From the NCBI GenBank assembly GCA_025458865.1, contig JALORP010000035.1, forward strand, positions 1-56,911: a stretch of 56,911 bases of DNA. Direction: 5' to 3'. The number at the start of each line of letters is the position of its first letter. Within the stretch, counting starts at the first letter, position 1. This document shows positions 1-56,911 of this stretch, piece after piece. Below the pieces are notes generated by a model that was given only the letters and a program-made list of their open reading frames with translations, was not told where the DNA came from and made no database searches. The position numbers and the translations under genes are program-made. Origin of the DNA: Steroidobacteraceae bacterium (lineage in GTDB: Bacteria > Pseudomonadota > Gammaproteobacteria > Steroidobacterales > Steroidobacteraceae).

Positions 1-179
1 TGCGCGCGGGCGAGGTGGCCGGAGGCCCCCCAGAGTGAGCGCGTTGTTCCGCGCGAACGACGTGGGGGCCCGGCCGGATCCCGCCCGCGCGCGAGGCACT
101 GTCCTCATCCCGGTTCCCGTCCCGGTCGCGGCGCAAGCACCGCCTCGGGATCCGGCCCGCGCGCGAGGCTCGACGCCGC

Positions 180-1814
180 CTAGTCGGCCGGCACCGCTCG
201 CTTGACGCCGAAGGTCTCGCCGAAGAAGTCACCCGGCAGCCACGCAGGGCGCTTCCGGTCGTTGGCGATCGCCAGGCCGATGCGGGCGTTCACGCGCGCG
301 AGGCTCGCGAGCGACGGCCAGTGGATCGGCAGTTCCGTTTCGTCGCTCGGCATGTGGTAGTCGCGGATCAGGAACTCCCTGAACACCGCGTCCGGATCCA
401 CCGCCGGGTCCGAGGACTTCGCGCCCGCGTCCACGTACAGCGCCGGGATACCCTCGCGCACGAAGGAGTACTGGTCACTGCGCACGAACGTCACCTCGGC
501 CGGGTCCGGGTCCGGCATCATCTCGATGCCCTCGGCCTCGAGCGCGCGCCGCGCCACCTCTCCGAGGGTCGAGTGCTCCGCGCCGTAGGCAGTGAAGCCC
601 GACATCGGGAACAACGCCATCGGCATGTCCATGTTCACGTTCGCGACGATCGCGTCCTTCGGCACGGTCGGGAACATCGCGAAGTGCTTCGAGCCGAGCA
701 GGCCACGCTCCTCGGCGGTCACGGCCAGGAAGATGATCGAGCGCTTCGGCCGGGTCTTGCCGGTGGCGAGCAGGCGCGCGGCCTCGAGCATCACGGCCGT
801 GCCGCTCGCGTTGTCCAGGGCGCCGTTGTAGATCGTGTCGCCGTTGACCGCCGCGCCCTTGCCGAGGTGGTCGAGGTGCGCCGTGAAGACGACGTACTCC
901 CCGGCGAGCTTCGGGTCAGAGCCCGGCAGCACGCCGACCACGTTGGTGCACTGCGTGCGGCCGATCGCGGCGCGCAGCGTGAGTGCGATCGTGGCGGGAA
1001 GGTCGAAGCCCTGCGGCCGGCCCGCCTCCGCGTCGGCGAAGACCTGCTCCAGCGTCCTCGGGCCGCCGTCGAAGACCTTCGCCGCCGAGGCGAGGTTCAG
1101 CGAGATCGAGGCCTTGAGCTCGGGGTAAGCCTCGACCGGCTGTCCGGCCGAATCGACGAGCCGCATGCTCGGCACCCAGGACAGGCGCACGGCCCGGTCC
1201 CACGGCCAGCGTTGCTCGTCGGCGGGCGTATTGAGCGACACGACGCCGACCGCGCCGCGGGCGGCGAGCTGGCGGGTCTTCTCGCGCGAGTAATGCGCGC
1301 GCTGGCTGTTGGGGAAGTGCGCCGGCGCGCCGGACAGCACCACTGCCACCTTGCCCGCCACGTCCACGCCGGCGTAGTCGTCGTAGCCCAACTCGGGCGC
1401 GGACACGCCGAAGCCGACGAACACGAGCGGCGCGGACACCGAGGCCTCGGTGCCGAAGAAGCTGAACCCGGGGATGAAGTCCACCGCCGGGGCGAGCTCG
1501 ATGCGCACGCCGCCGCGCTCGACGGTGGCCCGCGCCGCCGGCACGACGCGCGTGGACTCGATCAGCTGCACCGGCTGCAGCCAGCCGCCGTCCGCGCCCG
1601 CGGGCCTGAGCCCGAGGGCCGCCATCTGCGTCGCCACGTAGCGCGCCGCGACCTGGAAGCCGCGCGAGCCGGTGGCGCGACCCTCGAGCAGGTCGTCCGC
1701 CAGGAACTCGACGTGCGCGCGCACCGCATCGGGCGACGCCGCGGGCGGGTCGGCGGCCACGGCGAGCGAAGGCGCGCAGGCCAGCGCGGCTGCGACAATG
1801 AGCGGGTGACGCAT
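180..1814 (-). CDS. M28-family zinc metallopeptidase, secreted
   Basis: 544-residue predicted aminopeptidase of the M28 family. The N-terminus (MRHPLIVAAALACAPSLAVAA) is a classical signal peptide, so the enzyme should act in the periplasm or outside the cell. A PA-type insert domain covers roughly residues 120-240. The zinc-site signatures follow in order: FTAHLDHLG, a GALDNASGTA segment, AVTAEERGLLGSKHF (catalytic EE) and a C-terminal YHMPSDE segment that supplies the last metal-binding His. I chose the ATG at 1814 because a CGGAG lies 7 nt upstream; an in-frame TTG two codons earlier has no such site. It is the last gene before the window edge and is separated by about 50 bp from hrpB on the same strand. 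Exact peptide substrate unknown. Confidence 0.9.
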   Translation of the reverse strand: MRHPLIVAAALACAPSLAVAADPPAASPDAVRAHVEFLADDLLEGRATGSRGFQVAARYVATQMAALGLRPAGADGGWLQPVQLIESTRVVPAARATVERGGVRIELAPAVDFIPGFSFFGTEASVSAPLVFVGFGVSAPELGYDDYAGVDVAGKVAVVLSGAPAHFPNSQRAHYSREKTRQLAARGAVGVVSLNTPADEQRWPWDRAVRLSWVPSMRLVDSAGQPVEAYPELKASISLNLASAAKVFDGGPRTLEQVFADAEAGRPQGFDLPATIALTLRAAIGRTQCTNVVGVLPGSDPKLAGEYVVFTAHLDHLGKGAAVNGDTIYNGALDNASGTAVMLEAARLLATGKTRPKRSIIFLAVTAEERGLLGSKHFAMFPTVPKDAIVANVNMDMPMALFPMSGFTAYGAEHSTLGEVARRALEAEGIEMMPDPDPAEVTFVRSDQYSFVREGIPALYVDAGAKSSDPAVDPDAVFREFLIRDYHMPSDETELPIHWPSLASLARVNARIGLAIANDRKRPAWLPGDFFGETFGVKRAVPAD

Positions 1815-1866
1815 CGTCAATCTCCGGGAGGGGAGCCTGGAGTCTAGCCGATGAGCGCGGTCGGCT

Positions 1867-4386
1867 TCAGCGCGGCCGCACGCGGTGCGTCGGCGTCGCG
1901 CTGTGCGGGTCCTCGGGCCAGTAGTGCCTCGGGTAGCGGCCCTTCAGCTCCTTCCTGACCTCCGCATAGCCGCGCTGCCAGAAGCTCTCGAGGTCGCGGG
2001 TGACCTGCACCGGCCGCTGCGCGGGCGAGAGCAGCGAAATGGTGAGCGGCACGCGCCCGCCGGCGACGCGCGGCGTCTCCGTGAGCCCGAACACTTCCTG
2101 CAGCCGCACTGCGAAGCCCGGCGCATGCGGGTCCGAGTAGTCGATGGGAATGCGCGAGCCGCTCGGAACCGTGAGGTGCGTGGGGGCGAGCGACTCGAGG
2201 CGCCGCACGCGATCGTGCCCGAGCTGCGCGGCGAGGGCGGCGTGAAGGTCCAGCGAACCGAGCTGCGTAAGCCGGGTGATGCCTTCGAGCCACGGCGCGA
2301 GCCAGGCCTCGAGCGTGCCCATGAGCGATTCGTCGTCGAGCGCGGGCCAACCGGGCTCGGACGCGCCGAGGTGGCGGCGCACGAACTCGGCGCGCTCGCG
2401 CAGGCTGGCCGCCGCCTTCGACCAGGGCAGCGCCTGCAGTCCAGCGCCGCGCAGGCCCTCGATCAGCGCCGCCTGCACCCGGGCCGGGTCCGGCGCGGCG
2501 AGGCGCGACTCCTCGAGCAGCAGCGCGCCGAGGCGCAGCTCCCGTCGCGCCACCACCGCGCCTTCACGCGCGTCCCAGCAGACGACCTCCCGCTCCTCGA
2601 TGAGGCTGCCGAGGTGCGCATCCAGGTCCTCGCGCGCGACCGGCGCTCCGAGGAATATGCGCGCCTCGCGCTCCCCGGCGTCGAGTTCCGCGGCGACGAT
2701 GCACGGTGCCTGGGACAGAGGCTGCAGGTCGGCGAAGAAGGCGCCACGCCCGCCGGACAGCACGAAGCGGCCGGTGCCCCCGCGCTTGAGGCCGATGCGG
2801 TCGGGGTAGGCGAGGGCGAGCAGAAGGCCGGCCTTCGCCGTCGACCCGCCGCGCCCCTGCGACACTCCGAGCTCGGCCTGCCACTGGCGCGAAAGGCGCA
2901 GGGCCCGCGCGCGCGCACCGGCATCCACCGAGGCATCGGCCGGCGGCGGGGCGCCATGCAGGGCCTCCACGCGCAGGCGGATGTCCGCGTCGCGCGAGGC
3001 GCCCGGGCCGCGCATCAGGTCGCGCTCGGAGAGCACGGCCGCGAGCTCGCAGGCGAGCGCGCCGAGACCGAGGCGGGCGCCCTCGATCATCATGTGCGCA
3101 AGCCGCGGGTGCGCGCCGAAGCCGGCCATGCGCCGGCCGTGCTGCGTGAGGCTGGCGTCGGCGGCGAGTGCGCCGAGTCCGCCGAGCAGCTCGCGCGCCT
3201 GGGCGAGCGCCGCCGCGGGCGGCGGGTCGAGCAGCGCGAGGGCGCCGGGGTCGTTCACGCCCCAGGCGGCGAGATCGAGCGCGAAGGGTGCAAGGTCGGC
3301 CTCGAGGATCTCGGGCGCCGTGGCGGGCTCGAGGGACCGGCCGTCCTCCTCGCGCCACAGCCGCAGGCACAGGCCAGGCCCGAGGCGGCCGGCGCGACCA
3401 CGCCGCTGGTCGGCGGCGGCGCGCGACACGCGCGTCGTGACCAGGCCGCTCATGCCGGTCAGCGGGTCGAAGCGCGCGCGGCGCGCGAAACCCGAGTCCA
3501 CCACGATGCGCACGCCCTCGATGGTGAGCGACGTCTCGGCGATCGCCGTGGCCAGCACCACCTTGCGCCGGCCCGGCGGCGCGGGCGAGAGCGCCGCGTC
3601 CTGCTCGGCGGGTGGCAGGTCGCCGAACAGTGGATGCGCCGAGACGCCCGCCGGCAGCCCGGTCTCTGCGAGCAATCGCGCGACGCGGCGGATCTCGGGC
3701 GCGCCCGGCAGGAACACCAGCACGTCACCGGCAGGCTCCTCGAGCGCGAGCCGGATGGCGCGCACGACGTCGCGCGCGAGGGTGGCCGGCTCGGCCCGGG
3801 CGAGGTGGCGCGTCTCGACCGGGAAGGCCCGGCCCTCGGCGGTGATCACGGGCGCATCGCCGAGGAGCCGCGCGACGGACGCCGCATCGAGCGTGGCGGA
3901 CATGACCAGAAGGCGCAGGTCGTCGCGCAGGTGCGCCTGCACGTCGAGCGCGAGCGCGAGGCCGAGGTCGGCGACGAGGCTGCGCTCGTGGAACTCGTCG
4001 AAGATGACGAGCCCGACGTCCTCGAGCGCCGGGTCGGACTGCAGCATGCGCGTGAGCACGCCCTCGGTGACCACGGTGAGCCGCGTCTCGCGCGAGACCT
4101 TCGTCTCGAGTCGCGTGCGGTAGCCGACGCGCCGGCCGACCGGCTCGCCGAGCAGCGTGGCCATGCGTGTCGCGACGGCGCGCGCAGCGAGGCGGCGCGG
4201 CTCGAGCATGAGGATGCCGCGGCCGCCGAGCCACGCCTCTTCGAGCAGCGCGAGCGGCACGGCCGTGCTCTTGCCCGCGCCCGGCGGGGCCGTGAGCACC
4301 GCGGCGCGCGACTGCGCGAGCGCCCGGGTGACCGCCGGCAATTGCGGTGCGATCGGCAGCTCGGCGCAGGCGGCGGGCAGCGGCAT
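1867..4386 (-). CDS. hrpB: ATP-dependent helicase HrpB
   Basis: 839-residue DEAH/RHA-family helicase. Walker A (PPGAGKST) lies near residue 35 and the Walker B/DEAH-like box reads DEFHERS, followed by SAT (MSATLD), the TAIAETSLT motif and QRRGRAGR motif VI. The C-terminal half carries the HrpB-specific regions with a conserved RIPIDYSDPHAPG segment near the end. Length is close to E. coli HrpB (about 810-820). The start at 4386 (MPLPAACAELPIAP) was preferred because upstream residues in the same frame are not family-like. Divergently transcribed from lon across a 223-bp gap. The physiological role of HrpB in most bacteria remains loosely defined; an RNA helicase role is inferred from the family. 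Confidence 0.95.
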   Translation of the reverse strand: MPLPAACAELPIAPQLPAVTRALAQSRAAVLTAPPGAGKSTAVPLALLEEAWLGGRGILMLEPRRLAARAVATRMATLLGEPVGRRVGYRTRLETKVSRETRLTVVTEGVLTRMLQSDPALEDVGLVIFDEFHERSLVADLGLALALDVQAHLRDDLRLLVMSATLDAASVARLLGDAPVITAEGRAFPVETRHLARAEPATLARDVVRAIRLALEEPAGDVLVFLPGAPEIRRVARLLAETGLPAGVSAHPLFGDLPPAEQDAALSPAPPGRRKVVLATAIAETSLTIEGVRIVVDSGFARRARFDPLTGMSGLVTTRVSRAAADQRRGRAGRLGPGLCLRLWREEDGRSLEPATAPEILEADLAPFALDLAAWGVNDPGALALLDPPPAAALAQARELLGGLGALAADASLTQHGRRMAGFGAHPRLAHMMIEGARLGLGALACELAAVLSERDLMRGPGASRDADIRLRVEALHGAPPPADASVDAGARARALRLSRQWQAELGVSQGRGGSTAKAGLLLALAYPDRIGLKRGGTGRFVLSGGRGAFFADLQPLSQAPCIVAAELDAGEREARIFLGAPVAREDLDAHLGSLIEEREVVCWDAREGAVVARRELRLGALLLEESRLAAPDPARVQAALIEGLRGAGLQALPWSKAAASLRERAEFVRRHLGASEPGWPALDDESLMGTLEAWLAPWLEGITRLTQLGSLDLHAALAAQLGHDRVRRLESLAPTHLTVPSGSRIPIDYSDPHAPGFAVRLQEVFGLTETPRVAGGRVPLTISLLSPAQRPVQVTRDLESFWQRGYAEVRKELKGRYPRHYWPEDPHSATPTHRVRPR

Positions 4387-4541
4387 CGTCGGTGTCGGGT
4401 CCCGGGAGTCAGGCGCGGTACAGTACCGGGCCCCTCCCGGCCCCACAACGCGCCCCGTGGTGTCCGGGCCGGGCCATCACGTTCGATGCCGGACCCTGCT
4501 GTCCTCCGTCCGCCGGCCGGACATCCTGCGACCGGCCAGGA

Positions 4542-4570
4542 CTTGCAGGGCCGTCCGGCCGCCCCCATCT
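4542..4570 (+). promoter_or_regulatory. Candidate sigma-32 heat-shock promoter of lon
   Basis: CTTGCAG at 4542-4548 and CCCCATCT at 4563-4570, separated by 14 nt, match the heat-shock sigma factor consensus CTTGAAA-N(11-16)-CCCCATnT with two mismatches in the -35 and none in the -10. Transcription would begin near 4577, about 33 nt before the lon ATG. Lon is a classical sigma-32 target, which makes the placement convincing. Confidence 0.6.
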
Positions 4571-4609
4571 GCCACCCCAGCAGGCCGTTCCCGGCCGAAG
4601 GGGTTTGAC

Positions 4610-6994
<2,385 letters not shown>

Positions 6995-7070
6995 GAACGC
7001 GCTGCACGGGTGGCGTGGGCCGCGGGCCGCGGACTTGACGCGGCCCGGGCGGTGAGCATCCTTGCAGCGC

Positions 7071-7637
7071 ATGGATCCCCGCCGGCTGCCGCCCTCGATA
7101 GTCGCCTTCGCCGCCCTGGTCGCCCTCGCGGGCTGTGCCGGGGCGCCGCAGCACCCGCCCGCGCCCCCGGTCGAGCCTGCCGTGCCGGTCGCGGCGGAGT
7201 CCACGGGGACGGCGCCCATGCTTCCCGCCGCCTCGCCGGTCGCCGACGCCGTCATCTCGCGCGCCCGCGGCCTGCTCGGCACGCCCTATCGGTTCGGCGG
7301 AGCTGATCCCGCGGCGGGGTTCGACTGTTCCGGCCTCGTGCATTTCGTGTACGCCGAGGCCGGCATCCGCCTGCCGCGCACCGCCGAGTCGCAGCAAGGC
7401 GCGGCCGCGCGCATCGAGAGGGAGTTGCTCGCCCCGGGTGACCTCGTGTTCTTCCGCCTGCCGGAGCCCCACGTCGGCATCTACGCCGGCGGTGGAGAGT
7501 TCATCCACGCGCCGGGTCGCGGTCGGGGCGTCGAGGTGGCGCGCCTGCAGGACCCCTGGTTCGTGCTGGCCTTCGCAGGCGCGGGGCGCGTGCTCGAGGC
7601 AGCGCCATCGTTGCTGGAAGGGGCCTCGCTGCGCTGA
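7071..7637 (+). CDS. NlpC/P60 family cell-wall hydrolase, lipoprotein
   Basis: 188-residue predicted lipoprotein with a C-terminal NlpC/P60 cysteine-peptidase domain that would cleave peptide cross-links in peptidoglycan. The lipobox is ALAGC after a hydrophobic stretch, so the mature protein should be anchored by a lipidated Cys at about residue 21. Catalytic features are present: FDCSGLV (nucleophile Cys), a PHVGIYAG segment (His) and EFIHAP. A Pro/Ala-rich linker separates the lipid anchor from the domain. A TTG three codons upstream could also be used; the ATG at 7071 is the simpler choice. It lies 76 bp after lon and converges with rluB. Similar to small Spr/MepS-type endopeptidases, but I would not assign one of those names. 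Confidence 0.85.
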   Translation: MDPRRLPPSIVAFAALVALAGCAGAPQHPPAPPVEPAVPVAAESTGTAPMLPAASPVADAVISRARGLLGTPYRFGGADPAAGFDCSGLVHFVYAEAGIRLPRTAESQQGAAARIERELLAPGDLVFFRLPEPHVGIYAGGGEFIHAPGRGRGVEVARLQDPWFVLAFAGAGRVLEAAPSLLEGASLR

Positions 7638-7647
7638 CGTGCCGCGA

Positions 7648-8577
7648 TCACTTCGCGGCGAGCAGCACCGCGCCGCGTAGCGCCGCGACCTCGGCCTCGG
7701 TGAGCGGCCTGGCCGCGCCGGATTTCAGCGAGCCGAGCCTGAGCGGGCCGATGGCGACGCGCTCGAGCCGGCGCACCTTGAGGCCCACGTGGGCGAGGAG
7801 GCGGCGGATCTCCCGGTTCTGCCCCTCGCGCAGCATGATCGACAGCACCGACACGCCGCCGGTGCGGCGGTCCTTCCAGCTCTTGACCACCCGGATGTTC
7901 CCGACCGCGGCGCGCTTGGCGCCGCCGCCGCCGCCCGCGGCCTTGCTGCGGGCGATGGCCTCCGGCCCGGCGAGGTAGATGCCGCGCCGCAGGCGATCGA
8001 GCGCAGCCGGCTCGAGGGCGCCCTCTGCCGTGACGTGGTACTCCTTGGCGATGCCATGGCGTGGATGCGCGAGGCGGTGGGCCAGCTCGCCGTCGTCGGT
8101 CAGCAGCACGAGGCCGGTCGAGTCGGCGTCGAGCCGGCCGACCGGGTAGACCCGCCTGCCGCGCGGCAGGCGGCCCGCGACGAGCGACACCACGTTCACG
8201 CGTCCCTCTGGATCGCGCACGGTGGAGATGACGCCCTTTGGCTTGTTGGCGGCGAAGTACAGGTGCGCCTCGCGGGCACGCTGCACGCGTCGCGCGGTGT
8301 CGATGACTTCCCCGTCGAACTCGATCAGGTCGTCCTGCGGCCGCACGAGGCAGGGCAGCGCGTGCACGGGCCGGCCGTTGACCCGCACGCGGCCCGCCAG
8401 GATCGCCAGCTCGCAGTCGCGTCGCGAGGCGACTCCGGCGTCGGCCAGCACCTTCTGCAGGCGCTCGCCCGCCTCTTCCGCGGCGGGCGGCGGGGAGGGG
8501 CGGCGCTGGGCGCGGCGCGCGGGAGGCTTGCGGGGGCCCGGTGCAGGGCGGAAACGCGGGTCGTCGGTGTCTTGCAT
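7648..8577 (-). CDS. rluB: 23S rRNA pseudouridine synthase, RluB-like
   Basis: 309-residue RsuA/RluB/RluE-family pseudouridine synthase. An N-terminal Pro/Arg-rich tail (about 40 residues) precedes an S4 RNA-binding domain (GERLQKVLADAGVASRRD), then the catalytic domain with PVGRLDADSTGLVLLTDDG, which contains the family's catalytic Asp. NREIRRLLAHVGLKVRRLER is the conserved C-terminal region. The presence of both an S4 domain and an RluB-sized catalytic domain favours RluB (position 2605 of 23S rRNA) over RsuA or RluE, but this subfamily call is an inference from length and layout. Converges with the NlpC/P60 gene. Confidence 0.85.
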   Translation of the reverse strand: MQDTDDPRFRPAPGPRKPPARRAQRRPSPPPAAEEAGERLQKVLADAGVASRRDCELAILAGRVRVNGRPVHALPCLVRPQDDLIEFDGEVIDTARRVQRAREAHLYFAANKPKGVISTVRDPEGRVNVVSLVAGRLPRGRRVYPVGRLDADSTGLVLLTDDGELAHRLAHPRHGIAKEYHVTAEGALEPAALDRLRRGIYLAGPEAIARSKAAGGGGGAKRAAVGNIRVVKSWKDRRTGGVSVLSIMLREGQNREIRRLLAHVGLKVRRLERVAIGPLRLGSLKSGAARPLTEAEVAALRGAVLLAAK

Positions 8578-8752
8578 GGTGCGCCATCTTAGCGGCAGCC
8601 CCGGCCAGGCTTCCTGCGGATGCTGCGGGCATCGGCCAGGGCCCGCGCCGCAGCCCGCAGCGTCGGAATTTCTTACGGTCGGGAGCGGGCTTGGCCGTGA
8701 CGCCGCCAGGGCGAAGACTCAACTTGCTGATTTGGCTGGGCGCGCTGAGCCA

Positions 8753-8769
8753 TGGCACGCAACTTGTCT
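8753..8769 (+). promoter_or_regulatory. Candidate sigma-54 (-24/-12) promoter
   Basis: TGGCACGCAACTTGTCT fits the sigma-54 consensus TGGCACG-N4-TTGCW except that the -12 GC is GT. The -24 GG is at 8754-8755. Transcription would start near 8777 and read into the GGA-rich candidate sRNA that ends at the 8907-8933 terminator. The 175 bp between the rluB start and this site leaves room for an activator. The -12 mismatch is a real weakness. Confidence 0.4.
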
Positions 8770-8776
8770 AAGGATC

Positions 8777-8933
8777 ATTCAAGTCCGGGAGACTGGACGC
8801 TAGGGGATGCTGGCCGCCTCGACGCGGACCGCAGGATGACTAAAGAGGGAATAACCACAACGATGCCCGGGGTCACCGGCGCCACGTGAACCAAAGAGGG
8901 AACTGACCCCGCCGCAAGGCGGGGTTCTTGTTT
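8777..8933 (+). ncRNA. Candidate GGA-rich small RNA (CsrA/RsmA-sequestering type)
   Basis: Intergenic stretch of about 157 nt with no coding potential I can support, lying between a sigma-54-like promoter and a strong intrinsic terminator. It carries repeated GGA motifs of the kind bound by CsrA/RsmA: CGGGA, TGGA, GGGGA, CAGGATG (the exact CsrB repeat, 8832-8838), AGAGGGA and AGAGGGA; another AGGAT lies just upstream of the predicted start. At least one sits in an ideal hairpin, with AGTC/GACT as stem and CGGGA as loop near 8789-8801. No adjacent gene explains the transcript. Alternative: part of the 3' end (AAAGAGGGAA, twice) may be a REP-like repeat rather than RNA function. Both the promoter and the class are inferred. 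Confidence 0.4.
8907..8933 (+). terminator. Rho-independent terminator
   Basis: Perfect 7-bp stem CCCCGCC/GGCGGGG around a GCAA tetraloop (8907-8924) followed by TTCTTGTTT. It points along the plus strand, where there is no coding gene upstream, which is the main reason to suspect a small RNA here. Confidence 0.75.
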
Positions 8934-8953
8934 CCGGACCCGGGAAAGCCGCT

Positions 8954-10663
8954 TCAGGCCGAGAAGAACTGCAGCGCGCCGAAGCGCCCGTCGAGCACCG
9001 CGCGCGGCGCGACGCCAGGCGCGTCGAGTTCTGCCGCGATGCGGCGGGCTTCGTCGAGATACCGTGCGTAGCGGCGCGCGCGCTCGGCCGCGGGCAGCGC
9101 GGTCGGCGGCAATTCCCCGGCGCCGAGCGCCGCCGCGAGCGACAGGGGCTCTGCGCGCTCGACGAACTCGCGGTGACGCCACTGTCCCGTCAACGGGTCG
9201 AATTCGTACAGCGGCAGGAAGCGGTGGCCGTGCAGGGCGACGAACGCGACCGCCTCGATCACGTAGTCTGCCTCGGCCTCGTCCATCACGAAGTGGAAGC
9301 CCACGCGGCACCAGCCGGGCTTGATGCCGTGGAAGCCCTCGCGCACGAACGCGCGGTACTGCTCCGAGGTGTCCTGGTCGATGCCGAGCAGGCGATGCCC
9401 GTAGGGCCCGGCGCAGGAACAGCCGGCGCGCGACTGGATGCCGAACAGGTCGTTGAGCAGCGCGGTGGCGAACTTCGGGTGCAGCCAGCCGCCGCGCGGG
9501 TCGCGCAGGTTGAAGGACACGATCCCGATGCGCCGCGCTGGGTCGGGGTTGCCGAGGATCTCGATCTCCTCGACCTGCGACCAGCGCCGCCAGGCGCGCC
9601 CAAGCAGCGCCTGCTCGATGGCCTCGATGCGTTGCTCGCCGACGGCCGACTTGAGTTCGAAGGCGAGGGCAGCGCGCAGCGTCTGCAGGATGCCGGGCGT
9701 GCCGGCCTTCTCGCGCTCCTCGATGTCGGCGATGAAGTCCTGGTCGACGGGGCTCACGTAGTCCACCGTGCCGCCGCCGGCGAGCGACGGCGGCAGGTCG
9801 CGGCGATAGAGCCGCTCGTTGAACACGAGCACGCCGCTCGCGCCAGGTCCGCCGAGGAACTTGTGCGGGGAGAGGAAGACCGCGTCGAGTGAGCGCTCGC
9901 CCGGGGCGCCGTCCGGGTTCATGTCGATCGGCACGTAGGGCCCGCTCGCGGCGTAGTCGAAGCAGGCGAAGGCCCCGTGCCGGTGCAGCAGCGCCGCGAT
10001 CTCGTGCACCGGCGTGCGCATGCCGGTGACGTTGGAGGCGGCCGAGAACGAGCCGATGCGCGGCCGGCCCTGCCAGCGCGGGTCCTTGAGCAGGCGCTCG
10101 AGGTGGGCGAGGTCCACGCCGCCGTCCGCGCCGAGGTCCACATTGACCACGGTGGCCAGGCCCTGGCGCCAGGACACTTCGTTCGAGTGGTGCTCATAGG
10201 GCCCGAGGAACACGACGGGCGCCTGCTCGCGGCGCGCGCGCCGCGCCGCGGCCGCAGCCTCGGCGCCGAGGGTCGTTTCCTCGATGCGCTCGATCGTCTC
10301 GCGCGTCGCCGGGGGCAGCGCCACGCCGAGGATGCGCTGCAGCCTGTCGATCGCGCCAGTCGCGCCGGTGCCGCAGGCCACGATGCAGCCGCCCGGGCCT
10401 GCGTTGACCGCGCGCTTGATGGCGGCCTCGGCCTCGTGCAGGAGGCGCGACATGCTGCGGCCGGTGACGTCGTCCTCGGTGTGGGTGTTCGCGTAGGTCT
10501 GCAGCAGGCCCTGCAGGTAGCGCTCGACGAAGCGCAGCGAGCGCCCCGAGGCGGTGTAGTCACAGTAGACCATCGGCCGGCGGCCGAAGGGCGTCTCGAT
10601 GGGGGCGTCTACGCCGATGACCTGGTCGCGCAGCGAGGCGAGATCGATGCTCGGGAGGCTCAT
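8954..10663 (-). CDS. Aminotransferase class V-fold PLP-dependent enzyme (cysteine desulfurase-like)
   Basis: 569-residue class V aminotransferase-fold enzyme. The PLP-binding Lys is in SPHKFLGGPGA and a cysteine-containing segment (SRAGCSCAGPYGH) lies where cysteine desulfurases of the SufS/CsdA group carry the active-site Cys loop. It is about 150 residues longer than SufS, with an extended C-terminal part, so it belongs to a longer uncharacterised branch and I would not call it sufS. The start at 10663 (MSLPSIDLASLRD) is the first in-frame ATG before family-like sequence; the open frame continues far upstream without homology. No suf or isc genes are nearby. Substrate unknown. Confidence 0.8.
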   Translation of the reverse strand: MSLPSIDLASLRDQVIGVDAPIETPFGRRPMVYCDYTASGRSLRFVERYLQGLLQTYANTHTEDDVTGRSMSRLLHEAEAAIKRAVNAGPGGCIVACGTGATGAIDRLQRILGVALPPATRETIERIEETTLGAEAAAAARRARREQAPVVFLGPYEHHSNEVSWRQGLATVVNVDLGADGGVDLAHLERLLKDPRWQGRPRIGSFSAASNVTGMRTPVHEIAALLHRHGAFACFDYAASGPYVPIDMNPDGAPGERSLDAVFLSPHKFLGGPGASGVLVFNERLYRRDLPPSLAGGGTVDYVSPVDQDFIADIEEREKAGTPGILQTLRAALAFELKSAVGEQRIEAIEQALLGRAWRRWSQVEEIEILGNPDPARRIGIVSFNLRDPRGGWLHPKFATALLNDLFGIQSRAGCSCAGPYGHRLLGIDQDTSEQYRAFVREGFHGIKPGWCRVGFHFVMDEAEADYVIEAVAFVALHGHRFLPLYEFDPLTGQWRHREFVERAEPLSLAAALGAGELPPTALPAAERARRYARYLDEARRIAAELDAPGVAPRAVLDGRFGALQFFSA

Positions 10664-10839
10664 GGAACACCTGTCGTATGGGCCACGGAACCGTAGCACG
10701 GCCCATGGGGACACGCGTTCCAATGGTTGCGCCCAGAAGGCTGCATGAGCGGCGACGTGGACTGCCTGCTGCGGGCGCGGAAAAGACAACGGCCCGGGAC
10801 GCGAGGCGCCCCGGGCCGCTGGATCGATCGTCAGCCAGA

Positions 10840-11211
10840 TCAGCCGAGCTTGGCGCCGGGCTTGAGCGCCCAGACCTTGCACCAGCCGCCGCCCTTGACG
10901 ACCTTGCCGGGGAACAGGTTGCAGGGGCCCTGCGGCGCGTCGGCGGCAGCCGTCCACTGGACGCAGTTGTGGCAGAACTGGCCGGCCTTGTGCATCGGGT
11001 TCGCCTTCGGATCGACCTTGTTGGCGTCGTGCACGTAGCCCAGCGCCTTGGCCTGCGGGCTCGCCGGGTCGAGCAGGCCGCCGGCCGCCGGGGCCGCCGG
11101 GGCGGCAGGCTTGGCCGCCTGCGGGTTGGCGAGGGCGGCTGCGGGAACGGCCGCCAGCCCAACCAGGGCGCCCTTGATCAAGGTGCGGCGCGAAATCGTC
11201 TCGTTGCTCAT
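10840..11211 (-). CDS. High-potential iron-sulfur protein (HiPIP)
   Basis: 123-residue periplasmic electron carrier. The N-terminus has a Tat-type signal (SRRTLIKG followed by a hydrophobic Ala-rich stretch), as expected for exported cofactor proteins. The mature part has four cysteines in the HiPIP arrangement: FCHNC, then APQGPCNLFPG, then GGGWCKVW, ligating one [4Fe-4S] cluster. An Ala/Pro-rich linker joins signal and domain. The ATG at 11211 has AAGGAG five nt upstream, which settles the start against an in-frame GTG two codons earlier. HiPIPs usually shuttle electrons between bc1-type complexes and reaction centres or oxidases; no partner is encoded next to it. Confidence 0.93.
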   Translation of the reverse strand: MSNETISRRTLIKGALVGLAAVPAAALANPQAAKPAAPAAPAAGGLLDPASPQAKALGYVHDANKVDPKANPMHKAGQFCHNCVQWTAAADAPQGPCNLFPGKVVKGGGWCKVWALKPGAKLG

Positions 11212-11394
11212 GGACACTCCTTAGCGGCTCAACCGCGAAACTGTGGTCGGGACCCGAGCCGGCCCGTCGTTTGGACGGCCGGCATGCTAGCAAGTTCGCC
11301 GCGCTCTGTAACGGCGCTCCGGCCTTAACACGACAGGATCTTCGCCCCGCCAGGATGAACGGATGCTGACTGACGACTGAGTGGGAAGGGACTG

Positions 11395-11413
11395 GATAAT
11401 GAGAATGATTAGC
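11395..11413 (+). promoter_or_regulatory. Fur box upstream of bfd-bfr
   Basis: GATAATGAGAATGATTAGC matches the 19-bp Fur consensus GATAATGATAATCATTATC at 16 of 19 positions. It lies 46 bp before the bfd start and should repress the bfd-bfr pair when iron is plentiful, or otherwise make it iron-responsive. Confidence 0.85.
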
Positions 11414-11458
11414 ATTTATACTGATGTCGCCTTCGAATGGGATTGCCAACCTACCGCC

Positions 11459-11650
11459 ATGTACGTGTGCCTCTGCAAATGCGTCCGCGACCGGGACCTT
11501 CGCCAGGCGGCGGAGGCCGGCGTGCGCTCCTTCGATGAGTTGCAGCAGGCCACCGGCGTCTCCACCGGCTGCGGCCGATGCGAGGACATGGCGCGCGAGG
11601 TGTTCGAGCAGGCCCTTGATCCGCGCCCGCTCTGCGTGCAACCTGCCTGA
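11459..11650 (+). CDS. bfd: Bacterioferritin-associated ferredoxin
   Basis: 63-residue [2Fe-2S] BFD-like protein. The cysteines sit as CLC near the N-terminus and CGRC about 35 residues later, the pattern of Bfd, which docks on bacterioferritin and passes electrons to release stored iron. I start at the ATG at 11459 ([11 protein letters not shown]), which places the first Cys at residue 4 as in the family; an open frame upstream overlaps the Fur box and is not coding. It lies 52 bp upstream of bfr, so the two probably form one iron-regulated unit. Confidence 0.93.
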
Positions 11651-11702
11651 CCACGGCCGCAAGGCCGCTTCGAACTTTTCCCTGTCGCCACGGAGGCCCC
11701 CG

Positions 11703-12179
11703 ATGAAGGGTGACCCGAAAGTCATCGCGCACCTGAACAAGGTCCTGCGCAACGAACTTACCGCCATCAACCAGTATTTCCTGCACTCGCGCATGTTCGA
11801 GAACTGGGGGCTCGGCAAGCTCGCGAAGTACGAATACCACGAGTCCGTCGACGAGATGAAGCACGCCGACAAGCTCGTGAAGCGCATCCTGTTCCTCGAG
11901 GGCCTGCCGAACCTGCAGGACCTCGACAAGCTGCTGATCGGCGAGACCGTGGTCGAGGTCCTCGAGTGCGACCTCGCGCTGGAGCGCAAGGCCCACCCCG
12001 ACCTCAAGGCCGCGATCGCCGACTGCGAGGCGGTGGGCGACTACGTCACGCGCGAGCTGTTCGAGGACATCCTCGAGTCCGAGGAGGAGCACATCGACTT
12101 CCTCGAGACGCAGCTCGAGCTCATCCAGCGCGTCGGCCTCGAGAACTACTCGCAGAGCATGATGGAGACCCCTGGCTGA
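11703..12179 (+). CDS. bfr: Bacterioferritin
   Basis: 158-residue heme-containing ferritin that stores iron in a 24-subunit shell. Ferroxidase ligands are visible in the four-helix pattern: Glu in [25 protein letters not shown] (Glu/His), and [11 protein letters not shown] near the C-terminus; the heme-binding Met expected near residue 52 is present in the DEMKHAD segment. GGAGG lies about 8 nt before the ATG. Length is normal for the family. Downstream of bfd behind the Fur box. Followed closely by tRNA-Ile. Confidence 0.95.
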
Positions 12180-12215
12180 TGGGGGGGGTTGCTGCAGGCT
12201 CGGGTAGAATGCGCG

Positions 12216-12289
<74 letters not shown>

Positions 12290-12385
12290 TGGCATATCCC
12301 CGTCACCGGTGCGGCGCTCGCGATGGCTGCGAGTCGCGGATGGCGCGATAGCAGGCTGCATGCCGCAGCCGGTGGGAGTTCTTCG

Positions 12386-12784
12386 ATGACACTGGCCCGC
12401 GGGTTCGTTCCGTTTGCCGCCGTCATGGTGTTCGCCTGGGTGCCAGTCGCGGCCCACGCGGAAGATCCTGCCCGGCAAGCGGAATCGCCGGCCGCCGAGC
12501 CGCCCGAGGAGGCCAAGCCGGGCGGCTGCAAGGCCTGTGCGTGGCTGAGGGAGAATCCGCCTGAAGAGGATTCCGCCGGGCGCCGCTCCGTCGATGGTCC
12601 GGCAGCGCCGGCTGCGCAGGGGCAGCCCAGCAATCGGGGTGACGTCGTGGGCAAGGGCGGCGTGGCCCGTGCAACGCCGGGCGCTGGAACGCCCGAACCC
12701 ACGGAGCCGGCGGCGATCGAGAAAGTCGAGTTGGCGGTGGAGGTCATCGAGCGGGATTCCCGCTCGCTCCGCCAATCGCAGTGA
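12386..12784 (+). CDS. Hypothetical secreted protein
   Basis: 132-residue protein of unknown function. The first 27 residues (MTLARGFVPFAAVMVFAW, then ending in AHA) form a good signal peptide, so it is exported. The rest is low-complexity, rich in Pro, Ala, Glu and Gly, with one CKAC pair near residue 50 and no fold I recognise. The start at 12386 is preferred over an in-frame one 63 nt upstream because it places the signal peptide at the N-terminus and a GGGAG lies upstream. It begins about 97 bp after tRNA-Ile and converges with the metalloprotease gene. Confidence 0.55.
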   Translation: MTLARGFVPFAAVMVFAWVPVAAHAEDPARQAESPAAEPPEEAKPGGCKACAWLRENPPEEDSAGRRSVDGPAAPAAQGQPSNRGDVVGKGGVARATPGAGTPEPTEPAAIEKVELAVEVIERDSRSLRQSQ

Positions 12785-12823
12785 CGAGGACAGGCGCGGC
12801 GGCGGAGTGGCCTGTGGTGCCGT

Positions 12824-14896
12824 TCAGCCGCCAGCCGCAGTCACGGGCGCGACGCCACGCCGCCGCAACGCGAGCAGCCAGCCCAGCGCCAGGCCCAGCA
12901 GTGCGCCGGCGTCGATAGCGCCTCCGCCACCACCGCCGCCGCTGGAACTGCCGCCGGAACTGCCGCCCGAACCGCCACCGGTCGCGGCGGCACGCACCTC
13001 GACCTGCGCCTGCGCGCCGTTGTTGCCGCTCGCGGGGTCGCCGATGGAGGCGCCGACGCTCGCGGCGACCTGGCGGGAGCCGGCCTCCGTGCCCGTCACC
13101 GTGAGCGTGACGCTCTCGACGGCGGAGGCGGCCAGCGGCGTGGCCGCGCAGGTCACGGCGCCCGCGGCGAGCGCGCAGCCGAGCGCGTTGGCGGATACAG
13201 CGGACACCGACAGGCCCGCGGGAATCGTGAAGGCGAGGCGGGCATCGCTCGCGGTGTCGCCGCCGAGGTGACGGACCGTCGCCGTGACCTGGCTCGTGCC
13301 GCCGCTCGTGAAGCTCGCGGGCGATGCGGACAGCGACACGGCGAGGTCGGCGCTCGGATCGACGGGGAAGATGGCCGTGCCGGCGTTGTTGCCGGCGACC
13401 GCGTCGTTGCCCGAGGCGAGGGCGAAGTTCGCCGTCGCGCTCCCGAATGCCTGGCCGGTGAGGTTCAGCGTGATGACGCGGCTCGCCCCGGGCGCGAGCG
13501 CGCCGACGGTGCAGGTCACCGTCGCGCCGGAGGCGGCGCACGCGTTGCCGCCCTGCACCGAGCCGGAGTTGAAGCCGAGGGACGCGGGCAGCGTGATCGT
13601 GGCGGTGACGCCCTCGACCTGTAGCTCGCCGACCGAGCGCACGCTGAAGCCGTAGTCGAAGGCCACGCCCCTCAGCGACCGGGGCGGCAGCGGCAGGTCG
13701 ACGCTTGCGTCGGCGAAGCTGCGCTGCACCACGCAGGAGGCCGTCGCGACCGAGGGCGCGATGGTGTCCAGGCTGCACTGCGAGAACTGGTCGCTGTTGG
13801 CGACGCGGGGCGCCATCAGGAAGGTCTGGGGCGTGGACTCGCACACCGACCCGCCTTCGCCGTCGTGCTCCGCGCCGAAGTTGTGCCCGAGCTCGTGGGC
13901 GATGACCAGCGTGGCCGTGGTCGAGCTGACGCTTGCGGCCTGCGACAGGCTCGCCCCGAACCGCCTCATGCAAAGCGCGTCGATGTACGCGATCCCGATG
14001 GTCGTGCCGTCGAGGTCGCGGCCCGTCATCAGGTGACTGAGCCCATTGGCACGCTGGGGCCGCGTTGAATCGCGCCAGCGGCCGAACTCCTCGAGCAGCG
14101 CCGACGGTGTCAGGGTCCCCGTGAAGGGATCCGCCGGGTCGCGGAAGACGGTCACCGACTCGACGACCAGCTTGACGCCCACCTGCGACGAGAAGATGCC
14201 GTCCACGATGTTCATGCGCGCCGCGATGGCCTGCTCGGGCGTCAGGCCACCGGCGAAGCTGAGCTGGCTGAACTCGTGGTCACCGACGACATCGATGGCC
14301 ATCTGCCGTGTCGCCGCGAGGCTCGACGCGCCGATCGCCGCCTGCAGCTCGGCCGACACGGCCTCGAACTCCTCCATGCCGGTGACGTCGCCCCTGGCCG
14401 CCCCGGCGAGGCTCACAGTGCCGCAGCGCGGGCCGTCCGCGGGCATCACGGTGTCGGCGAGCCGGTAGACGACGGGGTCGCGCCCGCGGGCAGCCGCCGG
14501 GCCGACGATGCGATCGGCGACCTCTCTTGCCGGCTCGATGACGTACACGTCGAAGCCGTCGGAGAACATGCCGTACAGGCCGGCCGGCGTGCGCGTGACG
14601 CGCACCCAGGAGTTCGGCAGGCCCGTGAGCTCGCCGCGCAGCACCTCGATGCCTGGCAGCGAGGCCGCTGTCACGAAGCGCAGCCGCTCGTTGCGCTCGA
14701 GCGCGAGCTCGAACCGCCGGCCATAGGCCTCGAACGAGGCGGGCCGTCCGTTGCGGTCGGTCCGGAAGTCCCGCGGCGCTTCGTGGTGGAGGACGCGCAG
14801 GTCGGACCCGCGGCCGGCGGCGAGGGTGCCTGGCGATGCCGCGAGCGCGAGGCCAAGCGCGAGCAGGCCGCGGGCAAGGATCGTGTCGGGCTTCAT
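12824..14896 (-). CDS. Reprolysin-like secreted zinc metalloprotease with GlyGly-CTERM-type tail
   Basis: 690-residue secreted protease. Signal peptide at residues 1-26; a prodomain-like region to about residue 190; a metzincin catalytic domain with HELGHNFGAEHD at about residues 333-344 (three zinc His and catalytic Glu); two DUF11/CARDB-like beta-sandwich repeats between about residues 420 and 630; then a Gly/Ser-rich tract, a hydrophobic segment (ALLGLALGWLLAL) and an RRR cluster. That tail has the layout of GlyGly-CTERM sorting signals, which rhombosortase cleaves. The start at 14896 gives the signal peptide directly. No rhombosortase gene is in the window. Confidence 0.85.
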   Translation of the reverse strand: MKPDTILARGLLALGLALAASPGTLAAGRGSDLRVLHHEAPRDFRTDRNGRPASFEAYGRRFELALERNERLRFVTAASLPGIEVLRGELTGLPNSWVRVTRTPAGLYGMFSDGFDVYVIEPAREVADRIVGPAAARGRDPVVYRLADTVMPADGPRCGTVSLAGAARGDVTGMEEFEAVSAELQAAIGASSLAATRQMAIDVVGDHEFSQLSFAGGLTPEQAIAARMNIVDGIFSSQVGVKLVVESVTVFRDPADPFTGTLTPSALLEEFGRWRDSTRPQRANGLSHLMTGRDLDGTTIGIAYIDALCMRRFGASLSQAASVSSTTATLVIAHELGHNFGAEHDGEGGSVCESTPQTFLMAPRVANSDQFSQCSLDTIAPSVATASCVVQRSFADASVDLPLPPRSLRGVAFDYGFSVRSVGELQVEGVTATITLPASLGFNSGSVQGGNACAASGATVTCTVGALAPGASRVITLNLTGQAFGSATANFALASGNDAVAGNNAGTAIFPVDPSADLAVSLSASPASFTSGGTSQVTATVRHLGGDTASDARLAFTIPAGLSVSAVSANALGCALAAGAVTCAATPLAASAVESVTLTVTGTEAGSRQVAASVGASIGDPASGNNGAQAQVEVRAAATGGGSGGSSGGSSSGGGGGGGAIDAGALLGLALGWLLALRRRGVAPVTAAGG

Positions 14897-15051
14897 GCCG
14901 CGCAGACTAGCGCGGTCCGGGCCGGTGTTATGTGACGGGCTCCGTCTTTGGGCTGCGACACGGCGGGGGAACCACCGTACAGGACAGTGCAGTCGCCGTC
15001 CCTGCGCCGTCAGGCTGCCTCGCCCGGGCACGATACGCCCGTGTCGCGACC

Positions 15052-15080
15052 CTTGAAATCCCTGGCGCCTGCCACGACCT
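15052..15080 (+). promoter_or_regulatory. Possible sigma-32 promoter of the hsp20 pair
   Basis: CTTGAAA at 15052-15058 is a perfect heat-shock -35. The expected -10 is only weakly represented by GCCACGACCT at 15071-15080 (consensus CCCCATnT). The location, about 70 bp before the first hsp20 start, is right, but the -10 is poor. Confidence 0.35.
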
Positions 15081-15146
15081 ACCGGAGCATCGGCGGAGCG
15101 ACCCGGTCTTCCGCCATCCATTGGGACACGACTGGAGGAGAGAGCC

Positions 15147-15587
15147 GTGATCTACCGTGCCCTGTTTCCCCGCGACCCGTTCGCGGAGCTCGACCGCCTG
15201 CAGCGGGAGCTGTCTCAGGCGTTCGACCTGACGCCCAGCATCCGCGGCGTCGGCCGCGGCGGATTTCCCGCGGTCAACGCGGGCGGCACGCCGCAGTCCG
15301 TCGAGATCTATGTCTTCGCGCCGGGGCTCGACCCGGCCACGCTCGAGGTGAACCTCGACCGCGGCGTGCTCACGATCGCCGGCGAGCGCAAGGCCGACCT
15401 GCCGCAGCCGGAGCCAAAGACCACCCTGCACCTCAACGAGCGCTTCGCGGGCCGGTTCCGCCGCGTGCTCAGCCTGCCCGACGACGTCGATCCGAACGGC
15501 GTGTCGGCCCAGTACCGCGACGGAGTGCTGCACGTGAGCATCCGCCGGCGCGAGTCGGCGCAGCCGCGTCGCATCGAGATCCACTGA
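15147..15587 (+). CDS. Small heat shock protein Hsp20/alpha-crystallin family
   Basis: 146-residue ATP-independent holdase chaperone. It has an N-terminal arm resembling class A sHSPs (MIYRALFPRDPFAELDRLQ), an alpha-crystallin domain of about 90 residues (from SVEIYVFAPGLDP) with the LTIAGERK strand, and ends in a short basic tail. The GTG start at 15147 has GGAGGAG 6-12 nt upstream. First gene of a two-gene sHSP operon with a 22-bp spacer; co-expressed sHSPs often form hetero-oligomers. Confidence 0.92.
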   Translation: MIYRALFPRDPFAELDRLQRELSQAFDLTPSIRGVGRGGFPAVNAGGTPQSVEIYVFAPGLDPATLEVNLDRGVLTIAGERKADLPQPEPKTTLHLNERFAGRFRRVLSLPDDVDPNGVSAQYRDGVLHVSIRRRESAQPRRIEIH

Positions 15588-15609
15588 CGCGATCCGAGGA
15601 GGAAGGACC

Positions 15610-15978
15610 ATGAACGACACGAAAGCCGAGACCCCGGCCCGCGAGCAGCCCGCGCTGCTGCCGCCGGTGGACGTCGTCGAGGATCCGTCGGGCATCACGC
15701 TCTACGCGGACCTGCCCGGCGTGCCGAAGGACAAGCTCAACCTGCGCGTCGAGGCCGACACGCTGTCGCTCGAGGGCGAGGTCGCGCTGCCGACGCCCGA
15801 GGGCCTGCAGCCAAGCCACGTGGAGGTGCAGCTGCCGCGCTACCGCCGCGTGTTCGCGCTGAGCAAGGAGCTCGATCCCGCCAGGATCAGCGCCGAGCTC
15901 AAGAACGGCGTGCTCAAGCTGCGCATTCCGCGCGCCGAGCACCTGCAGCCGCGGCGGATCGAGGTGCAGGTCGCCTGA
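15610..15978 (+). CDS. Small heat shock protein Hsp20/alpha-crystallin family (second copy)
   Basis: 122-residue paralogue of the preceding gene with a shorter N-terminal arm. The alpha-crystallin domain starts near VDVVEDPSGITLYADLPG and carries the LSLEGEV strand and the GVLKLRIPRAE motif typical of the domain end. RBS GAGGAGGAAGG precedes the ATG. The two copies are clearly different in sequence, so this is an old duplication rather than a recent one. The unit ends at the strong terminator at 16023-16063. Confidence 0.92.
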   Translation: MNDTKAETPAREQPALLPPVDVVEDPSGITLYADLPGVPKDKLNLRVEADTLSLEGEVALPTPEGLQPSHVEVQLPRYRRVFALSKELDPARISAELKNGVLKLRIPRAEHLQPRRIEVQVA

Positions 15979-16022
15979 CAGGGGTACGTAGCCAGTTTCC
16001 CTGCGCGGGCACTGCCCGGTTG

Positions 16023-16063
16023 AAGGGGACGCAACCCTGCTGAATGGGTTGCGTCCCCTTTTT
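16023..16063 (+). terminator. Strong intrinsic terminator after the hsp20 operon
   Basis: Perfect 13-bp inverted repeat GGGGACGCAACCC (16025-16037) and its complement at 16046-16058, loop of 8 nt, followed by a run of five T. It also lies just past the stop codon of the convergent cytochrome c gene and may act on both strands, although the minus-strand tail lacks a T run. The GGGGACGCAACCC arm also has the look of a REP-type repeat. Confidence 0.85.
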
Positions 16064-16066
16064 CAT

Positions 16067-16702
16067 TCACTGTGCCGAGGCTACCTGCTGCGCCGGCGGC
16101 AGCGGATCCGGGACCTGGTTGCGGATCGCCGGGATCGACTGCAGGTAGGCGAAGATCGCCGCGAGGTCCTCGTCCGTCATGTGCTTGTACATGGGGTAGG
16201 GCATCGGCGGCAGGATCGGCCGGCCGCGGCCCATGTGGCGTCCCGTTCGGATCGCCTCGCGAAAATTCTCCAGCGTCCAGCGGCCGAGTCCGGTCTCGCG
16301 GTCCGGTGTCAGGTTGGCCGTGAAGCTCGTGCCCCAGGGCCCGGACCAGGCCGTGTTGGTGGCGCCGATGCTCGCAATCCACGGGCCGTCAGGCAGGCGT
16401 GGAGCGGGCGGCATCACGAGGTCCTGTGGATGGCCCGAGAGCGCGCGGCTCATGTCGGGCTCGGGACCCTGCGGGCCGACCCTCCACGGCGTGTGACAGT
16501 CGTGGCAGCCCGAGGTCGTGACGAGGTAGCGGCCACGCTCGATCGCGGCGCCCGACGCGCGGGCAGGCGCGGAGACTTGCGCCGCGTCGTCGGCCCGCGC
16601 GACCTGCGTGGCGAGACCGAGGGCGGCGACCAGCGCGGCAGCGGCCAGCGCCGGCGAAGCGACGGACAGCGGGCTGAAAATGGATGGCAGCTGGCGATTC
16701 AT
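16067..16702 (-). CDS. c-type cytochrome, monoheme, periplasmic
   Basis: 211-residue protein with a long N-terminal signal region ending near AARADDAA or a little earlier, then one heme-binding CHDCH motif (CxxCH) near residue 72 and a distal Met candidate in PYPMYKHMTDEDL. The final segment, TDEDLAAIFAYLQSIPAIRN, is the typical C-terminal helix of class I cytochrome c domains. It overlaps the upstream diheme cytochrome gene by 4 bp (ATGA), so the two are translationally coupled and probably work together as periplasmic electron carriers. Partner enzyme not visible in the window. Confidence 0.85.
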   Translation of the reverse strand: MNRQLPSIFSPLSVASPALAAAALVAALGLATQVARADDAAQVSAPARASGAAIERGRYLVTTSGCHDCHTPWRVGPQGPEPDMSRALSGHPQDLVMPPAPRLPDGPWIASIGATNTAWSGPWGTSFTANLTPDRETGLGRWTLENFREAIRTGRHMGRGRPILPPMPYPMYKHMTDEDLAAIFAYLQSIPAIRNQVPDPLPPAQQVASAQ

Positions 16703-17685
16703 GGACGTTTCTCCTCTGTGACGTGGTGTGATGCTGCGAGGCCGCGTTCCACGAGGGCGATGGCCTCCTGGTCGGCGACCTGCACCCCGGCCGGGGGCAT
16801 GCGGGTGAAGGGATTGGTCGAGCGCAGGCGCTCGAGCATCCGGGTTATCGGCAGCGGCTCATGCGGCCGCGCCCCACTGCTGGGCCGCGCGAGCACGAGG
16901 CCGAGGCTCGCGAGCGACCCACGGTCGTTGTGGCAGTGGCCGCAGTTGCCGTGCAGCCAGCCGAGCGCAGCGCGCTCCTCGGGCGTGCGGCCGTCGATGC
17001 GCGGCGGCGCAGTCAGCAGCTCGGCCGGCAGGCCGGAGAGCCAGCCGCGGGCAGCGAGATCGGGCAGCAGGCTGCCTTCCGGTGCGGCCGTGGCGTGCGG
17101 CGCGAGCGGGTCGCGGTCGGCCGAGAGCTGCAGCGCTCCGAAGCCGAGGATGCGCGCGGGCGCGGCCTCGTGGCAGGCGACGCAGTCCTCGCGCGACGGC
17201 ACGCGGTAGCGGCCAGCCGGCATGCCCTCGATGCCTTCGAGCGTCGCGCCCTCCGGCGGCGCGAGCCGCGCATCCGTGCCGGACTCGTTCCAGACGTAGG
17301 CGGCGAAGCGCCAGCGACCGTCGGCGCCGCGCTCGATCACGCGCGTCTCGAGCGGCCGGCCCGAGGCGAACTCCTTCCAGACGCGCGTTCCCGGCGGGAA
17401 ATTCCACGCATCGGGATCCGTGGCGTCGATCGTGCTGCCAGGTGGCAGGTAGATCCAGCGGCGCTTCGACGCGCCGTCGGTCCAGAGTGGATACTGCGGC
17501 GAGAACTCCAGGAGGCCCGCGGCAATCGTGCCGTCAGTCGCATACAGGCCGGTGTCCTGCAGGCGGTCGGGCCAGGAGTCGGGCGGCGTCCACGACGCAG
17601 CCGCCGTGCCCGCGGCGAGGAGGCCGACGACCGCGGCGCGGAAAAGCGCGCGGCGGCGGTGCTCGAAGTGGGGTTTCCTGGCCAT
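16699..17685 (-). CDS. Diheme c-type cytochrome domain protein (SO2930-like)
   Basis: 328-residue exported protein with two CxxCH heme motifs, CVACH around residue 170 and CGHCH around residue 250. After the signal anchor (about residues 8-30) comes a beta-rich region with LQDTGLYAT and PLWTDGASKRRWIYLP, which resembles a family of diheme proteins first described in Shewanella (SO_2930 type). The C-terminal part has an FTRMPPAGVQVAD segment with a possible heme-ligand Met. Start at 17685 (MARKPHF) puts the signal at the N-terminus; an upstream in-frame start is possible. First gene of a two-gene cytochrome unit. Confidence 0.75.
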   Translation of the reverse strand: MARKPHFEHRRRALFRAAVVGLLAAGTAAASWTPPDSWPDRLQDTGLYATDGTIAAGLLEFSPQYPLWTDGASKRRWIYLPPGSTIDATDPDAWNFPPGTRVWKEFASGRPLETRVIERGADGRWRFAAYVWNESGTDARLAPPEGATLEGIEGMPAGRYRVPSREDCVACHEAAPARILGFGALQLSADRDPLAPHATAAPEGSLLPDLAARGWLSGLPAELLTAPPRIDGRTPEERAALGWLHGNCGHCHNDRGSLASLGLVLARPSSGARPHEPLPITRMLERLRSTNPFTRMPPAGVQVADQEAIALVERGLAASHHVTEEKRP

Positions 17686-17809
17686 GGCCGATGCCAGCTG
17701 CTCTGGTGATGACCTGGCGCACAGCGTGCCCGCCGCCCGGCGGCGAGACATCGCCCGAAGGAGCCATGGCTCCCGGAGATGGCGTCAGCGGGGACAGTCC
17801 CCGATTCCG

Positions 17810-20461
17810 CTATGGGTTGGCGTGGCGCCAGGCGGCGGCCTGGCCGCGGGAGTCGACCGCCAGCTTGTCGAGGATGTTGGCGACGTGGCGCTTGACGGTG
17901 TGCGGGCTCAGCTCGAGCGCGCGCGCGATGTGCTTGTTGCTCGCACCGGCGGCGATGAGATCGAGGACTTCGGCCTCGCGCGGGCTGAGACGCGCGTTGC
18001 CGTCGCCGGCGCCCTTGGCGGCGCGCGGCGCCGGTACGGCTGCCGGAAGCAGCAGGGCAGCCCAGTCGCGAAGCAGCGCGGCCCGCGCTGCAGGCAGGTG
18101 ATCCTGCCAGTCGATCGACGCGAGCTCGACCAGGGCGTCGGTCGCAAGCATCGCGCCGCCGGGCCCACCCTCCTGCCGCGCGCGCTCGAACACCGGACCG
18201 AGCAGCGCCGCCGCCGCTGAAGTCTCGCCGCGCCTCGAGAGCGAGCGCGCGAGCCGCAGCCGCGTCTCCGCCGCCTGGCCGTACAGGTCGATGGCTTCCT
18301 CGGCCTCGAGCGCCGCCACCCAGCGGTCGGTCGCCTCGCCGAACCGCCCCTCCAGCCAGTCGCGCTGCGCGAGGATCGGCTCGAGCGGTCGCAAGGCTGC
18401 GGCATAGCTGCCGGCGTCCAGCCGAAGCCGCTCATTCTCCAGCTGCGCGAGGGCGTCCTGCAGGGCCGGCAGATGGCCAACGATCGCGGCGATGCGCGCG
18501 ACGAACAGCCGGAAGAGGCAGCGTCCCCAGGTCGAGTAGCTCGCGTCGAACTCGCGCACCCGGGCCCAGGCCGCCTCGAGCGCGGCTTCGCGGTCGCCCT
18601 GCAGCGCCCGCAGCAGCGCGCCGAGCAGGAGCTGGTGCGTGCGCACCGCGCCGGTCGAGCCCGACCATCGCGCGTCGGCGTCCGCGCGGCGCAGCAGCCG
18701 GTCTGCCTCGCCGAGGCGCCCCAGCCACAGCTCGCACCAGGCCTGCGAGAGCGTCGCCATCGCGCCGAGTGGCGTGGGGTCGTCGCCGGCCACGCGGGCG
18801 AGCAGCGCGGCATGGTGTGCGAGCGGCACCACGACGCCCGGCAGGCCCGGCAGGCGGTTCGGCGGCGTCGTGTGGTACCAGAGATTGACCCGGTCGGCCT
18901 CCTGCAGCAGGTCGAGCATGCGTTCGAGAAGCGTGGCGACATCGCATAACCGGCCCGTGTCGATGGCGAGCCAGATCTCCGCGTTGAGCGCGATGATGCG
19001 CGCCTGCGCGGCGATCTCCGCGCCTCGCAGGGAGTCGAGCAGTGTCGCGCACTCGGCGAATCGGCCGCGGGTGATCAGCGCGGTCGCGCGGTAGGCCCGG
19101 GAGAGCCGGGCCCGGTCCTCGTCCCCGCGGCTGGTGAAGCCAGCCTCGGCGTGCTCGAAGTCGGCGAGCATGGCCGGGAAGTCCCAGTGCACCCACTCCA
19201 CCAGTCCGCACACGTGCGCCAGTTCCGGCGACTGTTTCCGCATCGCCTCGGGGAACAGGCCTAGGAGCCGCTCGACCGCCGAGGTACCCGCGACCGGAAT
19301 CGCCGGCGGCGCGTGCTCATAGAGCTCCGCGGCAGCGGTCGCCGCGTCGCCTGCCTCCACGAGCAGCGCCACGCGACGGAACGCCTCGGGCTCGGTGGCA
19401 GCGGCGCGCAGGCGCAGCTCGGCGAGGAGCGCCGGCTGCTCGAGCGTGAGGCGGTGCTGCAGCGCCTCGCGGAACAGATCGTGCAGCCTGAGCATTCGTG
19501 CCGGCGCGTCGAGCGTGGCGACGAACAGTCCCAGGCGGTCGATCTCCTCCAGCAACCGCGCGGCCCCGTCCATGCCCGAGACCGCAGCGCAGCGGGACGG
19601 CTCGAGTTCGGGAAGCACGCTCGTGCGCAGCAGGAACGCCACCAGCTCGGGGCGCAGGCCGCCGAGCACCTCGCCGAGCAGGAAGTCGAACAGCGGCCGG
19701 TCCACGGCGCGCAGGCCGCGCTCGAGGTTCACGCTCGAGCCCTGGTGGCCGGCGCCGGTGGCGACGAGCGCGCTCGCCGCGAGACTGAGCCCGGCCGGCC
19801 AGCCCTGCGTGCGCCGGTGCAGCGCCTCGGCTACGGCCGGCTCGAAACCTGCGAGCAGGCGCCGCGCCTCGTCCGGCGTGAACGCCAGCTGCGCCTGCCG
19901 GAACTCGGCGAGCTCGCCTGCGGCGCGCCGCCGCGCGAGCGACAGCGGCGGCTCGCTCCGCGAGCTGACGGCGATCGTCCAGCGTTCGCCGAGACGCTCG
20001 ACGAGCAGGTCGAGGAAGGCGTGGAACGCCGGGTCCGCGACGCGATGCAGGTCGTCGAACACGATCACGCCGTGGTCGACTCCGGTCGCCTCGAGCGTGT
20101 TGATGATCTCGGCCGACAGCTCGCGCCGCTCCGGCTCGTCCGCGACGGCGATGCGCGCCGCGAGCCGCTCCGGCGCGCTGCGCCACGGAGGGTCGCAGGG
20201 TTCGAGTGCCGCGAGGGCGCACTCGACCAGCTGCTCGAGGTCGTCGCCCTCGTCGGCCGCGATCCAGGCCACGCCGGTGCCGGCGGGCAGCCTCGCGAGC
20301 GCGCGCACGATGAGCGCCGTCTTTCCGAAGCCCGCCGGGGCGCAGACCAGCACGACCCGCCGCGTGGCCAGCGCCGCGGCGAGCCGCGACTCGAGGGCCG
20401 CGCGCTCGACGGCCGCGGCGCGCGGCCGGGGCGGCTGGATCTTGGTGAGCGCGAAAGCCAT
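17810..20461 (-). CDS. LuxR-family ATP-binding transcriptional regulator (MalT-like, LAL type)
   Basis: 883-residue signal-transducing STAND-type regulator. Walker [10 protein letters not shown] is at residues 41-49 and a Walker B-like IVFDDLHR near residue 130; the centre is a long TPR-like helical region and the C-terminal 65 residues are a LuxR/FixJ DNA-binding domain ([20 protein letters not shown], then PHTVKRHV). This layout matches MalT-type large ATP-binding LuxR regulators, in which inducer and ATP drive oligomerisation. Inducer and targets cannot be read from sequence; nearest candidates are the divergent lipoprotein gene and the downstream cytochrome pair. Confidence 0.9.
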
Positions 20462-20499
20462 GCGCGTCTCCCGCGATCGGCTGCGCTAGAGTATCGCGG

Positions 20500-21018
20500 A
20501 TGCAGCGCCTGCCCCCAAGCCGATGCCGAAACCACGCCGGATCGGCGTCGGCCGCGCTGCTTGCCGTGGCCCTGGCCGGTGGCTGCGGCGGCGACGCCAG
20601 GCAGCCTGCCGCCGCTGCTCCCGCGCCCGCCCCGCCGGGCGCCAATGCCACCCTTCCCCTGCCTCTCGGATTTTACGTCGGCAGCGACACGCCCTGCGGC
20701 GAGGCCTCGAACGCCACGCTGGCGCTGCTGCACCGCGAAGGCTTGAACGGCGCCCGGGAGTTCTGCCGCTTCGCCACCCTCGAGCGCACAGGCCCGGACA
20801 CCTTTCGCGCGACAGAGAGCTGCTCGGCGACCGGCACCGGCGAGGAGTGGTCGATCGCCGTTGAATGGGAGATCCTCGGCCCGACGGCTTTCCGGCGCAC
20901 GAGCGAGGAAGGGTGGGTGTCCGAGTTCCGGTTCTGCGAGCAGGCGAGTCTGCCCGAGCCCTGGCGCGACAACGACATCTCGGAATTGACGGGCCAGGCG
21001 GCCAGGGTCGGCGCGTAG
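20500..21018 (+). CDS. Hypothetical lipoprotein
   Basis: 172-residue predicted lipoprotein of unknown function. A basic N-terminus, hydrophobic stretch and lipobox ALAGGC indicate lipidation near Cys29. The mature part begins with a Pro/Ala linker and then a compact domain (GFYVGSDTPCGEASNATL...) with several cysteines (about residues 69, 88, 107, 143) that could form disulfides. Divergent from the LuxR-type regulator gene with only 38 bp between the starts, so it is a plausible target of that regulator. No family name recognised. Confidence 0.65.
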   Translation: MQRLPPSRCRNHAGSASAALLAVALAGGCGGDARQPAAAAPAPAPPGANATLPLPLGFYVGSDTPCGEASNATLALLHREGLNGAREFCRFATLERTGPDTFRATESCSATGTGEEWSIAVEWEILGPTAFRRTSEEGWVSEFRFCEQASLPEPWRDNDISELTGQAARVGA

Positions 21019-21154
21019 CCCTCCAACCGGGCGGTTCAGCCGCGCAGCGGCGCCACCCCGGCGGGCCGCAGCATGCCGGCCACGCCGCGGCGGTCGCGAA
21101 GCTCGAGGACGACGACGCCCGGCGGCTCGATCGAGAAGCCGGTGCGCAGCAGCG

Positions 21155-21259
21155 TCAGCCGCGTGAATCCCGCTTCGCGCGCTTCTCCGCGCGCTTCTCC
21201 TTGAGCGACTTCGCGGGCTTCTTCCTGTCTTCCTTCTTCTTGTCGAGTCCCTTGCTCAT
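21155..21259 (-). CDS. Small highly basic protein (34 aa)
   Basis: A 34-residue reading frame beginning MSKGLDKKKEDRKKPAKSLK and ending KRAKRDSRG. It has an excellent ribosome binding site (TGGAGG, 9 nt before the ATG) and its Lys/Arg/Glu-rich sequence resembles small conserved hypothetical proteins of proteobacteria that start MSKG and contain a KKP-K-SLKEKRA core. About 15 of 34 residues are Lys or Arg, which suggests RNA or ribosome association, though that is only a guess. The DNA immediately downstream stays open in another frame (to 21036, ending LRPAGVAPLRG), which may be chance or a frameshifted extension. Confidence 0.6.
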   Translation of the reverse strand: MSKGLDKKKEDRKKPAKSLKEKRAEKRAKRDSRG

Positions 21260-21328
21260 GTGCGTCCAGCCTCCAGGTGAGGATGCGTCGCGCATCCACG
21301 CCGGATCATGCCAGAACGCCGCGCGGGA

Positions 21329-23509
21329 TCAGAACCGCATCGTGAACCCGCCCTGCACCAGCCGCGGGCTGCCCGGGACCAGGCCGCGGGTCATGTCCAC
21401 GACGTAGTCCTCGTCGGCCATGTTCTTGACCGTGGCGTAGAGGTCGAGCTTTTCGGTCAGGTACAGGTTCACGGTCGCGTTCCAGACGAGGTGGTCTTCG
21501 ATCAGGCCGCGCTGGCCGTTGGCCGTGACCGGCACCGTGTTGAGGTCGTCGGTGAACATCTCGTCGGTGTAGACGCCCTCGACCTGGACGCGCCACTGGC
21601 CGCCGGCGAGGCCGAGCGTCAGGCTGCCGGTGTTCTCGGCGGCATAGGGCAGGCGGTTGCCGGTGACGCTCACCGAGGGATTCACCGACGAGAACCGCGT
21701 GCCTCGGTACTCGGCGTCGGCGAGGTAGGTCCACGCGAAGCGGACGTAGCCGGCGAGGCCGTTGTCGAAGGGGTAGTCGGCCTCGGCAAGCGCCTCGAGG
21801 CCCTGGTGCAGCGTCTCGCCGGCGCTGGTCAGGGTCGCGCCCGAGCCGCCGGCGACGCTCGCCGGCACGATCTGGTTCTCGAAGTCCATGCGGAAGGCGG
21901 TGAGCTCGAGCGACACGCCGGCCCAGGGCTCGGCGCGCACGCCGAGCTCGTAGTTCCACGAGAGCTCCGCGTCGAGGTCCACGCTGCCGCCGGTCGGCGT
22001 GATGATGTCCTCCACGCGCGGTGGCGCGAAGCCGCGGTGCGCGCCGGCGAAGACGTTCACGGTGTCGGTGGCCTGCCAGACGGCGCCGATGCCGGGGATC
22101 CACTCGTCCAGGTCGGTGGTGCCGCGCGTGCCGTTCAGGTAGTTCACGCGCTCGTAGTCGATCTGCTCGTAGCGGATGCCGGGGGTGACGGTGAAGTCGC
22201 CCCTGGTGAACGAGACCTGCACGAAGCCCGAAACGGCGTCCGTGTAGCGATCCTGGTCCTCGCGGATGCCGCCGTTGACGCCGGTGCCGGGCGTGCGCGC
22301 GGTCGGCGTGTCGCCGTTCACCTGCAGGCGGTACTGCTCCTCCTCGTGGTAGCGCAGGCCGGTGGAGACCTCGGTGTCGAGGCCCAGCCAGTTGCCGCGG
22401 ACGTTGAGCCGCGGCTCGATGCCATAGGTCTTGTACTGGCGCAGGCGACCCTCGTTGCCGCAGGTGGTGTTCAGGTTCGCCATGCCGCCGCAGGCGGGGT
22501 CGGAGGCGTCGTTCGGGCGCTGGCCCGAGTTCGAGGACTGCCGCCACCAGTCGCGGTTGAAGTAGCTGTAGTAGAGCGACGTCGTCAGCTCCACCTGCGA
22601 CGACGGCGTCCACGCGTGCGTGAGCGACGTGCCCCAGCGGTAGAGGTCGAAGTCGTCGTTCACGAAGGGGTTCTGGCGCAGGTCTTCCTCGTACTCGGCG
22701 AGCGTCAGCCCCGAGTAGGTGATGTCGGAATCCTCCAGGAGGTAGCTGCCCTTCAGCGTCAGCGCGTGCTGCTCGTTGATGGAGTACGTGAGCTTGCCGC
22801 TGACGTCCGTCAGGTCCAGGTTGATGTTGTCGCGCGAGCCCTGCGACTCCTTCTTGGTCGCGGAGAGCAGCCAGCCGGCGGCGCCGACCGTGTCGCCGAC
22901 GTCGCCGTGGATCTCGCGGAAGTCGCGGTTGCCGCCGGAGACGGTCAGCCGCCCCGAGAGGTCCTCCGGCGGACGGGGCGTGATGTAGTTGATCACGCCG
23001 CCGATGGTCTGCGGGCCGAAGGCAACCTGGCCGGCGCCCTTCAGCACTTCGATGCGCTCGAAGCGCTCCACCGGCGGGTGATAGTAGGTGGCGTTGTCGC
23101 CATAGGGCGCGTAGGCCAGCGGCACGCCGTCCTCGAGGAGCAGGACCTTGGTGGACCGCGTCGGGTTCAGGCCGCGGATGCCGATGTTCGGCCGCAGGCC
23201 CATGCCCTCCTCGTCGCGCGCGTAGACGCCCGGCACCTTGCGCAGGGCCTCGTTGATGGTGAACACGCGCGCGTTCTCGAGCAGGTCGCGGTCGAGGATC
23301 TCGCCGGAGCCGGCGATCTTGTCGAGGTTCTCGCGGGTGCCGATGACCACCACCTCGGCCAGCGTGCGGGCGGCGCCGAGCTCGGGAGAGGTAGTGGTGG
23401 CGGCGGCGTCGTCGGCGACCGGGGCGGGATCCGGGCTGTCGGCCCGGGCGGCGGAGGTGGCGAGGATCGTGCAGACGGCAGCGGCGAGCAGCCGGCGATG
23501 AGTGGACAT
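21329..23509 (-). CDS. TonB-dependent outer-membrane receptor, FecA-like
   Basis: 726-residue outer-membrane receptor for a ferric chelate. Signal peptide at about residues 1-24; a TonB-box-like LAEVVVIG segment; plug domain from about residue 55 to 190 (GIRGLNPTRSTKVLLLEDG, RIEVLKGAGQVAFGPQTIGG); then a 22-strand barrel ending in a terminal aromatic (FTMRF) as the family requires. Overall layout resembles FecA/ferric-dicitrate receptors, but no fecR/fecI genes are adjacent. The ATG at 23509 has GGGGAG 4 nt upstream. A Fur box lies 51 bp upstream of the start. Confidence 0.9.
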   Translation of the reverse strand: MSTHRRLLAAAVCTILATSAARADSPDPAPVADDAAATTTSPELGAARTLAEVVVIGTRENLDKIAGSGEILDRDLLENARVFTINEALRKVPGVYARDEEGMGLRPNIGIRGLNPTRSTKVLLLEDGVPLAYAPYGDNATYYHPPVERFERIEVLKGAGQVAFGPQTIGGVINYITPRPPEDLSGRLTVSGGNRDFREIHGDVGDTVGAAGWLLSATKKESQGSRDNINLDLTDVSGKLTYSINEQHALTLKGSYLLEDSDITYSGLTLAEYEEDLRQNPFVNDDFDLYRWGTSLTHAWTPSSQVELTTSLYYSYFNRDWWRQSSNSGQRPNDASDPACGGMANLNTTCGNEGRLRQYKTYGIEPRLNVRGNWLGLDTEVSTGLRYHEEEQYRLQVNGDTPTARTPGTGVNGGIREDQDRYTDAVSGFVQVSFTRGDFTVTPGIRYEQIDYERVNYLNGTRGTTDLDEWIPGIGAVWQATDTVNVFAGAHRGFAPPRVEDIITPTGGSVDLDAELSWNYELGVRAEPWAGVSLELTAFRMDFENQIVPASVAGGSGATLTSAGETLHQGLEALAEADYPFDNGLAGYVRFAWTYLADAEYRGTRFSSVNPSVSVTGNRLPYAAENTGSLTLGLAGGQWRVQVEGVYTDEMFTDDLNTVPVTANGQRGLIEDHLVWNATVNLYLTEKLDLYATVKNMADEDYVVDMTRGLVPGSPRLVQGGFTMRF

Positions 23510-23559
23510 ACAACTCCCCAAGGTTGGCGGCGGCAGGATAGGGCCGTCGGCCTTGGGAA

Positions 23560-23578
23560 GTCAATGAGAATCATTCTT
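23560..23578 (-). promoter_or_regulatory. Fur box upstream of the TonB receptor
   Basis: GTCAATGAGAATCATTCTT (plus strand) matches the 19-bp Fur consensus at 14 positions, including the AATGA-AATCATT core. AT-rich DNA continues to about 23597, unusual in this GC-rich window and consistent with a promoter. Repression under iron-replete conditions is expected. Confidence 0.8.
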
Positions 23579-23778
23579 ATTCGTATTATTACTTATCGAT
23601 GACCTAGGGCATCCCAATGGGCTCAGGCACGGCCACCGCTGGCCGGCCGTCGCCCCTGCCGCCGCCGCCTCCTGCAATCCCGGGCCAAGGTCGCGATACG
23701 CGGAAAAACCACTGCCGACCCGCGGGGTCAGTCTGCTAGCGTAGCGACCAACGGATGCTGTTCATTCCGGAGTGACTC

Positions 23779-26700
23779 ATGTCGACCTCCAGCGCAACGT
23801 CGCGTCCTGCGGCGGGGGAATCTGTTGCGGTCACGCCGGGGCCGGCACTCGCCAACCCCCTGCGCACGCGCGCCGCCTGGGACTCCGCGCGCGAGGCCTG
23901 TCGCGGCGATCCCGGCGCCTACCACGGCGCCATCGCGAAGCGCGAGATCCACTGGTTCGACGCCTCGCTCGGCGCCCAGGGCGCGTGGATCCGCTACGAC
24001 GATGCCGCGCGCGCGTGGACCGGCTTCGATGCCGCCAGCGGGGCCGCGGTCCGCGCGCCCTACGCCGAGCCGCACGAGCCCTGGGCGCGGGCCTTCGACG
24101 ATTCCGAGGCGCCGTTCTACCGCTGGTTCGGCGGCGGGCTCACCAACGCCTGCTTCAACGAGATCGACCGCCACGTGCTCGCCGGCCACGGCGAGGAGGC
24201 GGCGATCATCTTCGAGGGCGACCGCTGGGACCAGTCGCTCGACGGCGGCCGCGGCGGGCCGGTCGTGTCCTACGCCATCAGTCGCAAGCGCCTGCTGCTC
24301 GAGACGGCGAAGTGCGCGCTGGCGCTGCGGCAGCTCGGCCTCGCCGCGGGCGACCGCGTCGCGATCAACATGCCGAACATCCCCGAGCAGGTGTTCTGGA
24401 CGGAAGCCTGCAAGCGCCTCGGCATCGTCTACACGCCGGTGTTCGGCGGCTTCTCCGACAAGACGCTCTCGGACCGCATCCACGACGCGGGCGCGCGCAT
24501 CGTGATCACCGCCGACGGTGGCCTGCGCAACGCGCAGGTCGTGCCGTTCAAGGAGGTCTACACCGACCCGGCGCTCGACGGCTACGTGCCGGCCGAGGTC
24601 GCCGTCGCGCGCGTCGCGGCAGCGCTCGAGGACCTGGCGCGCGAGGGCCTCGAGCTCCCGGCCGGCGCGGCGAACGACATCCTCGCGGCCGCGCGCAAGG
24701 CGGTCGCGGGCGAGATCACCCTCGACCGCTCCGACGTCATGCGCGGCATCGGCGGCGCGCTCGAGGCAATCCCGGGCCTGCCGCCGGCGGATGCGAGCCG
24801 CATCCGCACGGCCATCGCCTCCGCGCTCGTCACCACGCCGCCGCGCGTGGAGGCGGTCGTCGTCGTGCGCCACACCGGCCAGGCCGACCTGTCCTGGCGC
24901 GTCGAGCGCGACCGCTGGGCCCACGAGCTGACCGACGCCGCGCTCGCCGAAATCCACGCGCGCGCCCGCGCGGCCGGCGCGCGGCTGCCGGAGGCGGACA
25001 GCGCCACGGCCCGGGCGCTTGCCGACGACCTGCTCGCCCTGCCGGATGCCGAGTTCGTGGCGGCCGTCTGGGCGAGCTGCCCGCCGGTGCCGCTCGATGC
25101 CGAGTTCCCCCTCTTCTTCATCTACACCTCCGGCTCCACCGGCAAGCCCAAGGGTGTGGTGCACGTGCACGGCGGCTACGTCGCCGGCGTGGCGCACTCG
25201 ATGAAGGTCGCCTTCGACGCCATGGCCGGCGACGTGATCTACGTGGTCGCCGACCCGGGCTGGATCACCGGCCAGAGCTACATGATCTGCGGCGCGCTCG
25301 CCGCGCGCGTGACCACCGTCATCGCCGAGGGCGCGCCCGTGTTCCCGAGCGCGGGGCGCTTCGCGAGCATCATCGAGCGCTACGGCGTCAAGATCTTCAA
25401 GGCCGGCGTGACCTTCCTCAAGACCGTCATGACCGACCCGCAGAACGTCGCCGACGTGCGCGAGTACTCGATGGCTTCGCTGCGCGTCGCGACCTTCTGC
25501 GCCGAGCCGACATCGCCCGCCGTGCAGCATTTCGGCATGGAACTCGTCACGCCCTGGTACATCAACTCCTACTGGGCGACCGAGCACGGCGGCATCGTCT
25601 GGACGCACTTCTTCGGCAACGGCGATTTCCCGCTGCGGGCCGATGCGCACACCTACCCGCTGCCCTGGGTGCTCGGCGAGGTGTGGGTGCCCGACAGCGA
25701 GCCCGACGCCTCCGGCCGCGTCGTGCCGCGCGTCGCCGCGGTGGGCGAGAAGGGCGAGATCGTCATCGAGTCGCCGTATCCCTACCTCTGCCGCACCATC
25801 TGGGGCGACGCGGCGAGCTTCCGCGTCGACGGCAGCCGCGTCGCGGCCGGCTGGAAGGGCGATTTCGAGCGCTACGCGAAGACCTACTGGACCCGCTGGG
25901 AGGGCCGGCTCGCCTACACGCAGGGCGACTTCGCGGTGAAGTACGACGACGGCGGCTACTCGCTGCACGGCCGCTCCGACGACGTGATCAACGTCTCCGG
26001 CCACCGCCTCGGCACCGAGGAGATCGAAGGCGCGATCCTCAGGGACAAGCAGCTCTACCCCGACTCGCCCGTGGGCAACGTGGTGGTCGTCGGCGCGCCG
26101 CACGCGCAGAAGGGCCTCACGCCGCTCGCCTTCGTGAAGCCCGCGCCGGGCAGGCGCCTGACGAGCGACGACCGCCGCCGCCTCATCGAGCTGGTGCGCC
26201 AGGAGAAGGGCGCGACCGCGGTGCCCGAGGACTTCATCGAGGTCGCGCAGTTCCCCGAGACTCGCAGCGGCAAGTACATGCGCCGCATGGTGCGCGCGCT
26301 GGTCGAGGGCGCCGACGTCGGCGACACCTCGACGCTCAGGAACCCCGAGTCCATCCCGCAGCTCGAGAAGGCCATCGCCGAATGGCTGGCCCGCCAGAAG
26401 GTCGCCGACGAGCAGCGCATCTTCGAGGACTACCGCTACTTCCGCATCCAGTACCACGCGCTGGCGCCGGGGCAGCGCGTCGCGCTCGTCACCGTCAGCA
26501 ACCCGCCGGTCAACGCGCTGAACGAGCGCTCCCTCGACGAGCTCAACATCGTCGTGGACCACCTCGCGCGGCGCGAGGACGTGAAGGCGGTGGTCTTCAC
26601 CGGCGCGGGCTCGGCCTCGTTCGTCGCCGGCGCGGACATCCGCCAGCTGCTCGAGGACGTCCACAGCCTCGACGAGGCGCTGCCGCTGCCGAACAACGCG

Positions 26701-29319
26701 CACCTCGCCTTCCGCAAGATCGAGGCGATGGACAAGCCGGCGATCGCGGCGATCAACGGCGTGGCCCTCGGCGGCGGCATGGAGTTCGCGATGGCCTGCC
26801 ACCTGCGCCTCGCCGAGCCCACCGCCACCTTCGGCCAGCCGGAAGTACGCCTGAACCTCCTGCCGGGCTACGGCGGCACGCAGCGCCTGCCGCGGCTGCT
26901 GGCGGCCGCGGGCCATTCGCAGCCGCTGGTGCGGGCGCTCGAGTTCGTGCTGGGAGGCCGGACTTACACCGCCGACGAGGTGCAGGCCGACGGCCTGCTG
27001 CACGGCGTGGCGACCGACGCCGAGGACGTGGTCTCCCTGGCGCTGCGGCTCGCCGCCGACTACGTCCGCCACCCGAAGGGCGACGGCGTGGTCGCGCAGG
27101 GTTTCGCCGCGCGCCGGGCGCTCGCCGCCGCGTGGCGCGGGCCGGGCGAGGGCGCCTTCGAGGCGGCGCTCGCCGATCCCGAGGCGAAGCGCCTGCTCGC
27201 GCAGGCGGAGCAGGTCGGTCGCGCGGCGACCGCCGCGCGCATCCTCGATGCGCTGAGGACCGGCTGGACGCAGGGCGTGGCCGCGGGCCTCGAGCGCGAG
27301 GCGCGCCTGTTCGCCGAGGCGATCGTCGACCCGGACGGCGGCAAGGCCGGCATCCAGGCCTTCTTCGACAAGCGGAGCGCGCCGCTGCCGACGCGCCGGC
27401 GCGAGGCTCTCGCGCCGGCCGCGCTCGAGGCAAAGGGCGAGCTGCTGCCGGTCGGCGCGCCTTTCTGGCCGGGCTTCACGCCCATCCCGAAGTGGCAGTA
27501 CGGGCACGCGGTGGTGCGCCACCCGGCGACCGGCGCGCCGGACCACGGCCTGCCGAAGGACGTCGAGCGCGAGATCGTGGTGCCGGTGGACGAGCCGGGC
27601 CCGAACGAGGCGCTCGTCTACGTCCTCACCTCCGAGGTCAACTTCAACGACATCTGGGCGATCACGGGCATCCCGGTCTCGCCCTTCGACAACCACGACC
27701 TCGACTGGCAGGTGACGGGCTCCGGCGGCGCGGGCCTCGTCGCGGCGCTCGGCAGCGAGCTGAAGCGCGAGGGCCGGCTCAGGCTCGGCGACCTCGTCAC
27801 CATCTACAGCGGCCAGAGCGACCTGCTCTCGCCCTACGCCGGCCAGGACCCGATGTACGCCGGCTTCAACATCCAGGGCTACCAGACCGATACCGGCAGC
27901 CACCAGCAGTTCCTGCGCGTGCAGGGCCCGCAGCTGCACCCGCTGCCGCCCGACCTCACGCTCGAGCAGGCCGGCTCCTACGTGCTGAACCTCGGCACCA
28001 TCACCCGCGCGCTGTTCACCACGCTCGCGATCGAGCCGCGGCGCACGATCTTCGTCGAGGGCGCGGCGACCGGCACGGGCCTCGAGGCGCTGAAGGGCGC
28101 GGCGAAGAGCGGGCTTGCCGCGGTCGGCCTCGTCTCGAGCCCGGCGCGCGCCGAATTCGTCAAGACCCAGGGCGCGGTCGGCGCGATCGACCGCAAGGAT
28201 CCGCGCTGGGCGAAGGCCTTCACGCCGGTCCCCGCCGGTCCCGAGGCCATCGCCGCCTGGGTGAAGGCCGGCGAGCCCATCCTCGAGGCCTTCCGGGCGC
28301 AGGCGGGCGGCCGGCTCGCCGACTACGCGGTGTCGCACGCGGGCCAGGAGTCCTTCCCGCGTTCCTTCCAGCTTCTCGCCGAGGGCGGAGCGCTCACCTT
28401 CTACGGCGCCACGAGCGGCTACTGGTTCTCCTTCGTCGGCAAGCCCGGCAGCGCATCGCCCGAGGAGATGCTGCGCCGCGCGCGGCTGACGGGCGGCGAG
28501 GCGGTGCTGCTCTACTACGGCGTGGGCGAGGCCGGACGCGGCGGTGGCGCGGGCGGCCTGCTCGACCCGGTGGGACTCGAGGCCATCGAGGCCGTGCGCG
28601 CCATGGGCGCGCGGCTCGTCGTGGCCACGGCCACCGATGCGCAGCGCGAGTTCGTCCAGTCGCTCGGCTTCGGCGACGCCGTGCGCGGCGTGGTCTCGCT
28701 CGAGGACCTCAAGCGCCGCGAGGGCGCGGACTTCGAGTGGCCGGATGCACTGCCCGCGATGCCGGACGCGAAGAGCGAGACCGAGGCCTTCAAGGAGGCC
28801 GTGCGCCGCTACCAGGACCGGACGATGAAGCCCTTCGGCGGCGCGATCGGCCGCTACCTGCGCTCGGCGGACAACCCGCGCGGGTACCCTGACCTCGTCA
28901 TCGAGCGCGCCGGCCACGACGCGCTCGCCGCGAGCACCTCGCTCGTGAAACCACACACCGGCCGGGTCGTGTACTGCGAGGATCTCGAGGGCCGGCGCTA
29001 CACGTTCTACGCGCCGCAGGTGTGGATGCGACAGCGCCGGATCCTCATGCCGACCGCCACCATCAAGGGCACGCACCTGTGCAACGCCTTCGAGGTGACG
29101 CGCATGAACGACATGATCGCGGCGGGCCAGCTCGAGGTCTCGCCGCCGACGGTCGTGCCGTGGAAGGAGCTGCCGGCCGCGCACCAGTCCATGTGGGACA
29201 ACACCCACGCCGGCGCCAACTACGTGCTGAACCACGCGCTGCCCCGCACGGGGCTCAAGAGCCGTGACGAGCTTTTCCAGGAATGGGCCGCCCGCAGCGA
29301 CGGAGAAGGGACGCCATGA
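23779..29319 (+). CDS. pcs: Propionyl-CoA synthase, trifunctional (3-hydroxypropionate pathway)
   Basis: 1846-residue fusion enzyme converting 3-hydroxypropionate, CoA, ATP and NADPH to propionyl-CoA. Domain 1 (about 40-880) is an acyl-CoA synthetase with YTSGSTGKPKG at 449-459 and the adenylation Lys832 in TRSGKYMRR. Domain 2 (about 887-1150) is an enoyl-CoA hydratase with both catalytic glutamates, Glu1002 in GGGMEFAMAC and Glu1022 in GQPEVRLNLLPG. Domain 3 (about 1230-1846) is a medium-chain reductase (acryloyl-CoA reductase) with GAATGTGLEA near 1430. Length and order match Chloroflexus propionyl-CoA synthase (about 1820 aa), in which the acryloyl-CoA intermediate is kept inside the enzyme. 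RBS CGGAG precedes the ATG. It overlaps mcr by 4 bp, so the two are co-translated. The reading frame is intact. Confidence 0.95.
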   Translation: MSTSSATSRPAAGESVAVTPGPALANPLRTRAAWDSAREACRGDPGAYHGAIAKREIHWFDASLGAQGAWIRYDDAARAWTGFDAASGAAVRAPYAEPHEPWARAFDDSEAPFYRWFGGGLTNACFNEIDRHVLAGHGEEAAIIFEGDRWDQSLDGGRGGPVVSYAISRKRLLLETAKCALALRQLGLAAGDRVAINMPNIPEQVFWTEACKRLGIVYTPVFGGFSDKTLSDRIHDAGARIVITADGGLRNAQVVPFKEVYTDPALDGYVPAEVAVARVAAALEDLAREGLELPAGAANDILAAARKAVAGEITLDRSDVMRGIGGALEAIPGLPPADASRIRTAIASALVTTPPRVEAVVVVRHTGQADLSWRVERDRWAHELTDAALAEIHARARAAGARLPEADSATARALADDLLALPDAEFVAAVWASCPPVPLDAEFPLFFIYTSGSTGKPKGVVHVHGGYVAGVAHSMKVAFDAMAGDVIYVVADPGWITGQSYMICGALAARVTTVIAEGAPVFPSAGRFASIIERYGVKIFKAGVTFLKTVMTDPQNVADVREYSMASLRVATFCAEPTSPAVQHFGMELVTPWYINSYWATEHGGIVWTHFFGNGDFPLRADAHTYPLPWVLGEVWVPDSEPDASGRVVPRVAAVGEKGEIVIESPYPYLCRTIWGDAASFRVDGSRVAAGWKGDFERYAKTYWTRWEGRLAYTQGDFAVKYDDGGYSLHGRSDDVINVSGHRLGTEEIEGAILRDKQLYPDSPVGNVVVVGAPHAQKGLTPLAFVKPAPGRRLTSDDRRRLIELVRQEKGATAVPEDFIEVAQFPETRSGKYMRRMVRALVEGADVGDTSTLRNPESIPQLEKAIAEWLARQKVADEQRIFEDYRYFRIQYHALAPGQRVALVTVSNPPVNALNERSLDELNIVVDHLARREDVKAVVFTGAGSASFVAGADIRQLLEDVHSLDEALPLPNNAHLAFRKIEAMDKPAIAAINGVALGGGMEFAMACHLRLAEPTATFGQPEVRLNLLPGYGGTQRLPRLLAAAGHSQPLVRALEFVLGGRTYTADEVQADGLLHGVATDAEDVVSLALRLAADYVRHPKGDGVVAQGFAARRALAAAWRGPGEGAFEAALADPEAKRLLAQAEQVGRAATAARILDALRTGWTQGVAAGLEREARLFAEAIVDPDGGKAGIQAFFDKRSAPLPTRRREALAPAALEAKGELLPVGAPFWPGFTPIPKWQYGHAVVRHPATGAPDHGLPKDVEREIVVPVDEPGPNEALVYVLTSEVNFNDIWAITGIPVSPFDNHDLDWQVTGSGGAGLVAALGSELKREGRLRLGDLVTIYSGQSDLLSPYAGQDPMYAGFNIQGYQTDTGSHQQFLRVQGPQLHPLPPDLTLEQAGSYVLNLGTITRALFTTLAIEPRRTIFVEGAATGTGLEALKGAAKSGLAAVGLVSSPARAEFVKTQGAVGAIDRKDPRWAKAFTPVPAGPEAIAAWVKAGEPILEAFRAQAGGRLADYAVSHAGQESFPRSFQLLAEGGALTFYGATSGYWFSFVGKPGSASPEEMLRRARLTGGEAVLLYYGVGEAGRGGGAGGLLDPVGLEAIEAVRAMGARLVVATATDAQREFVQSLGFGDAVRGVVSLEDLKRREGADFEWPDALPAMPDAKSETEAFKEAVRRYQDRTMKPFGGAIGRYLRSADNPRGYPDLVIERAGHDALAASTSLVKPHTGRVVYCEDLEGRRYTFYAPQVWMRQRRILMPTATIKGTHLCNAFEVTRMNDMIAAGQLEVSPPTVVPWKELPAAHQSMWDNTHAGANYVLNHALPRTGLKSRDELFQEWAARSDGEGTP

Positions 29320-32300
29320 CGACGCAGAAGAAGACGCGCGCGAAGTCGACCACGCAGCCCGGCCGGCTGGCCGGCAAGGTGGCCATGATCACGGGTGCCG
29401 GAGGCAACTTCGGCGAGACGCTGGTGCGACGCTACCTCGAGGAGGGCGCGCACGTCGTCATGGTGGGGCGCAACCGCGGCAAGCTCGAGGCCACGCTCGA
29501 ACGCGTCCGCGGCCAGGTGGGCAAGGCGGCCGACGCCGCCTTCATCCTGCCCTTCGACGCCGCCGATCCCGGCCAGGCGCGCCTCGGCATCGAGACCGTC
29601 ATCGAGAAGTACGGCAGGCTCGACGTGCTGCTCAACAACGCCGGCTCGACCGGCCCCAAGACGCCGCTCGGCCAGGCGCCCCTCACGCGCGAGGAGGTCG
29701 AGGCCCTGCGCGCCGCGGGCGCGAACGACACCGAGACCGTGCGCGAGGCCGTCTCGAACCTCTTCGGCCTCACCTGGAACATGTGCCGCGCCGCTGCGCC
29801 GCACATGAAGCCGGGCTCGAGCATCATCAACGTCTCGACCATCTTCTCGCGCACCCGCTACTACGGCCGCGCGCCCTACGTGGTGCCGAAGGCGGCCCTG
29901 AACACGTTCTCGCGCCACCTCGCGCTGCAGCTTGGCCCGAAGGGCATCCGCGTCAACGTCATCTACCCGGGGCCCATCGAGAGCGAGCGCATCCACAACG
30001 TGTTCGCGGCGATGGACAAGCTCAAGAAGGTCGAGCACGGCACCACCGCGAACGACTTCCTCGGCACCATGGCGCTGTCCATCGAGAAGCCCGACGGCAC
30101 GGTCGCGCCCTCCTATCCGACGATCGAAGACGTTGCGGCGGCGGCGGTGTTCCTCGGCAGCGACGAGTCCCGGGCCTTCGCCGCCCAGAACTTCGAGGTC
30201 ACGAACGGCATGCAGGTGTGGCAGGAGTCGCGCTCCACCTTCACCGCCCGGCCCGAGCTTCGCACCCTCGACGGGAGCGGCGTGACCGTGCTGGTCGCGG
30301 CCGGCGACCAGGTCGCCGATGCGCTCGAGATCGCCCGCGTGCAGGCGGCCACCGGCGCGCACGTGCTGCTCGGCCTCGGCTCGGAGGAGGGTGTGCGCGC
30401 CGCGCTGGCGGCGCTCTCCCGCGACGGCCACGACGCCAACATCGAGCCGGTGCTGTTCGACCGCAGCCGCGCCGGCACGCTCGCCGACGTGCTCTCCGCC
30501 TCGCGCGCCCAGGCCTCGCGGTCCCACGGGCCGCTGCACGGCGCCGTCGTGCTTCCGGCCTACGGGGCCTACCGCTTCCGCGAGCCGCTGTGCGAGGTGA
30601 GCGACACCGACGTCGACAACTTCCTCACGACCGAGCTGTGCGGCGCGATCTCCGTCGCCCGCGAGCTGACCCGCTTCTGGCAGTCCACGGCGCCGAGGAA
30701 TTCCGCGCCGCGCGCGGTGTTCGTGAGCAACGGCGACGACGGCGCCGGCAACGTCTACGCCGACATCCTGCGCGCCGCGATCGAGGAGCTGATCCGCATC
30801 TGGCGCGACGAGAGCGAGGTGCAGGTGCGCGGGGGCGACCGCGCCGCCACCGAGTGGTCCAACCAGATCCTGCGCTGGTCGAACCCCGAGGACGAGTCGC
30901 TGCCCTTCGCGGCGGGCCAGGCGGCGCGCCTGCTGTTCCTCAAGCGGCGCATCCCGCAGATATGCCTGTACGTGCCCGTGAGCATCGCCGAGGCCACCGG
31001 CTCGCAGCGTTCCGTGCTCGGCTGGATCGAGTCCCTGATGGGGCTGCACCTCGGCAAGTGCGTGCTGATCACCGGCGGCTCGGCCGGCATCGGCGGCCAG
31101 CTGGCGCGGCTCCTGGCCATCGGCGGCGCGAAGGTCATGATGACGGCGCGAGGCACCGAGGCGCTCGAGCAGCAGCGCGCGGCCATCATCCGCGAGCTGG
31201 AGGGCATCGGCTACTACCAGCCGCAGGACCGCGTGCACATCCTCGGTGACATCGACGTCGGGGACGAGCGGTCGCTGCGGCGCGCGCTCGAGGCGACCTA
31301 CGCCGCGTTCGGTCGCGTGGACTACCTGATCAACAACGCGGGCGTCGCCGGCGCCGAGCAGATGGTCGTGGACATGGAGGCCGACGACTGGCGCGCGACG
31401 CTCGAGGCCAACCTCAACTCGAACTACTCGCTGATCGAGAAGGTCGTGCCGCGGATGAAGGCGCAGGGCTCGGGCTACATCCTGAACGTCAGCTCCTACT
31501 TCGGCGGCGAGAAGTACATCGCCGTGCCGTACCCGAACCGCGCGGACTACGCGGTCTCCAAGGCCGGCCAGCGCGCGCTCGTGGAGAACCTCGCCCGCTT
31601 CGTCGGCCCGGAGATCCAGATCAACGCCATCGCGCCGGGGCCGGTCGAGGGCCAGCGGCTCAAGGGCAAGGGCGGCAAGGCTGGGCTGTTCGACCGCCGC
31701 GCGAAGCTGATCGCCAACAACAAGCGGCTGAACCAGCTGCACGGCGCGATCATGAAGTCGCTCGAGGCCGGCGCCGCGATGGACGACGTGTTCGACTCGC
31801 TCGCCGCGAACGACGTGGGCCTGCTCGCGCACTCGACCGCCGCGCCCGAGCCGCTCCGGAAGCTCGCCGGGCGCATCGTCGCCGAGGGCGGCGGCGACGA
31901 CGAAGAGCGCGACTTCTCCTGCCAGCGCTTCCTGATGACGCGCGCGATGGCCCTGAAGCTCGTCGCGCGGCTCAGGAACGGCTGCATGTTCGCCGGCGAG
32001 CCGGAGCACGCGCGCGCGATCGCCTGGGTCGCGTCGCTGCCCGAGCCGCCGGAACCCTTCCTCGACCCCGCCGGCTGGCAGGCCGAGGCCGAGAAGATCC
32101 GCAAGGGCGTGCTCGGCATGCTGCACCTGAAGCGCATGCCGACCGAGACCGACGTCGCGCTCGCCACCGTGTTCTTCATGGCGGACCGCGCGATCTCCTG
32201 CACCAGGAACGGACCATCACCGAGCGCGAGCTCTTCGGTTCCGCCAAGCAGGAGCGCGTGGACCGCATGGAGGGCGAGACCGTCTGGATCATCGGCGAGC

Positions 32301-32992
32301 ACATGGCCGAGCCGATCGCCGCCGCCGCGCGGCTGTTCCTGGCCGAGGCGCACGTCGGCAGCATCATGATGCTCACGCGCAGCGCCGGGGCGGGCGAGGC
32401 GATCAAGGCGGCGCTCGGCCGCGCGCTCGGCCACGATCGCGTGAACTACATGACGGTGGACGGCGACCTCGAGGCCGGCCTCGACGCCGCCTACCGCGCC
32501 GGCGGCAAGCCGGCCGCGGTGGTCTCGATGCCGTTTGCGCCCATCCCGCCGGCGCTCTTCGGCATCGACGGCCGCGATCACCTCGACGCGACCGGCTTCG
32601 CCGACCTCGTCGAGGCCAACCTCACGCACCACTTCCGCGTGGCGCGCAAGGTGTCGCTGTTCAAGGGCACGCGCCTCATCCTGGTCTCGCCCGACGTCCC
32701 GGTCGGCGGCACGCTCGCGCAATTCGCCATGGCGAACTTCGTGAAGACCACGCTGCACGCCTTCACGGCGACGCTCGGCGTGGAGAACGAGCGCCTCTAT
32801 GCCGGCGTGCCGGTGAACCAGGTGAACCTCACCCGGCGGATGCGCAGCGAGGAGCCGCGCGACGCCGCCGAGCAGGCCGAGGAATACCGCCGCTTCGCGA
32901 ACGCCGTGCTGCTCGCCGCCGCGCCCATCGTCGAGGCGGAGGAGAGCCGCTACCGCTCCCGCATCTACCGGGGCCTCGCGATCACCGTCTGA
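29316..32992 (+). CDS. mcr: Malonyl-CoA reductase, bifunctional (frameshifted in this sequence)
   Basis: NADPH-dependent enzyme reducing malonyl-CoA through malonate semialdehyde to 3-hydroxypropionate. Two SDR halves are visible: N-half with TGAGGNFG near residue 26 and Tyr188-x3-Lys192; C-half with TGGSAGIG at 586-593 and Tyr745-x3-Lys749 (PNRADYAVSKAG). In Chloroflexus the C-half makes the semialdehyde and the N-half reduces it. The reading frame breaks near 32195: up to ADRAIS it is in one frame, and from LHQERTITERELFG it continues in another to the stop at 32992, ending RIYRGLAITV as in the family. By comparison with relatives about 28 nt, coding for a GxTFxxSGG-type segment, are missing. 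Uncorrected, translation stops at 32369 (1017 aa). Corrected length about 1234 aa. Starts by ATGA overlap with pcs. Confidence 0.92.
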
Positions 32993-33025
32993 GGCGCCCG
33001 CCCGGGACCCTGCCTGCCAGTCGGA

Positions 33026-33069
33026 TACGCGGCCCGATTTCCCCAGATTGGTGGAAATCGGGCCGCGTA
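33026..33069 (+). terminator. Long perfect hairpin after mcr
   Basis: 17-bp perfect inverted repeat (TACGCGGCCCGATTTCC at 33026-33042 and its complement at 33053-33069) with a 10-nt loop, starting 34 bp after the mcr stop. There is no T run after it, so it is either a hairpin that protects the pcs-mcr mRNA 3' end, a factor-assisted terminator, or a mobile palindromic repeat. Confidence 0.55.
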
Positions 33070-33193
33070 CCCGATTTGACCCCCCCCGTTCGCATGGGTC
33101 CCGGGAACCATTCCCGCCGGCGGCAGTCCGACCCGTACTTGCGCGAAGCAAGTCCTGAATCATTATTCACATATTTTCCTTCCTGGAGGATGC

Positions 33194-33757
33194 ATGACCC
33201 GCCTTTCGCTGCTCGCGGCGACCGCCCTGATGGCCGTGTCCGCCCCGGTTTTCGCGGACAACCACGGCGCCGCCGTGGTCAACAACAACGTGACCCTGGC
33301 CGAGGTCGAGGCCGCCCAGAAGGCCTGGGGCGCCGCCCTGGTGCAGATCGCGACCGACTTCAAGGCCGGCGGCCGCGACAAGGCCACCGCCACGGCGTCG
33401 GCCGTGCTCGACGCGGCCTACGGCTACGCCCACGGCGCGGTGCTGTTCAAGCCGACGCTCACCTCGGGCGACCAGACCTTCCGCATCACCCGTGAAGGCG
33501 CGCTCGCGTACTTCGTCGGCGGCAACCCGAAGTTTCCCAAGGACGGCGGCTTCGCGCTGAACGGCTGGAGCGCCTACGAGATCAAGAACGCCGCCGTCTA
33601 CATCAACGGCGACATGGCGATCACCACGGGCAATGTGATCCTGACCAACGACAAGGGCCAGAAGACCACGGTGGACAAGACCTGGGGCTTCCGCAAGGGC
33701 GACGACGGCAAGCTGCGCATCGTCCTGCACCACTCCTCGCTGCCCTACGGCGGCTGA
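33194..33757 (+). CDS. Secreted SnoaL/DUF4440-like protein
   Basis: 187-residue exported protein. The N-terminus (MTRLSLLAATALMAVSA, cut near VFADN) is a clear signal peptide; the rest reads like an NTF2/SnoaL-type fold with conserved segments VEAAQKAWG, VLFKPT, AYFVGG, and a closing LRIVLHHSSLPY. Proteins with the same closing motif are common in marine proteobacteria and are sometimes mislabelled phosphoribosyl-AMP cyclohydrolase; none of the HisI metal motifs is present here. CTGGAGGA lies just upstream of the ATG. The AT-rich leader contains two small palindromes, at 33137-33153 and 33156-33169. It sits alone between mcr and hoxF1; its role there is unknown. Confidence 0.75.
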   Translation: MTRLSLLAATALMAVSAPVFADNHGAAVVNNNVTLAEVEAAQKAWGAALVQIATDFKAGGRDKATATASAVLDAAYGYAHGAVLFKPTLTSGDQTFRITREGALAYFVGGNPKFPKDGGFALNGWSAYEIKNAAVYINGDMAITTGNVILTNDKGQKTTVDKTWGFRKGDDGKLRIVLHHSSLPYGG

Positions 33758-33775
33758 GGCCGGGCCCGTGACGCG

Positions 33776-33808
33776 TGGCCCGGCGGACGCCGGGCCATGC
33801 GGGGTTTT
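33776..33808 (+). terminator. Terminator-like hairpin before the hox operon
   Basis: Near-perfect 10-bp stem TGGCCCGGCG/CGCCGGGCCA (33776-33797) followed after a short GC stretch by GGTTTTCC. It lies 19 bp after the SnoaL-like gene and 56 bp before the hoxF1 start, so it probably separates the two transcription units. Confidence 0.5.
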
Positions 33809-33852
33809 CCGCGATTGCCCGCCGCGGCGGGCGACCGCAGGCTAGCGGGGCC

Positions 33853-35691
33853 ATGGAAGGCCCCGCCGCCCCATCCGCCACGCTGCCCCTCGACGACGCT
33901 GCCGCGACGGCCCTCGAGCGCGCGCTCGCACGCTGGGGCCGCGAGCCCGTGCGGCTCCTGCAGGTGCTGCGCGAGGTGCAGGAGGCGCTCGGCTGGCTGC
34001 CGCCGCCGGCGCTGACCGCGGTCTCCCGCGCCCTCGGGGTGCCGCTCGCCCAGGTGCGCGGCGTAGTGGCCTTCTATTCCTTCCTCCACGCCGAGCCGCG
34101 CGGCGAGTATCGCCTGCTTTTCTCCGACGACGTGCCTGACCGCATGGCCGGCTCGGGCCAGCGGCTCGCCGAGATGTGCGAGCGCCTCTGGCTCGAGCCC
34201 GGCAAGCTCTCCGAAGACGGCCTCGTCAGCGTCGAGCGCACGCCGGCGCTGGGGCTGTGCGACCAGGCGCCGGCGCTGCTGGTGAACGGCCGGCCGGTCA
34301 CGCGGCTCACCGCGGCGCGCGCCGGGCAGGTCTGCGAGCTCGTCCTGGCGCGCGTGCCGCTCGAGGCGTGGCCGGCGGACCTCTTCGAGGTCGAGGACCA
34401 CGTCCGCCGCCGCGACGTGCTGCTTGGCGACGATACCCGCCCGGGAGAGGCACTCGACGCCGCGTTCGCGCGCGGCGACGCCGCCGGCCTCGGGCCGCAG
34501 TCGCTGCTCGACGAGATCAAGGCTGCGCGCCTGCTCGGCCGCGGCGGCGCGGGCTTCACCACGGGCGTGAAGTGGGAGAGCTGCAGCCGCCAGCCCGTCA
34601 CGCCGCGCGTCGTGGTGTGCAATGCCGACGAGGGCGAACCCGGCACGTTCAAGGACCGCCTGCTGCTGCGCCGCCACTTCGACCTCGTCGTCGAGGGCAT
34701 GACCCTCGCCGCCTGGGCCATCGGCGCCACGCTCGGCTTCGTCTACCTGCGCGGCGAGTACCGCTGGCTGCTCGACTCGCTCGAGGCCACGCTGGCGCGC
34801 CGCCGCGAGGCGGGGCTCCTCGGCCGCTCGATCCGCGGCCGGCCCGGTTTCGACTTCGACATCGAGATCCACGTCGGTGCCGGCAGCTACGTCTGCGGCG
34901 AGGCCTCGGCGCTGGTCGAGTCGCTCGAGGGCAAGCGCGGCATCCCGAGGAACCGCCCGCCGCGCCTCGCCGAGGTCGGCTACCGGGGCCTGCCGACCAT
35001 CGTCAACAACGTCGAGAGCTACTGCGCCGCCGCGCTCATCGCGCGCCACGGCGCGGATTGGTTCAAGTCCCGCGGCACGGCGCGGTCCTCCGGCACCAAG
35101 CTGCTGTCCGTCTCCGGCGACTGCGCGCGCCCCGGCATCTACGAGTATCCCTTCGGCGTGGCCGTGCGCGAGGTGCTCGCCGATTGCGGGGGGGAGGGCG
35201 CCATCGCGGTGCAGGCCGGCGGCCCCTCCGGTGCCTGCCTCGGCCAGGACGAGTTCGGGCGGCGCGTCGCCTTCGAGGACATCGAGACCGGCGGCGCGCT
35301 CGTCGTCTTCGGCCCCGAGCGCGACATGTTCGAGGTGGCGCGCCACTACGCGCACTTCTTCGCCGAGGAGAGCTGCGGCTTCTGCACGCCCTGCCGCGTC
35401 GGCACCTCGCTCCTGAAGACGCTGGTGGACAAGGTCGCCGAGGGCAAGGGCACGCCGCGCGACCTTGCCGAGATCGAGCGGCTCGGCGGCGTGCTTCGCA
35501 CCGCGAGCCACTGCGGCCTCGGCGAGTCGGCGCCGCGGCCGCTCATCGACACGCTGCGCCGCTTCCGTCCCGCCTGGGAGCGCCGCCTCGGCTCGTCCTC
35601 GATGGAACCCTCCTTCGATCTCGATGGCGCGCTCGCCCGCGCGCGGCGGATGACCGGGCGGGACGACGAGGGGGCGCACCTGCCGCCGTAG
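33853..35691 (+). CDS. hoxF: NAD-reducing hydrogenase diaphorase subunit HoxF, copy 1
   Basis: 612-residue fusion of a NuoE-like (about 15-170) and a NuoF-like (about 190-600) domain, the NAD(H)-binding diaphorase moiety of bidirectional [NiFe]-hydrogenases. FMN/NADH motifs GRGGAGFTTG, NADEGEPGTFKDR and GAGSYVCGEASAL are intact, as is the [4Fe-4S] set SCGFCTPCRVG plus HCGLG. In the NuoE-like part the usual SCTGMC cysteine pair reads PALGLC: Cys132 is replaced by Ala, keeping only Cys136, so the [2Fe-2S] site there is probably lost. A close paralogue follows directly. The start at 33853 (MEGPAAPSATLP) is the first ATG before homologous sequence. First gene of the hox operon. Confidence 0.9.
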   Translation: MEGPAAPSATLPLDDAAATALERALARWGREPVRLLQVLREVQEALGWLPPPALTAVSRALGVPLAQVRGVVAFYSFLHAEPRGEYRLLFSDDVPDRMAGSGQRLAEMCERLWLEPGKLSEDGLVSVERTPALGLCDQAPALLVNGRPVTRLTAARAGQVCELVLARVPLEAWPADLFEVEDHVRRRDVLLGDDTRPGEALDAAFARGDAAGLGPQSLLDEIKAARLLGRGGAGFTTGVKWESCSRQPVTPRVVVCNADEGEPGTFKDRLLLRRHFDLVVEGMTLAAWAIGATLGFVYLRGEYRWLLDSLEATLARRREAGLLGRSIRGRPGFDFDIEIHVGAGSYVCGEASALVESLEGKRGIPRNRPPRLAEVGYRGLPTIVNNVESYCAAALIARHGADWFKSRGTARSSGTKLLSVSGDCARPGIYEYPFGVAVREVLADCGGEGAIAVQAGGPSGACLGQDEFGRRVAFEDIETGGALVVFGPERDMFEVARHYAHFFAEESCGFCTPCRVGTSLLKTLVDKVAEGKGTPRDLAEIERLGGVLRTASHCGLGESAPRPLIDTLRRFRPAWERRLGSSSMEPSFDLDGALARARRMTGRDDEGAHLPP

Positions 35692-35830
35692 GGGTCGCGG
35701 CTCTCGCAGCGGCCCGGCCGGCAACGGTCGCGAAAGCAGGATGGGATTTTCCGGTATTTCGGGCAGGGTCCCCCGGGTGCAGGCTGTGTGGGCCGGGCGG
35801 CCGGCCAATGGGCAGCCCAGCAAGGACGCC

Positions 35831-37677
35831 GTGTCAGAGTCCCCCGCCGACCTCGAACCGAAGATCCGCCGCATCGTCACGCGCTGGGGCCACGAGCCCA
35901 CCGCGCTGCTGCAGGTGCTGCGCGAGGTTCAGGACGACCTTGGCTGGCTGCCGAAGCCGGCGCTATCGCTCGTGGCGCGCCTGCTGCGCCAGCCCTACTC
36001 GCGGGTCGCGGGCGTGGCGAGCTACTACGCGTTCCTCTGCACCGAGCCTAGGGGCCTTTACCGCGTCCTCTTCTCCGACAACGTCACCGACCGCATGGCC
36101 GGCAGCGAGCGGCTGCTCGAGTCGCTCTGCCACCGCCTGTGGGTCGAGCCCGGCAAGGTCTCCGAGGACGGCCTCGTCTTCGTCGACCGAAGCTCCTGCA
36201 CGGGGATGTGCGACCAGGGCCCCGCGATGCTCGTGAACGGCCGCGCCATCCCGCGCCTCGACGAGGCCCGCATCGAGCGCATCTTCGAACTCATCACCAG
36301 CCGCGTCCCGGTGCCCGACTGGCCGTCGGGACTGTTCGTCGTCGAGAACAACGTCCAGCGCGCCGACGTCCTGCTCGGCCATGGCCTCGAGCCCGGCGAT
36401 CCCATTCGCGCCGCGCTGCAGCGCGGCACCCGCGGCTGGTCGGAGCGGCCGGCGAACGAGCGCTCCTGGCGCGAGGCCTACGTCGGCGCGGCGCTCGGGC
36501 CCGTCGCGACGCTCGAGGAGATCAAGCGCTCGAACCTGCGCGGCCGCGGCGGCGCGGGCTTCACCACCGGCATCAAGTGGGAGGCCTGCCGCCACGCAAC
36601 GGGCACGGCCCGCTACGTGGTCTGCAACGCGGACGAGGGCGAGCCCGGCACCTTCAAGGACCGCGTGCTGCTCACGAGCCACGCCGACCTCGTCTTCGAC
36701 GGCATGACGGTCGCCGCCTACTGCGTCGGCGCGAGCCGGGGGTTCCTGTACCTGCGCGGCGAGTACCGCTACCTGCTCGAGCCGCTCGAGGCCGTCCTCG
36801 AGCGCCGGCGCCGGGACAAGCTCCTCGGCGAGGGCATCTGCAACCAGCCCGGCTTCGACTTCGACATCACGATCCACGTCGGCGCCGGCAGCTATGTCTG
36901 CGGCGAGGAGTCCGCGCTCATCGAGTCGCTCGAGGGCAAGCGCGGCGTGCCGCGCAACCGCCCGCCGTACCCGGTGACGAATGGCTACCTCGGCCAGCCG
37001 ACGATCGTGAACAACGTCGAGACCCTGGCCGCCGCGGCGCTCATCGCCGTCAGGGGCGGGGAGTGGTACCGCGGCATCGGCACGCTCAAGTCCTCCGGCA
37101 CCAAGATCCTGTCCGTGTCCGGGGACGTGGCGCGGCCCGGCCTGTACGAGTACCCGTTCGGCGTCCCGGTGCAGCAGGTGCTCGACGACGCCGGCGCGCG
37201 CGCCACGCAGGCCGTGCAGATCAGCGGCCCGTCGGGCATCTGCATCGGCTCGGCCGAGTTCGGCCGGCGCATCGCCTTCGAGGACCTGCCGACGCGAGCC
37301 GCGACATGTTCGACGTCGCGGCCGCCTACATCCGCTTCTTTGCGCACGAGAGCTGCGGCTTCTGCACGCCCTGCCGCGTGGGTACCTCCATGCTCATGCA
37401 GGCCATGGAGAAGATCCGCGCCGGCAACGGCACCCAGCACGAGCTCAACGAGATCGACCGCCTGAACAAGGTCCTGATGATGTCCGCCCACTGCGGCCTC
37501 GGCCACACCGCCTGCAACCCGATCCTCGACACGCTGAAGCGATTCCGGCCGGCCTACGAGCGCAAGCTGCGCTCGCTCGAGTTCACGCCTGCCTTCGACC
37601 TCGACGGCGCGCTCGCCCGCGCGCGGCAGATGACCGGCCGCGACGACCCCGGCGCGCACCTGGAGACCCACCCGTGA
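35831..37677 (+). CDS. hoxF: NAD-reducing hydrogenase diaphorase subunit HoxF, copy 2 (frameshifted)
   Basis: Tandem paralogue of the preceding gene. It retains SSCTGMCDQGP in the NuoE-like part and the FMN/NADH motifs GRGGAGFTTG, NADEGEPGTFKDR and GAGSYVCGEESAL. The frame breaks at about 37290-37303: RIAFEDLP is followed in the next frame by SRDMFDVAAAYIRFF and the cluster motif SCGFCTPCRVG. Aligned with copy 1, about 25 nt encoding a GGALVVFGP-type strand are missing. Read as given, the first frame stops at 37465. GTG at 35831 chosen as start (AAGGA upstream); an ATG at 35741 is possible. The repaired protein, about 623 residues, ends by overlapping hoxU (GTGA). Confidence 0.88.
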
Positions 37678-38408
37678 GCGCCCGCCCGACCTTCCTGCTC
37701 GACGGCGTCGAGGTGCCCTTCGATCCCGGCCAGTCGGTGATGCAGGCCGCGCTCGCCGCCGGCCGCCACATCCCGCACCTGTGCTACCACCCCGAGTTCA
37801 AGCCGCACGGCAGCTGCAAGGTCTGCACCGCGCGCGTCGACGGGCGGATGATGACCTCGTGCACCGTGCCGGCCGAGATGGCGACCGAGGTCGAGAGCGA
37901 CACCGAGGAGCTGAACGACCTGCGCCGCACGCTGGTGCAGATGCTCTTCGCCGAGGGCAACCACTTCTGCCCGTCCTGCGAGCAGAGCGGCAACTGCCTG
38001 CTGCAGGCGCTCGGCTACGACCTCGGCGTCATGACCGCCGGCTTCCGGCACCTGTTCCCGGACCGGCCGGTGGACGCGAGCCATCCGGAGATCCTGCTCG
38101 ACTTCAACCGCTGCATCCTCTGCGAGCTGTGCGTGCGCGCCTCGCGCGAGGTGGACGGCAAGGACGTCTTCGCGCTCGCCGGCCGCGGCATCGAGAAGCA
38201 CCTCGTGGTCAACGCCGAGTCCGGCCGCCTCGGCGACACCAACGCCGCCGCCGCTGACAAGGCCATGTCCGTCTGCCCGGTGGGCGTGATCCTGCGGAAG
38301 CGCGAGGGCTTCCACGTCCCGATCGGCGAACGGCGCTTCGACAGGTCGCCCGTCAGCGACCAGGCCAGCGACTTCGCGCCGCGCAAGCCGGAGGCGACCC
38401 GTGGCTGA
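37674..38408 (+). CDS. hoxU: NAD-reducing hydrogenase subunit HoxU (NuoG-like)
   Basis: 244-residue iron-sulfur protein linking the diaphorase and hydrogenase halves. An N-terminal plant-ferredoxin-type [2Fe-2S] site is seen as HLCYHPEFKPHGSCKVC plus a following TSC; next comes the His/Cys-ligated [4Fe-4S] site (GNHFCPSCEQSGNC), then CILCELC with a downstream CPVG for further clusters. The length matches HoxU rather than full NuoG. GTG start overlaps the hoxF2 stop (GTGA) and its end overlaps hoxY by 8 bp, so translation is coupled along the operon. Confidence 0.93.
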   Translation: MSARPTFLLDGVEVPFDPGQSVMQAALAAGRHIPHLCYHPEFKPHGSCKVCTARVDGRMMTSCTVPAEMATEVESDTEELNDLRRTLVQMLFAEGNHFCPSCEQSGNCLLQALGYDLGVMTAGFRHLFPDRPVDASHPEILLDFNRCILCELCVRASREVDGKDVFALAGRGIEKHLVVNAESGRLGDTNAAAADKAMSVCPVGVILRKREGFHVPIGERRFDRSPVSDQASDFAPRKPEATRG

Positions 38409-38952
38409 ACTCGCACGCCCGAAACTCAAGGTCGCCACCGCCTCGCTCGCCGGCTGCTTCGGCTGCCACATGTCGTTCCTCGACATCGACGAGCGGCTGT
38501 TCCCGCTGCTCGAGCGCGTGGAGTTCGACCGCTCGCCGCTCACCGACATCAAGCACTGCGGCCCCTGCGACATCGGCATCATCGAGGGCGGCGTGTGCAA
38601 CGCCGAGAACGTGCACGTGCTCCGGGAGTTCCGCGCGAACTGCAAGATCCTGGTCGCGATCGGCGCCTGCGCGGTGACCGGCGGACTGCCGGCGCAGCGC
38701 AACCACCTCGACCTCGGCCTGTGCCTGCAGGAGGTCTACCTCACCGAGCCCTCCCTCGGCCGCGGCCTCATCCCGAACGACCCCGAACTGCCGCTGCCCC
38801 TCGACAAGGTGCATCCGCTGCACGAGGTCGTGAAGGTGGACTACTTCATCCCCGGCTGCCCACCCTCGGGCGACGCCATCTGGAAGTTCCTGACCGACCT
38901 GATCGAAGGCCGCACGCCGAAGCTCGGCCACGGCCTCATCGCGTACGACTGA
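38401..38952 (+). CDS. hoxY: NAD-reducing [NiFe]-hydrogenase small subunit HoxY
   Basis: 183-residue small subunit carrying the proximal [4Fe-4S] cluster. Ligands: Cys19 and Cys22 in AGCFGCHMSF, Cys in AIGACAVTGG, and Cys in FIPGCPPSGDAIW. It lacks the Tat signal and C-terminal part of membrane-bound uptake hydrogenase small subunits, as expected for the soluble group 3d enzyme. GTG start inside hoxU; 8 bp separate it from hoxH. Confidence 0.93.
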   Translation: MAELARPKLKVATASLAGCFGCHMSFLDIDERLFPLLERVEFDRSPLTDIKHCGPCDIGIIEGGVCNAENVHVLREFRANCKILVAIGACAVTGGLPAQRNHLDLGLCLQEVYLTEPSLGRGLIPNDPELPLPLDKVHPLHEVVKVDYFIPGCPPSGDAIWKFLTDLIEGRTPKLGHGLIAYD

Positions 38953-38960
38953 GAGGATTC

Positions 38961-40384
38961 ATGAGCCAGTTCCCGCTCGAGAACGCCGCGAAGACCGAAG
39001 GCCTGAGGCGCGTGGCCATCGATCCCATCACGCGCGTCGAGGGCCACGGCAAGGTGACCCTGCTCATGGACGAGGACGACCACGTCCAGCAGGCGCGCCT
39101 GCACATCGTCGAGTTCCGCGCCTTCGAGAAGTTCATCCAGGGCCGGCCGTACTGGGAAGTGCCGACCTCGCGGCGTCCAAGGCGCTCGATGCGGTGGTCG
39201 GCGCGAAGACGCTCACGCCGACGGCCGAGAAGATCCGCCGGCTCATGCACTACGGCCAGATCCTGCAGTCCCACGCGCTGCACTTCTTCCACCTCTCCTC
39301 GCCCGACCTGCTCTTCGGGTTCGACTCCGAGGTGGCGAAGCGCAACATCGTGGGTGTCGCCGCCGCGTATCCGGACATCGCGAAGCAGGGCGTCCTGATC
39401 CGAAAGTACGGCCAGGAGGTCATCCGCCACACTGCCGGCAAGCGCATCCACGGCACCGGCTCGATCCCCGGCGGCGTGAACAAGAACCTGACGGCCGGCG
39501 AGCGCGACGAGCTGCTGAAGGACATCTACCATGTCATCGCCTGGAGCCGCGGCGCCGTGCACCTCGTGCGCCAGCTGTTCGAGCAGCACCTCGAGGCCTG
39601 GCGCGAGTTCGCCACGTTCGAGGCGCGGACCCTGAGCCTCGTGCGCCCCGACGGCGCCATGGATCTCTACGACGGCGGCCTGAGGGCCCGCAACGCCGAC
39701 GGCAGCACCATCTTCGACCACGCCGACTGCGACCGCTACTGGGACCTCATCTCCGAGGAGGTGAAGGCCTGGTCGTACATGAAGTTCCCCTACCTCAAGG
39801 CGCTCGGCCACGAGGACGGCTGGTACCGCGTCGGGCCGCTCACGCGCGTGACGCGCTGCGATTTCATCCCCACGCCGCTCGCGGACAAAGAGCGGCGCGA
39901 GTTCATGGCCTTCGACGAGGGTCGCATCGCGCGCTCCACGCTCGGGTTCCACTGGGCGCGCATGATCGAGATGCTGCATTCCGCCGAGGTCATCAAGGAC
40001 CTGCTGCACGACCCGGACATCACCGGCAGCGAGCTGATGGCAGGCGGCAAGCGCGAGGCGCGCGGCGTGGGCGTCATCGAGGCGCCGCGCGGGACGCTCA
40101 TCCACCACTACCGCGTGGACGAGAACGACCAGGTCGCGCGCGCGAACCTCATCGTGTCGACGACGCACAACAACCACGCCATGAACATCGCCATCCGCGA
40201 GGTGGCGCGCAAGTACCTCGACGGCCGCAAGCTGACCGAGGGCCTGCTGAACCACATCGAGGTCGCGGTGCGCGCCTTCGACCCCTGCCTGTCCTGCGCC
40301 ACGCACGCGCTCGGTCAGATGCCGCTTTCGGTGGAACTCGTGGACGCCGAAGGCAACCAGGTCGATCGGCTCGTGAAGGACTGA
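38961..40384 (+). CDS. hoxH: NAD-reducing [NiFe]-hydrogenase large subunit HoxH (frameshifted; L1 motif missing)
   Basis: Catalytic large subunit. The N-terminus has the expected DPITRVEGHGKV and EFRAFEKFIQGRPYWEVP. The frame then breaks at about 39165-39170: the sequence resumes as LAASKALDAVVGAKTLTPTAEK in another frame and runs to a correct C-terminus with DPCLSCATHALGQMPLSVEL, where the protease HoxW cuts after the His. The missing piece should hold the L1 motif (QRxCGICxVSHH), which supplies two of the four Ni-ligating cysteines; about 43 nt are lost by comparison with Cupriavidus HoxH. As given, the first frame ends at 39398. The rest is well conserved. Without L1 the enzyme cannot bind nickel, so either the sequence is wrong here or the hydrogenase is dead. 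Confidence 0.9.
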
Positions 40385-40386
40385 AG

Positions 40387-40839
40387 GTGACCGCCGCGAA
40401 GCCTGTCCTGGTGCTCGCCATCGGTAACCCGAGCCGCGGCGACGACGCCATCGGGCCCGCGCTCGCCGCGCGGATCGAGGCGCTCGGGCTGCCGCACGTG
40501 GAGGTCATCACCGACTTCCAGCTCGCGCCCGAGCACGCGCTCGATCTCGCTGGCCGGGAAAAGGTGATCTTCGTGGACGCGGGCGAGGGCACGCCTGAGC
40601 CCCACGAGCTGCGCCGGGTCGAGGCGAAATCCGACTTCACCTACACCAGCCATGCGATGTCGCCCGAGGCCGTGCTCGCCACCTACGCGCGGGTCACGGG
40701 CGAGCCGCCGCCCGAGGCCTGGGTGCTGTGCGTGCGCGGCGAGTCGTTCGAGCTGGGCGAGCCGCTGTCCGCAGCGGCGGCGGCGCGGCTGGAGGCGGCC
40801 TCTCGCGAACTGTCGGATTCTTGGCGACTACGACCATAG
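40387..40839 (+). CDS. hoxW: Hydrogenase maturation endopeptidase HoxW
   Basis: 150-residue HybD/HyaD-type endopeptidase that removes the C-terminal extension of HoxH after nickel insertion. It starts with the conserved GNPSRGDDAIGP; Asp in this motif and Asp in IFVDAGEG are the usual metal/nickel-sensing acidic residues, followed by the SHAMSPEAVL helix with the conserved His. It begins 3 bp after hoxH and is the last gene of the operon. No hypABCDEF accessory genes are in the window, so they must be elsewhere if the enzyme is functional. Confidence 0.93.
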   Translation: MTAAKPVLVLAIGNPSRGDDAIGPALAARIEALGLPHVEVITDFQLAPEHALDLAGREKVIFVDAGEGTPEPHELRRVEAKSDFTYTSHAMSPEAVLATYARVTGEPPPEAWVLCVRGESFELGEPLSAAAAARLEAASRELSDSWRLRP

Positions 40840-40864
40840 TCCCCGGGCCCGCTGTTGTCCCGAG

Positions 40865-42535
40865 CTACTCCCGTGCGTACACCACCCGTCCGCCGACGAT
40901 CGTGGTCACGACCTGCGCTTCGTGGATCTCCTGCGGGTCCGTCGCGAACAGATCGCGGTCGAGCACCACGAGGTCTGCGAGCTTGCCGGGCGTGAGCGAG
41001 CCGCGCTCGTCCTCGAGCCGTACGGCCCAGGCGGCGTCGATGGTGTAGGCGCGAAGCGCCGTCTCGAGGTCCACGCGCTGCTGGGGCAGCCAGCCGCCCG
41101 GCGGGTCGCCCTCGACCGTGCGGCGGTTGACCGCGTTGTGCAGGCCGCGCATGGGCGAGAGCGAGATCGAGGCCGGCCAGTCGGAGGAGAACGTGAGCCG
41201 TGCGCCTGCGCTTTGCAGCGAGCGCCACGGGAAGGCCCGCGGCAGGCGGGCCTCGCCGACCGCGCGCGACCACACCGCCACGGTCGACGGGTAGGCGTGG
41301 ATCGGCTGCATGGAGGCGATCACCCCCACCTGCCTGAAGCGCGGCAGGTCGGCGATGCTGATCACCTCGATGTGCTCGACCCGCGGGCGCAGGTCTGGCC
41401 GGTCGAGGGTGTCATACGCATCCAGCGCGAGGCGGACGCCCGCATCACCGATCGCGTGCGTCCAGGGCTGGAAGCCGAGCGCCGCGCAGCCCGCGAGCGC
41501 CTTCGAATAGGTCTCGCGGTCGAGCGCGAACTGGCCGCGCTCGTCCGGCTTGTCCGAATAGGGCTCGAGCATCGCCGCGGTGTGCGACTCGATCACCCCG
41601 TCCACCATGAACTTCACCGCCGGCACCCGCAGCCACGGGCCCGAGTGCTTCTCGCGCAGCGCCTGCCAGGCCGCGCAGGGGTCCGGATCGCGGCCTGCGG
41701 ACATCGCGAACACCATCCGCGCGGTCAATTCGTCGCCGGCGATCAGCTCTTCGTAGAGCCCCACTTCCTCGACCGACCCCGAGGCGTTGTGCAGCGAGGT
41801 GATGCCGAGCCCGGCCGCGGCGCGCAGTCCCTGGCGGATCGCCGCGAGCCGCTCCTCGCGCGTCGTCGCCGGAAGGTGCGACGACACGAGGCGCATCGCG
41901 CCCTCCTTGAGCGCGCCCGTCGGTTCGCCGGTCCCGGGGTCCTTCACCAGCTCGCCGAAGCCGGTGAAGGTCGTGCCGCGATCGACGCCCGCCACCTCGA
42001 GCGCGCGCGTGTTCGCCCAGGCCGAGTGCCCGTCATAGGCGCGCAGGTAGGCCGGCCGGGAGTCCGTCACCGGGTCGAGCTCCTCGCGCGTCGGCAGCCG
42101 CCCGCCCGGGAAGCAGGTGTACTCCCAGCCGCCACCCTGGATCCAGGGCGCGTCCGGGTTCGCCTTCGCCCAGGCCGCGATCCGCGACTGCATCTCCGGT
42201 ACCGAGCACGCGCCCGTGAGGTCCACCTGCGAGAGGCCCAGCGACCCGCCCGCGAAATGCACGTGCGAGTCGATGAAGCCCGGCAGCACCAGCCGCCCGC
42301 CCGCGTCGAGCGTGCGCGCGGGCGACAGCGCGGCGATCTCCTCCGTCGTGCCAACGGCGACGATCACGTCATCGCGCATTGCCACCGCCTCGGCCCAGGG
42401 CCGGTCCGAGTCGGCGGTCCAGACGCGGGCGTTCGTGACCGCAAGCGTCGGCGGCGGCTTGGCGAGGGCTGGGGGGGCGAAAGCGAGCAGCACCATGGCG
42501 ACGGCGAGAGCGCTCGAGACTGGTCGGAACGGCAT
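40865..42535 (-). CDS. Amidohydrolase family protein, YtcJ-like, exported
   Basis: 556-residue metal-dependent hydrolase. Signal peptide at about residues 1-25 (MPFRPVSSALAVAMVLL). Metal-binding signature GFIDSHVHF (HxH), a WTHAIGDAGVR segment with a further His, and an Asp in the LTFSSDWP region near the C-terminus. The overall sequence is of the amidohydrolase_3/YtcJ group, whose members hydrolyse amides or N-acyl groups; substrate unknown. ATG at 42535 chosen because AGGGAAG precedes it and the signal peptide starts there. Convergent with hoxW, with 25 bp between the stops. Confidence 0.88.
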   Translation of the reverse strand: MPFRPVSSALAVAMVLLAFAPPALAKPPPTLAVTNARVWTADSDRPWAEAVAMRDDVIVAVGTTEEIAALSPARTLDAGGRLVLPGFIDSHVHFAGGSLGLSQVDLTGACSVPEMQSRIAAWAKANPDAPWIQGGGWEYTCFPGGRLPTREELDPVTDSRPAYLRAYDGHSAWANTRALEVAGVDRGTTFTGFGELVKDPGTGEPTGALKEGAMRLVSSHLPATTREERLAAIRQGLRAAAGLGITSLHNASGSVEEVGLYEELIAGDELTARMVFAMSAGRDPDPCAAWQALREKHSGPWLRVPAVKFMVDGVIESHTAAMLEPYSDKPDERGQFALDRETYSKALAGCAALGFQPWTHAIGDAGVRLALDAYDTLDRPDLRPRVEHIEVISIADLPRFRQVGVIASMQPIHAYPSTVAVWSRAVGEARLPRAFPWRSLQSAGARLTFSSDWPASISLSPMRGLHNAVNRRTVEGDPPGGWLPQQRVDLETALRAYTIDAAWAVRLEDERGSLTPGKLADLVVLDRDLFATDPQEIHEAQVVTTIVGGRVVYARE

Positions 42536-42683
42536 CGGACAACTTCCCTGGAATGAATCCGCCCCGCTGCGGGTCAGCAGTGCACTCCGCGCAGCATGCC
42601 GCGCCCGAATATGCCGCCGCAACTGTTCCGGGGCGCGGCCTTCAGCCGTAGAATCGCGGTCGTCCCCCGGAGAGGGCGTACGC

Positions 42684-43262
42684 ATGCTACAGGGCGACGA
42701 GTTGCCGACGATTCCTGCCAGCCGGGTGAGGCTTCGGCCGCTCGCGGATAGTGACGTGCCGGCGCTCTTCGCCGTGTTCTCCGACGAGCAGGTGATGCGC
42801 TACTGGAGCACGCTGCCGATGCGCGACATCGCCGAGGCGCGGGCGCTGCTCGACGACATCCGCGCGGGCTTCCAGCAGCGGTCGCTGTTCCAGTGGGGCG
42901 TGGCCCGGGTCGGGGACGACCGCGTCGTCGGCACCTGTACGCTGTTCAATCTCGATTCGCGCAACCGTCGCGCGGAGATCGGCTACGCGCTGGCGCGAGA
43001 CTGCTGGGGGCAGGGCCTCATGAGCGAGGCACTCGGCGCGCTCATTGCGTATGCCTTCGGGCCGCTCGACCTCCTGCGGCTCGAGGCGGACGTCGACCCT
43101 CGCAACGGGCCGTCGATCCGTATCGTCGAGAAGCTCGGCTTCGTCCGCGAGGGCCTGCTGCGGGAGCGCTGGCATGTCGGCGGCGAGGCCCAGGACTCCC
43201 TGATCCTCGGCCTGTTGCGGCACGAGTGGGAGGCACGGGCAGGGCGGCCGGACGGCGCGTGA
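42684..43262 (+). CDS. GNAT-family N-acetyltransferase, RimJ/RimL-like
   Basis: 192-residue acetyltransferase with the RimJ/RimL layout: RLRPLADSDVPALFAVF at the start, RRAEIGYALARDCWGQGLMSEA as the acetyl-CoA-binding motif A, and NGPSIRIVEKLGFVREGLLRE as motif B. Probably acetylates a protein N-terminus or a small amine; target not predictable. GGAGAGGG lies about 8 nt before the ATG. Divergent from the amidohydrolase gene with about 150 bp between the starts. Confidence 0.88.
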   Translation: MLQGDELPTIPASRVRLRPLADSDVPALFAVFSDEQVMRYWSTLPMRDIAEARALLDDIRAGFQQRSLFQWGVARVGDDRVVGTCTLFNLDSRNRRAEIGYALARDCWGQGLMSEALGALIAYAFGPLDLLRLEADVDPRNGPSIRIVEKLGFVREGLLRERWHVGGEAQDSLILGLLRHEWEARAGRPDGA

Positions 43263-43268
43263 GCCTGG

Positions 43269-43496
43269 CTAGGCCAACTCCAGCACGGCATGCCGCGCGG
43301 CGCTGGGCAGGTCGGTCGCAATGAAACGCGCGCCCGGATAGAGCGAGTCCTCGCCGGACTCGTCGACGATCCGGAGTTGGCCCAGCTGTTCGGCAGCCGC
43401 GTCGGGCAGGGCAACATGGATTTTGCGCAGCTCGAGCGACGCCTCGTAGCCCTTGTTGTCGACGCAGATGAAGAGGCAGGCTGATGGTTCGGCCAT
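43269..43496 (-). CDS. Conserved hypothetical small protein
   Basis: 75-residue protein that starts MAEPSACLFICVDNKGYEAS and contains LRKIHVALPD and RIVDESGED segments. It looks like a compact soluble protein of one domain, of a type often found as a stand-alone small gene in proteobacteria, but I do not recognise a named family. The ATG at 43496 was chosen over the longer frame because upstream residues are not protein-like. It converges tightly with the GNAT gene (6 bp between stops) and lies downstream of the SOUL gene on the same strand. Confidence 0.6.
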   Translation of the reverse strand: MAEPSACLFICVDNKGYEASLELRKIHVALPDAAAEQLGQLRIVDESGEDSLYPGARFIATDLPSAARHAVLELA

Positions 43497-43578
43497 GTCT
43501 GCCCCCGCTAGATCAAGCGCTTGATTTTGAACTCGAACCGTCCCACGCCAGTAGCTTCGTACCATCGGTATGCTGCGC

Positions 43579-44196
43579 CTACCTCTGGACCGGGATCAGC
43601 ACTTCGTTGCGGCGCATGAACCAGGGCATGAACGGCGGGTTGTAGCGGGCGAGGACCGGCGGGCCGGCGGCGCTGAGCCCGCGCGTGGCCATCGCCTTGC
43701 GCAGCTGCTGCTCCATCTCGTCGTAGCGCTCCTGCGTCCAGCGGCCCGAGTAGCGCCAGACGGCGACGCGGGCAGCAGGCACTTCGCGGATCTCGACCTT
43801 CGGGTCCGTCGGCACCGGCACGGTCCTGGCCGTGTACTTCGACGGCACGATGAAGGCGACGCGGTAGCTGTCGCCCTCGGCGACCTGCGTCACCGGGGCG
43901 GTCATGGCGATCTTCTCGCCCTTCACCTGCGTGACCGGCGTCGTCATGGCGATCTTCTCCTGCGCCTGGTTGCCGCCGCTGATGTAGTCGAACAGGCGCC
44001 TGAAGGCGACGTTGCCCGCCTCCGTGAAGCTGGCCTCCACGCGGGTCTCGGCGACGAGGTACGCAGCGTACTCGCGCAGCTCGAAGTCACCGTCCTGCTC
44101 GATGACTTGGTAAGCGGGTTCTTCGAGGGCCATGGCAATGGGGCTGGCGAGGAGGGCCAGGCAAAGAGTCACAAGGGGGGCGATGCGGGCGTGCAC
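43579..44196 (-). CDS. SOUL-family heme-binding protein, exported
   Basis: 205-residue SOUL/HBP-like protein. A signal peptide (VTLCLALLASPIAMA) precedes the SOUL core, with YQVIEQDGDFELREY at its start, KIAMTAPVTQ, and a closing RNPPFMPWFMRRNEV-like segment (here YNPPFMPWFMRRNEV). The KIAMTxPVTQV motif occurs twice in a row, a short internal duplication. I chose the GTG at 44196 so that the signal peptide begins directly; a TTG at 44217 is an alternative. Proteins of this family bind heme or porphyrins; cellular role in bacteria is not settled. Confidence 0.85.
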   Translation of the reverse strand: MHARIAPLVTLCLALLASPIAMALEEPAYQVIEQDGDFELREYAAYLVAETRVEASFTEAGNVAFRRLFDYISGGNQAQEKIAMTTPVTQVKGEKIAMTAPVTQVAEGDSYRVAFIVPSKYTARTVPVPTDPKVEIREVPAARVAVWRYSGRWTQERYDEMEQQLRKAMATRGLSAAGPPVLARYNPPFMPWFMRRNEVLIPVQR

Positions 44197-44298
44197 GATC
44201 GTCGGGGCCTCGGCCAAAGGGGCGCGATGGCCCGGTAGACGAGGTTAGCCTACCAGCGCGGCGGGCGCTTCGCTGGCCCGCCAGGATCTCGGGAGGGT

Positions 44299-44329
44299 CG
44301 TGTATCTGGAGAAACTCAGGAGATACACG
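44299..44329 (+). repeat. Inverted repeat upstream of the first BrnT-type module
   Basis: CGTGTATCT at 44299-44307 and its exact complement AGATACACG at 44321-44329, with 13 nt between. There is no T run, so it is not a clear terminator; it could be an operator or a hairpin in the leader of the TA transcript. Confidence 0.4.
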
Positions 44330-44442
44330 GACATGGGGAGGATGGTTTCTGCTCATCGAGCCAGTAAGCTCTGCACAGGCCACGGAGTCCGTAATGGACT
44401 TTTGTCGAACGATTCTTCGGCTTGAACGTATGCAGCGAGTCA

Positions 44443-44715
44443 ATGCGCTTCGAATGGGACCAGCGAAAGGCGGCAGCTAACCGACGCAAGCATGGCGTCT
44501 CGTTTGAGGAGGCCTCCACGGTATTCTCGGACCAGCTCGCCGCGACTGGTGTCGATCCAGACCACCCTGTCGGAGAGCCGCGATGGCTCACGTTCGGCGT
44601 ATCTGGACGCGGCCGCCTTCCTGTCGTGTCCCACGCTGACGAGGGCGCTATCATCCAGCTCATCAGCGCAAGGCCGGCCACCAGGGCCGAACGGAAGCTC
44701 TATGAAGAAGGCTAG
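44443..44715 (+). CDS. BrnT-type toxin (DUF497)
   Basis: 90-residue BrnT-family ribonuclease toxin. It shows the family hallmarks: FEWDQRKAAANRRKHGVSFEEA at the N-terminus, followed by a central GRGRLPVVSH strand and a C-terminal ISARPATRAERKLYEE helix. The preferred start is the ATG at 44443, giving MRFEWDQRK as in relatives. The antitoxin gene begins before the toxin gene ends (14-bp overlap), the usual toxin-first order of brnTA. Confidence 0.88.
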   Translation: MRFEWDQRKAAANRRKHGVSFEEASTVFSDQLAATGVDPDHPVGEPRWLTFGVSGRGRLPVVSHADEGAIIQLISARPATRAERKLYEEG

Positions 44716-44989
44716 CGGATCGCGGGACACGCTGCGTCGCGAGTACAGCCGCAATGACTTCCCCAGCGGCCTGGTCCGCGGCAAGTACGCCAAGCGGGTC
44801 GGCGAGGGCACCAACATCGTGCGTCTCGACCCGGAGATTGCCGCCGCGTTTCCCACGAGCAAGGCGGTCAACGAGGCACTCGGCACCATTCTCAAGGCCG
44901 CGCGGACCGTTCGACTTGCAGAGGAACGGGGCGGACAGGTGGCCGACGCCGCGACTCAGGCGCGGCGCGGTGTCAGGAAGACAGACTAA
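44702..44989 (+). CDS. BrnA-type antitoxin partner
   Basis: 95-residue protein encoded by a gene that overlaps the BrnT-type toxin gene by 14 bp. It has an RREYSRNDFPSGLVRGKYA segment and NIVRLDPEIAAAFPTSKAVNEAL, the form often seen in antitoxin partners of DUF497 toxins; the C-terminal half would be the DNA-binding dimer. It is longer and differs from the RHH-type partner at 51567, so the two BrnT modules are of separate origin. Confidence 0.75.
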   Translation: MKKASGSRDTLRREYSRNDFPSGLVRGKYAKRVGEGTNIVRLDPEIAAAFPTSKAVNEALGTILKAARTVRLAEERGGQVADAATQARRGVRKTD

Positions 44990-45020
44990 CTGTCGCTGGA
45001 TCCGGACCGCGGCACGATTT

Positions 45021-46115
45021 CTATCTGCGGCGATAGGCCACCCGGCCGGATGCGAACGAGCCGATCCACAGCTCCTCGCCCAACTCGAGCGCCATGGTGA
45101 TGTTGCTGAACTGCGGGTTCGCCGGCCCGGTGGCAATGACCTCGACCTGCATCGTCGCGGGGTCGATAGCGAGCGCCGTGAACGGGCGCGGGCAGGCTGC
45201 GAATTCCTCCAGCGAGAACTCGAGCGAGCGCTCGAACTCGCCGCAGGCGGTGCCGTGCAGGTCGAGCCCCGCGGTGACGAGCCTCCCGTCGGCGCCCATG
45301 TGCAGGTTGTCGGGCACGAACCCGAACTCCGCCGTCCTGCGCAGCACCTCGGCGGGATCCGTGTTCGAGTACGCCGTCACGTTGAAGAGCCCGGACGAGG
45401 CGACGTAGAACTCCTTGCCGTCCGCCGAGACCTCGATGCCGTTCGCGTAGGGCAGCTGGGTGCCCTGCACCGGCGTCATCGCGGCGTCGCCGGGCGACCA
45501 GCGGAACACGCCCCCGGTATCGACGCCCGCCATGGCCTCGGCGATCGGCACGTCCGTCAGCAGCGGGATCGTGACCAGCATCGAGCCATCGGCGAGCGCC
45601 GCGACGCTGTTGGCTTCCATGCCCTCCGGCGTCAGCACGCAGCCCGTCCAGGTCAGCGCCGGCGTCTCGCCGCTCGCGTCGACGTCGAAGACCTCGATGG
45701 CCTCGCGCCCGCCGTGGCCGACGACGTAGAGCGTCGAGCGCCCGTCGGCGTCGTGACGCAGCGCCAGCCCGTGCGTGACGAAGGCGTTGGGATCCGGGCT
45801 GCCGGGGCAGGCGCCGAAGGTCTTCATGTCCTGCACCGCGCGCGGCGCCGCGCCCGGATACAGCGCAGTGAAGCTCTTCGCCTGCCCATCGATCAGGAAC
45901 AGGCCGCCCGTCGGCGCCAGGCTGCTCGCGATGATCCACCTCGTGCCCGGCAAGTGGACGAGATCCTCCGCGTTCGGGACGCCGCAGACGAACCCGTAGT
46001 CGCCGGCGGGCTCGCAGCCTGCTTGCTCGGCCTGCGCGAGCGGAGCCGACAGCGCGACGAGACATGCCGCGGGCAGCAAGCTCCATGTCGACAGCGTGCA
46101 GAAGGAGGCATTCAT
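45021..46115 (-). CDS. SMP-30/gluconolactonase-like beta-propeller protein, exported
   Basis: 364-residue secreted protein. Signal peptide about residues 1-29, ending in LAQAEQ. The mature part looks like a six-bladed propeller with repeated blade-like segments (LPGTRWIIAS, VDTGGVFRWSPGD, LPYANGIEVSADGKEFYVAS, FSNITMALELGEELWIGSF). The ANGI-plus-SADG stretch is a typical SMP-30/strictosidine-synthase-like signature. Four or more cysteines suggest disulfides. Substrate unknown; a lactonase or esterase role is only a family-level guess. Start ATG at 46115 gives the signal peptide. Confidence 0.65.
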   Translation of the reverse strand: MNASFCTLSTWSLLPAACLVALSAPLAQAEQAGCEPAGDYGFVCGVPNAEDLVHLPGTRWIIASSLAPTGGLFLIDGQAKSFTALYPGAAPRAVQDMKTFGACPGSPDPNAFVTHGLALRHDADGRSTLYVVGHGGREAIEVFDVDASGETPALTWTGCVLTPEGMEANSVAALADGSMLVTIPLLTDVPIAEAMAGVDTGGVFRWSPGDAAMTPVQGTQLPYANGIEVSADGKEFYVASSGLFNVTAYSNTDPAEVLRRTAEFGFVPDNLHMGADGRLVTAGLDLHGTACGEFERSLEFSLEEFAACPRPFTALAIDPATMQVEVIATGPANPQFSNITMALELGEELWIGSFASGRVAYRRR

Positions 46116-46176
46116 GGTATGGCCTATGGATCGTTGCGATTGCGATGGTGCCTGCCCGGGCCGCATGCGCCAGGCT

Positions 46177-46371
46177 TCAGGTATCGGACGATAACGGGTC
46201 TGGGCGGCGCGGCTCGAGCGCGCCGCTCTGGTAAGCGAGCTCGAGCGCTGCCTTGAGCCAGGCCAGGCGCTGCTCCGGCGTGCGGCGCTCGAAGGACCAG
46301 CGGCGCAGCGCCTCGGCATCTTCGAAGGTGCCCCAGGCAACGGGCTCCTGTTCGGGGTCGAAGGCCTTCAC
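46177..46371 (-). CDS. Small conserved hypothetical protein (64 aa)
   Basis: 64-residue acidic-basic helical protein beginning VKAFDPEQEPVAWGTFEDAE and containing RRTPEQRLAWLKAALELAYQ. It reads like a genuine folded protein and resembles small genes found near toxin-antitoxin and nucleotidyltransferase loci in proteobacteria, though I cannot name the family. The GTG start at 46371 overlaps the stop of a 31-residue membrane-peptide frame (GTGA), which suggests translational coupling. Confidence 0.55.
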   Translation of the reverse strand: MKAFDPEQEPVAWGTFEDAEALRRWSFERRTPEQRLAWLKAALELAYQSGALEPRRPDPLSSDT

Positions 46372-46463
46372 GCGTGCAGCACCAGGGCGAGACCGCCGAC
46401 GAGCACGAATCGAACCAGGCCGGCGGCGAGCAGCGCGAACAGGCCGATGAAATCGGTCGGCAT
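46368..46463 (-). CDS. Possible tiny membrane protein (31 aa)
   Basis: 31-residue frame MPTDFIGLFALLAAGLVRFV followed by LVGGLALVLHA: essentially one transmembrane helix. Its TGA overlaps the GTG of the 64-residue gene (GTGA), and an AAGGGA lies about 11 nt upstream of the ATG. Small enough to occur by chance in GC-rich DNA; the coupling is the main support. Confidence 0.4.
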   Translation of the reverse strand: MPTDFIGLFALLAAGLVRFVLVGGLALVLHA

Positions 46464-46588
46464 GCTCCATTGTCCCTTCCGGCCCTTCGATATGCCAGCG
46501 CGGAGGCAGGTACCGCGCCGCGGCGGGCGGGGAGATCGCCATCAGCCTCGGGGGGCGTGACGGGGAATCCCGACGGTTTGACGAAAGA

Positions 46589-46605
46589 CTGTACGGTCCG
46601 TACAG
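46589..46605 (+). promoter_or_regulatory. Palindromic operator of the Phd/PIN module
   Basis: CTGTACGG-T-CCGTACAG, perfect 8-bp arms, 8 bp before the antitoxin start codon, with a further half-site (GTACGG) directly downstream. Antitoxins of this class usually repress their own operon through such sites. Confidence 0.65.
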
Positions 46606-46613
46606 TACGGTGC

Positions 46614-46874
46614 ATGAAAAGATCCGGCAAGCCAGTCTCGCGTGGAGCCGAGGAAGCGCGCCAGCAGCTGCCCGCCATCCTCGACGCAGCCGCGGCGGGC
46701 CACACGACGCTTATCACCCGTCGCGGCCGCGAAGTCGCTGCGGTGGTGCCGGCCGCGGCGATCAAACCCGTCAAGCCGGCGTCGCTGGTTGCGCTCGTCG
46801 GCAGCGGGCGCGGGTTGTGGGGCAAGGACAGCGGCAAGGCCATCGCCGATCTGCGCGACGAATGGAAGCGCTGA
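46614..46874 (+). CDS. Antitoxin, Phd/YefM-like
   Basis: 86-residue antitoxin. The N-terminal half has the Phd/YefM fold pattern (ARQQLPAILDAAAAGHTTLITRRGREVAAVVP) and should bind DNA; the C-terminal part (LVGSGRGLWGKDSGKAIADL) wraps around the toxin. The ATG at 46614 is directly after the palindromic operator. It overlaps the PIN-domain toxin gene by 13 bp. Confidence 0.85.
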   Translation: MKRSGKPVSRGAEEARQQLPAILDAAAAGHTTLITRRGREVAAVVPAAAIKPVKPASLVALVGSGRGLWGKDSGKAIADLRDEWKR

Positions 46875-47287
46875 ACGCCGACGGGCTTCCGGAGGGCGCC
46901 CTGCTGCTGTTGGACAGCGCGCCGATCATTTACACGCTCGAGGGCCACGCACGCTTCGCCGCCCGCTTCGCGCGGATGTTCGAGCGGCACGCGGCCGGCA
47001 AGCTGGTGCTGGCGGTCACGACGATCACGATCGCCGAAGTGCTGACTGGCCCGCTCAGGGCCGGCGAGGAGGCGCTTGCGCGGCGCTATCGTGCGGTGCT
47101 CGATGCGTGGCAAGTGGTCGATTTCACGAGTGACGTCGCCGAGAGCGCGGCGAGGCTGCGTGGCAAGTACGGCCTGAAGCTTCCCGACGCGATCCAGGCG
47201 GCGAGTGCGCTCGCTATCAACGCCGATGCGCTGGTCACCCATGATCGCGACTTCGCCGGGGTCCGTGGCCTGCGTGTGCTCGGCTGA
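46862..47287 (+). CDS. PIN-domain toxin, VapC-like
   Basis: 141-residue PIN-fold ribonuclease. Acidic active-site residues are visible in order: Asp in LLLDSAPIIY, Glu in TITIAEVL, Asp in KLPDAIQAAS and Asp in VTHDRDF. Partner of the Phd/YefM-like antitoxin whose gene it overlaps. In known systems such toxins cut tRNA or rRNA; the target here is unknown. Confidence 0.87.
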   Translation: MEALNADGLPEGALLLLDSAPIIYTLEGHARFAARFARMFERHAAGKLVLAVTTITIAEVLTGPLRAGEEALARRYRAVLDAWQVVDFTSDVAESAARLRGKYGLKLPDAIQAASALAINADALVTHDRDFAGVRGLRVLG

Positions 47288-47296
47288 GCGCCGATC

Positions 47297-48772
47297 TCAC
47301 GCATACCCGATCCGCACCGCGACGATCACGAACACGCTCGCCAGGCCGAGCAGCGCGAGCATCCACCTGGCGAAGAAGCGCGCCCAGACCAGCCAGTCGA
47401 GGCGCGCGGCCCCGAGCACGCCCATCAGCACCGCGGACGTCGGGATGATCAGGTTGGTCAGGCCGTCCCCCAGCTGGAAGGCGAGCACCGCGACCTGGCG
47501 GCTGACGCCGAGCAGGTCCCCGAGCGGAGCCATGATCGGCATGGTCAGCGCCGCCTGCCCGGAGCCGGAGGGCACGAGGAAGTTGATCGCCGACTGCACC
47601 AGCAGCATGAGCCACGCCGCGAGCGTCGCCGGCAGGCCCTCGAGGCCGTGCGCGAGCGTGTACAGCAGCGTGTTGAGCACGCTTGGCTGCGCCGGGTCGG
47701 TGCCGCCGAGCAGCAGCACCAGGCCCTTGGCGAGCGCCACGATCAGCGCCACCGGCAGCATCGTGGCCGCGCCCTCGCGAAAGCCCTCGGCGAGCCGGTT
47801 GGCCGGCATGCGCCTGCGGTCGGCGAGCCAGGCGACGAGGCCAGTAGCAACACCCATCGTGAAGAACTGCGCCGCGAGCTCGGGCAGGTAGTAGCCGCGC
47901 GTGGTCACACCCCAGATCACCCAGGCCAGCGTCGCCGCCAGCACCAGCAGCACCACGAGGTCGCTGCGGCCCGCGCGGCCCAGGTCGGCGCCCGCGGCCG
48001 CGGCGATCGGCGCGGCCGGCCGGTCGCGCTGCTGCGTGAGAGCGTAGCGCAGGGTGAGCAGGGCGCCGAGAGCCGTGAACAGCGTCCACATCGCGATGCG
48101 GAAGGGCGCGCCCGAGACCGGGTCCAGTCCGGCCACGCCCTGGGCGACGACGACGCTGAATGGGTTCATCCAGCTGGTCGCGAAGCCGATCTGGGTCGCA
48201 ACGTAAGTGACCAGCACCACGCAGATCGCATCCAGCCGGATCCGCGCAAACACCGGCAGCAGCAGCAGGATGAAGGGGATCGTCTCCTCGCCCATGCCGA
48301 AGATCGCGCCACCGAGCGAGAACATCACGAACAGGCCGGGCACCAGGATCGCCATGCGCCGCTCGTAGCGGCCGACGAACGCGACGATCGTGCGGTCGAT
48401 CGCGCCGGTCTTCATCAGCACGCCGAAGCTGCCGCCGAGCACCAGCAGGAAGGCCACGAGCCCCACCGCCGATCCCCACTTGTCGCCGGCGACGAGCCCC
48501 TCGAACGGCAGGTTGAGCAGGCCCAGCCCGCCGCCTTCGGCGAAGAGCGGCACCGCCCGCGCATCGCCGACCGTCTCGAAGCTGGCGAGGCGCACCGTGA
48601 CCTGCTTCGACTCCGGCCCGGCCGGCACCACGTCGGTGAAGCGCCCGGGCGCGACGAAGGCCACCACCAGCGCCACTAGCAGCGCCACCGCCGCGAGGAT
48701 CAGCAGCGTATCCGGCGCGCCCGACCATGCCGGCGGCCGCGCCTGCCCCTGCGGGGGTTGTTGTTCTTGCAT
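47297..48772 (-). CDS. YfcC-family integral membrane transporter (C4-dicarboxylate carrier-like)
   Basis: 491-residue polytopic membrane protein with about 11-13 transmembrane segments. It shows family landmarks such as GAIFGMGEETIPFILLLLPV, TQIGFATSWMNPFSV, FLVPSGSGQAALTMPIMAPL and a TNLIIPTSAVLMGVL segment. It belongs to the YfcC/DcuC superfamily of anion carriers; in related genomes such genes lie with arginine or peptide catabolism. Substrate unclear. Nothing nearby indicates one. Confidence 0.88.
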   Translation of the reverse strand: MQEQQPPQGQARPPAWSGAPDTLLILAAVALLVALVVAFVAPGRFTDVVPAGPESKQVTVRLASFETVGDARAVPLFAEGGGLGLLNLPFEGLVAGDKWGSAVGLVAFLLVLGGSFGVLMKTGAIDRTIVAFVGRYERRMAILVPGLFVMFSLGGAIFGMGEETIPFILLLLPVFARIRLDAICVVLVTYVATQIGFATSWMNPFSVVVAQGVAGLDPVSGAPFRIAMWTLFTALGALLTLRYALTQQRDRPAAPIAAAAGADLGRAGRSDLVVLLVLAATLAWVIWGVTTRGYYLPELAAQFFTMGVATGLVAWLADRRRMPANRLAEGFREGAATMLPVALIVALAKGLVLLLGGTDPAQPSVLNTLLYTLAHGLEGLPATLAAWLMLLVQSAINFLVPSGSGQAALTMPIMAPLGDLLGVSRQVAVLAFQLGDGLTNLIIPTSAVLMGVLGAARLDWLVWARFFARWMLALLGLASVFVIVAVRIGYA

Positions 48773-48906
48773 TCTGCGCGGTCCCGTTCAACTGGGGCAG
48801 TGGCGGATCATGACGTGTGCGCGGGAGGCGCGGAACCCCGGATGCGGGCAGGGCCGTCAGCTCTTGGCCGGGCTGCTAGACTGCCTCCACCGTCCCGGAG
48901 GCCGGC

Positions 48907-49281
48907 ATGCGCATCGTTGCAAACGTCCTGCGCGGCCTCGTCGCGATCTCGCACCTCGGCTTTCTCGTGCTCGAGATGTTCTTCTGGGACCATCCGGTCG
49001 GTCGCAGGATCTTCTCGATGACGCCGGAGGTGTCCGCCTCCAGCGCTGTGCTGGCCATGAACCAGGGCCTTTACAACGGCTTCCTGGCCGCAGGCCTCGT
49101 CTGGGGGCTCTGGTCGCGACGCACCGACGTCAAGTTCTTCTTCCTCGGCTGCGTCATCGTGGCCGGCGTCTTCGGCGCAATGACCGCCAAGGCGACCCTC
49201 CTGTTCACGCAGGGGCTGCCTGCGGCCCTGGCGCTGGTGGCTGTTCTCCTGGCGGAGAGGCAGGCGCGGCGTGCAGGCTGA
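48907..49281 (+). CDS. DUF1304 family membrane protein
   Basis: 124-residue membrane protein with four predicted helices. It contains the typical SHLGFLVLEMFFWDHPVGRRIF beginning and a MNQGLYNGFLAAGLVWG segment of this conserved family of unknown function. GGAGG lies 5 nt before the ATG. The downstream hydrolase gene begins inside it (11-bp overlap), so the two are probably co-expressed. Confidence 0.9.
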   Translation: MRIVANVLRGLVAISHLGFLVLEMFFWDHPVGRRIFSMTPEVSASSAVLAMNQGLYNGFLAAGLVWGLWSRRTDVKFFFLGCVIVAGVFGAMTAKATLLFTQGLPAALALVAVLLAERQARRAG

Positions 49282-50299
49282 AGGCGCATGGTCCGCCGGC
49301 GCGCCGGTTCGCATCGAGGAGGTCCGGATACCCGTGACGGATGCGGTGCTCGCGGGGACGCTGCTCGCCCCGTCACGCGCGGAACGGCGTCCGGGCGTGG
49401 TCCTCGTGTCCGGGTCCGGGGCGAACGACCGTGACGAGACGGTCTGCGGCCACACACCGTTCCGGACCCTCGCGGAGGACCTCGTCACCCGCGGCTACGC
49501 GGTTCTTCGCTGCGATGACCGGGGTGTCGGCGGCTCGACCGGAAACGCCGGTGAGCAGGACTTCGACGGGGCCGTGGCGGACGTCGTCGCGACCTGCGCG
49601 TGGCTCTCGAGGCACCCGGCCGTCGATCCCGACTCGATCGTCCTGCTCGGGCACAGCGAGGGTGGGCTGGTCGCCGCGGCGGCCGGTCCGCAGGTCGCCG
49701 CGCGAGCGGTCGTCATGCTGGCCGGGCCAGCGGTTGCGATCGAAGGCATGCTGCACCAGCAGGCGATGGCGATCTCCGCCGAAGGCGGCGCGACGGATGC
49801 CCAGATCGATCACGAGCGCCGGATGAACGAGCGCGTGTTCGCGCTGGCCCGGTCGGACGGGGCCGGTGCCGTCGTGGAACCGGAGATCGAGGAAGTGATC
49901 AAGGCTCACCTGCGCTCGTGGCCCGGCGCGCCGGCGTGGAGTGAGCATGCGATCGCCGACAACGCGCGGCTGATGGCGAGCGTCGTGAGCGCGCCGGCGT
50001 ACCGCTCGCTGCTGCGGCAGGATCCAGCCGCCGTCCTCGGGCGCTTCACGGGGCCCATGCTGGCCGTCTACGGCGGCAAGGACACGCAGGTTCCCGGCAT
50101 GGAAAACGCGAATGCGTTCCGGCAGGCCACCGCCGGGCGCCACGGTGCCGAGGTGCGCCTGTTCCCGGACCACAACCATCTCTTCCAGGTCGCCGGGACC
50201 GGCGCGATCTCCGAGTACGAGTCGCTGCCGCCGGGCCCGGATCCGACCGTGCTGCGGGAGATCGCGGACTGGCTGGCCGCGGCGCTCTTTCGGAGGTAG
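49271..50299 (+). CDS. Alpha/beta hydrolase family protein
   Basis: 342-residue cytosolic esterase-like hydrolase (no signal peptide seen). Nucleophile elbow GHSEGG with Ser, an oxyanion region GSGANDRDE, an early acid candidate Asp in YGGKDTQVP, and a His in DHNHLFQ complete the triad. Similar to the prolyl oligopeptidase-like / BAAT-type hydrolase group often annotated only as alpha/beta hydrolase. GTG start at 49271 inside the DUF1304 gene. Confidence 0.85.
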   Translation: MQAEGAWSAGAPVRIEEVRIPVTDAVLAGTLLAPSRAERRPGVVLVSGSGANDRDETVCGHTPFRTLAEDLVTRGYAVLRCDDRGVGGSTGNAGEQDFDGAVADVVATCAWLSRHPAVDPDSIVLLGHSEGGLVAAAAGPQVAARAVVMLAGPAVAIEGMLHQQAMAISAEGGATDAQIDHERRMNERVFALARSDGAGAVVEPEIEEVIKAHLRSWPGAPAWSEHAIADNARLMASVVSAPAYRSLLRQDPAAVLGRFTGPMLAVYGGKDTQVPGMENANAFRQATAGRHGAEVRLFPDHNHLFQVAGTGAISEYESLPPGPDPTVLREIADWLAAALFRR

Positions 50300-50322
50300 T
50301 GCCGGTGTTCGAGTTGCGTCAC
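50299..50322 (-). repeat. Intergenic repeat, copy A (inverted)
   Basis: Minus-strand match to the consensus GTTACGCAACTGCAACACCG plus GCAC with 21 of about 25 positions identical. It begins at the stop codon of the hydrolase gene. One of five copies between 50.3 and 52.25 kb, none found elsewhere in the window by eye. Confidence 0.5.
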
Positions 50323-50388
50323 TGGCGCGCGGCTCGATGCTGGCACCATACTCCCTGCGCCTGTCACTACCGTAGGTAACGACGCGCC

Positions 50389-50778
50389 ATGACCTGCTCC
50401 AGGGAGACGCGCCTGCGGGCCGCGACGCCGGTGCTGCCGTCGCTCGACATCGGGCGAACGGTGGCGTTCTACAGCGAGCAGCTCGGCTTCGATGCGGCGC
50501 ACGTCGCGCCCGACTACGCCATCGTGGATCGGGACACCGTGGAGCTGCATTTCTGGCGCTGCGAGGATCCAGCGCTGCCGAAGGCGTCGGGGTGCCGGGT
50601 CGAGGTGACAGGCATCGAGGCGCTGCATGCCCGGTGCGCGGCCTTCGGGATCGTGCACCCGAACGCACCGCTGGCCGAGAAGCCCTGGGGTTCGCGGGAG
50701 TTCGCCGTGCTGGACCCGGACGGGAACATCATCACCTTCCACGCGGACGCGGACGACGCGGCCAGCGCGTCGGCCTGA
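50389..50778 (+). CDS. VOC-family protein (glyoxalase/bleomycin-resistance fold)
   Basis: 129-residue vicinal-oxygen-chelate protein with RATPVLPSLDIGRTVAFYSE, a central ELHFWRCEDP strand and WGSREFAVLDPDGNIITFH near the C-terminus. This is the bleomycin-resistance-like subtype that often binds rather than converts small molecules. It is bracketed by an inverted pair of the intergenic repeat described below (50299-50322 and 50797-50827). Confidence 0.85.
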   Translation: MTCSRETRLRAATPVLPSLDIGRTVAFYSEQLGFDAAHVAPDYAIVDRDTVELHFWRCEDPALPKASGCRVEVTGIEALHARCAAFGIVHPNAPLAEKPWGSREFAVLDPDGNIITFHADADDAASASA

Positions 50779-50796
50779 GTCCTGCTGCCCACCGGC

Positions 50797-50827
50797 AATG
50801 CAACTGCAACACCGACACCTTTTCCCG
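50797..50827 (+). repeat. Intergenic repeat, copy B
   Basis: Reads GCAACTGCAACACCGACACC with flanking TTTTCCCG, between the VOC gene and the small membrane protein gene. Forms an inverted pair with copy A around the VOC gene. Confidence 0.5.
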
Positions 50828-50838
50828 AGGACTTCGGA

Positions 50839-51045
50839 ATGATCAAGTTCCTGCTCTGGCTGCTGTTATTCGTGGTGTGCTGGCCGCTTGCGCTGCTGGC
50901 CCTGCTGCTGTGGCCGATCGTGTGGGTCCTGACGCTGCCGTTTCGGCTGGTGGGCATCGCGGTGGAGGGCGTCTTCGCCCTGCTGCGCTCGATCATCCTG
51001 CTGCCGGCGCGCGTGCTGGGTGGAAGGCCCGGGGCTGCGAGCTGA
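50839..51045 (+). CDS. Small hydrophobic membrane protein (68 aa)
   Basis: 68-residue protein with two predicted transmembrane segments (MIKFLLWLLLFVVCWPLALL and a second stretch around FALLRSIILLP), highly hydrophobic with a short basic tail. It begins 11 bp after repeat copy B; a GAGG lies about 10 nt before the ATG. No family recognised. Confidence 0.6.
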   Translation: MIKFLLWLLLFVVCWPLALLALLLWPIVWVLTLPFRLVGIAVEGVFALLRSIILLPARVLGGRPGAAS

Positions 51046-51263
51046 GGCCCTAAAGTCCCCTGCAGGCCCAGATTTGCCGATTTGACCGCTCCGGCGCGAA
51101 GACACAAGGCAAGGCCAGTCGGACGATGGGCCGCCAAGGAGGTGCTGCCGGGCGCATCATCGACGAGAGGCATTGTCATGACCGCGAAGCCAAAGTCGTC
51201 CGTCCGTACTCCACCGGGTACTGGCGCCGTGTTGGAACCCCGTCGCGACTCCCGGCCCTCGTC

Positions 51264-51291
51264 TTGACGGTGGTGCACATCTGTGCATACT
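51264..51291 (+). promoter_or_regulatory. Promoter with embedded operator of the second BrnT/BrnA module
   Basis: TTGACG at 51264-51269 and CATACT at 51286-51291 with a 16-bp spacer form a credible sigma-70 promoter. Between the two lies a perfect palindrome TGCACA-TC-TGTGCA (51274-51287), placed so that a bound repressor would block polymerase, as in known brnTA autoregulation. Because the predicted start of transcription is near 51298, translation may begin later than the GTG at 51283. Confidence 0.6.
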
Positions 51292-51570
51292 CCGACCCTG
51301 GAGTACGAATGGGATCCCGCTAAGGCGGCGGCAAACCTGAAGAGGCATGGAGTGCGATTCCCGGATGCCGTTTTGACTCTGGAAGACCCCGCGGCGTTGA
51401 CCGTTCGCGATCCCGACGCTGAGGGAGAGTCGCGTTTCGTATGTCTGGGGATGGATCCAGTGGGCCGGGTCCTGGTGACCGTCTTCACGCATAGAGGTAG
51501 ACGGATACGGATCATCTCCTCGCGCAAAGCCAGTCGCACCGAGCGGCGTGATTACGAGGGCTACCGATGA
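51283..51570 (+). CDS. BrnT-type toxin (DUF497), second module
   Basis: 95-residue BrnT ribonuclease. The N-terminus contains LEYEWDPAKAAANLKRHGV and the C-terminal part RRIRIISSRKASRTERRDYE, both signature segments. GTG at 51283 is the best in-frame start codon, but it overlaps the promoter/operator; an alternative initiation at a CTG at 51298 would give the usual short N-terminus. Overlaps the antitoxin gene by 4 bp (ATGA). Confidence 0.88.
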   Translation: MHTPTLEYEWDPAKAAANLKRHGVRFPDAVLTLEDPAALTVRDPDAEGESRFVCLGMDPVGRVLVTVFTHRGRRIRIISSRKASRTERRDYEGYR

Positions 51571-51821
51571 GGAAGCAGTACGATTTCTCCAATGCAAGGC
51601 GAGGCGCAGTGGTTCCGGCTCCTGCCGGCAAGACGCGGATCACCATCCGGCTGGATGACGACGTCATCGACTGGTTCAAGAACCGGGTGGAAGAAGCGGG
51701 TGGAGGAAACTACCAGTCGCTGATCAATGCGGCCCTCCGTGAACACATTCGGCACGAACAGGAGCCTCTCGAAAAGACACTCCGACGGGTGCTGCGTGAG
51801 GAGCTTCGGAGGACCGGCTAG
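51567..51821 (+). CDS. BrnA-type antitoxin (RHH domain)
   Basis: 84-residue antitoxin with a C-terminal ribbon-helix-helix (TRITIRLDDDVIDWFKNRVE, then GNYQSLINAALREHI). Toxin-first order and 4-bp overlap are as in Brucella brnTA. It should bind the palindrome at 51274-51287 and repress the module. Confidence 0.9.
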   Translation: MRKQYDFSNARRGAVVPAPAGKTRITIRLDDDVIDWFKNRVEEAGGGNYQSLINAALREHIRHEQEPLEKTLRRVLREELRRTG

Positions 51822-51852
51822 CGAGGAGATGCAGCCGTCGCGCCGAGCACAA

Positions 51853-51885
51853 GTTACGCAACCGCAACACGGGCACCATTTGCCG
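51853..51885 (+). repeat. Intergenic repeat, copy C
   Basis: GTTACGCAACCGCAACACGG followed by GCACCATTTGCCG, between the BrnA-type antitoxin gene and the next small membrane protein gene. Best-conserved 5' half of the repeat family. Confidence 0.5.
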
Positions 51886-51937
51886 TGAGGCTTTCTGGCG
51901 GGGGGGCGCCGCACCAGCGGCACGGCGAGCGGATAGG

Positions 51938-52141
51938 ATGCTGGCGCTGCTGAAGATCGCGCTGACGGTCCTCCTGGTGGGAATGTTCGGTTATGCCATC
52001 GTGGCCCTGGGTTCCGGGCGCGTGTACTGCAAGGGCCGCTGGTACGAGCGCGACGCCACGCCCGGCGGCTTCTGGGCCACGATCGTGCTCTACATCGCGG
52101 GTCCGCCGGTAATCCTGTACCTGCTGTGGACGGCCCAGTAG
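51938..52141 (+). CDS. Small membrane protein (67 aa)
   Basis: 67-residue protein with two predicted transmembrane helices (residues about 2-25 and 45-64) joined by a short polar loop containing CKGRWYERDATPGGF. The loop carries one Cys and several aromatic and charged residues. Not similar in sequence to the 68-residue membrane protein 900 bp upstream. No family recognised. Flanked by repeat copies C and D/E. Confidence 0.55.
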   Translation: MLALLKIALTVLLVGMFGYAIVALGSGRVYCKGRWYERDATPGGFWATIVLYIAGPPVILYLLWTAQ

Positions 52142-52154
52142 TGGGACCAGAATC

Positions 52155-52179
52155 GGTGCCGGTGCTGCGACTGCATTAC
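52155..52179 (-). repeat. Intergenic repeat, copy D (inverted)
   Basis: Minus-strand copy with CAGCACCGGCACC at its conserved end; about 18 of 25 positions match copy E. With copy E (37 bp away, opposite orientation) it could fold into a large cruciform or hairpin. Confidence 0.45.
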
Positions 52180-52215
52180 GGCCCGGTGGTCCTCCGGGTG
52201 CCGCGCTGACCGCCG

Positions 52216-52247
52216 GTTACGCTACTGCAACACCGGCACCTTTTCCG
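52216..52247 (+). repeat. Intergenic repeat, copy E
   Basis: GTTACGCTACTGCAACACCG followed by GCACCTTTTCCG. It has the same 3' flank (CCTTTTCC) as copy B. Last copy seen in the cluster. Confidence 0.5.
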
Positions 52248-52740
52248 TCAGGGGGGAATTGAGGGAGTTTACTGCTCGAATCGGTAAAGCCGATGTAAAC
52301 AGGTAACCTGTCTACAAACGGACCCCTTGCGTAACCCGTTTTCACCCGGGGCCGGCAACCCGCCGCCCGTGCTGATCGCTGCCGGCCTGCCCCAGCTCGT
52401 CGACCTGGCCTGGCCGGACCTGGGTGTCCATGAAGACGCGGGCCACCCGGCATCGATTTCGCCGAGTGCCTGCACTCAGGCTGCGCGGCAGCCGCTGGGG
52501 CGCTGCCGCTCGTAACCTGCGACCGGATAGGCGAGGGGGTCGCGGGAGTCCGCGTGCTGCGTTGAGACGCCGCCATGCCCCGGCGAGCAGCTGTCGTCAG
52601 GCCTTCTGCGCCGCGCCCTTGCGCCGGAAGTACACGTGGTGCTCGTCCCGCATGGACTCCTCGAAGTACTCGGTGGCGCGGATCAGGTCGGACGTGCCGC
52701 CAAGCGTGGGGCGGTTAAGATCCGCCGCTGGACTTGAAAC

Positions 52741-53505
52741 ATGACCATCGACGAGCGCTCCATGACCTCCTCCAGCACGATCCGCAGCGACGAAGTCGCA
52801 CGCTTCAACCGCCTCGCCGCCACTTGGTGGAACCGCACCGGCCCCATGCGGCCGCTGCATGTGGTCAACGACCTTCGACTCGGCTACGTGCTCGATCAGA
52901 TCGCCCAAAGATTCGGACGCCCGGTCGGTGCGCTGGAGGGTTTGCGCATCGCCGACGTCGGCTGCGGCGCCGGGCTGATGTGCGAACCGCTGGCGGCACG
53001 CGGCGCGCTGGTGGTCGGCGTCGATGCGGCCGCCAACAACATTGCCGCCGCGCAGCTGCATTCGAAGGCCGCTGGCCTCAACATCGACTACCGGGTCGGC
53101 GAGCCGGATGCCGCCCTGCACGACGATGAGTCCTTCGATGTCCTGCTGCTACTGGAGGTGGTTGAACACGTCGACGACGTGCCGGCGTTCGTGCGCGATG
53201 CGTTGACGCACCTCGCACCCGGCGGGCTGCTGCTGGCCTCGACGATCAACCGCACGCTGCGCAGCTACCTAGCCGCGATCGTCGGCGCCGAGATGATCTT
53301 TCGGGTGCTGCCGCGGGGTACGCACCACTGGGCGCAGCTTGTGCGGCCCGAAGAGCTGGAGCAGGCGGCAGCCGCCTGCGGACTGGTCCCCGGCGAGCGC
53401 CGCGGCATGGCGTACCTGCCCGTCGTGCATCGCGCGTGGTGGACGCGCAGTCTCGCGGTCAACTACATCGCGAGCTTCGGCAAGCCGGCCAGTCAGCAGA
53501 TCTAA
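52741..53505 (+). CDS. ubiG: Ubiquinone biosynthesis O-methyltransferase UbiG
   Basis: 254-residue SAM-dependent methyltransferase catalysing both O-methylations in ubiquinone synthesis. UbiG-like start EVARFNRLAATWWNRTGPMRPLH, SAM motif I IADVGCGAGLM, then LLLLEVVEHVDDVPAF, and the family-typical STINRTLRSYLAAIVGAE and GTHHWAQLVRPEEL segments with a closing AVNYIASFGKP. Length matches the family (about 240). The first ATG at 52741 is used; a second in-frame Met eight residues on is also possible. Confidence 0.93.
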   Translation: MTIDERSMTSSSTIRSDEVARFNRLAATWWNRTGPMRPLHVVNDLRLGYVLDQIAQRFGRPVGALEGLRIADVGCGAGLMCEPLAARGALVVGVDAAANNIAAAQLHSKAAGLNIDYRVGEPDAALHDDESFDVLLLLEVVEHVDDVPAFVRDALTHLAPGGLLLASTINRTLRSYLAAIVGAEMIFRVLPRGTHHWAQLVRPEELEQAAAACGLVPGERRGMAYLPVVHRAWWTRSLAVNYIASFGKPASQQI

Positions 53506-53549
53506 CAGCTCCGCGCCCAGGCCGGGCCAGGTCTGGGGAGTGCTGTCGG

Positions 53550-53891
53550 TCACGGCGTCATCGACTCAGCCTTGTCATCCGGCATGGCGTAGGCGTCGGC
53601 TACGTATGCCGGCCCCTTCATCACCCTGACGATGAAACATCCCAGCGCGAGCGTCAGTACCAGCGTCCAGTGCAACACCACGACGCCGAACATCGTGTAA
53701 TCCCACAAGAGCAGCGCCTTGGCGTCGGCGCCGGACTCGGAGCCGGCCGGCGCCAGCGCGCGGTTCAGGCCTGCAAGCCCCAGCGGCAGCAGTGTGCCCC
53801 ACAGCAGGATGGCCGGAAGGCGCCGCCAGATCCGCTGCTCCAATCCCGCCGGAGACCGCACGAAGCCGGGGAGTTTGTTGAACAGGTTCAT
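53550..53891 (-). CDS. Small membrane protein of unknown function
   Basis: 113-residue protein with two predicted transmembrane helices (about residues 28-46 and 68-95), including RRLPAILLWGTLLPLGLAGL and TMFGVVVLHWTLVLTLALG. The N-terminus (MNLFNKLPGFVRSPAG) is amphipathic and the C-terminus acidic. I do not recognise a family. It lies 41 bp downstream of the photolyase remnant on the same strand and may have been its operon partner. Convergent with ubiG. Confidence 0.6.
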   Translation of the reverse strand: MNLFNKLPGFVRSPAGLEQRIWRRLPAILLWGTLLPLGLAGLNRALAPAGSESGADAKALLLWDYTMFGVVVLHWTLVLTLALGCFIVRVMKGPAYVADAYAMPDDKAESMTP

Positions 53892-53932
53892 GATGATCTC
53901 GTCATGGTTGAGTGTTGGAAGCTCGACTGGAT

Positions 53933-54744
53933 TCACCCTGCAGGCACCTCGTTGACGGCCAGCAGGCTGGCGGCTGAATCCAGCCCGCGCGTGGCGCGCC
54001 TCCACCACTGCGAGAAGGAATCGCAGCGCCGATCGACGGGCGGGAACAGCGCCGACGCTGCGCGACAGTCCGCCCAGCGCGCCAGCCATGGGGCGAGGTG
54101 GGGCTCGGCGATGCTGCGCACCCGGCGGGCGCCATTCAAAGCAGCGCCGATGACCGCGGCATCACCATACCAGCGCTGCGACGCCAGTTCGGTCATTCGG
54201 GTGCCGACGAAGTGCCAGCGCCGGTTGTTCCACGGCCAGGCCCGGTGGAAGTCGGCCACGAATACGCCGATGACCTGTGTGTCGGCGGGCAAGGATGCCG
54301 GCAGCTCGCCCAGGCTCCAGGGGGGCACCAACCATACGTCGCGGCCGGCGACCGCAGCAGGGTCGGGAACCGTACAGCCGACCTCATCGGGCGGCTCGGC
54401 GGTCAGGCGGGGTTCGATTGACGAGGGACTGCCGAGCACAACGCGACGTTCGCGCCGGCCCGGCTGCGCAGGCTGCCGCGCCATGCGGTCGAGCGCCTCG
54501 TAGGACGTGTCGATCACGCTGCCGGGGCTGTGCCACGACTCGGGGGCGTAGCTGGCCAGCCACATGCGCGCATGGTTGTGCAGCATGCCGGTGGCGTAGA
54601 GCGCGTGCACCGCCTGGTCGACCACCGGCACGCCGGTGCTGGCCTCGCGGATGTCGGCCGGCATTTCGCGGGCGTAGCTCTCGTCGGGCAGTGGACCTTG
54701 GTGAAGCGATTGCAGGATGCCGTCGCCGCGATGCTGCCAGACGT
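53933..54744 (-). pseudogene. Photolyase/cryptochrome-like FAD-binding domain remnant
   Basis: C-terminal fragment of about 270 residues that begins abruptly at the IS21 end. GILQSLHQGPLPDESYAREM and GVPVVDQAVHALYATGMLHN followed by HARMWLASY are signature segments of the photolyase FAD domain. The N-terminal photolyase domain and the start are missing, cut by the insertion. The sequence jumps from WLASYAPES to WHSPGSVIDTSYEALDRM; in relatives about 60 residues, including the NHLSWQW FAD/lesion pocket, seem to lie between, so there may also be an in-frame internal deletion. Not functional as it stands. Confidence 0.75.
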
Positions 54745-54745
54745 T

Positions 54746-54794
54746 GGTCGGCGTCAACTATCTTGGCCGGTCGGCGACAACTATCCTGTCCGGT
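54746..54794. repeat. Tandem terminal repeats at the IS21 end
   Basis: Two 23-bp direct repeats (starting 54746 and 54769), each containing GGTCGGCGxCAACTATCxTG and then CC. Multiple terminal repeats of this kind are the transposase-binding sites of IS21 elements. Confidence 0.75.
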
Positions 54795-54812
54795 GTGACG
54801 GGGTTCTGTCGG

Positions 54813-55607
54813 TCATTTCCGTTTGCTGACCTTGGTCCTGGTTCTGGGTGACGTGTCGGTTGCTGCGGTCTTGCGGCGGTAGCTTTCCACGTTCATCTCG
54901 AAGATGGTCGAGTGGTGGACGAGCCGGTCGACGGCGGCGACGGTCATGGCGGCTTCCGGGAACACCTGGTCCCAGGCGGAGAACGGCTGGTTGGCGGTGA
55001 GCGCGATGCTCTTGCGCTCGTAGCGCTCGGAGATCAGCTCGAACAGGACGCTGCTCTCGGCCTGGTCGCGGCGGACGTAGCTGAAGTCGTCGAGGATCAG
55101 CAGGTCGAAGCGATCGAGGCGGGCGAGCTCGGCGGGCAGGCGCAGGTCGCGGCGTGCGGCCTGCAGGCGCTGCACGAGATCGCCGGTGCGGGTGAACAGC
55201 ACGCGCCAGCCGCGATCGATGAGGCCGTGGCCGATGGCGGCGATGAGGTGCGTCTTGCCGACGCCGGGTGGGCCGAACAGCAGCAGGTTGGCGCCCTGCT
55301 CGAGCCAGGCGTCGCCCTCGACGAGCGCGGCGACGTGCGGCCGCGAGACGGTCGGGACGGCGGCGAAGTCGAAGCTGTCGAGGGACTTGTCGGGCGGCAG
55401 GCCGGACTCGGCGCGGTGCCGGGCGAGCCGGCGGGCCTCGCGCTCGGCCATCTCGTGCTCGAACAGCACGGACAGGAGGCGTTCGGCGCGCCAGGCCTCG
55501 CGGTCGGACTGGGCGGCGATGTCGGTCCACAGTCGCTTGATGGTGGGCAGGCGCAGGTCGGTGAGCATCAGCGGCAGGCGGGCGGCGTCGGCCGTGGACG
55601 TGCTCAT
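54813..55607 (-). CDS. istB: IS21 helper ATPase IstB
   Basis: 264-residue AAA+ DnaC/DnaA-like ATPase that assists the IS21 transposase in target DNA selection. Walker [10 protein letters not shown] near residue 110, Walker B LLILDDFSYV, a sensor segment LTANQPFSAWDQVFPEAAMT, and a closing DRLVHHSTIFEMNVESYR typical of IstB. Complete. Its ATG overlaps the istA stop by 4 bp (ATGA), so translation of the two is coupled. Confidence 0.95.
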   Translation of the reverse strand: MSTSTADAARLPLMLTDLRLPTIKRLWTDIAAQSDREAWRAERLLSVLFEHEMAEREARRLARHRAESGLPPDKSLDSFDFAAVPTVSRPHVAALVEGDAWLEQGANLLLFGPPGVGKTHLIAAIGHGLIDRGWRVLFTRTGDLVQRLQAARRDLRLPAELARLDRFDLLILDDFSYVRRDQAESSVLFELISERYERKSIALTANQPFSAWDQVFPEAAMTVAAVDRLVHHSTIFEMNVESYRRKTAATDTSPRTRTKVSKRK

Positions 55608-56813
55608 GGCCTGGCTCCGACCAGCGTGTCGTAGGCGGCCAGCGGCGGCAGCTGGACGTGGACGGTCGGTTGCAGCGGCGTGCGGGGCGCCAGCTCGCTG
55701 CGCAGCTGCTCGAGGTCCGGCAGCGTATCGGCGGCCTGGAACTCGGCGAGTCGCCCGGCGACGGTGACCACGCCCGCCGACTCGGCCAGCTCTAGCACGC
55801 CAACCATCAGGCGCGCGGCACGCGCCTCGGGCAGGCGGTCGAGCAGCCGCTGCCAGGTGTCGCGGAACTCCTGACGCGGGAACAGGGCGTCGCGCATCCG
55901 CCAGCGCACCAGCGCGCCGGGCTTGCGCTTGAGGGCCGGCAGGTGGTGACGGAAGTCGATGACCGGCGCGCCGCGCACCGAGCGGGGCGCGCGCAGCACG
56001 CAGGCACCGGCGAGCATCGCCTCGATGTGGTCGGCGTAGACGCGCACCTTGAGCCGGTGGCCGATCAGCCGCGAAGGGACCGAGTACGGCACGCCGCGGA
56101 CGGTGAACACGCCGAACTTGGTGACCCGTGCGTCGTCCTCCTCGTACTCGCCGGTGCGGCGGGCCGGCAGCGGCCGCAGGCAGGCGCGCTCGATGGCGAG
56201 TGCCTTGGACACGCGGCCGTTGGCTCGGGCCGTGACCTCGGCCACGAACTGGCGGTAGTCCTCGAGCGACTCAAAGTCGCGGCTGCCACGCAGCAGCAGC
56301 GCCTGCTCGATGAACCGCTTCAGGCTGCCCTGGCGGGCCTCGATCGCCCCGTTCTCGTGGCTCGCGCCGCGGTTGTTACGCGAGGCGACCATCCCGTAAT
56401 GGATGCACAGCGCCTCGTAGCGGCGGGTCAGGTCGTCCCGCTCGGCCAGGTTGCGGAAGGCCGCCGACAGGCTGTCGGTGCGATGCTCGTGTGGCACGCC
56501 GCCGAGCGCCCACAGCGCGTCCTGCAGCCCCGCCGACAGGTCGAGGAAGCACTCCCCGCCGAGCACGACCGCCACGTGCCGCCAGCCCGAGTAGGCCAGT
56601 GCGAACTGGTACAGCCGGTGATCGAACGGCTCGCCGGCGATGCGCACCTCGAGCTCACCGGCGAACGTGAAGTCGGACAGGGCGAGCCGGCCGGGCTCGT
56701 GGACCTGCGCGAAGTACACCTCGCGCTCCGGACCCTCGAGCGCGCGCCACGCCCGCAGCCGCCGCTGCAACGTGCGCAGCAGTCCGTCCGGATACCGCTG
56801 CGGGTAGCGACGC
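55604..56813 (-). CDS. istA: IS21 transposase IstA, N-terminally truncated
   Basis: DDE-type (RNase H fold) transposase of which about 403 residues remain. It begins mid-protein (RYPQRYPDGLLRTLQRRL, the junction to the catalytic region in IstA) and is missing roughly the first 100 residues with the HTH DNA-binding domain. Acidic catalytic residues are visible in FTFAGELEVR (weak), HRTDSLSAAF and ASHENGAIEARQG. An in-frame stop arises at the junction with the next IS end (TGA at 56816-56818), so only a TTG at 56770 could start a shortened product (388 aa). Probably inactive. Confidence 0.85.
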
Positions 56814-56911
56814 TGTCAACGGGCACCCAATTTTCCCCAGTTATGGGCATTGAAAATTCCCCACCGGGTCAGTTGATGGGCTGAGGTTCATCGGCGCGGA
56901 CGAGGCCGGCC
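56814..56911. mobile_element. End of a second IS21-like element, running off the window
   Basis: Begins TGTCAACGGGCACCCAATTT at 56814, with internal repeats (AATTTTCCCCA and AAAATTCCCCA, about 24 bp apart) and no similarity to the end repeats of the neighbouring IS. The TG terminus and A/T-tract repeats fit an IS21-family end. Only 98 bp are visible and no transposase gene is included. Confidence 0.6.

Follow-up and report, generated by a model that had tools for sequence, protein, structure and literature searches.

The two key enzymes of the 3-hydroxypropionate bi-cycle of Chloroflexota (Chloroflexus, Roseiflexus), propionyl-CoA synthase (Pcs) and malonyl-CoA reductase (Mcr), also occur outside this group. 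The cited part of PMC9802188 reports that photosynthetic Gammaproteobacteria and also Gemmatimonadota have the bi-cycle, and describes metagenome-assembled genomes (MAGs) of Burkholderiales and Gemmatimonadales that combine the key enzymes with clustered glyoxylate-salvage genes, photosynthesis being predicted for the Burkholderiales MAGs. The pcs-mcr pair is already known from many bacteria, phototrophs included. The soluble NAD+-reducing [NiFe]-hydrogenases are represented by C. necator hoxFUYHW, encoded on pHG1, and by the enzyme of H. thermoluteolus (PDB: 5xf9). Here we describe a 56,911-nucleotide stretch of DNA, hereafter the window, from contig JALORP010000035.1 of a Steroidobacteraceae bacterium (assembly GCA_025458865.1). 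What is new in it is that a gene cluster for a soluble [NiFe]-hydrogenase (Hox) and a gene for an iota-carbonic anhydrase, which the original prediction on pcs-mcr did not mention, are located directly downstream of the pair. The following features can be read from the assembly:

23779..29319, plus strand: pcs, trifunctional propionyl-CoA synthase, intact (1846 aa, ATG start; PDB 6eqo match and Pcs tree)
29316..32369, plus strand: first part of mcr, N-terminal SDR half plus most of the C-terminal one (PDB match, gap alignments)
32196..32198, plus strand: frame-breaking 28-nt gap in mcr (nucleotides absent relative to four relatives)
32198..32992, plus strand: last part of mcr, out of frame with the first part (244-aa ORF at 32258-32992)
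33020..33075, plus strand: strong hairpin in the mcr-carbonic anhydrase intergenic region (folding against shuffles)
33194..33757, plus strand: iota-type (metal-independent) carbonic anhydrase homologue (NF047901, PDB 7c5x)
33775..35691, plus strand: hoxF1, HoxEF-like diaphorase subunit, 638 aa, intact, with Ala377 (profile and PDB matches, alignments)
35741..37677, plus strand: hoxF2, HoxEF-like diaphorase subunit, frame broken by a 25-nt gap at ~37289 (intact protein P0241 elsewhere)
37674..38408, plus strand: hoxU-like diaphorase subunit
38401..38952, plus strand: hoxY-like small hydrogenase subunit
38961..40384, plus strand: hoxH, [NiFe] large subunit, with a 43-nt gap at ~39164 (intact protein P0121 elsewhere)
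40387..40839, plus strand: hydrogenase maturation protease, hoxW-like (TIGR00072, 84 bits, cut-off 47.45)

The protein encoded by pcs contains AMP-binding, enoyl-CoA hydratase and zinc-type reductase domains, identified by a domain search, in the order characteristic of Pcs. Its residues 33-1842 align with PDB 6eqo with a score of 2503 bits. The PDB copy labels 6eqo 'Acetyl-coenzyme A synthetase'; nevertheless, Pcs of Erythrobacter sp. NAP1 (locus L058) aligns with it over its full length, scoring 4190 bits and showing zero mismatches in the displayed part of the alignment, which identifies 6eqo as the NAP1 enzyme. The assignment of the 1846-aa protein to Pcs in the original prediction is thus supported. 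The motifs YTSGSTGKPKG at residue 449, SGKY at 830, GGGMEFA at 998, GQPEVRL at 1019 and VEGAATGTG at 1426 are present. Family-typical catalytic motifs were found, as predicted, in the ligase, hydratase and reductase domains of Pcs and in both SDR halves of Mcr, and we take their individual residues to be catalytic. Pcs is predicted to catalyse the NADPH-dependent conversion of 3-hydroxypropionate to propionyl-CoA. The window shares the domain order of Pcs and the pcs-mcr gene order with NAP1, but the two Pcs proteins are only ~62% identical. In a Pcs tree of the window and 78 of 80 loci, from which two short loci were dropped, the window groups, with full support, in a clade of 11 rows (nine Pseudomonadota, one Gemmatimonadota and the window), separate from the NAP1 and Chloroflexus rows with which a comparison had been proposed.

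The ATG of mcr at 29316 overlaps the stop codon of pcs as ATGA, in agreement with the earlier reading. The first part of Mcr matches PDB 8hi4 and 8hjw over ~950 residues. Both entries are labelled 'Short-chain dehydrogenase/reductase SDR' in the PDB copy, and we take them to be malonyl-CoA reductases; the Mcr of a Chloroflexaceae locus (L055) also aligns end to end with both. Close homologues carry the JGI name malonyl-CoA reductase/3-hydroxypropionate dehydrogenase. These matches identify the second enzyme as Mcr, with two SDR-containing halves that have Ser/Tyr/Lys motifs, and the alignment with 8hi4 and 8hjw rules out an unrelated tandem SDR. The EC names of both Mcr steps are NADP-linked (PMC9802188, Fig. 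3 legend).

The original prediction described a complete core of the pathway with Mcr open to 32992, but mcr is interrupted in this assembly. The first part follows the true sequence up to approximately residue 960 and then continues out of frame to the stop at 32369, while the Mcr-like sequence shifts frame from ~32198, which had been missed. In this assembly mcr does not encode one uninterrupted protein, the frame being broken at ~32197. The last part of mcr is 79-83% identical to the nearest gammaproteobacterial loci and 95% identical to the homologue P0002; among the best 120 of 946 homologues there is no intact Mcr copy above the ~94-95% identity of P0002. Most of the listed Mcr homologues are 1220-1277 aa long. 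Both halves share one ORF in all 53 relatives that show them, so that a restart codon giving a separate working C-terminal part is unsupported.

The frame-breaking gaps of 28 nt in mcr, 25 nt in hoxF2 and 43 nt in hoxH are clustered inside 7 kb. If the deletions were real, the three genes would be young pseudogenes, and both the pathway and the hydrogenase would be in the process of being lost from the strain. The clustering of the gaps fits such a decay, as does the short microhomology seen by eye at the mcr and hoxF2 junctions. However, intact proteins from other assemblies, P0121 for HoxH and P0241 for HoxF2, show 100% identity both before and after the respective gap (the identity of the first part of HoxF2 was taken from a homologue alignment), and thus these two deletions would need to have arisen without any adjacent amino-acid change. 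Third-position GC is still 0.97 in the last part of mcr and 0.96 in the main part of hoxH. Furthermore, the product of the fructose-bisphosphate aldolase gene on a different contig has 315 aa where the model has 347 positions, from which a fourth gap, in frame, was inferred; such a gap suggests an assembly fault affecting the whole genome. We consider gene decay improbable. Because of the similar gaps in hoxF2 and hoxH and the identical intact proteins elsewhere, assembly error is the likeliest cause of all three gaps, and we infer an unbroken mcr in the organism itself. Single-motif gaps in draft genomes are at risk of being misread as gene loss, or of being overlooked, as happened here.

Downstream of mcr, the region 33000-33110 folds with a z-score of -8.6, and none of 200 shuffles folded as well. 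The hairpin likely separates two transcription units. The carbonic anhydrase homologue scores 238.5 bits against NF047901, below the cut-off of 350, and matches PDB 7c5x with an E-value of 1.9e-79. Its HHSSLPY segment aligns with 7c5x and includes HHSS, presumably the iota-carbonic anhydrase motif. The protein is likely exported, judging by eye from its signal-peptide-like N-terminus. A carbonic anhydrase near pcs-mcr was found in one of 56 loci, that of NAP1 (L058), with 43% identity.

The Hox cluster contains genes for HoxF, HoxU, HoxY, HoxH and a maturation protease, in the order F-U-Y-H-maturation protease found on pHG1. The best PDB match of both HoxH and HoxF1 is 5xf9 from H. thermoluteolus. 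Unlike the hydrogenases of C. necator and H. thermoluteolus, the window encodes two tandem HoxF copies, one of which has alanine at the position of Glu341. HoxH retains the C-terminal DPCLSC, whereas its N-terminal Cys-pair motif is lost with the 43-nt gap and is intact in P0121; we take both motifs to be Ni-binding. No hydrogenase genes occur downstream of pcs-mcr in any of the 56 relatives with 9 kb of downstream sequence, and this genome is the only one with both Mcr and HoxH among the 98 genomes searched for each protein. A conserved coupling of hydrogenase and pcs-mcr was therefore not seen. By titles and the beginnings of abstracts, we recognised no published report of a gammaproteobacterium that combines pcs-mcr, RuBisCO and Hox; the literature search likewise found no paper on a phototrophic Steroidobacteraceae with RuBisCO, or on NuoF E183.

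The pcs-mcr pair is more widespread than the few marine photoheterotrophic proteobacteria to which it had been ascribed, as indicated by the report mentioned above (PMC9802188) and by a single scan that gave 279 matching stretches, from which 80 loci were kept. The matches come from Gammaproteobacteria, Rhodocyclaceae, Burkholderiales, Sphingomonadales, Gemmatimonadota, Chloroflexota and Aneurinibacillus. Of the 65 loci long enough to show the pair, 52 have pcs and mcr adjacent and in the same order; among the 13 such loci that lack an Mcr match, 11 are from Chloroflexota, according to their titles. Mcr was not found at E <= 1e-100 in five other genomes of the same genus, which are 66-96% complete. 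Reaction-centre genes are present in all eight Mcr-positive genomes searched, including that of the window, versus one of the five Mcr-negative genomes of the genus. Neither RuBisCO nor HoxH was found in the other Mcr-positive genomes (0/7 each).

The source genome is a draft, 87% complete and likely gammaproteobacterial, with genes for photosynthesis, the Calvin cycle, pcs-mcr and hydrogenase. The contig likely belongs to this genome bin, because the four best matches of HrpB, encoded on the same contig, among 26 other matching genomes lie in four same-genus genomes; mis-binning can be rejected as far as HrpB tells. The photosynthesis genes include pufL, pufM, pufC, bchY, bchB, acsF, bchP and ppsR, and the Calvin-cycle genes include those for the large and small chains of RuBisCO, cbbX, phosphoribulokinase and fructose-bisphosphatase. 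The original prediction had named enzymes to be sought in the rest of the genome. RuBisCO was found beyond the window, and two carboxyltransferase matches were assigned to AccA and AccD by size and by the half of the profile they match, whereas searches of the 87%-complete genome gave no canonical PccB, no canonical MCM and no Mcl-type lyase. Neither the carboxyltransferases of 676-682 bits nor the mutases of 779-794 bits seen in some relatives are present; the genome has an IcmF-type fused mutase and, at a contig edge, a fragment resembling a 559-aa mutase of the relative G025. No PrpD-type protein was found in the 87%-complete genome, which speaks against a methylcitrate exit for propionyl-CoA. 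The relative G017 has two MmgE/PrpD-family matches; the two ORFs tested have no NCBIfam match at 1e-15. Isocitrate lyase is encoded in this genome and in all eight Mcr-positive genomes; therefore, pcs-mcr is not needed as a substitute for the glyoxylate shunt, and such a replacement is rejected.

We infer the activities of the two enzymes and the role of the pair from these data. The enzymes are predicted to convert malonyl-CoA to propionyl-CoA with NADPH, and they probably form an auxiliary mixotrophic route of CO2 co-assimilation and a reductant sink, alongside the photosynthetic reaction centre, the Calvin-cycle enzymes and the hydrogenase encoded in the same genome. Malonyl-CoA provided by acetyl-CoA carboxylase would be reduced by Mcr to 3-hydroxypropionate, which Pcs would convert to propionyl-CoA within a single protein; energy and reductant would come from light through the reaction centre, and possibly from H2. 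The partial, mixotrophic use proposed originally fits better than a full Chloroflexus-type bi-cycle that salvages glyoxylate by malyl-CoA lyase and supports autotrophic growth. The full cycle would be in line with the reports from photosynthetic Gammaproteobacteria and Gemmatimonadota, and the genome's incompleteness leaves room for missing genes. However, the sole HpcH_HpaI protein over the cut-off is CitE-like (202 bits for TIGR01588, cut-off 443; 78 bits for the haloarchaeal malyl-CoA lyase model, cut-off 500), and no HpcH_HpaI protein exceeds the cut-off in G017, a relative with pcs-mcr and a listed completeness of 100%. With canonical PccB and MCM not found, and with RuBisCO and phosphoribulokinase offering an alternative fixation route, autotrophy by the full bi-cycle is very unlikely. 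In this respect the genome differs from Chloroflexota, having no recognised glyoxylate-salvage lyase and having RuBisCO, and from the Burkholderiales and Gemmatimonadales MAGs of PMC9802188, whose clustered salvage genes have no recognised counterpart here, where the Calvin cycle is present. A role chiefly in the uptake of organic substrates (3-hydroxypropionate, acrylate or acetate) rather than CO2 addition, as proposed for incomplete gene sets of Actinobacteriota in the cited part of PMC9802188, appears unlikely: Mcr adjoins Pcs in most loci, and external 3-hydroxypropionate alone would presumably require Pcs only.

The neighbouring hydrogenase could feed the pathway if HoxF1 were an NADP+-reducing diaphorase that passes electrons from H2 to NADPH for Mcr and Pcs. 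The hydrogenase genes adjoin pcs-mcr on the same strand, and Ala377 of HoxF1 aligns with Glu341 of C. necator HoxF, where HoxF2 has glutamate. The substitutions E341A/S342R enable the C. necator hydrogenase to accept NADP+ (cited part of PMC10127272), and Glu-Ser is kept at this position in 119 of the 120 listed HoxF2 homologues, the remaining one being unmatched by the pattern. Nevertheless, HoxF1 retains the serine, unlike the arginine of the C. necator double variant, and deviates at 63 of 298 highly conserved columns, compared with 118 for C. necator HoxF, and thus may be specialised otherwise or decaying. In addition, the very stable hairpin stands between mcr and the carbonic anhydrase gene, and the arrangement is not repeated in the relatives or genomes searched. 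We regard this supply of NADPH as rather doubtful. A broader proposal is similarly speculative and, in our estimate, unlikely: a bacterium powered by light and H2 would assimilate CO2 both through the Calvin cycle and through the first half of the bi-cycle, a natural Glu-to-Ala exchange in the duplicated HoxF would make part of its soluble hydrogenase an NADP+ reducer supplying Mcr and Pcs with NADPH from H2, and the iota-carbonic anhydrase would provide bicarbonate for malonyl-CoA synthesis.

The auxiliary mixotrophic route remains our preferred reading. The window places pcs-mcr in a genome with a type II reaction centre, RuBisCO and phosphoribulokinase, and a soluble hydrogenase, whereas RuBisCO and HoxH occur apart from Mcr in the sampled relatives. 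The genome thus allows the question of whether one half of a CO2-fixation cycle acts as a reductant sink or as an anaplerotic route alongside the Calvin cycle. Should HoxF1 prove to reduce NADP+, the engineered hydrogenase variant would have a natural counterpart.

The pcs and mcr genes, which encode propionyl-CoA synthase and bifunctional malonyl-CoA reductase of the 3-hydroxypropionate bi-cycle, are followed by a hairpin, a carbonic anhydrase gene, and hydrogenase genes.

23779–29319: pcs, with AMP-binding, enoyl-CoA hydratase, and zinc-reductase domains in that order and a full-length match to 6eqo
29316 (start, within the Pcs stop region, ATGA overlap): mcr, open frame to 32369
33000–33110: hairpin of very high stability in the mcr–carbonic anhydrase intergenic region (−72 kcal/mol, z −8.6)
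33194–33757: iota-type carbonic anhydrase homologue, 3' of the hairpin, with a signal-peptide-like start
33775–35691 and 35741–37677: hoxF1 and hoxF2, tandem HoxEF-like diaphorase genes
After the carbonic anhydrase gene, same strand: hoxF1, hoxF2, hoxU, hoxY, hoxH, and a maturation protease gene

The domain order and the full-length match to 6eqo, which the Pcs of Erythrobacter sp. NAP1 also matches end to end, bear out the identification of 23779–29319 as Pcs. A scan yielded 279 matching stretches, from which 80 loci were retained. In 65 of these, sequence extends for 3.7 kb or more downstream of pcs, and mcr was located there in 52; in a Chloroflexaceae locus, mcr is upstream of pcs. Both Mcr halves were visible in 53 of the 80 loci, always within a single open reading frame (53/53). 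In the window, the true Mcr sequence stops near 32197 and continues in another frame to 32992, and alignment with four relatives shows that 28 nt are absent at a conserved motif. Since the frame is broken here and unbroken in all 53 relatives, the "complete core" of the original prediction is true of gene content only and fails for the reading frame. A Rhodocyclaceae locus with a 78% Pcs match and 10 kb on each side is without an adjoining Mcr match. A TonB-dependent receptor gene (21329–23521) is divergent from pcs.

Two more genes within the next 7 kb are gapped: hoxF2 by 25 nt and hoxH by 43 nt, in hoxH where the first Cys-pair motif lies. On either side of its gap, HoxH is 100% identical to an intact 488-residue protein (P0121, JGI), whose longest contig has 106,909 bases. 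P0241 (intact, 641 residues, 37,368-base contig) matches the tail of HoxF2 at 100% identity, and the first part of HoxF2 has zero mismatches from P0241 residue 1 up to the gap. It is possible that the strain carries real deletions. However, the gaps sit at conserved places and there is no amino-acid change beside the two checkable ones, and the sequence comparison therefore suggests that the mcr break is probably an assembly fault, not biology. P0002, the closest intact Mcr among the matches listed, shares 93.9% and 95.1% identity with the two parts of Mcr in the window, so that no intact copy from the same species is shown for mcr. Another assembly gap is the likely cause of the short fructose-bisphosphate aldolase near the RuBisCO genes (contig C70, L149 3855–4802), which has 315 residues where its family model has 347 positions and is missing about 32 internal residues in frame.

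An inverted repeat within the hairpin is 15 nt or longer; its second occurrence at 45008, with two mismatches, may be due to chance (0.65 matches expected). The NAP1 locus has a 43% carbonic anhydrase homologue about 4.4 kb downstream of mcr. The best PDB match of both HoxH and HoxF1 is 5xf9, a soluble NAD-reducing hydrogenase. Of 98 genomes, 10 have a HoxH homologue, this genome counted and one match being weak (33%), and only this genome has HoxH together with Mcr. In each of four hydrogenase loci of relatives, a single gene is matched by both HoxF1 and HoxF2 and is nearer to HoxF2 (69–77%) than to HoxF1 (58–62%). The best HoxF1 match outside this genome, among 147 genomes of the order, is 61%.

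Residues 341–342 of Cupriavidus necator HoxF are Glu-Ser (pHG1 record), as in 119 of the 120 HoxF2 homologues listed, the remaining one being unmatched by the pattern. In HoxF1, Ala377 is aligned to Glu341, the NAD-specificity position, and the adjacent Ser is kept. According to PMC10127272, the E341A/S342R variant of the C. necator hydrogenase takes NADP+ with an affinity similar to that for NAD+, at a four times lower turnover. With Ala at this position, HoxF1 is a candidate NADP+ reducer. However, it is without the Arg of the double variant; of 298 highly conserved columns, it deviates at 63 and C. necator HoxF at 118; and nothing in the data points to co-regulation of the hox genes with pcs-mcr.

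The window (GC 71.2%) is contig C87, 1–56911, of a 3.09 Mb draft of 105 contigs with 87.0% completeness and 0.85% contamination. The best four matches of HrpB, encoded on the same contig as pcs-mcr, are from four same-genus genomes (60–69% identity), above other family members; no HrpB match was found in the same-genus genome G001. In a quick Pcs tree of 79 rows, in which the placement of several long rows is unsure, the window groups with nine Pseudomonadota and one Gemmatimonadota in an 11-row clade that has full support. Chloroflexota form a single clade of 14, and both they and NAP1 fall outside the clade of the window. The Gemmatimonadota rows, five in all, require five label changes. Elsewhere in the window, an IS21-like istA/istB pair (53933–56770) lies beside, and was possibly inserted into, a gene that carries a FAD_binding_7 (photolyase-type) fragment. 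A 1017-residue open reading frame (8954–12007), with a class-V aminotransferase domain confined to residues 585–915, probably represents an overlong start or a fusion.

Genome searches covered this genome, five same-genus genomes, and seven other relatives with an Mcr match. Photo_RC was found in nine of the 13, namely all eight Mcr-positive genomes and G002, and the photosynthesis cluster of this genome contains pufL, pufM, pufC, bchY, bchB, bchP, ppsR, and acsF. The RuBisCO large chain is present in four of the 13 (this genome, G001, G004, and G005) and in none of the seven other Mcr-positive genomes. Here it adjoins the small chain, cbbX, fructose-bisphosphatase, and phosphoribulokinase, as well as a CbbR-like regulator scoring below its cut-off; large chain, small chain, and cbbX presumably indicate Form I RuBisCO. 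A long two-part isocitrate lyase match occurs in 10 of the 13 genomes, including all eight Mcr-positive ones. This genome has two short carboxyltransferase matches, which we assign to AccA and AccD by their size and by which half of the profile they match, and a 504-bit protein adjoining acyl-CoA dehydrogenase and biotin carboxylase, which we take to be methylcrotonyl-CoA carboxylase from the leucine-pathway gene order. The 676–682-bit carboxyltransferase class is limited to G005, G036, and G052 among the 13, and the 779–794-bit mutase class to these and G060. Mutases of this genome are an IcmF-type fused protein and, at the edge of a contig, a fragment resembling a 559-residue mutase of the same-family genome G025. 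A PrpD-family protein was found in 12 of the 13 genomes, this one being the sole exception, and its absences are weak evidence at 87% completeness. HpcH_HpaI is above cut-off in 11 of the 13, with a CitE-like member in this genome, below cut-off in G017 (listed as 100% complete), and absent from G001.

The best-supported reading is that pcs-mcr provides an auxiliary propionyl-CoA-forming route beside the Calvin cycle in a phototroph; we infer that the organism has an intact mcr, and that Pcs and Mcr are active and have a mixotrophic role. A similar role in CO2 co-assimilation is proposed in PMC10674011 for a Porphyrobacter strain without a full carbon-fixation pathway. Phototrophic Chloroflexi, as described in PMC5826079, have the 3-hydroxypropionate route or the Calvin cycle, and some neither, which makes the co-presence of both in this genome noteworthy.
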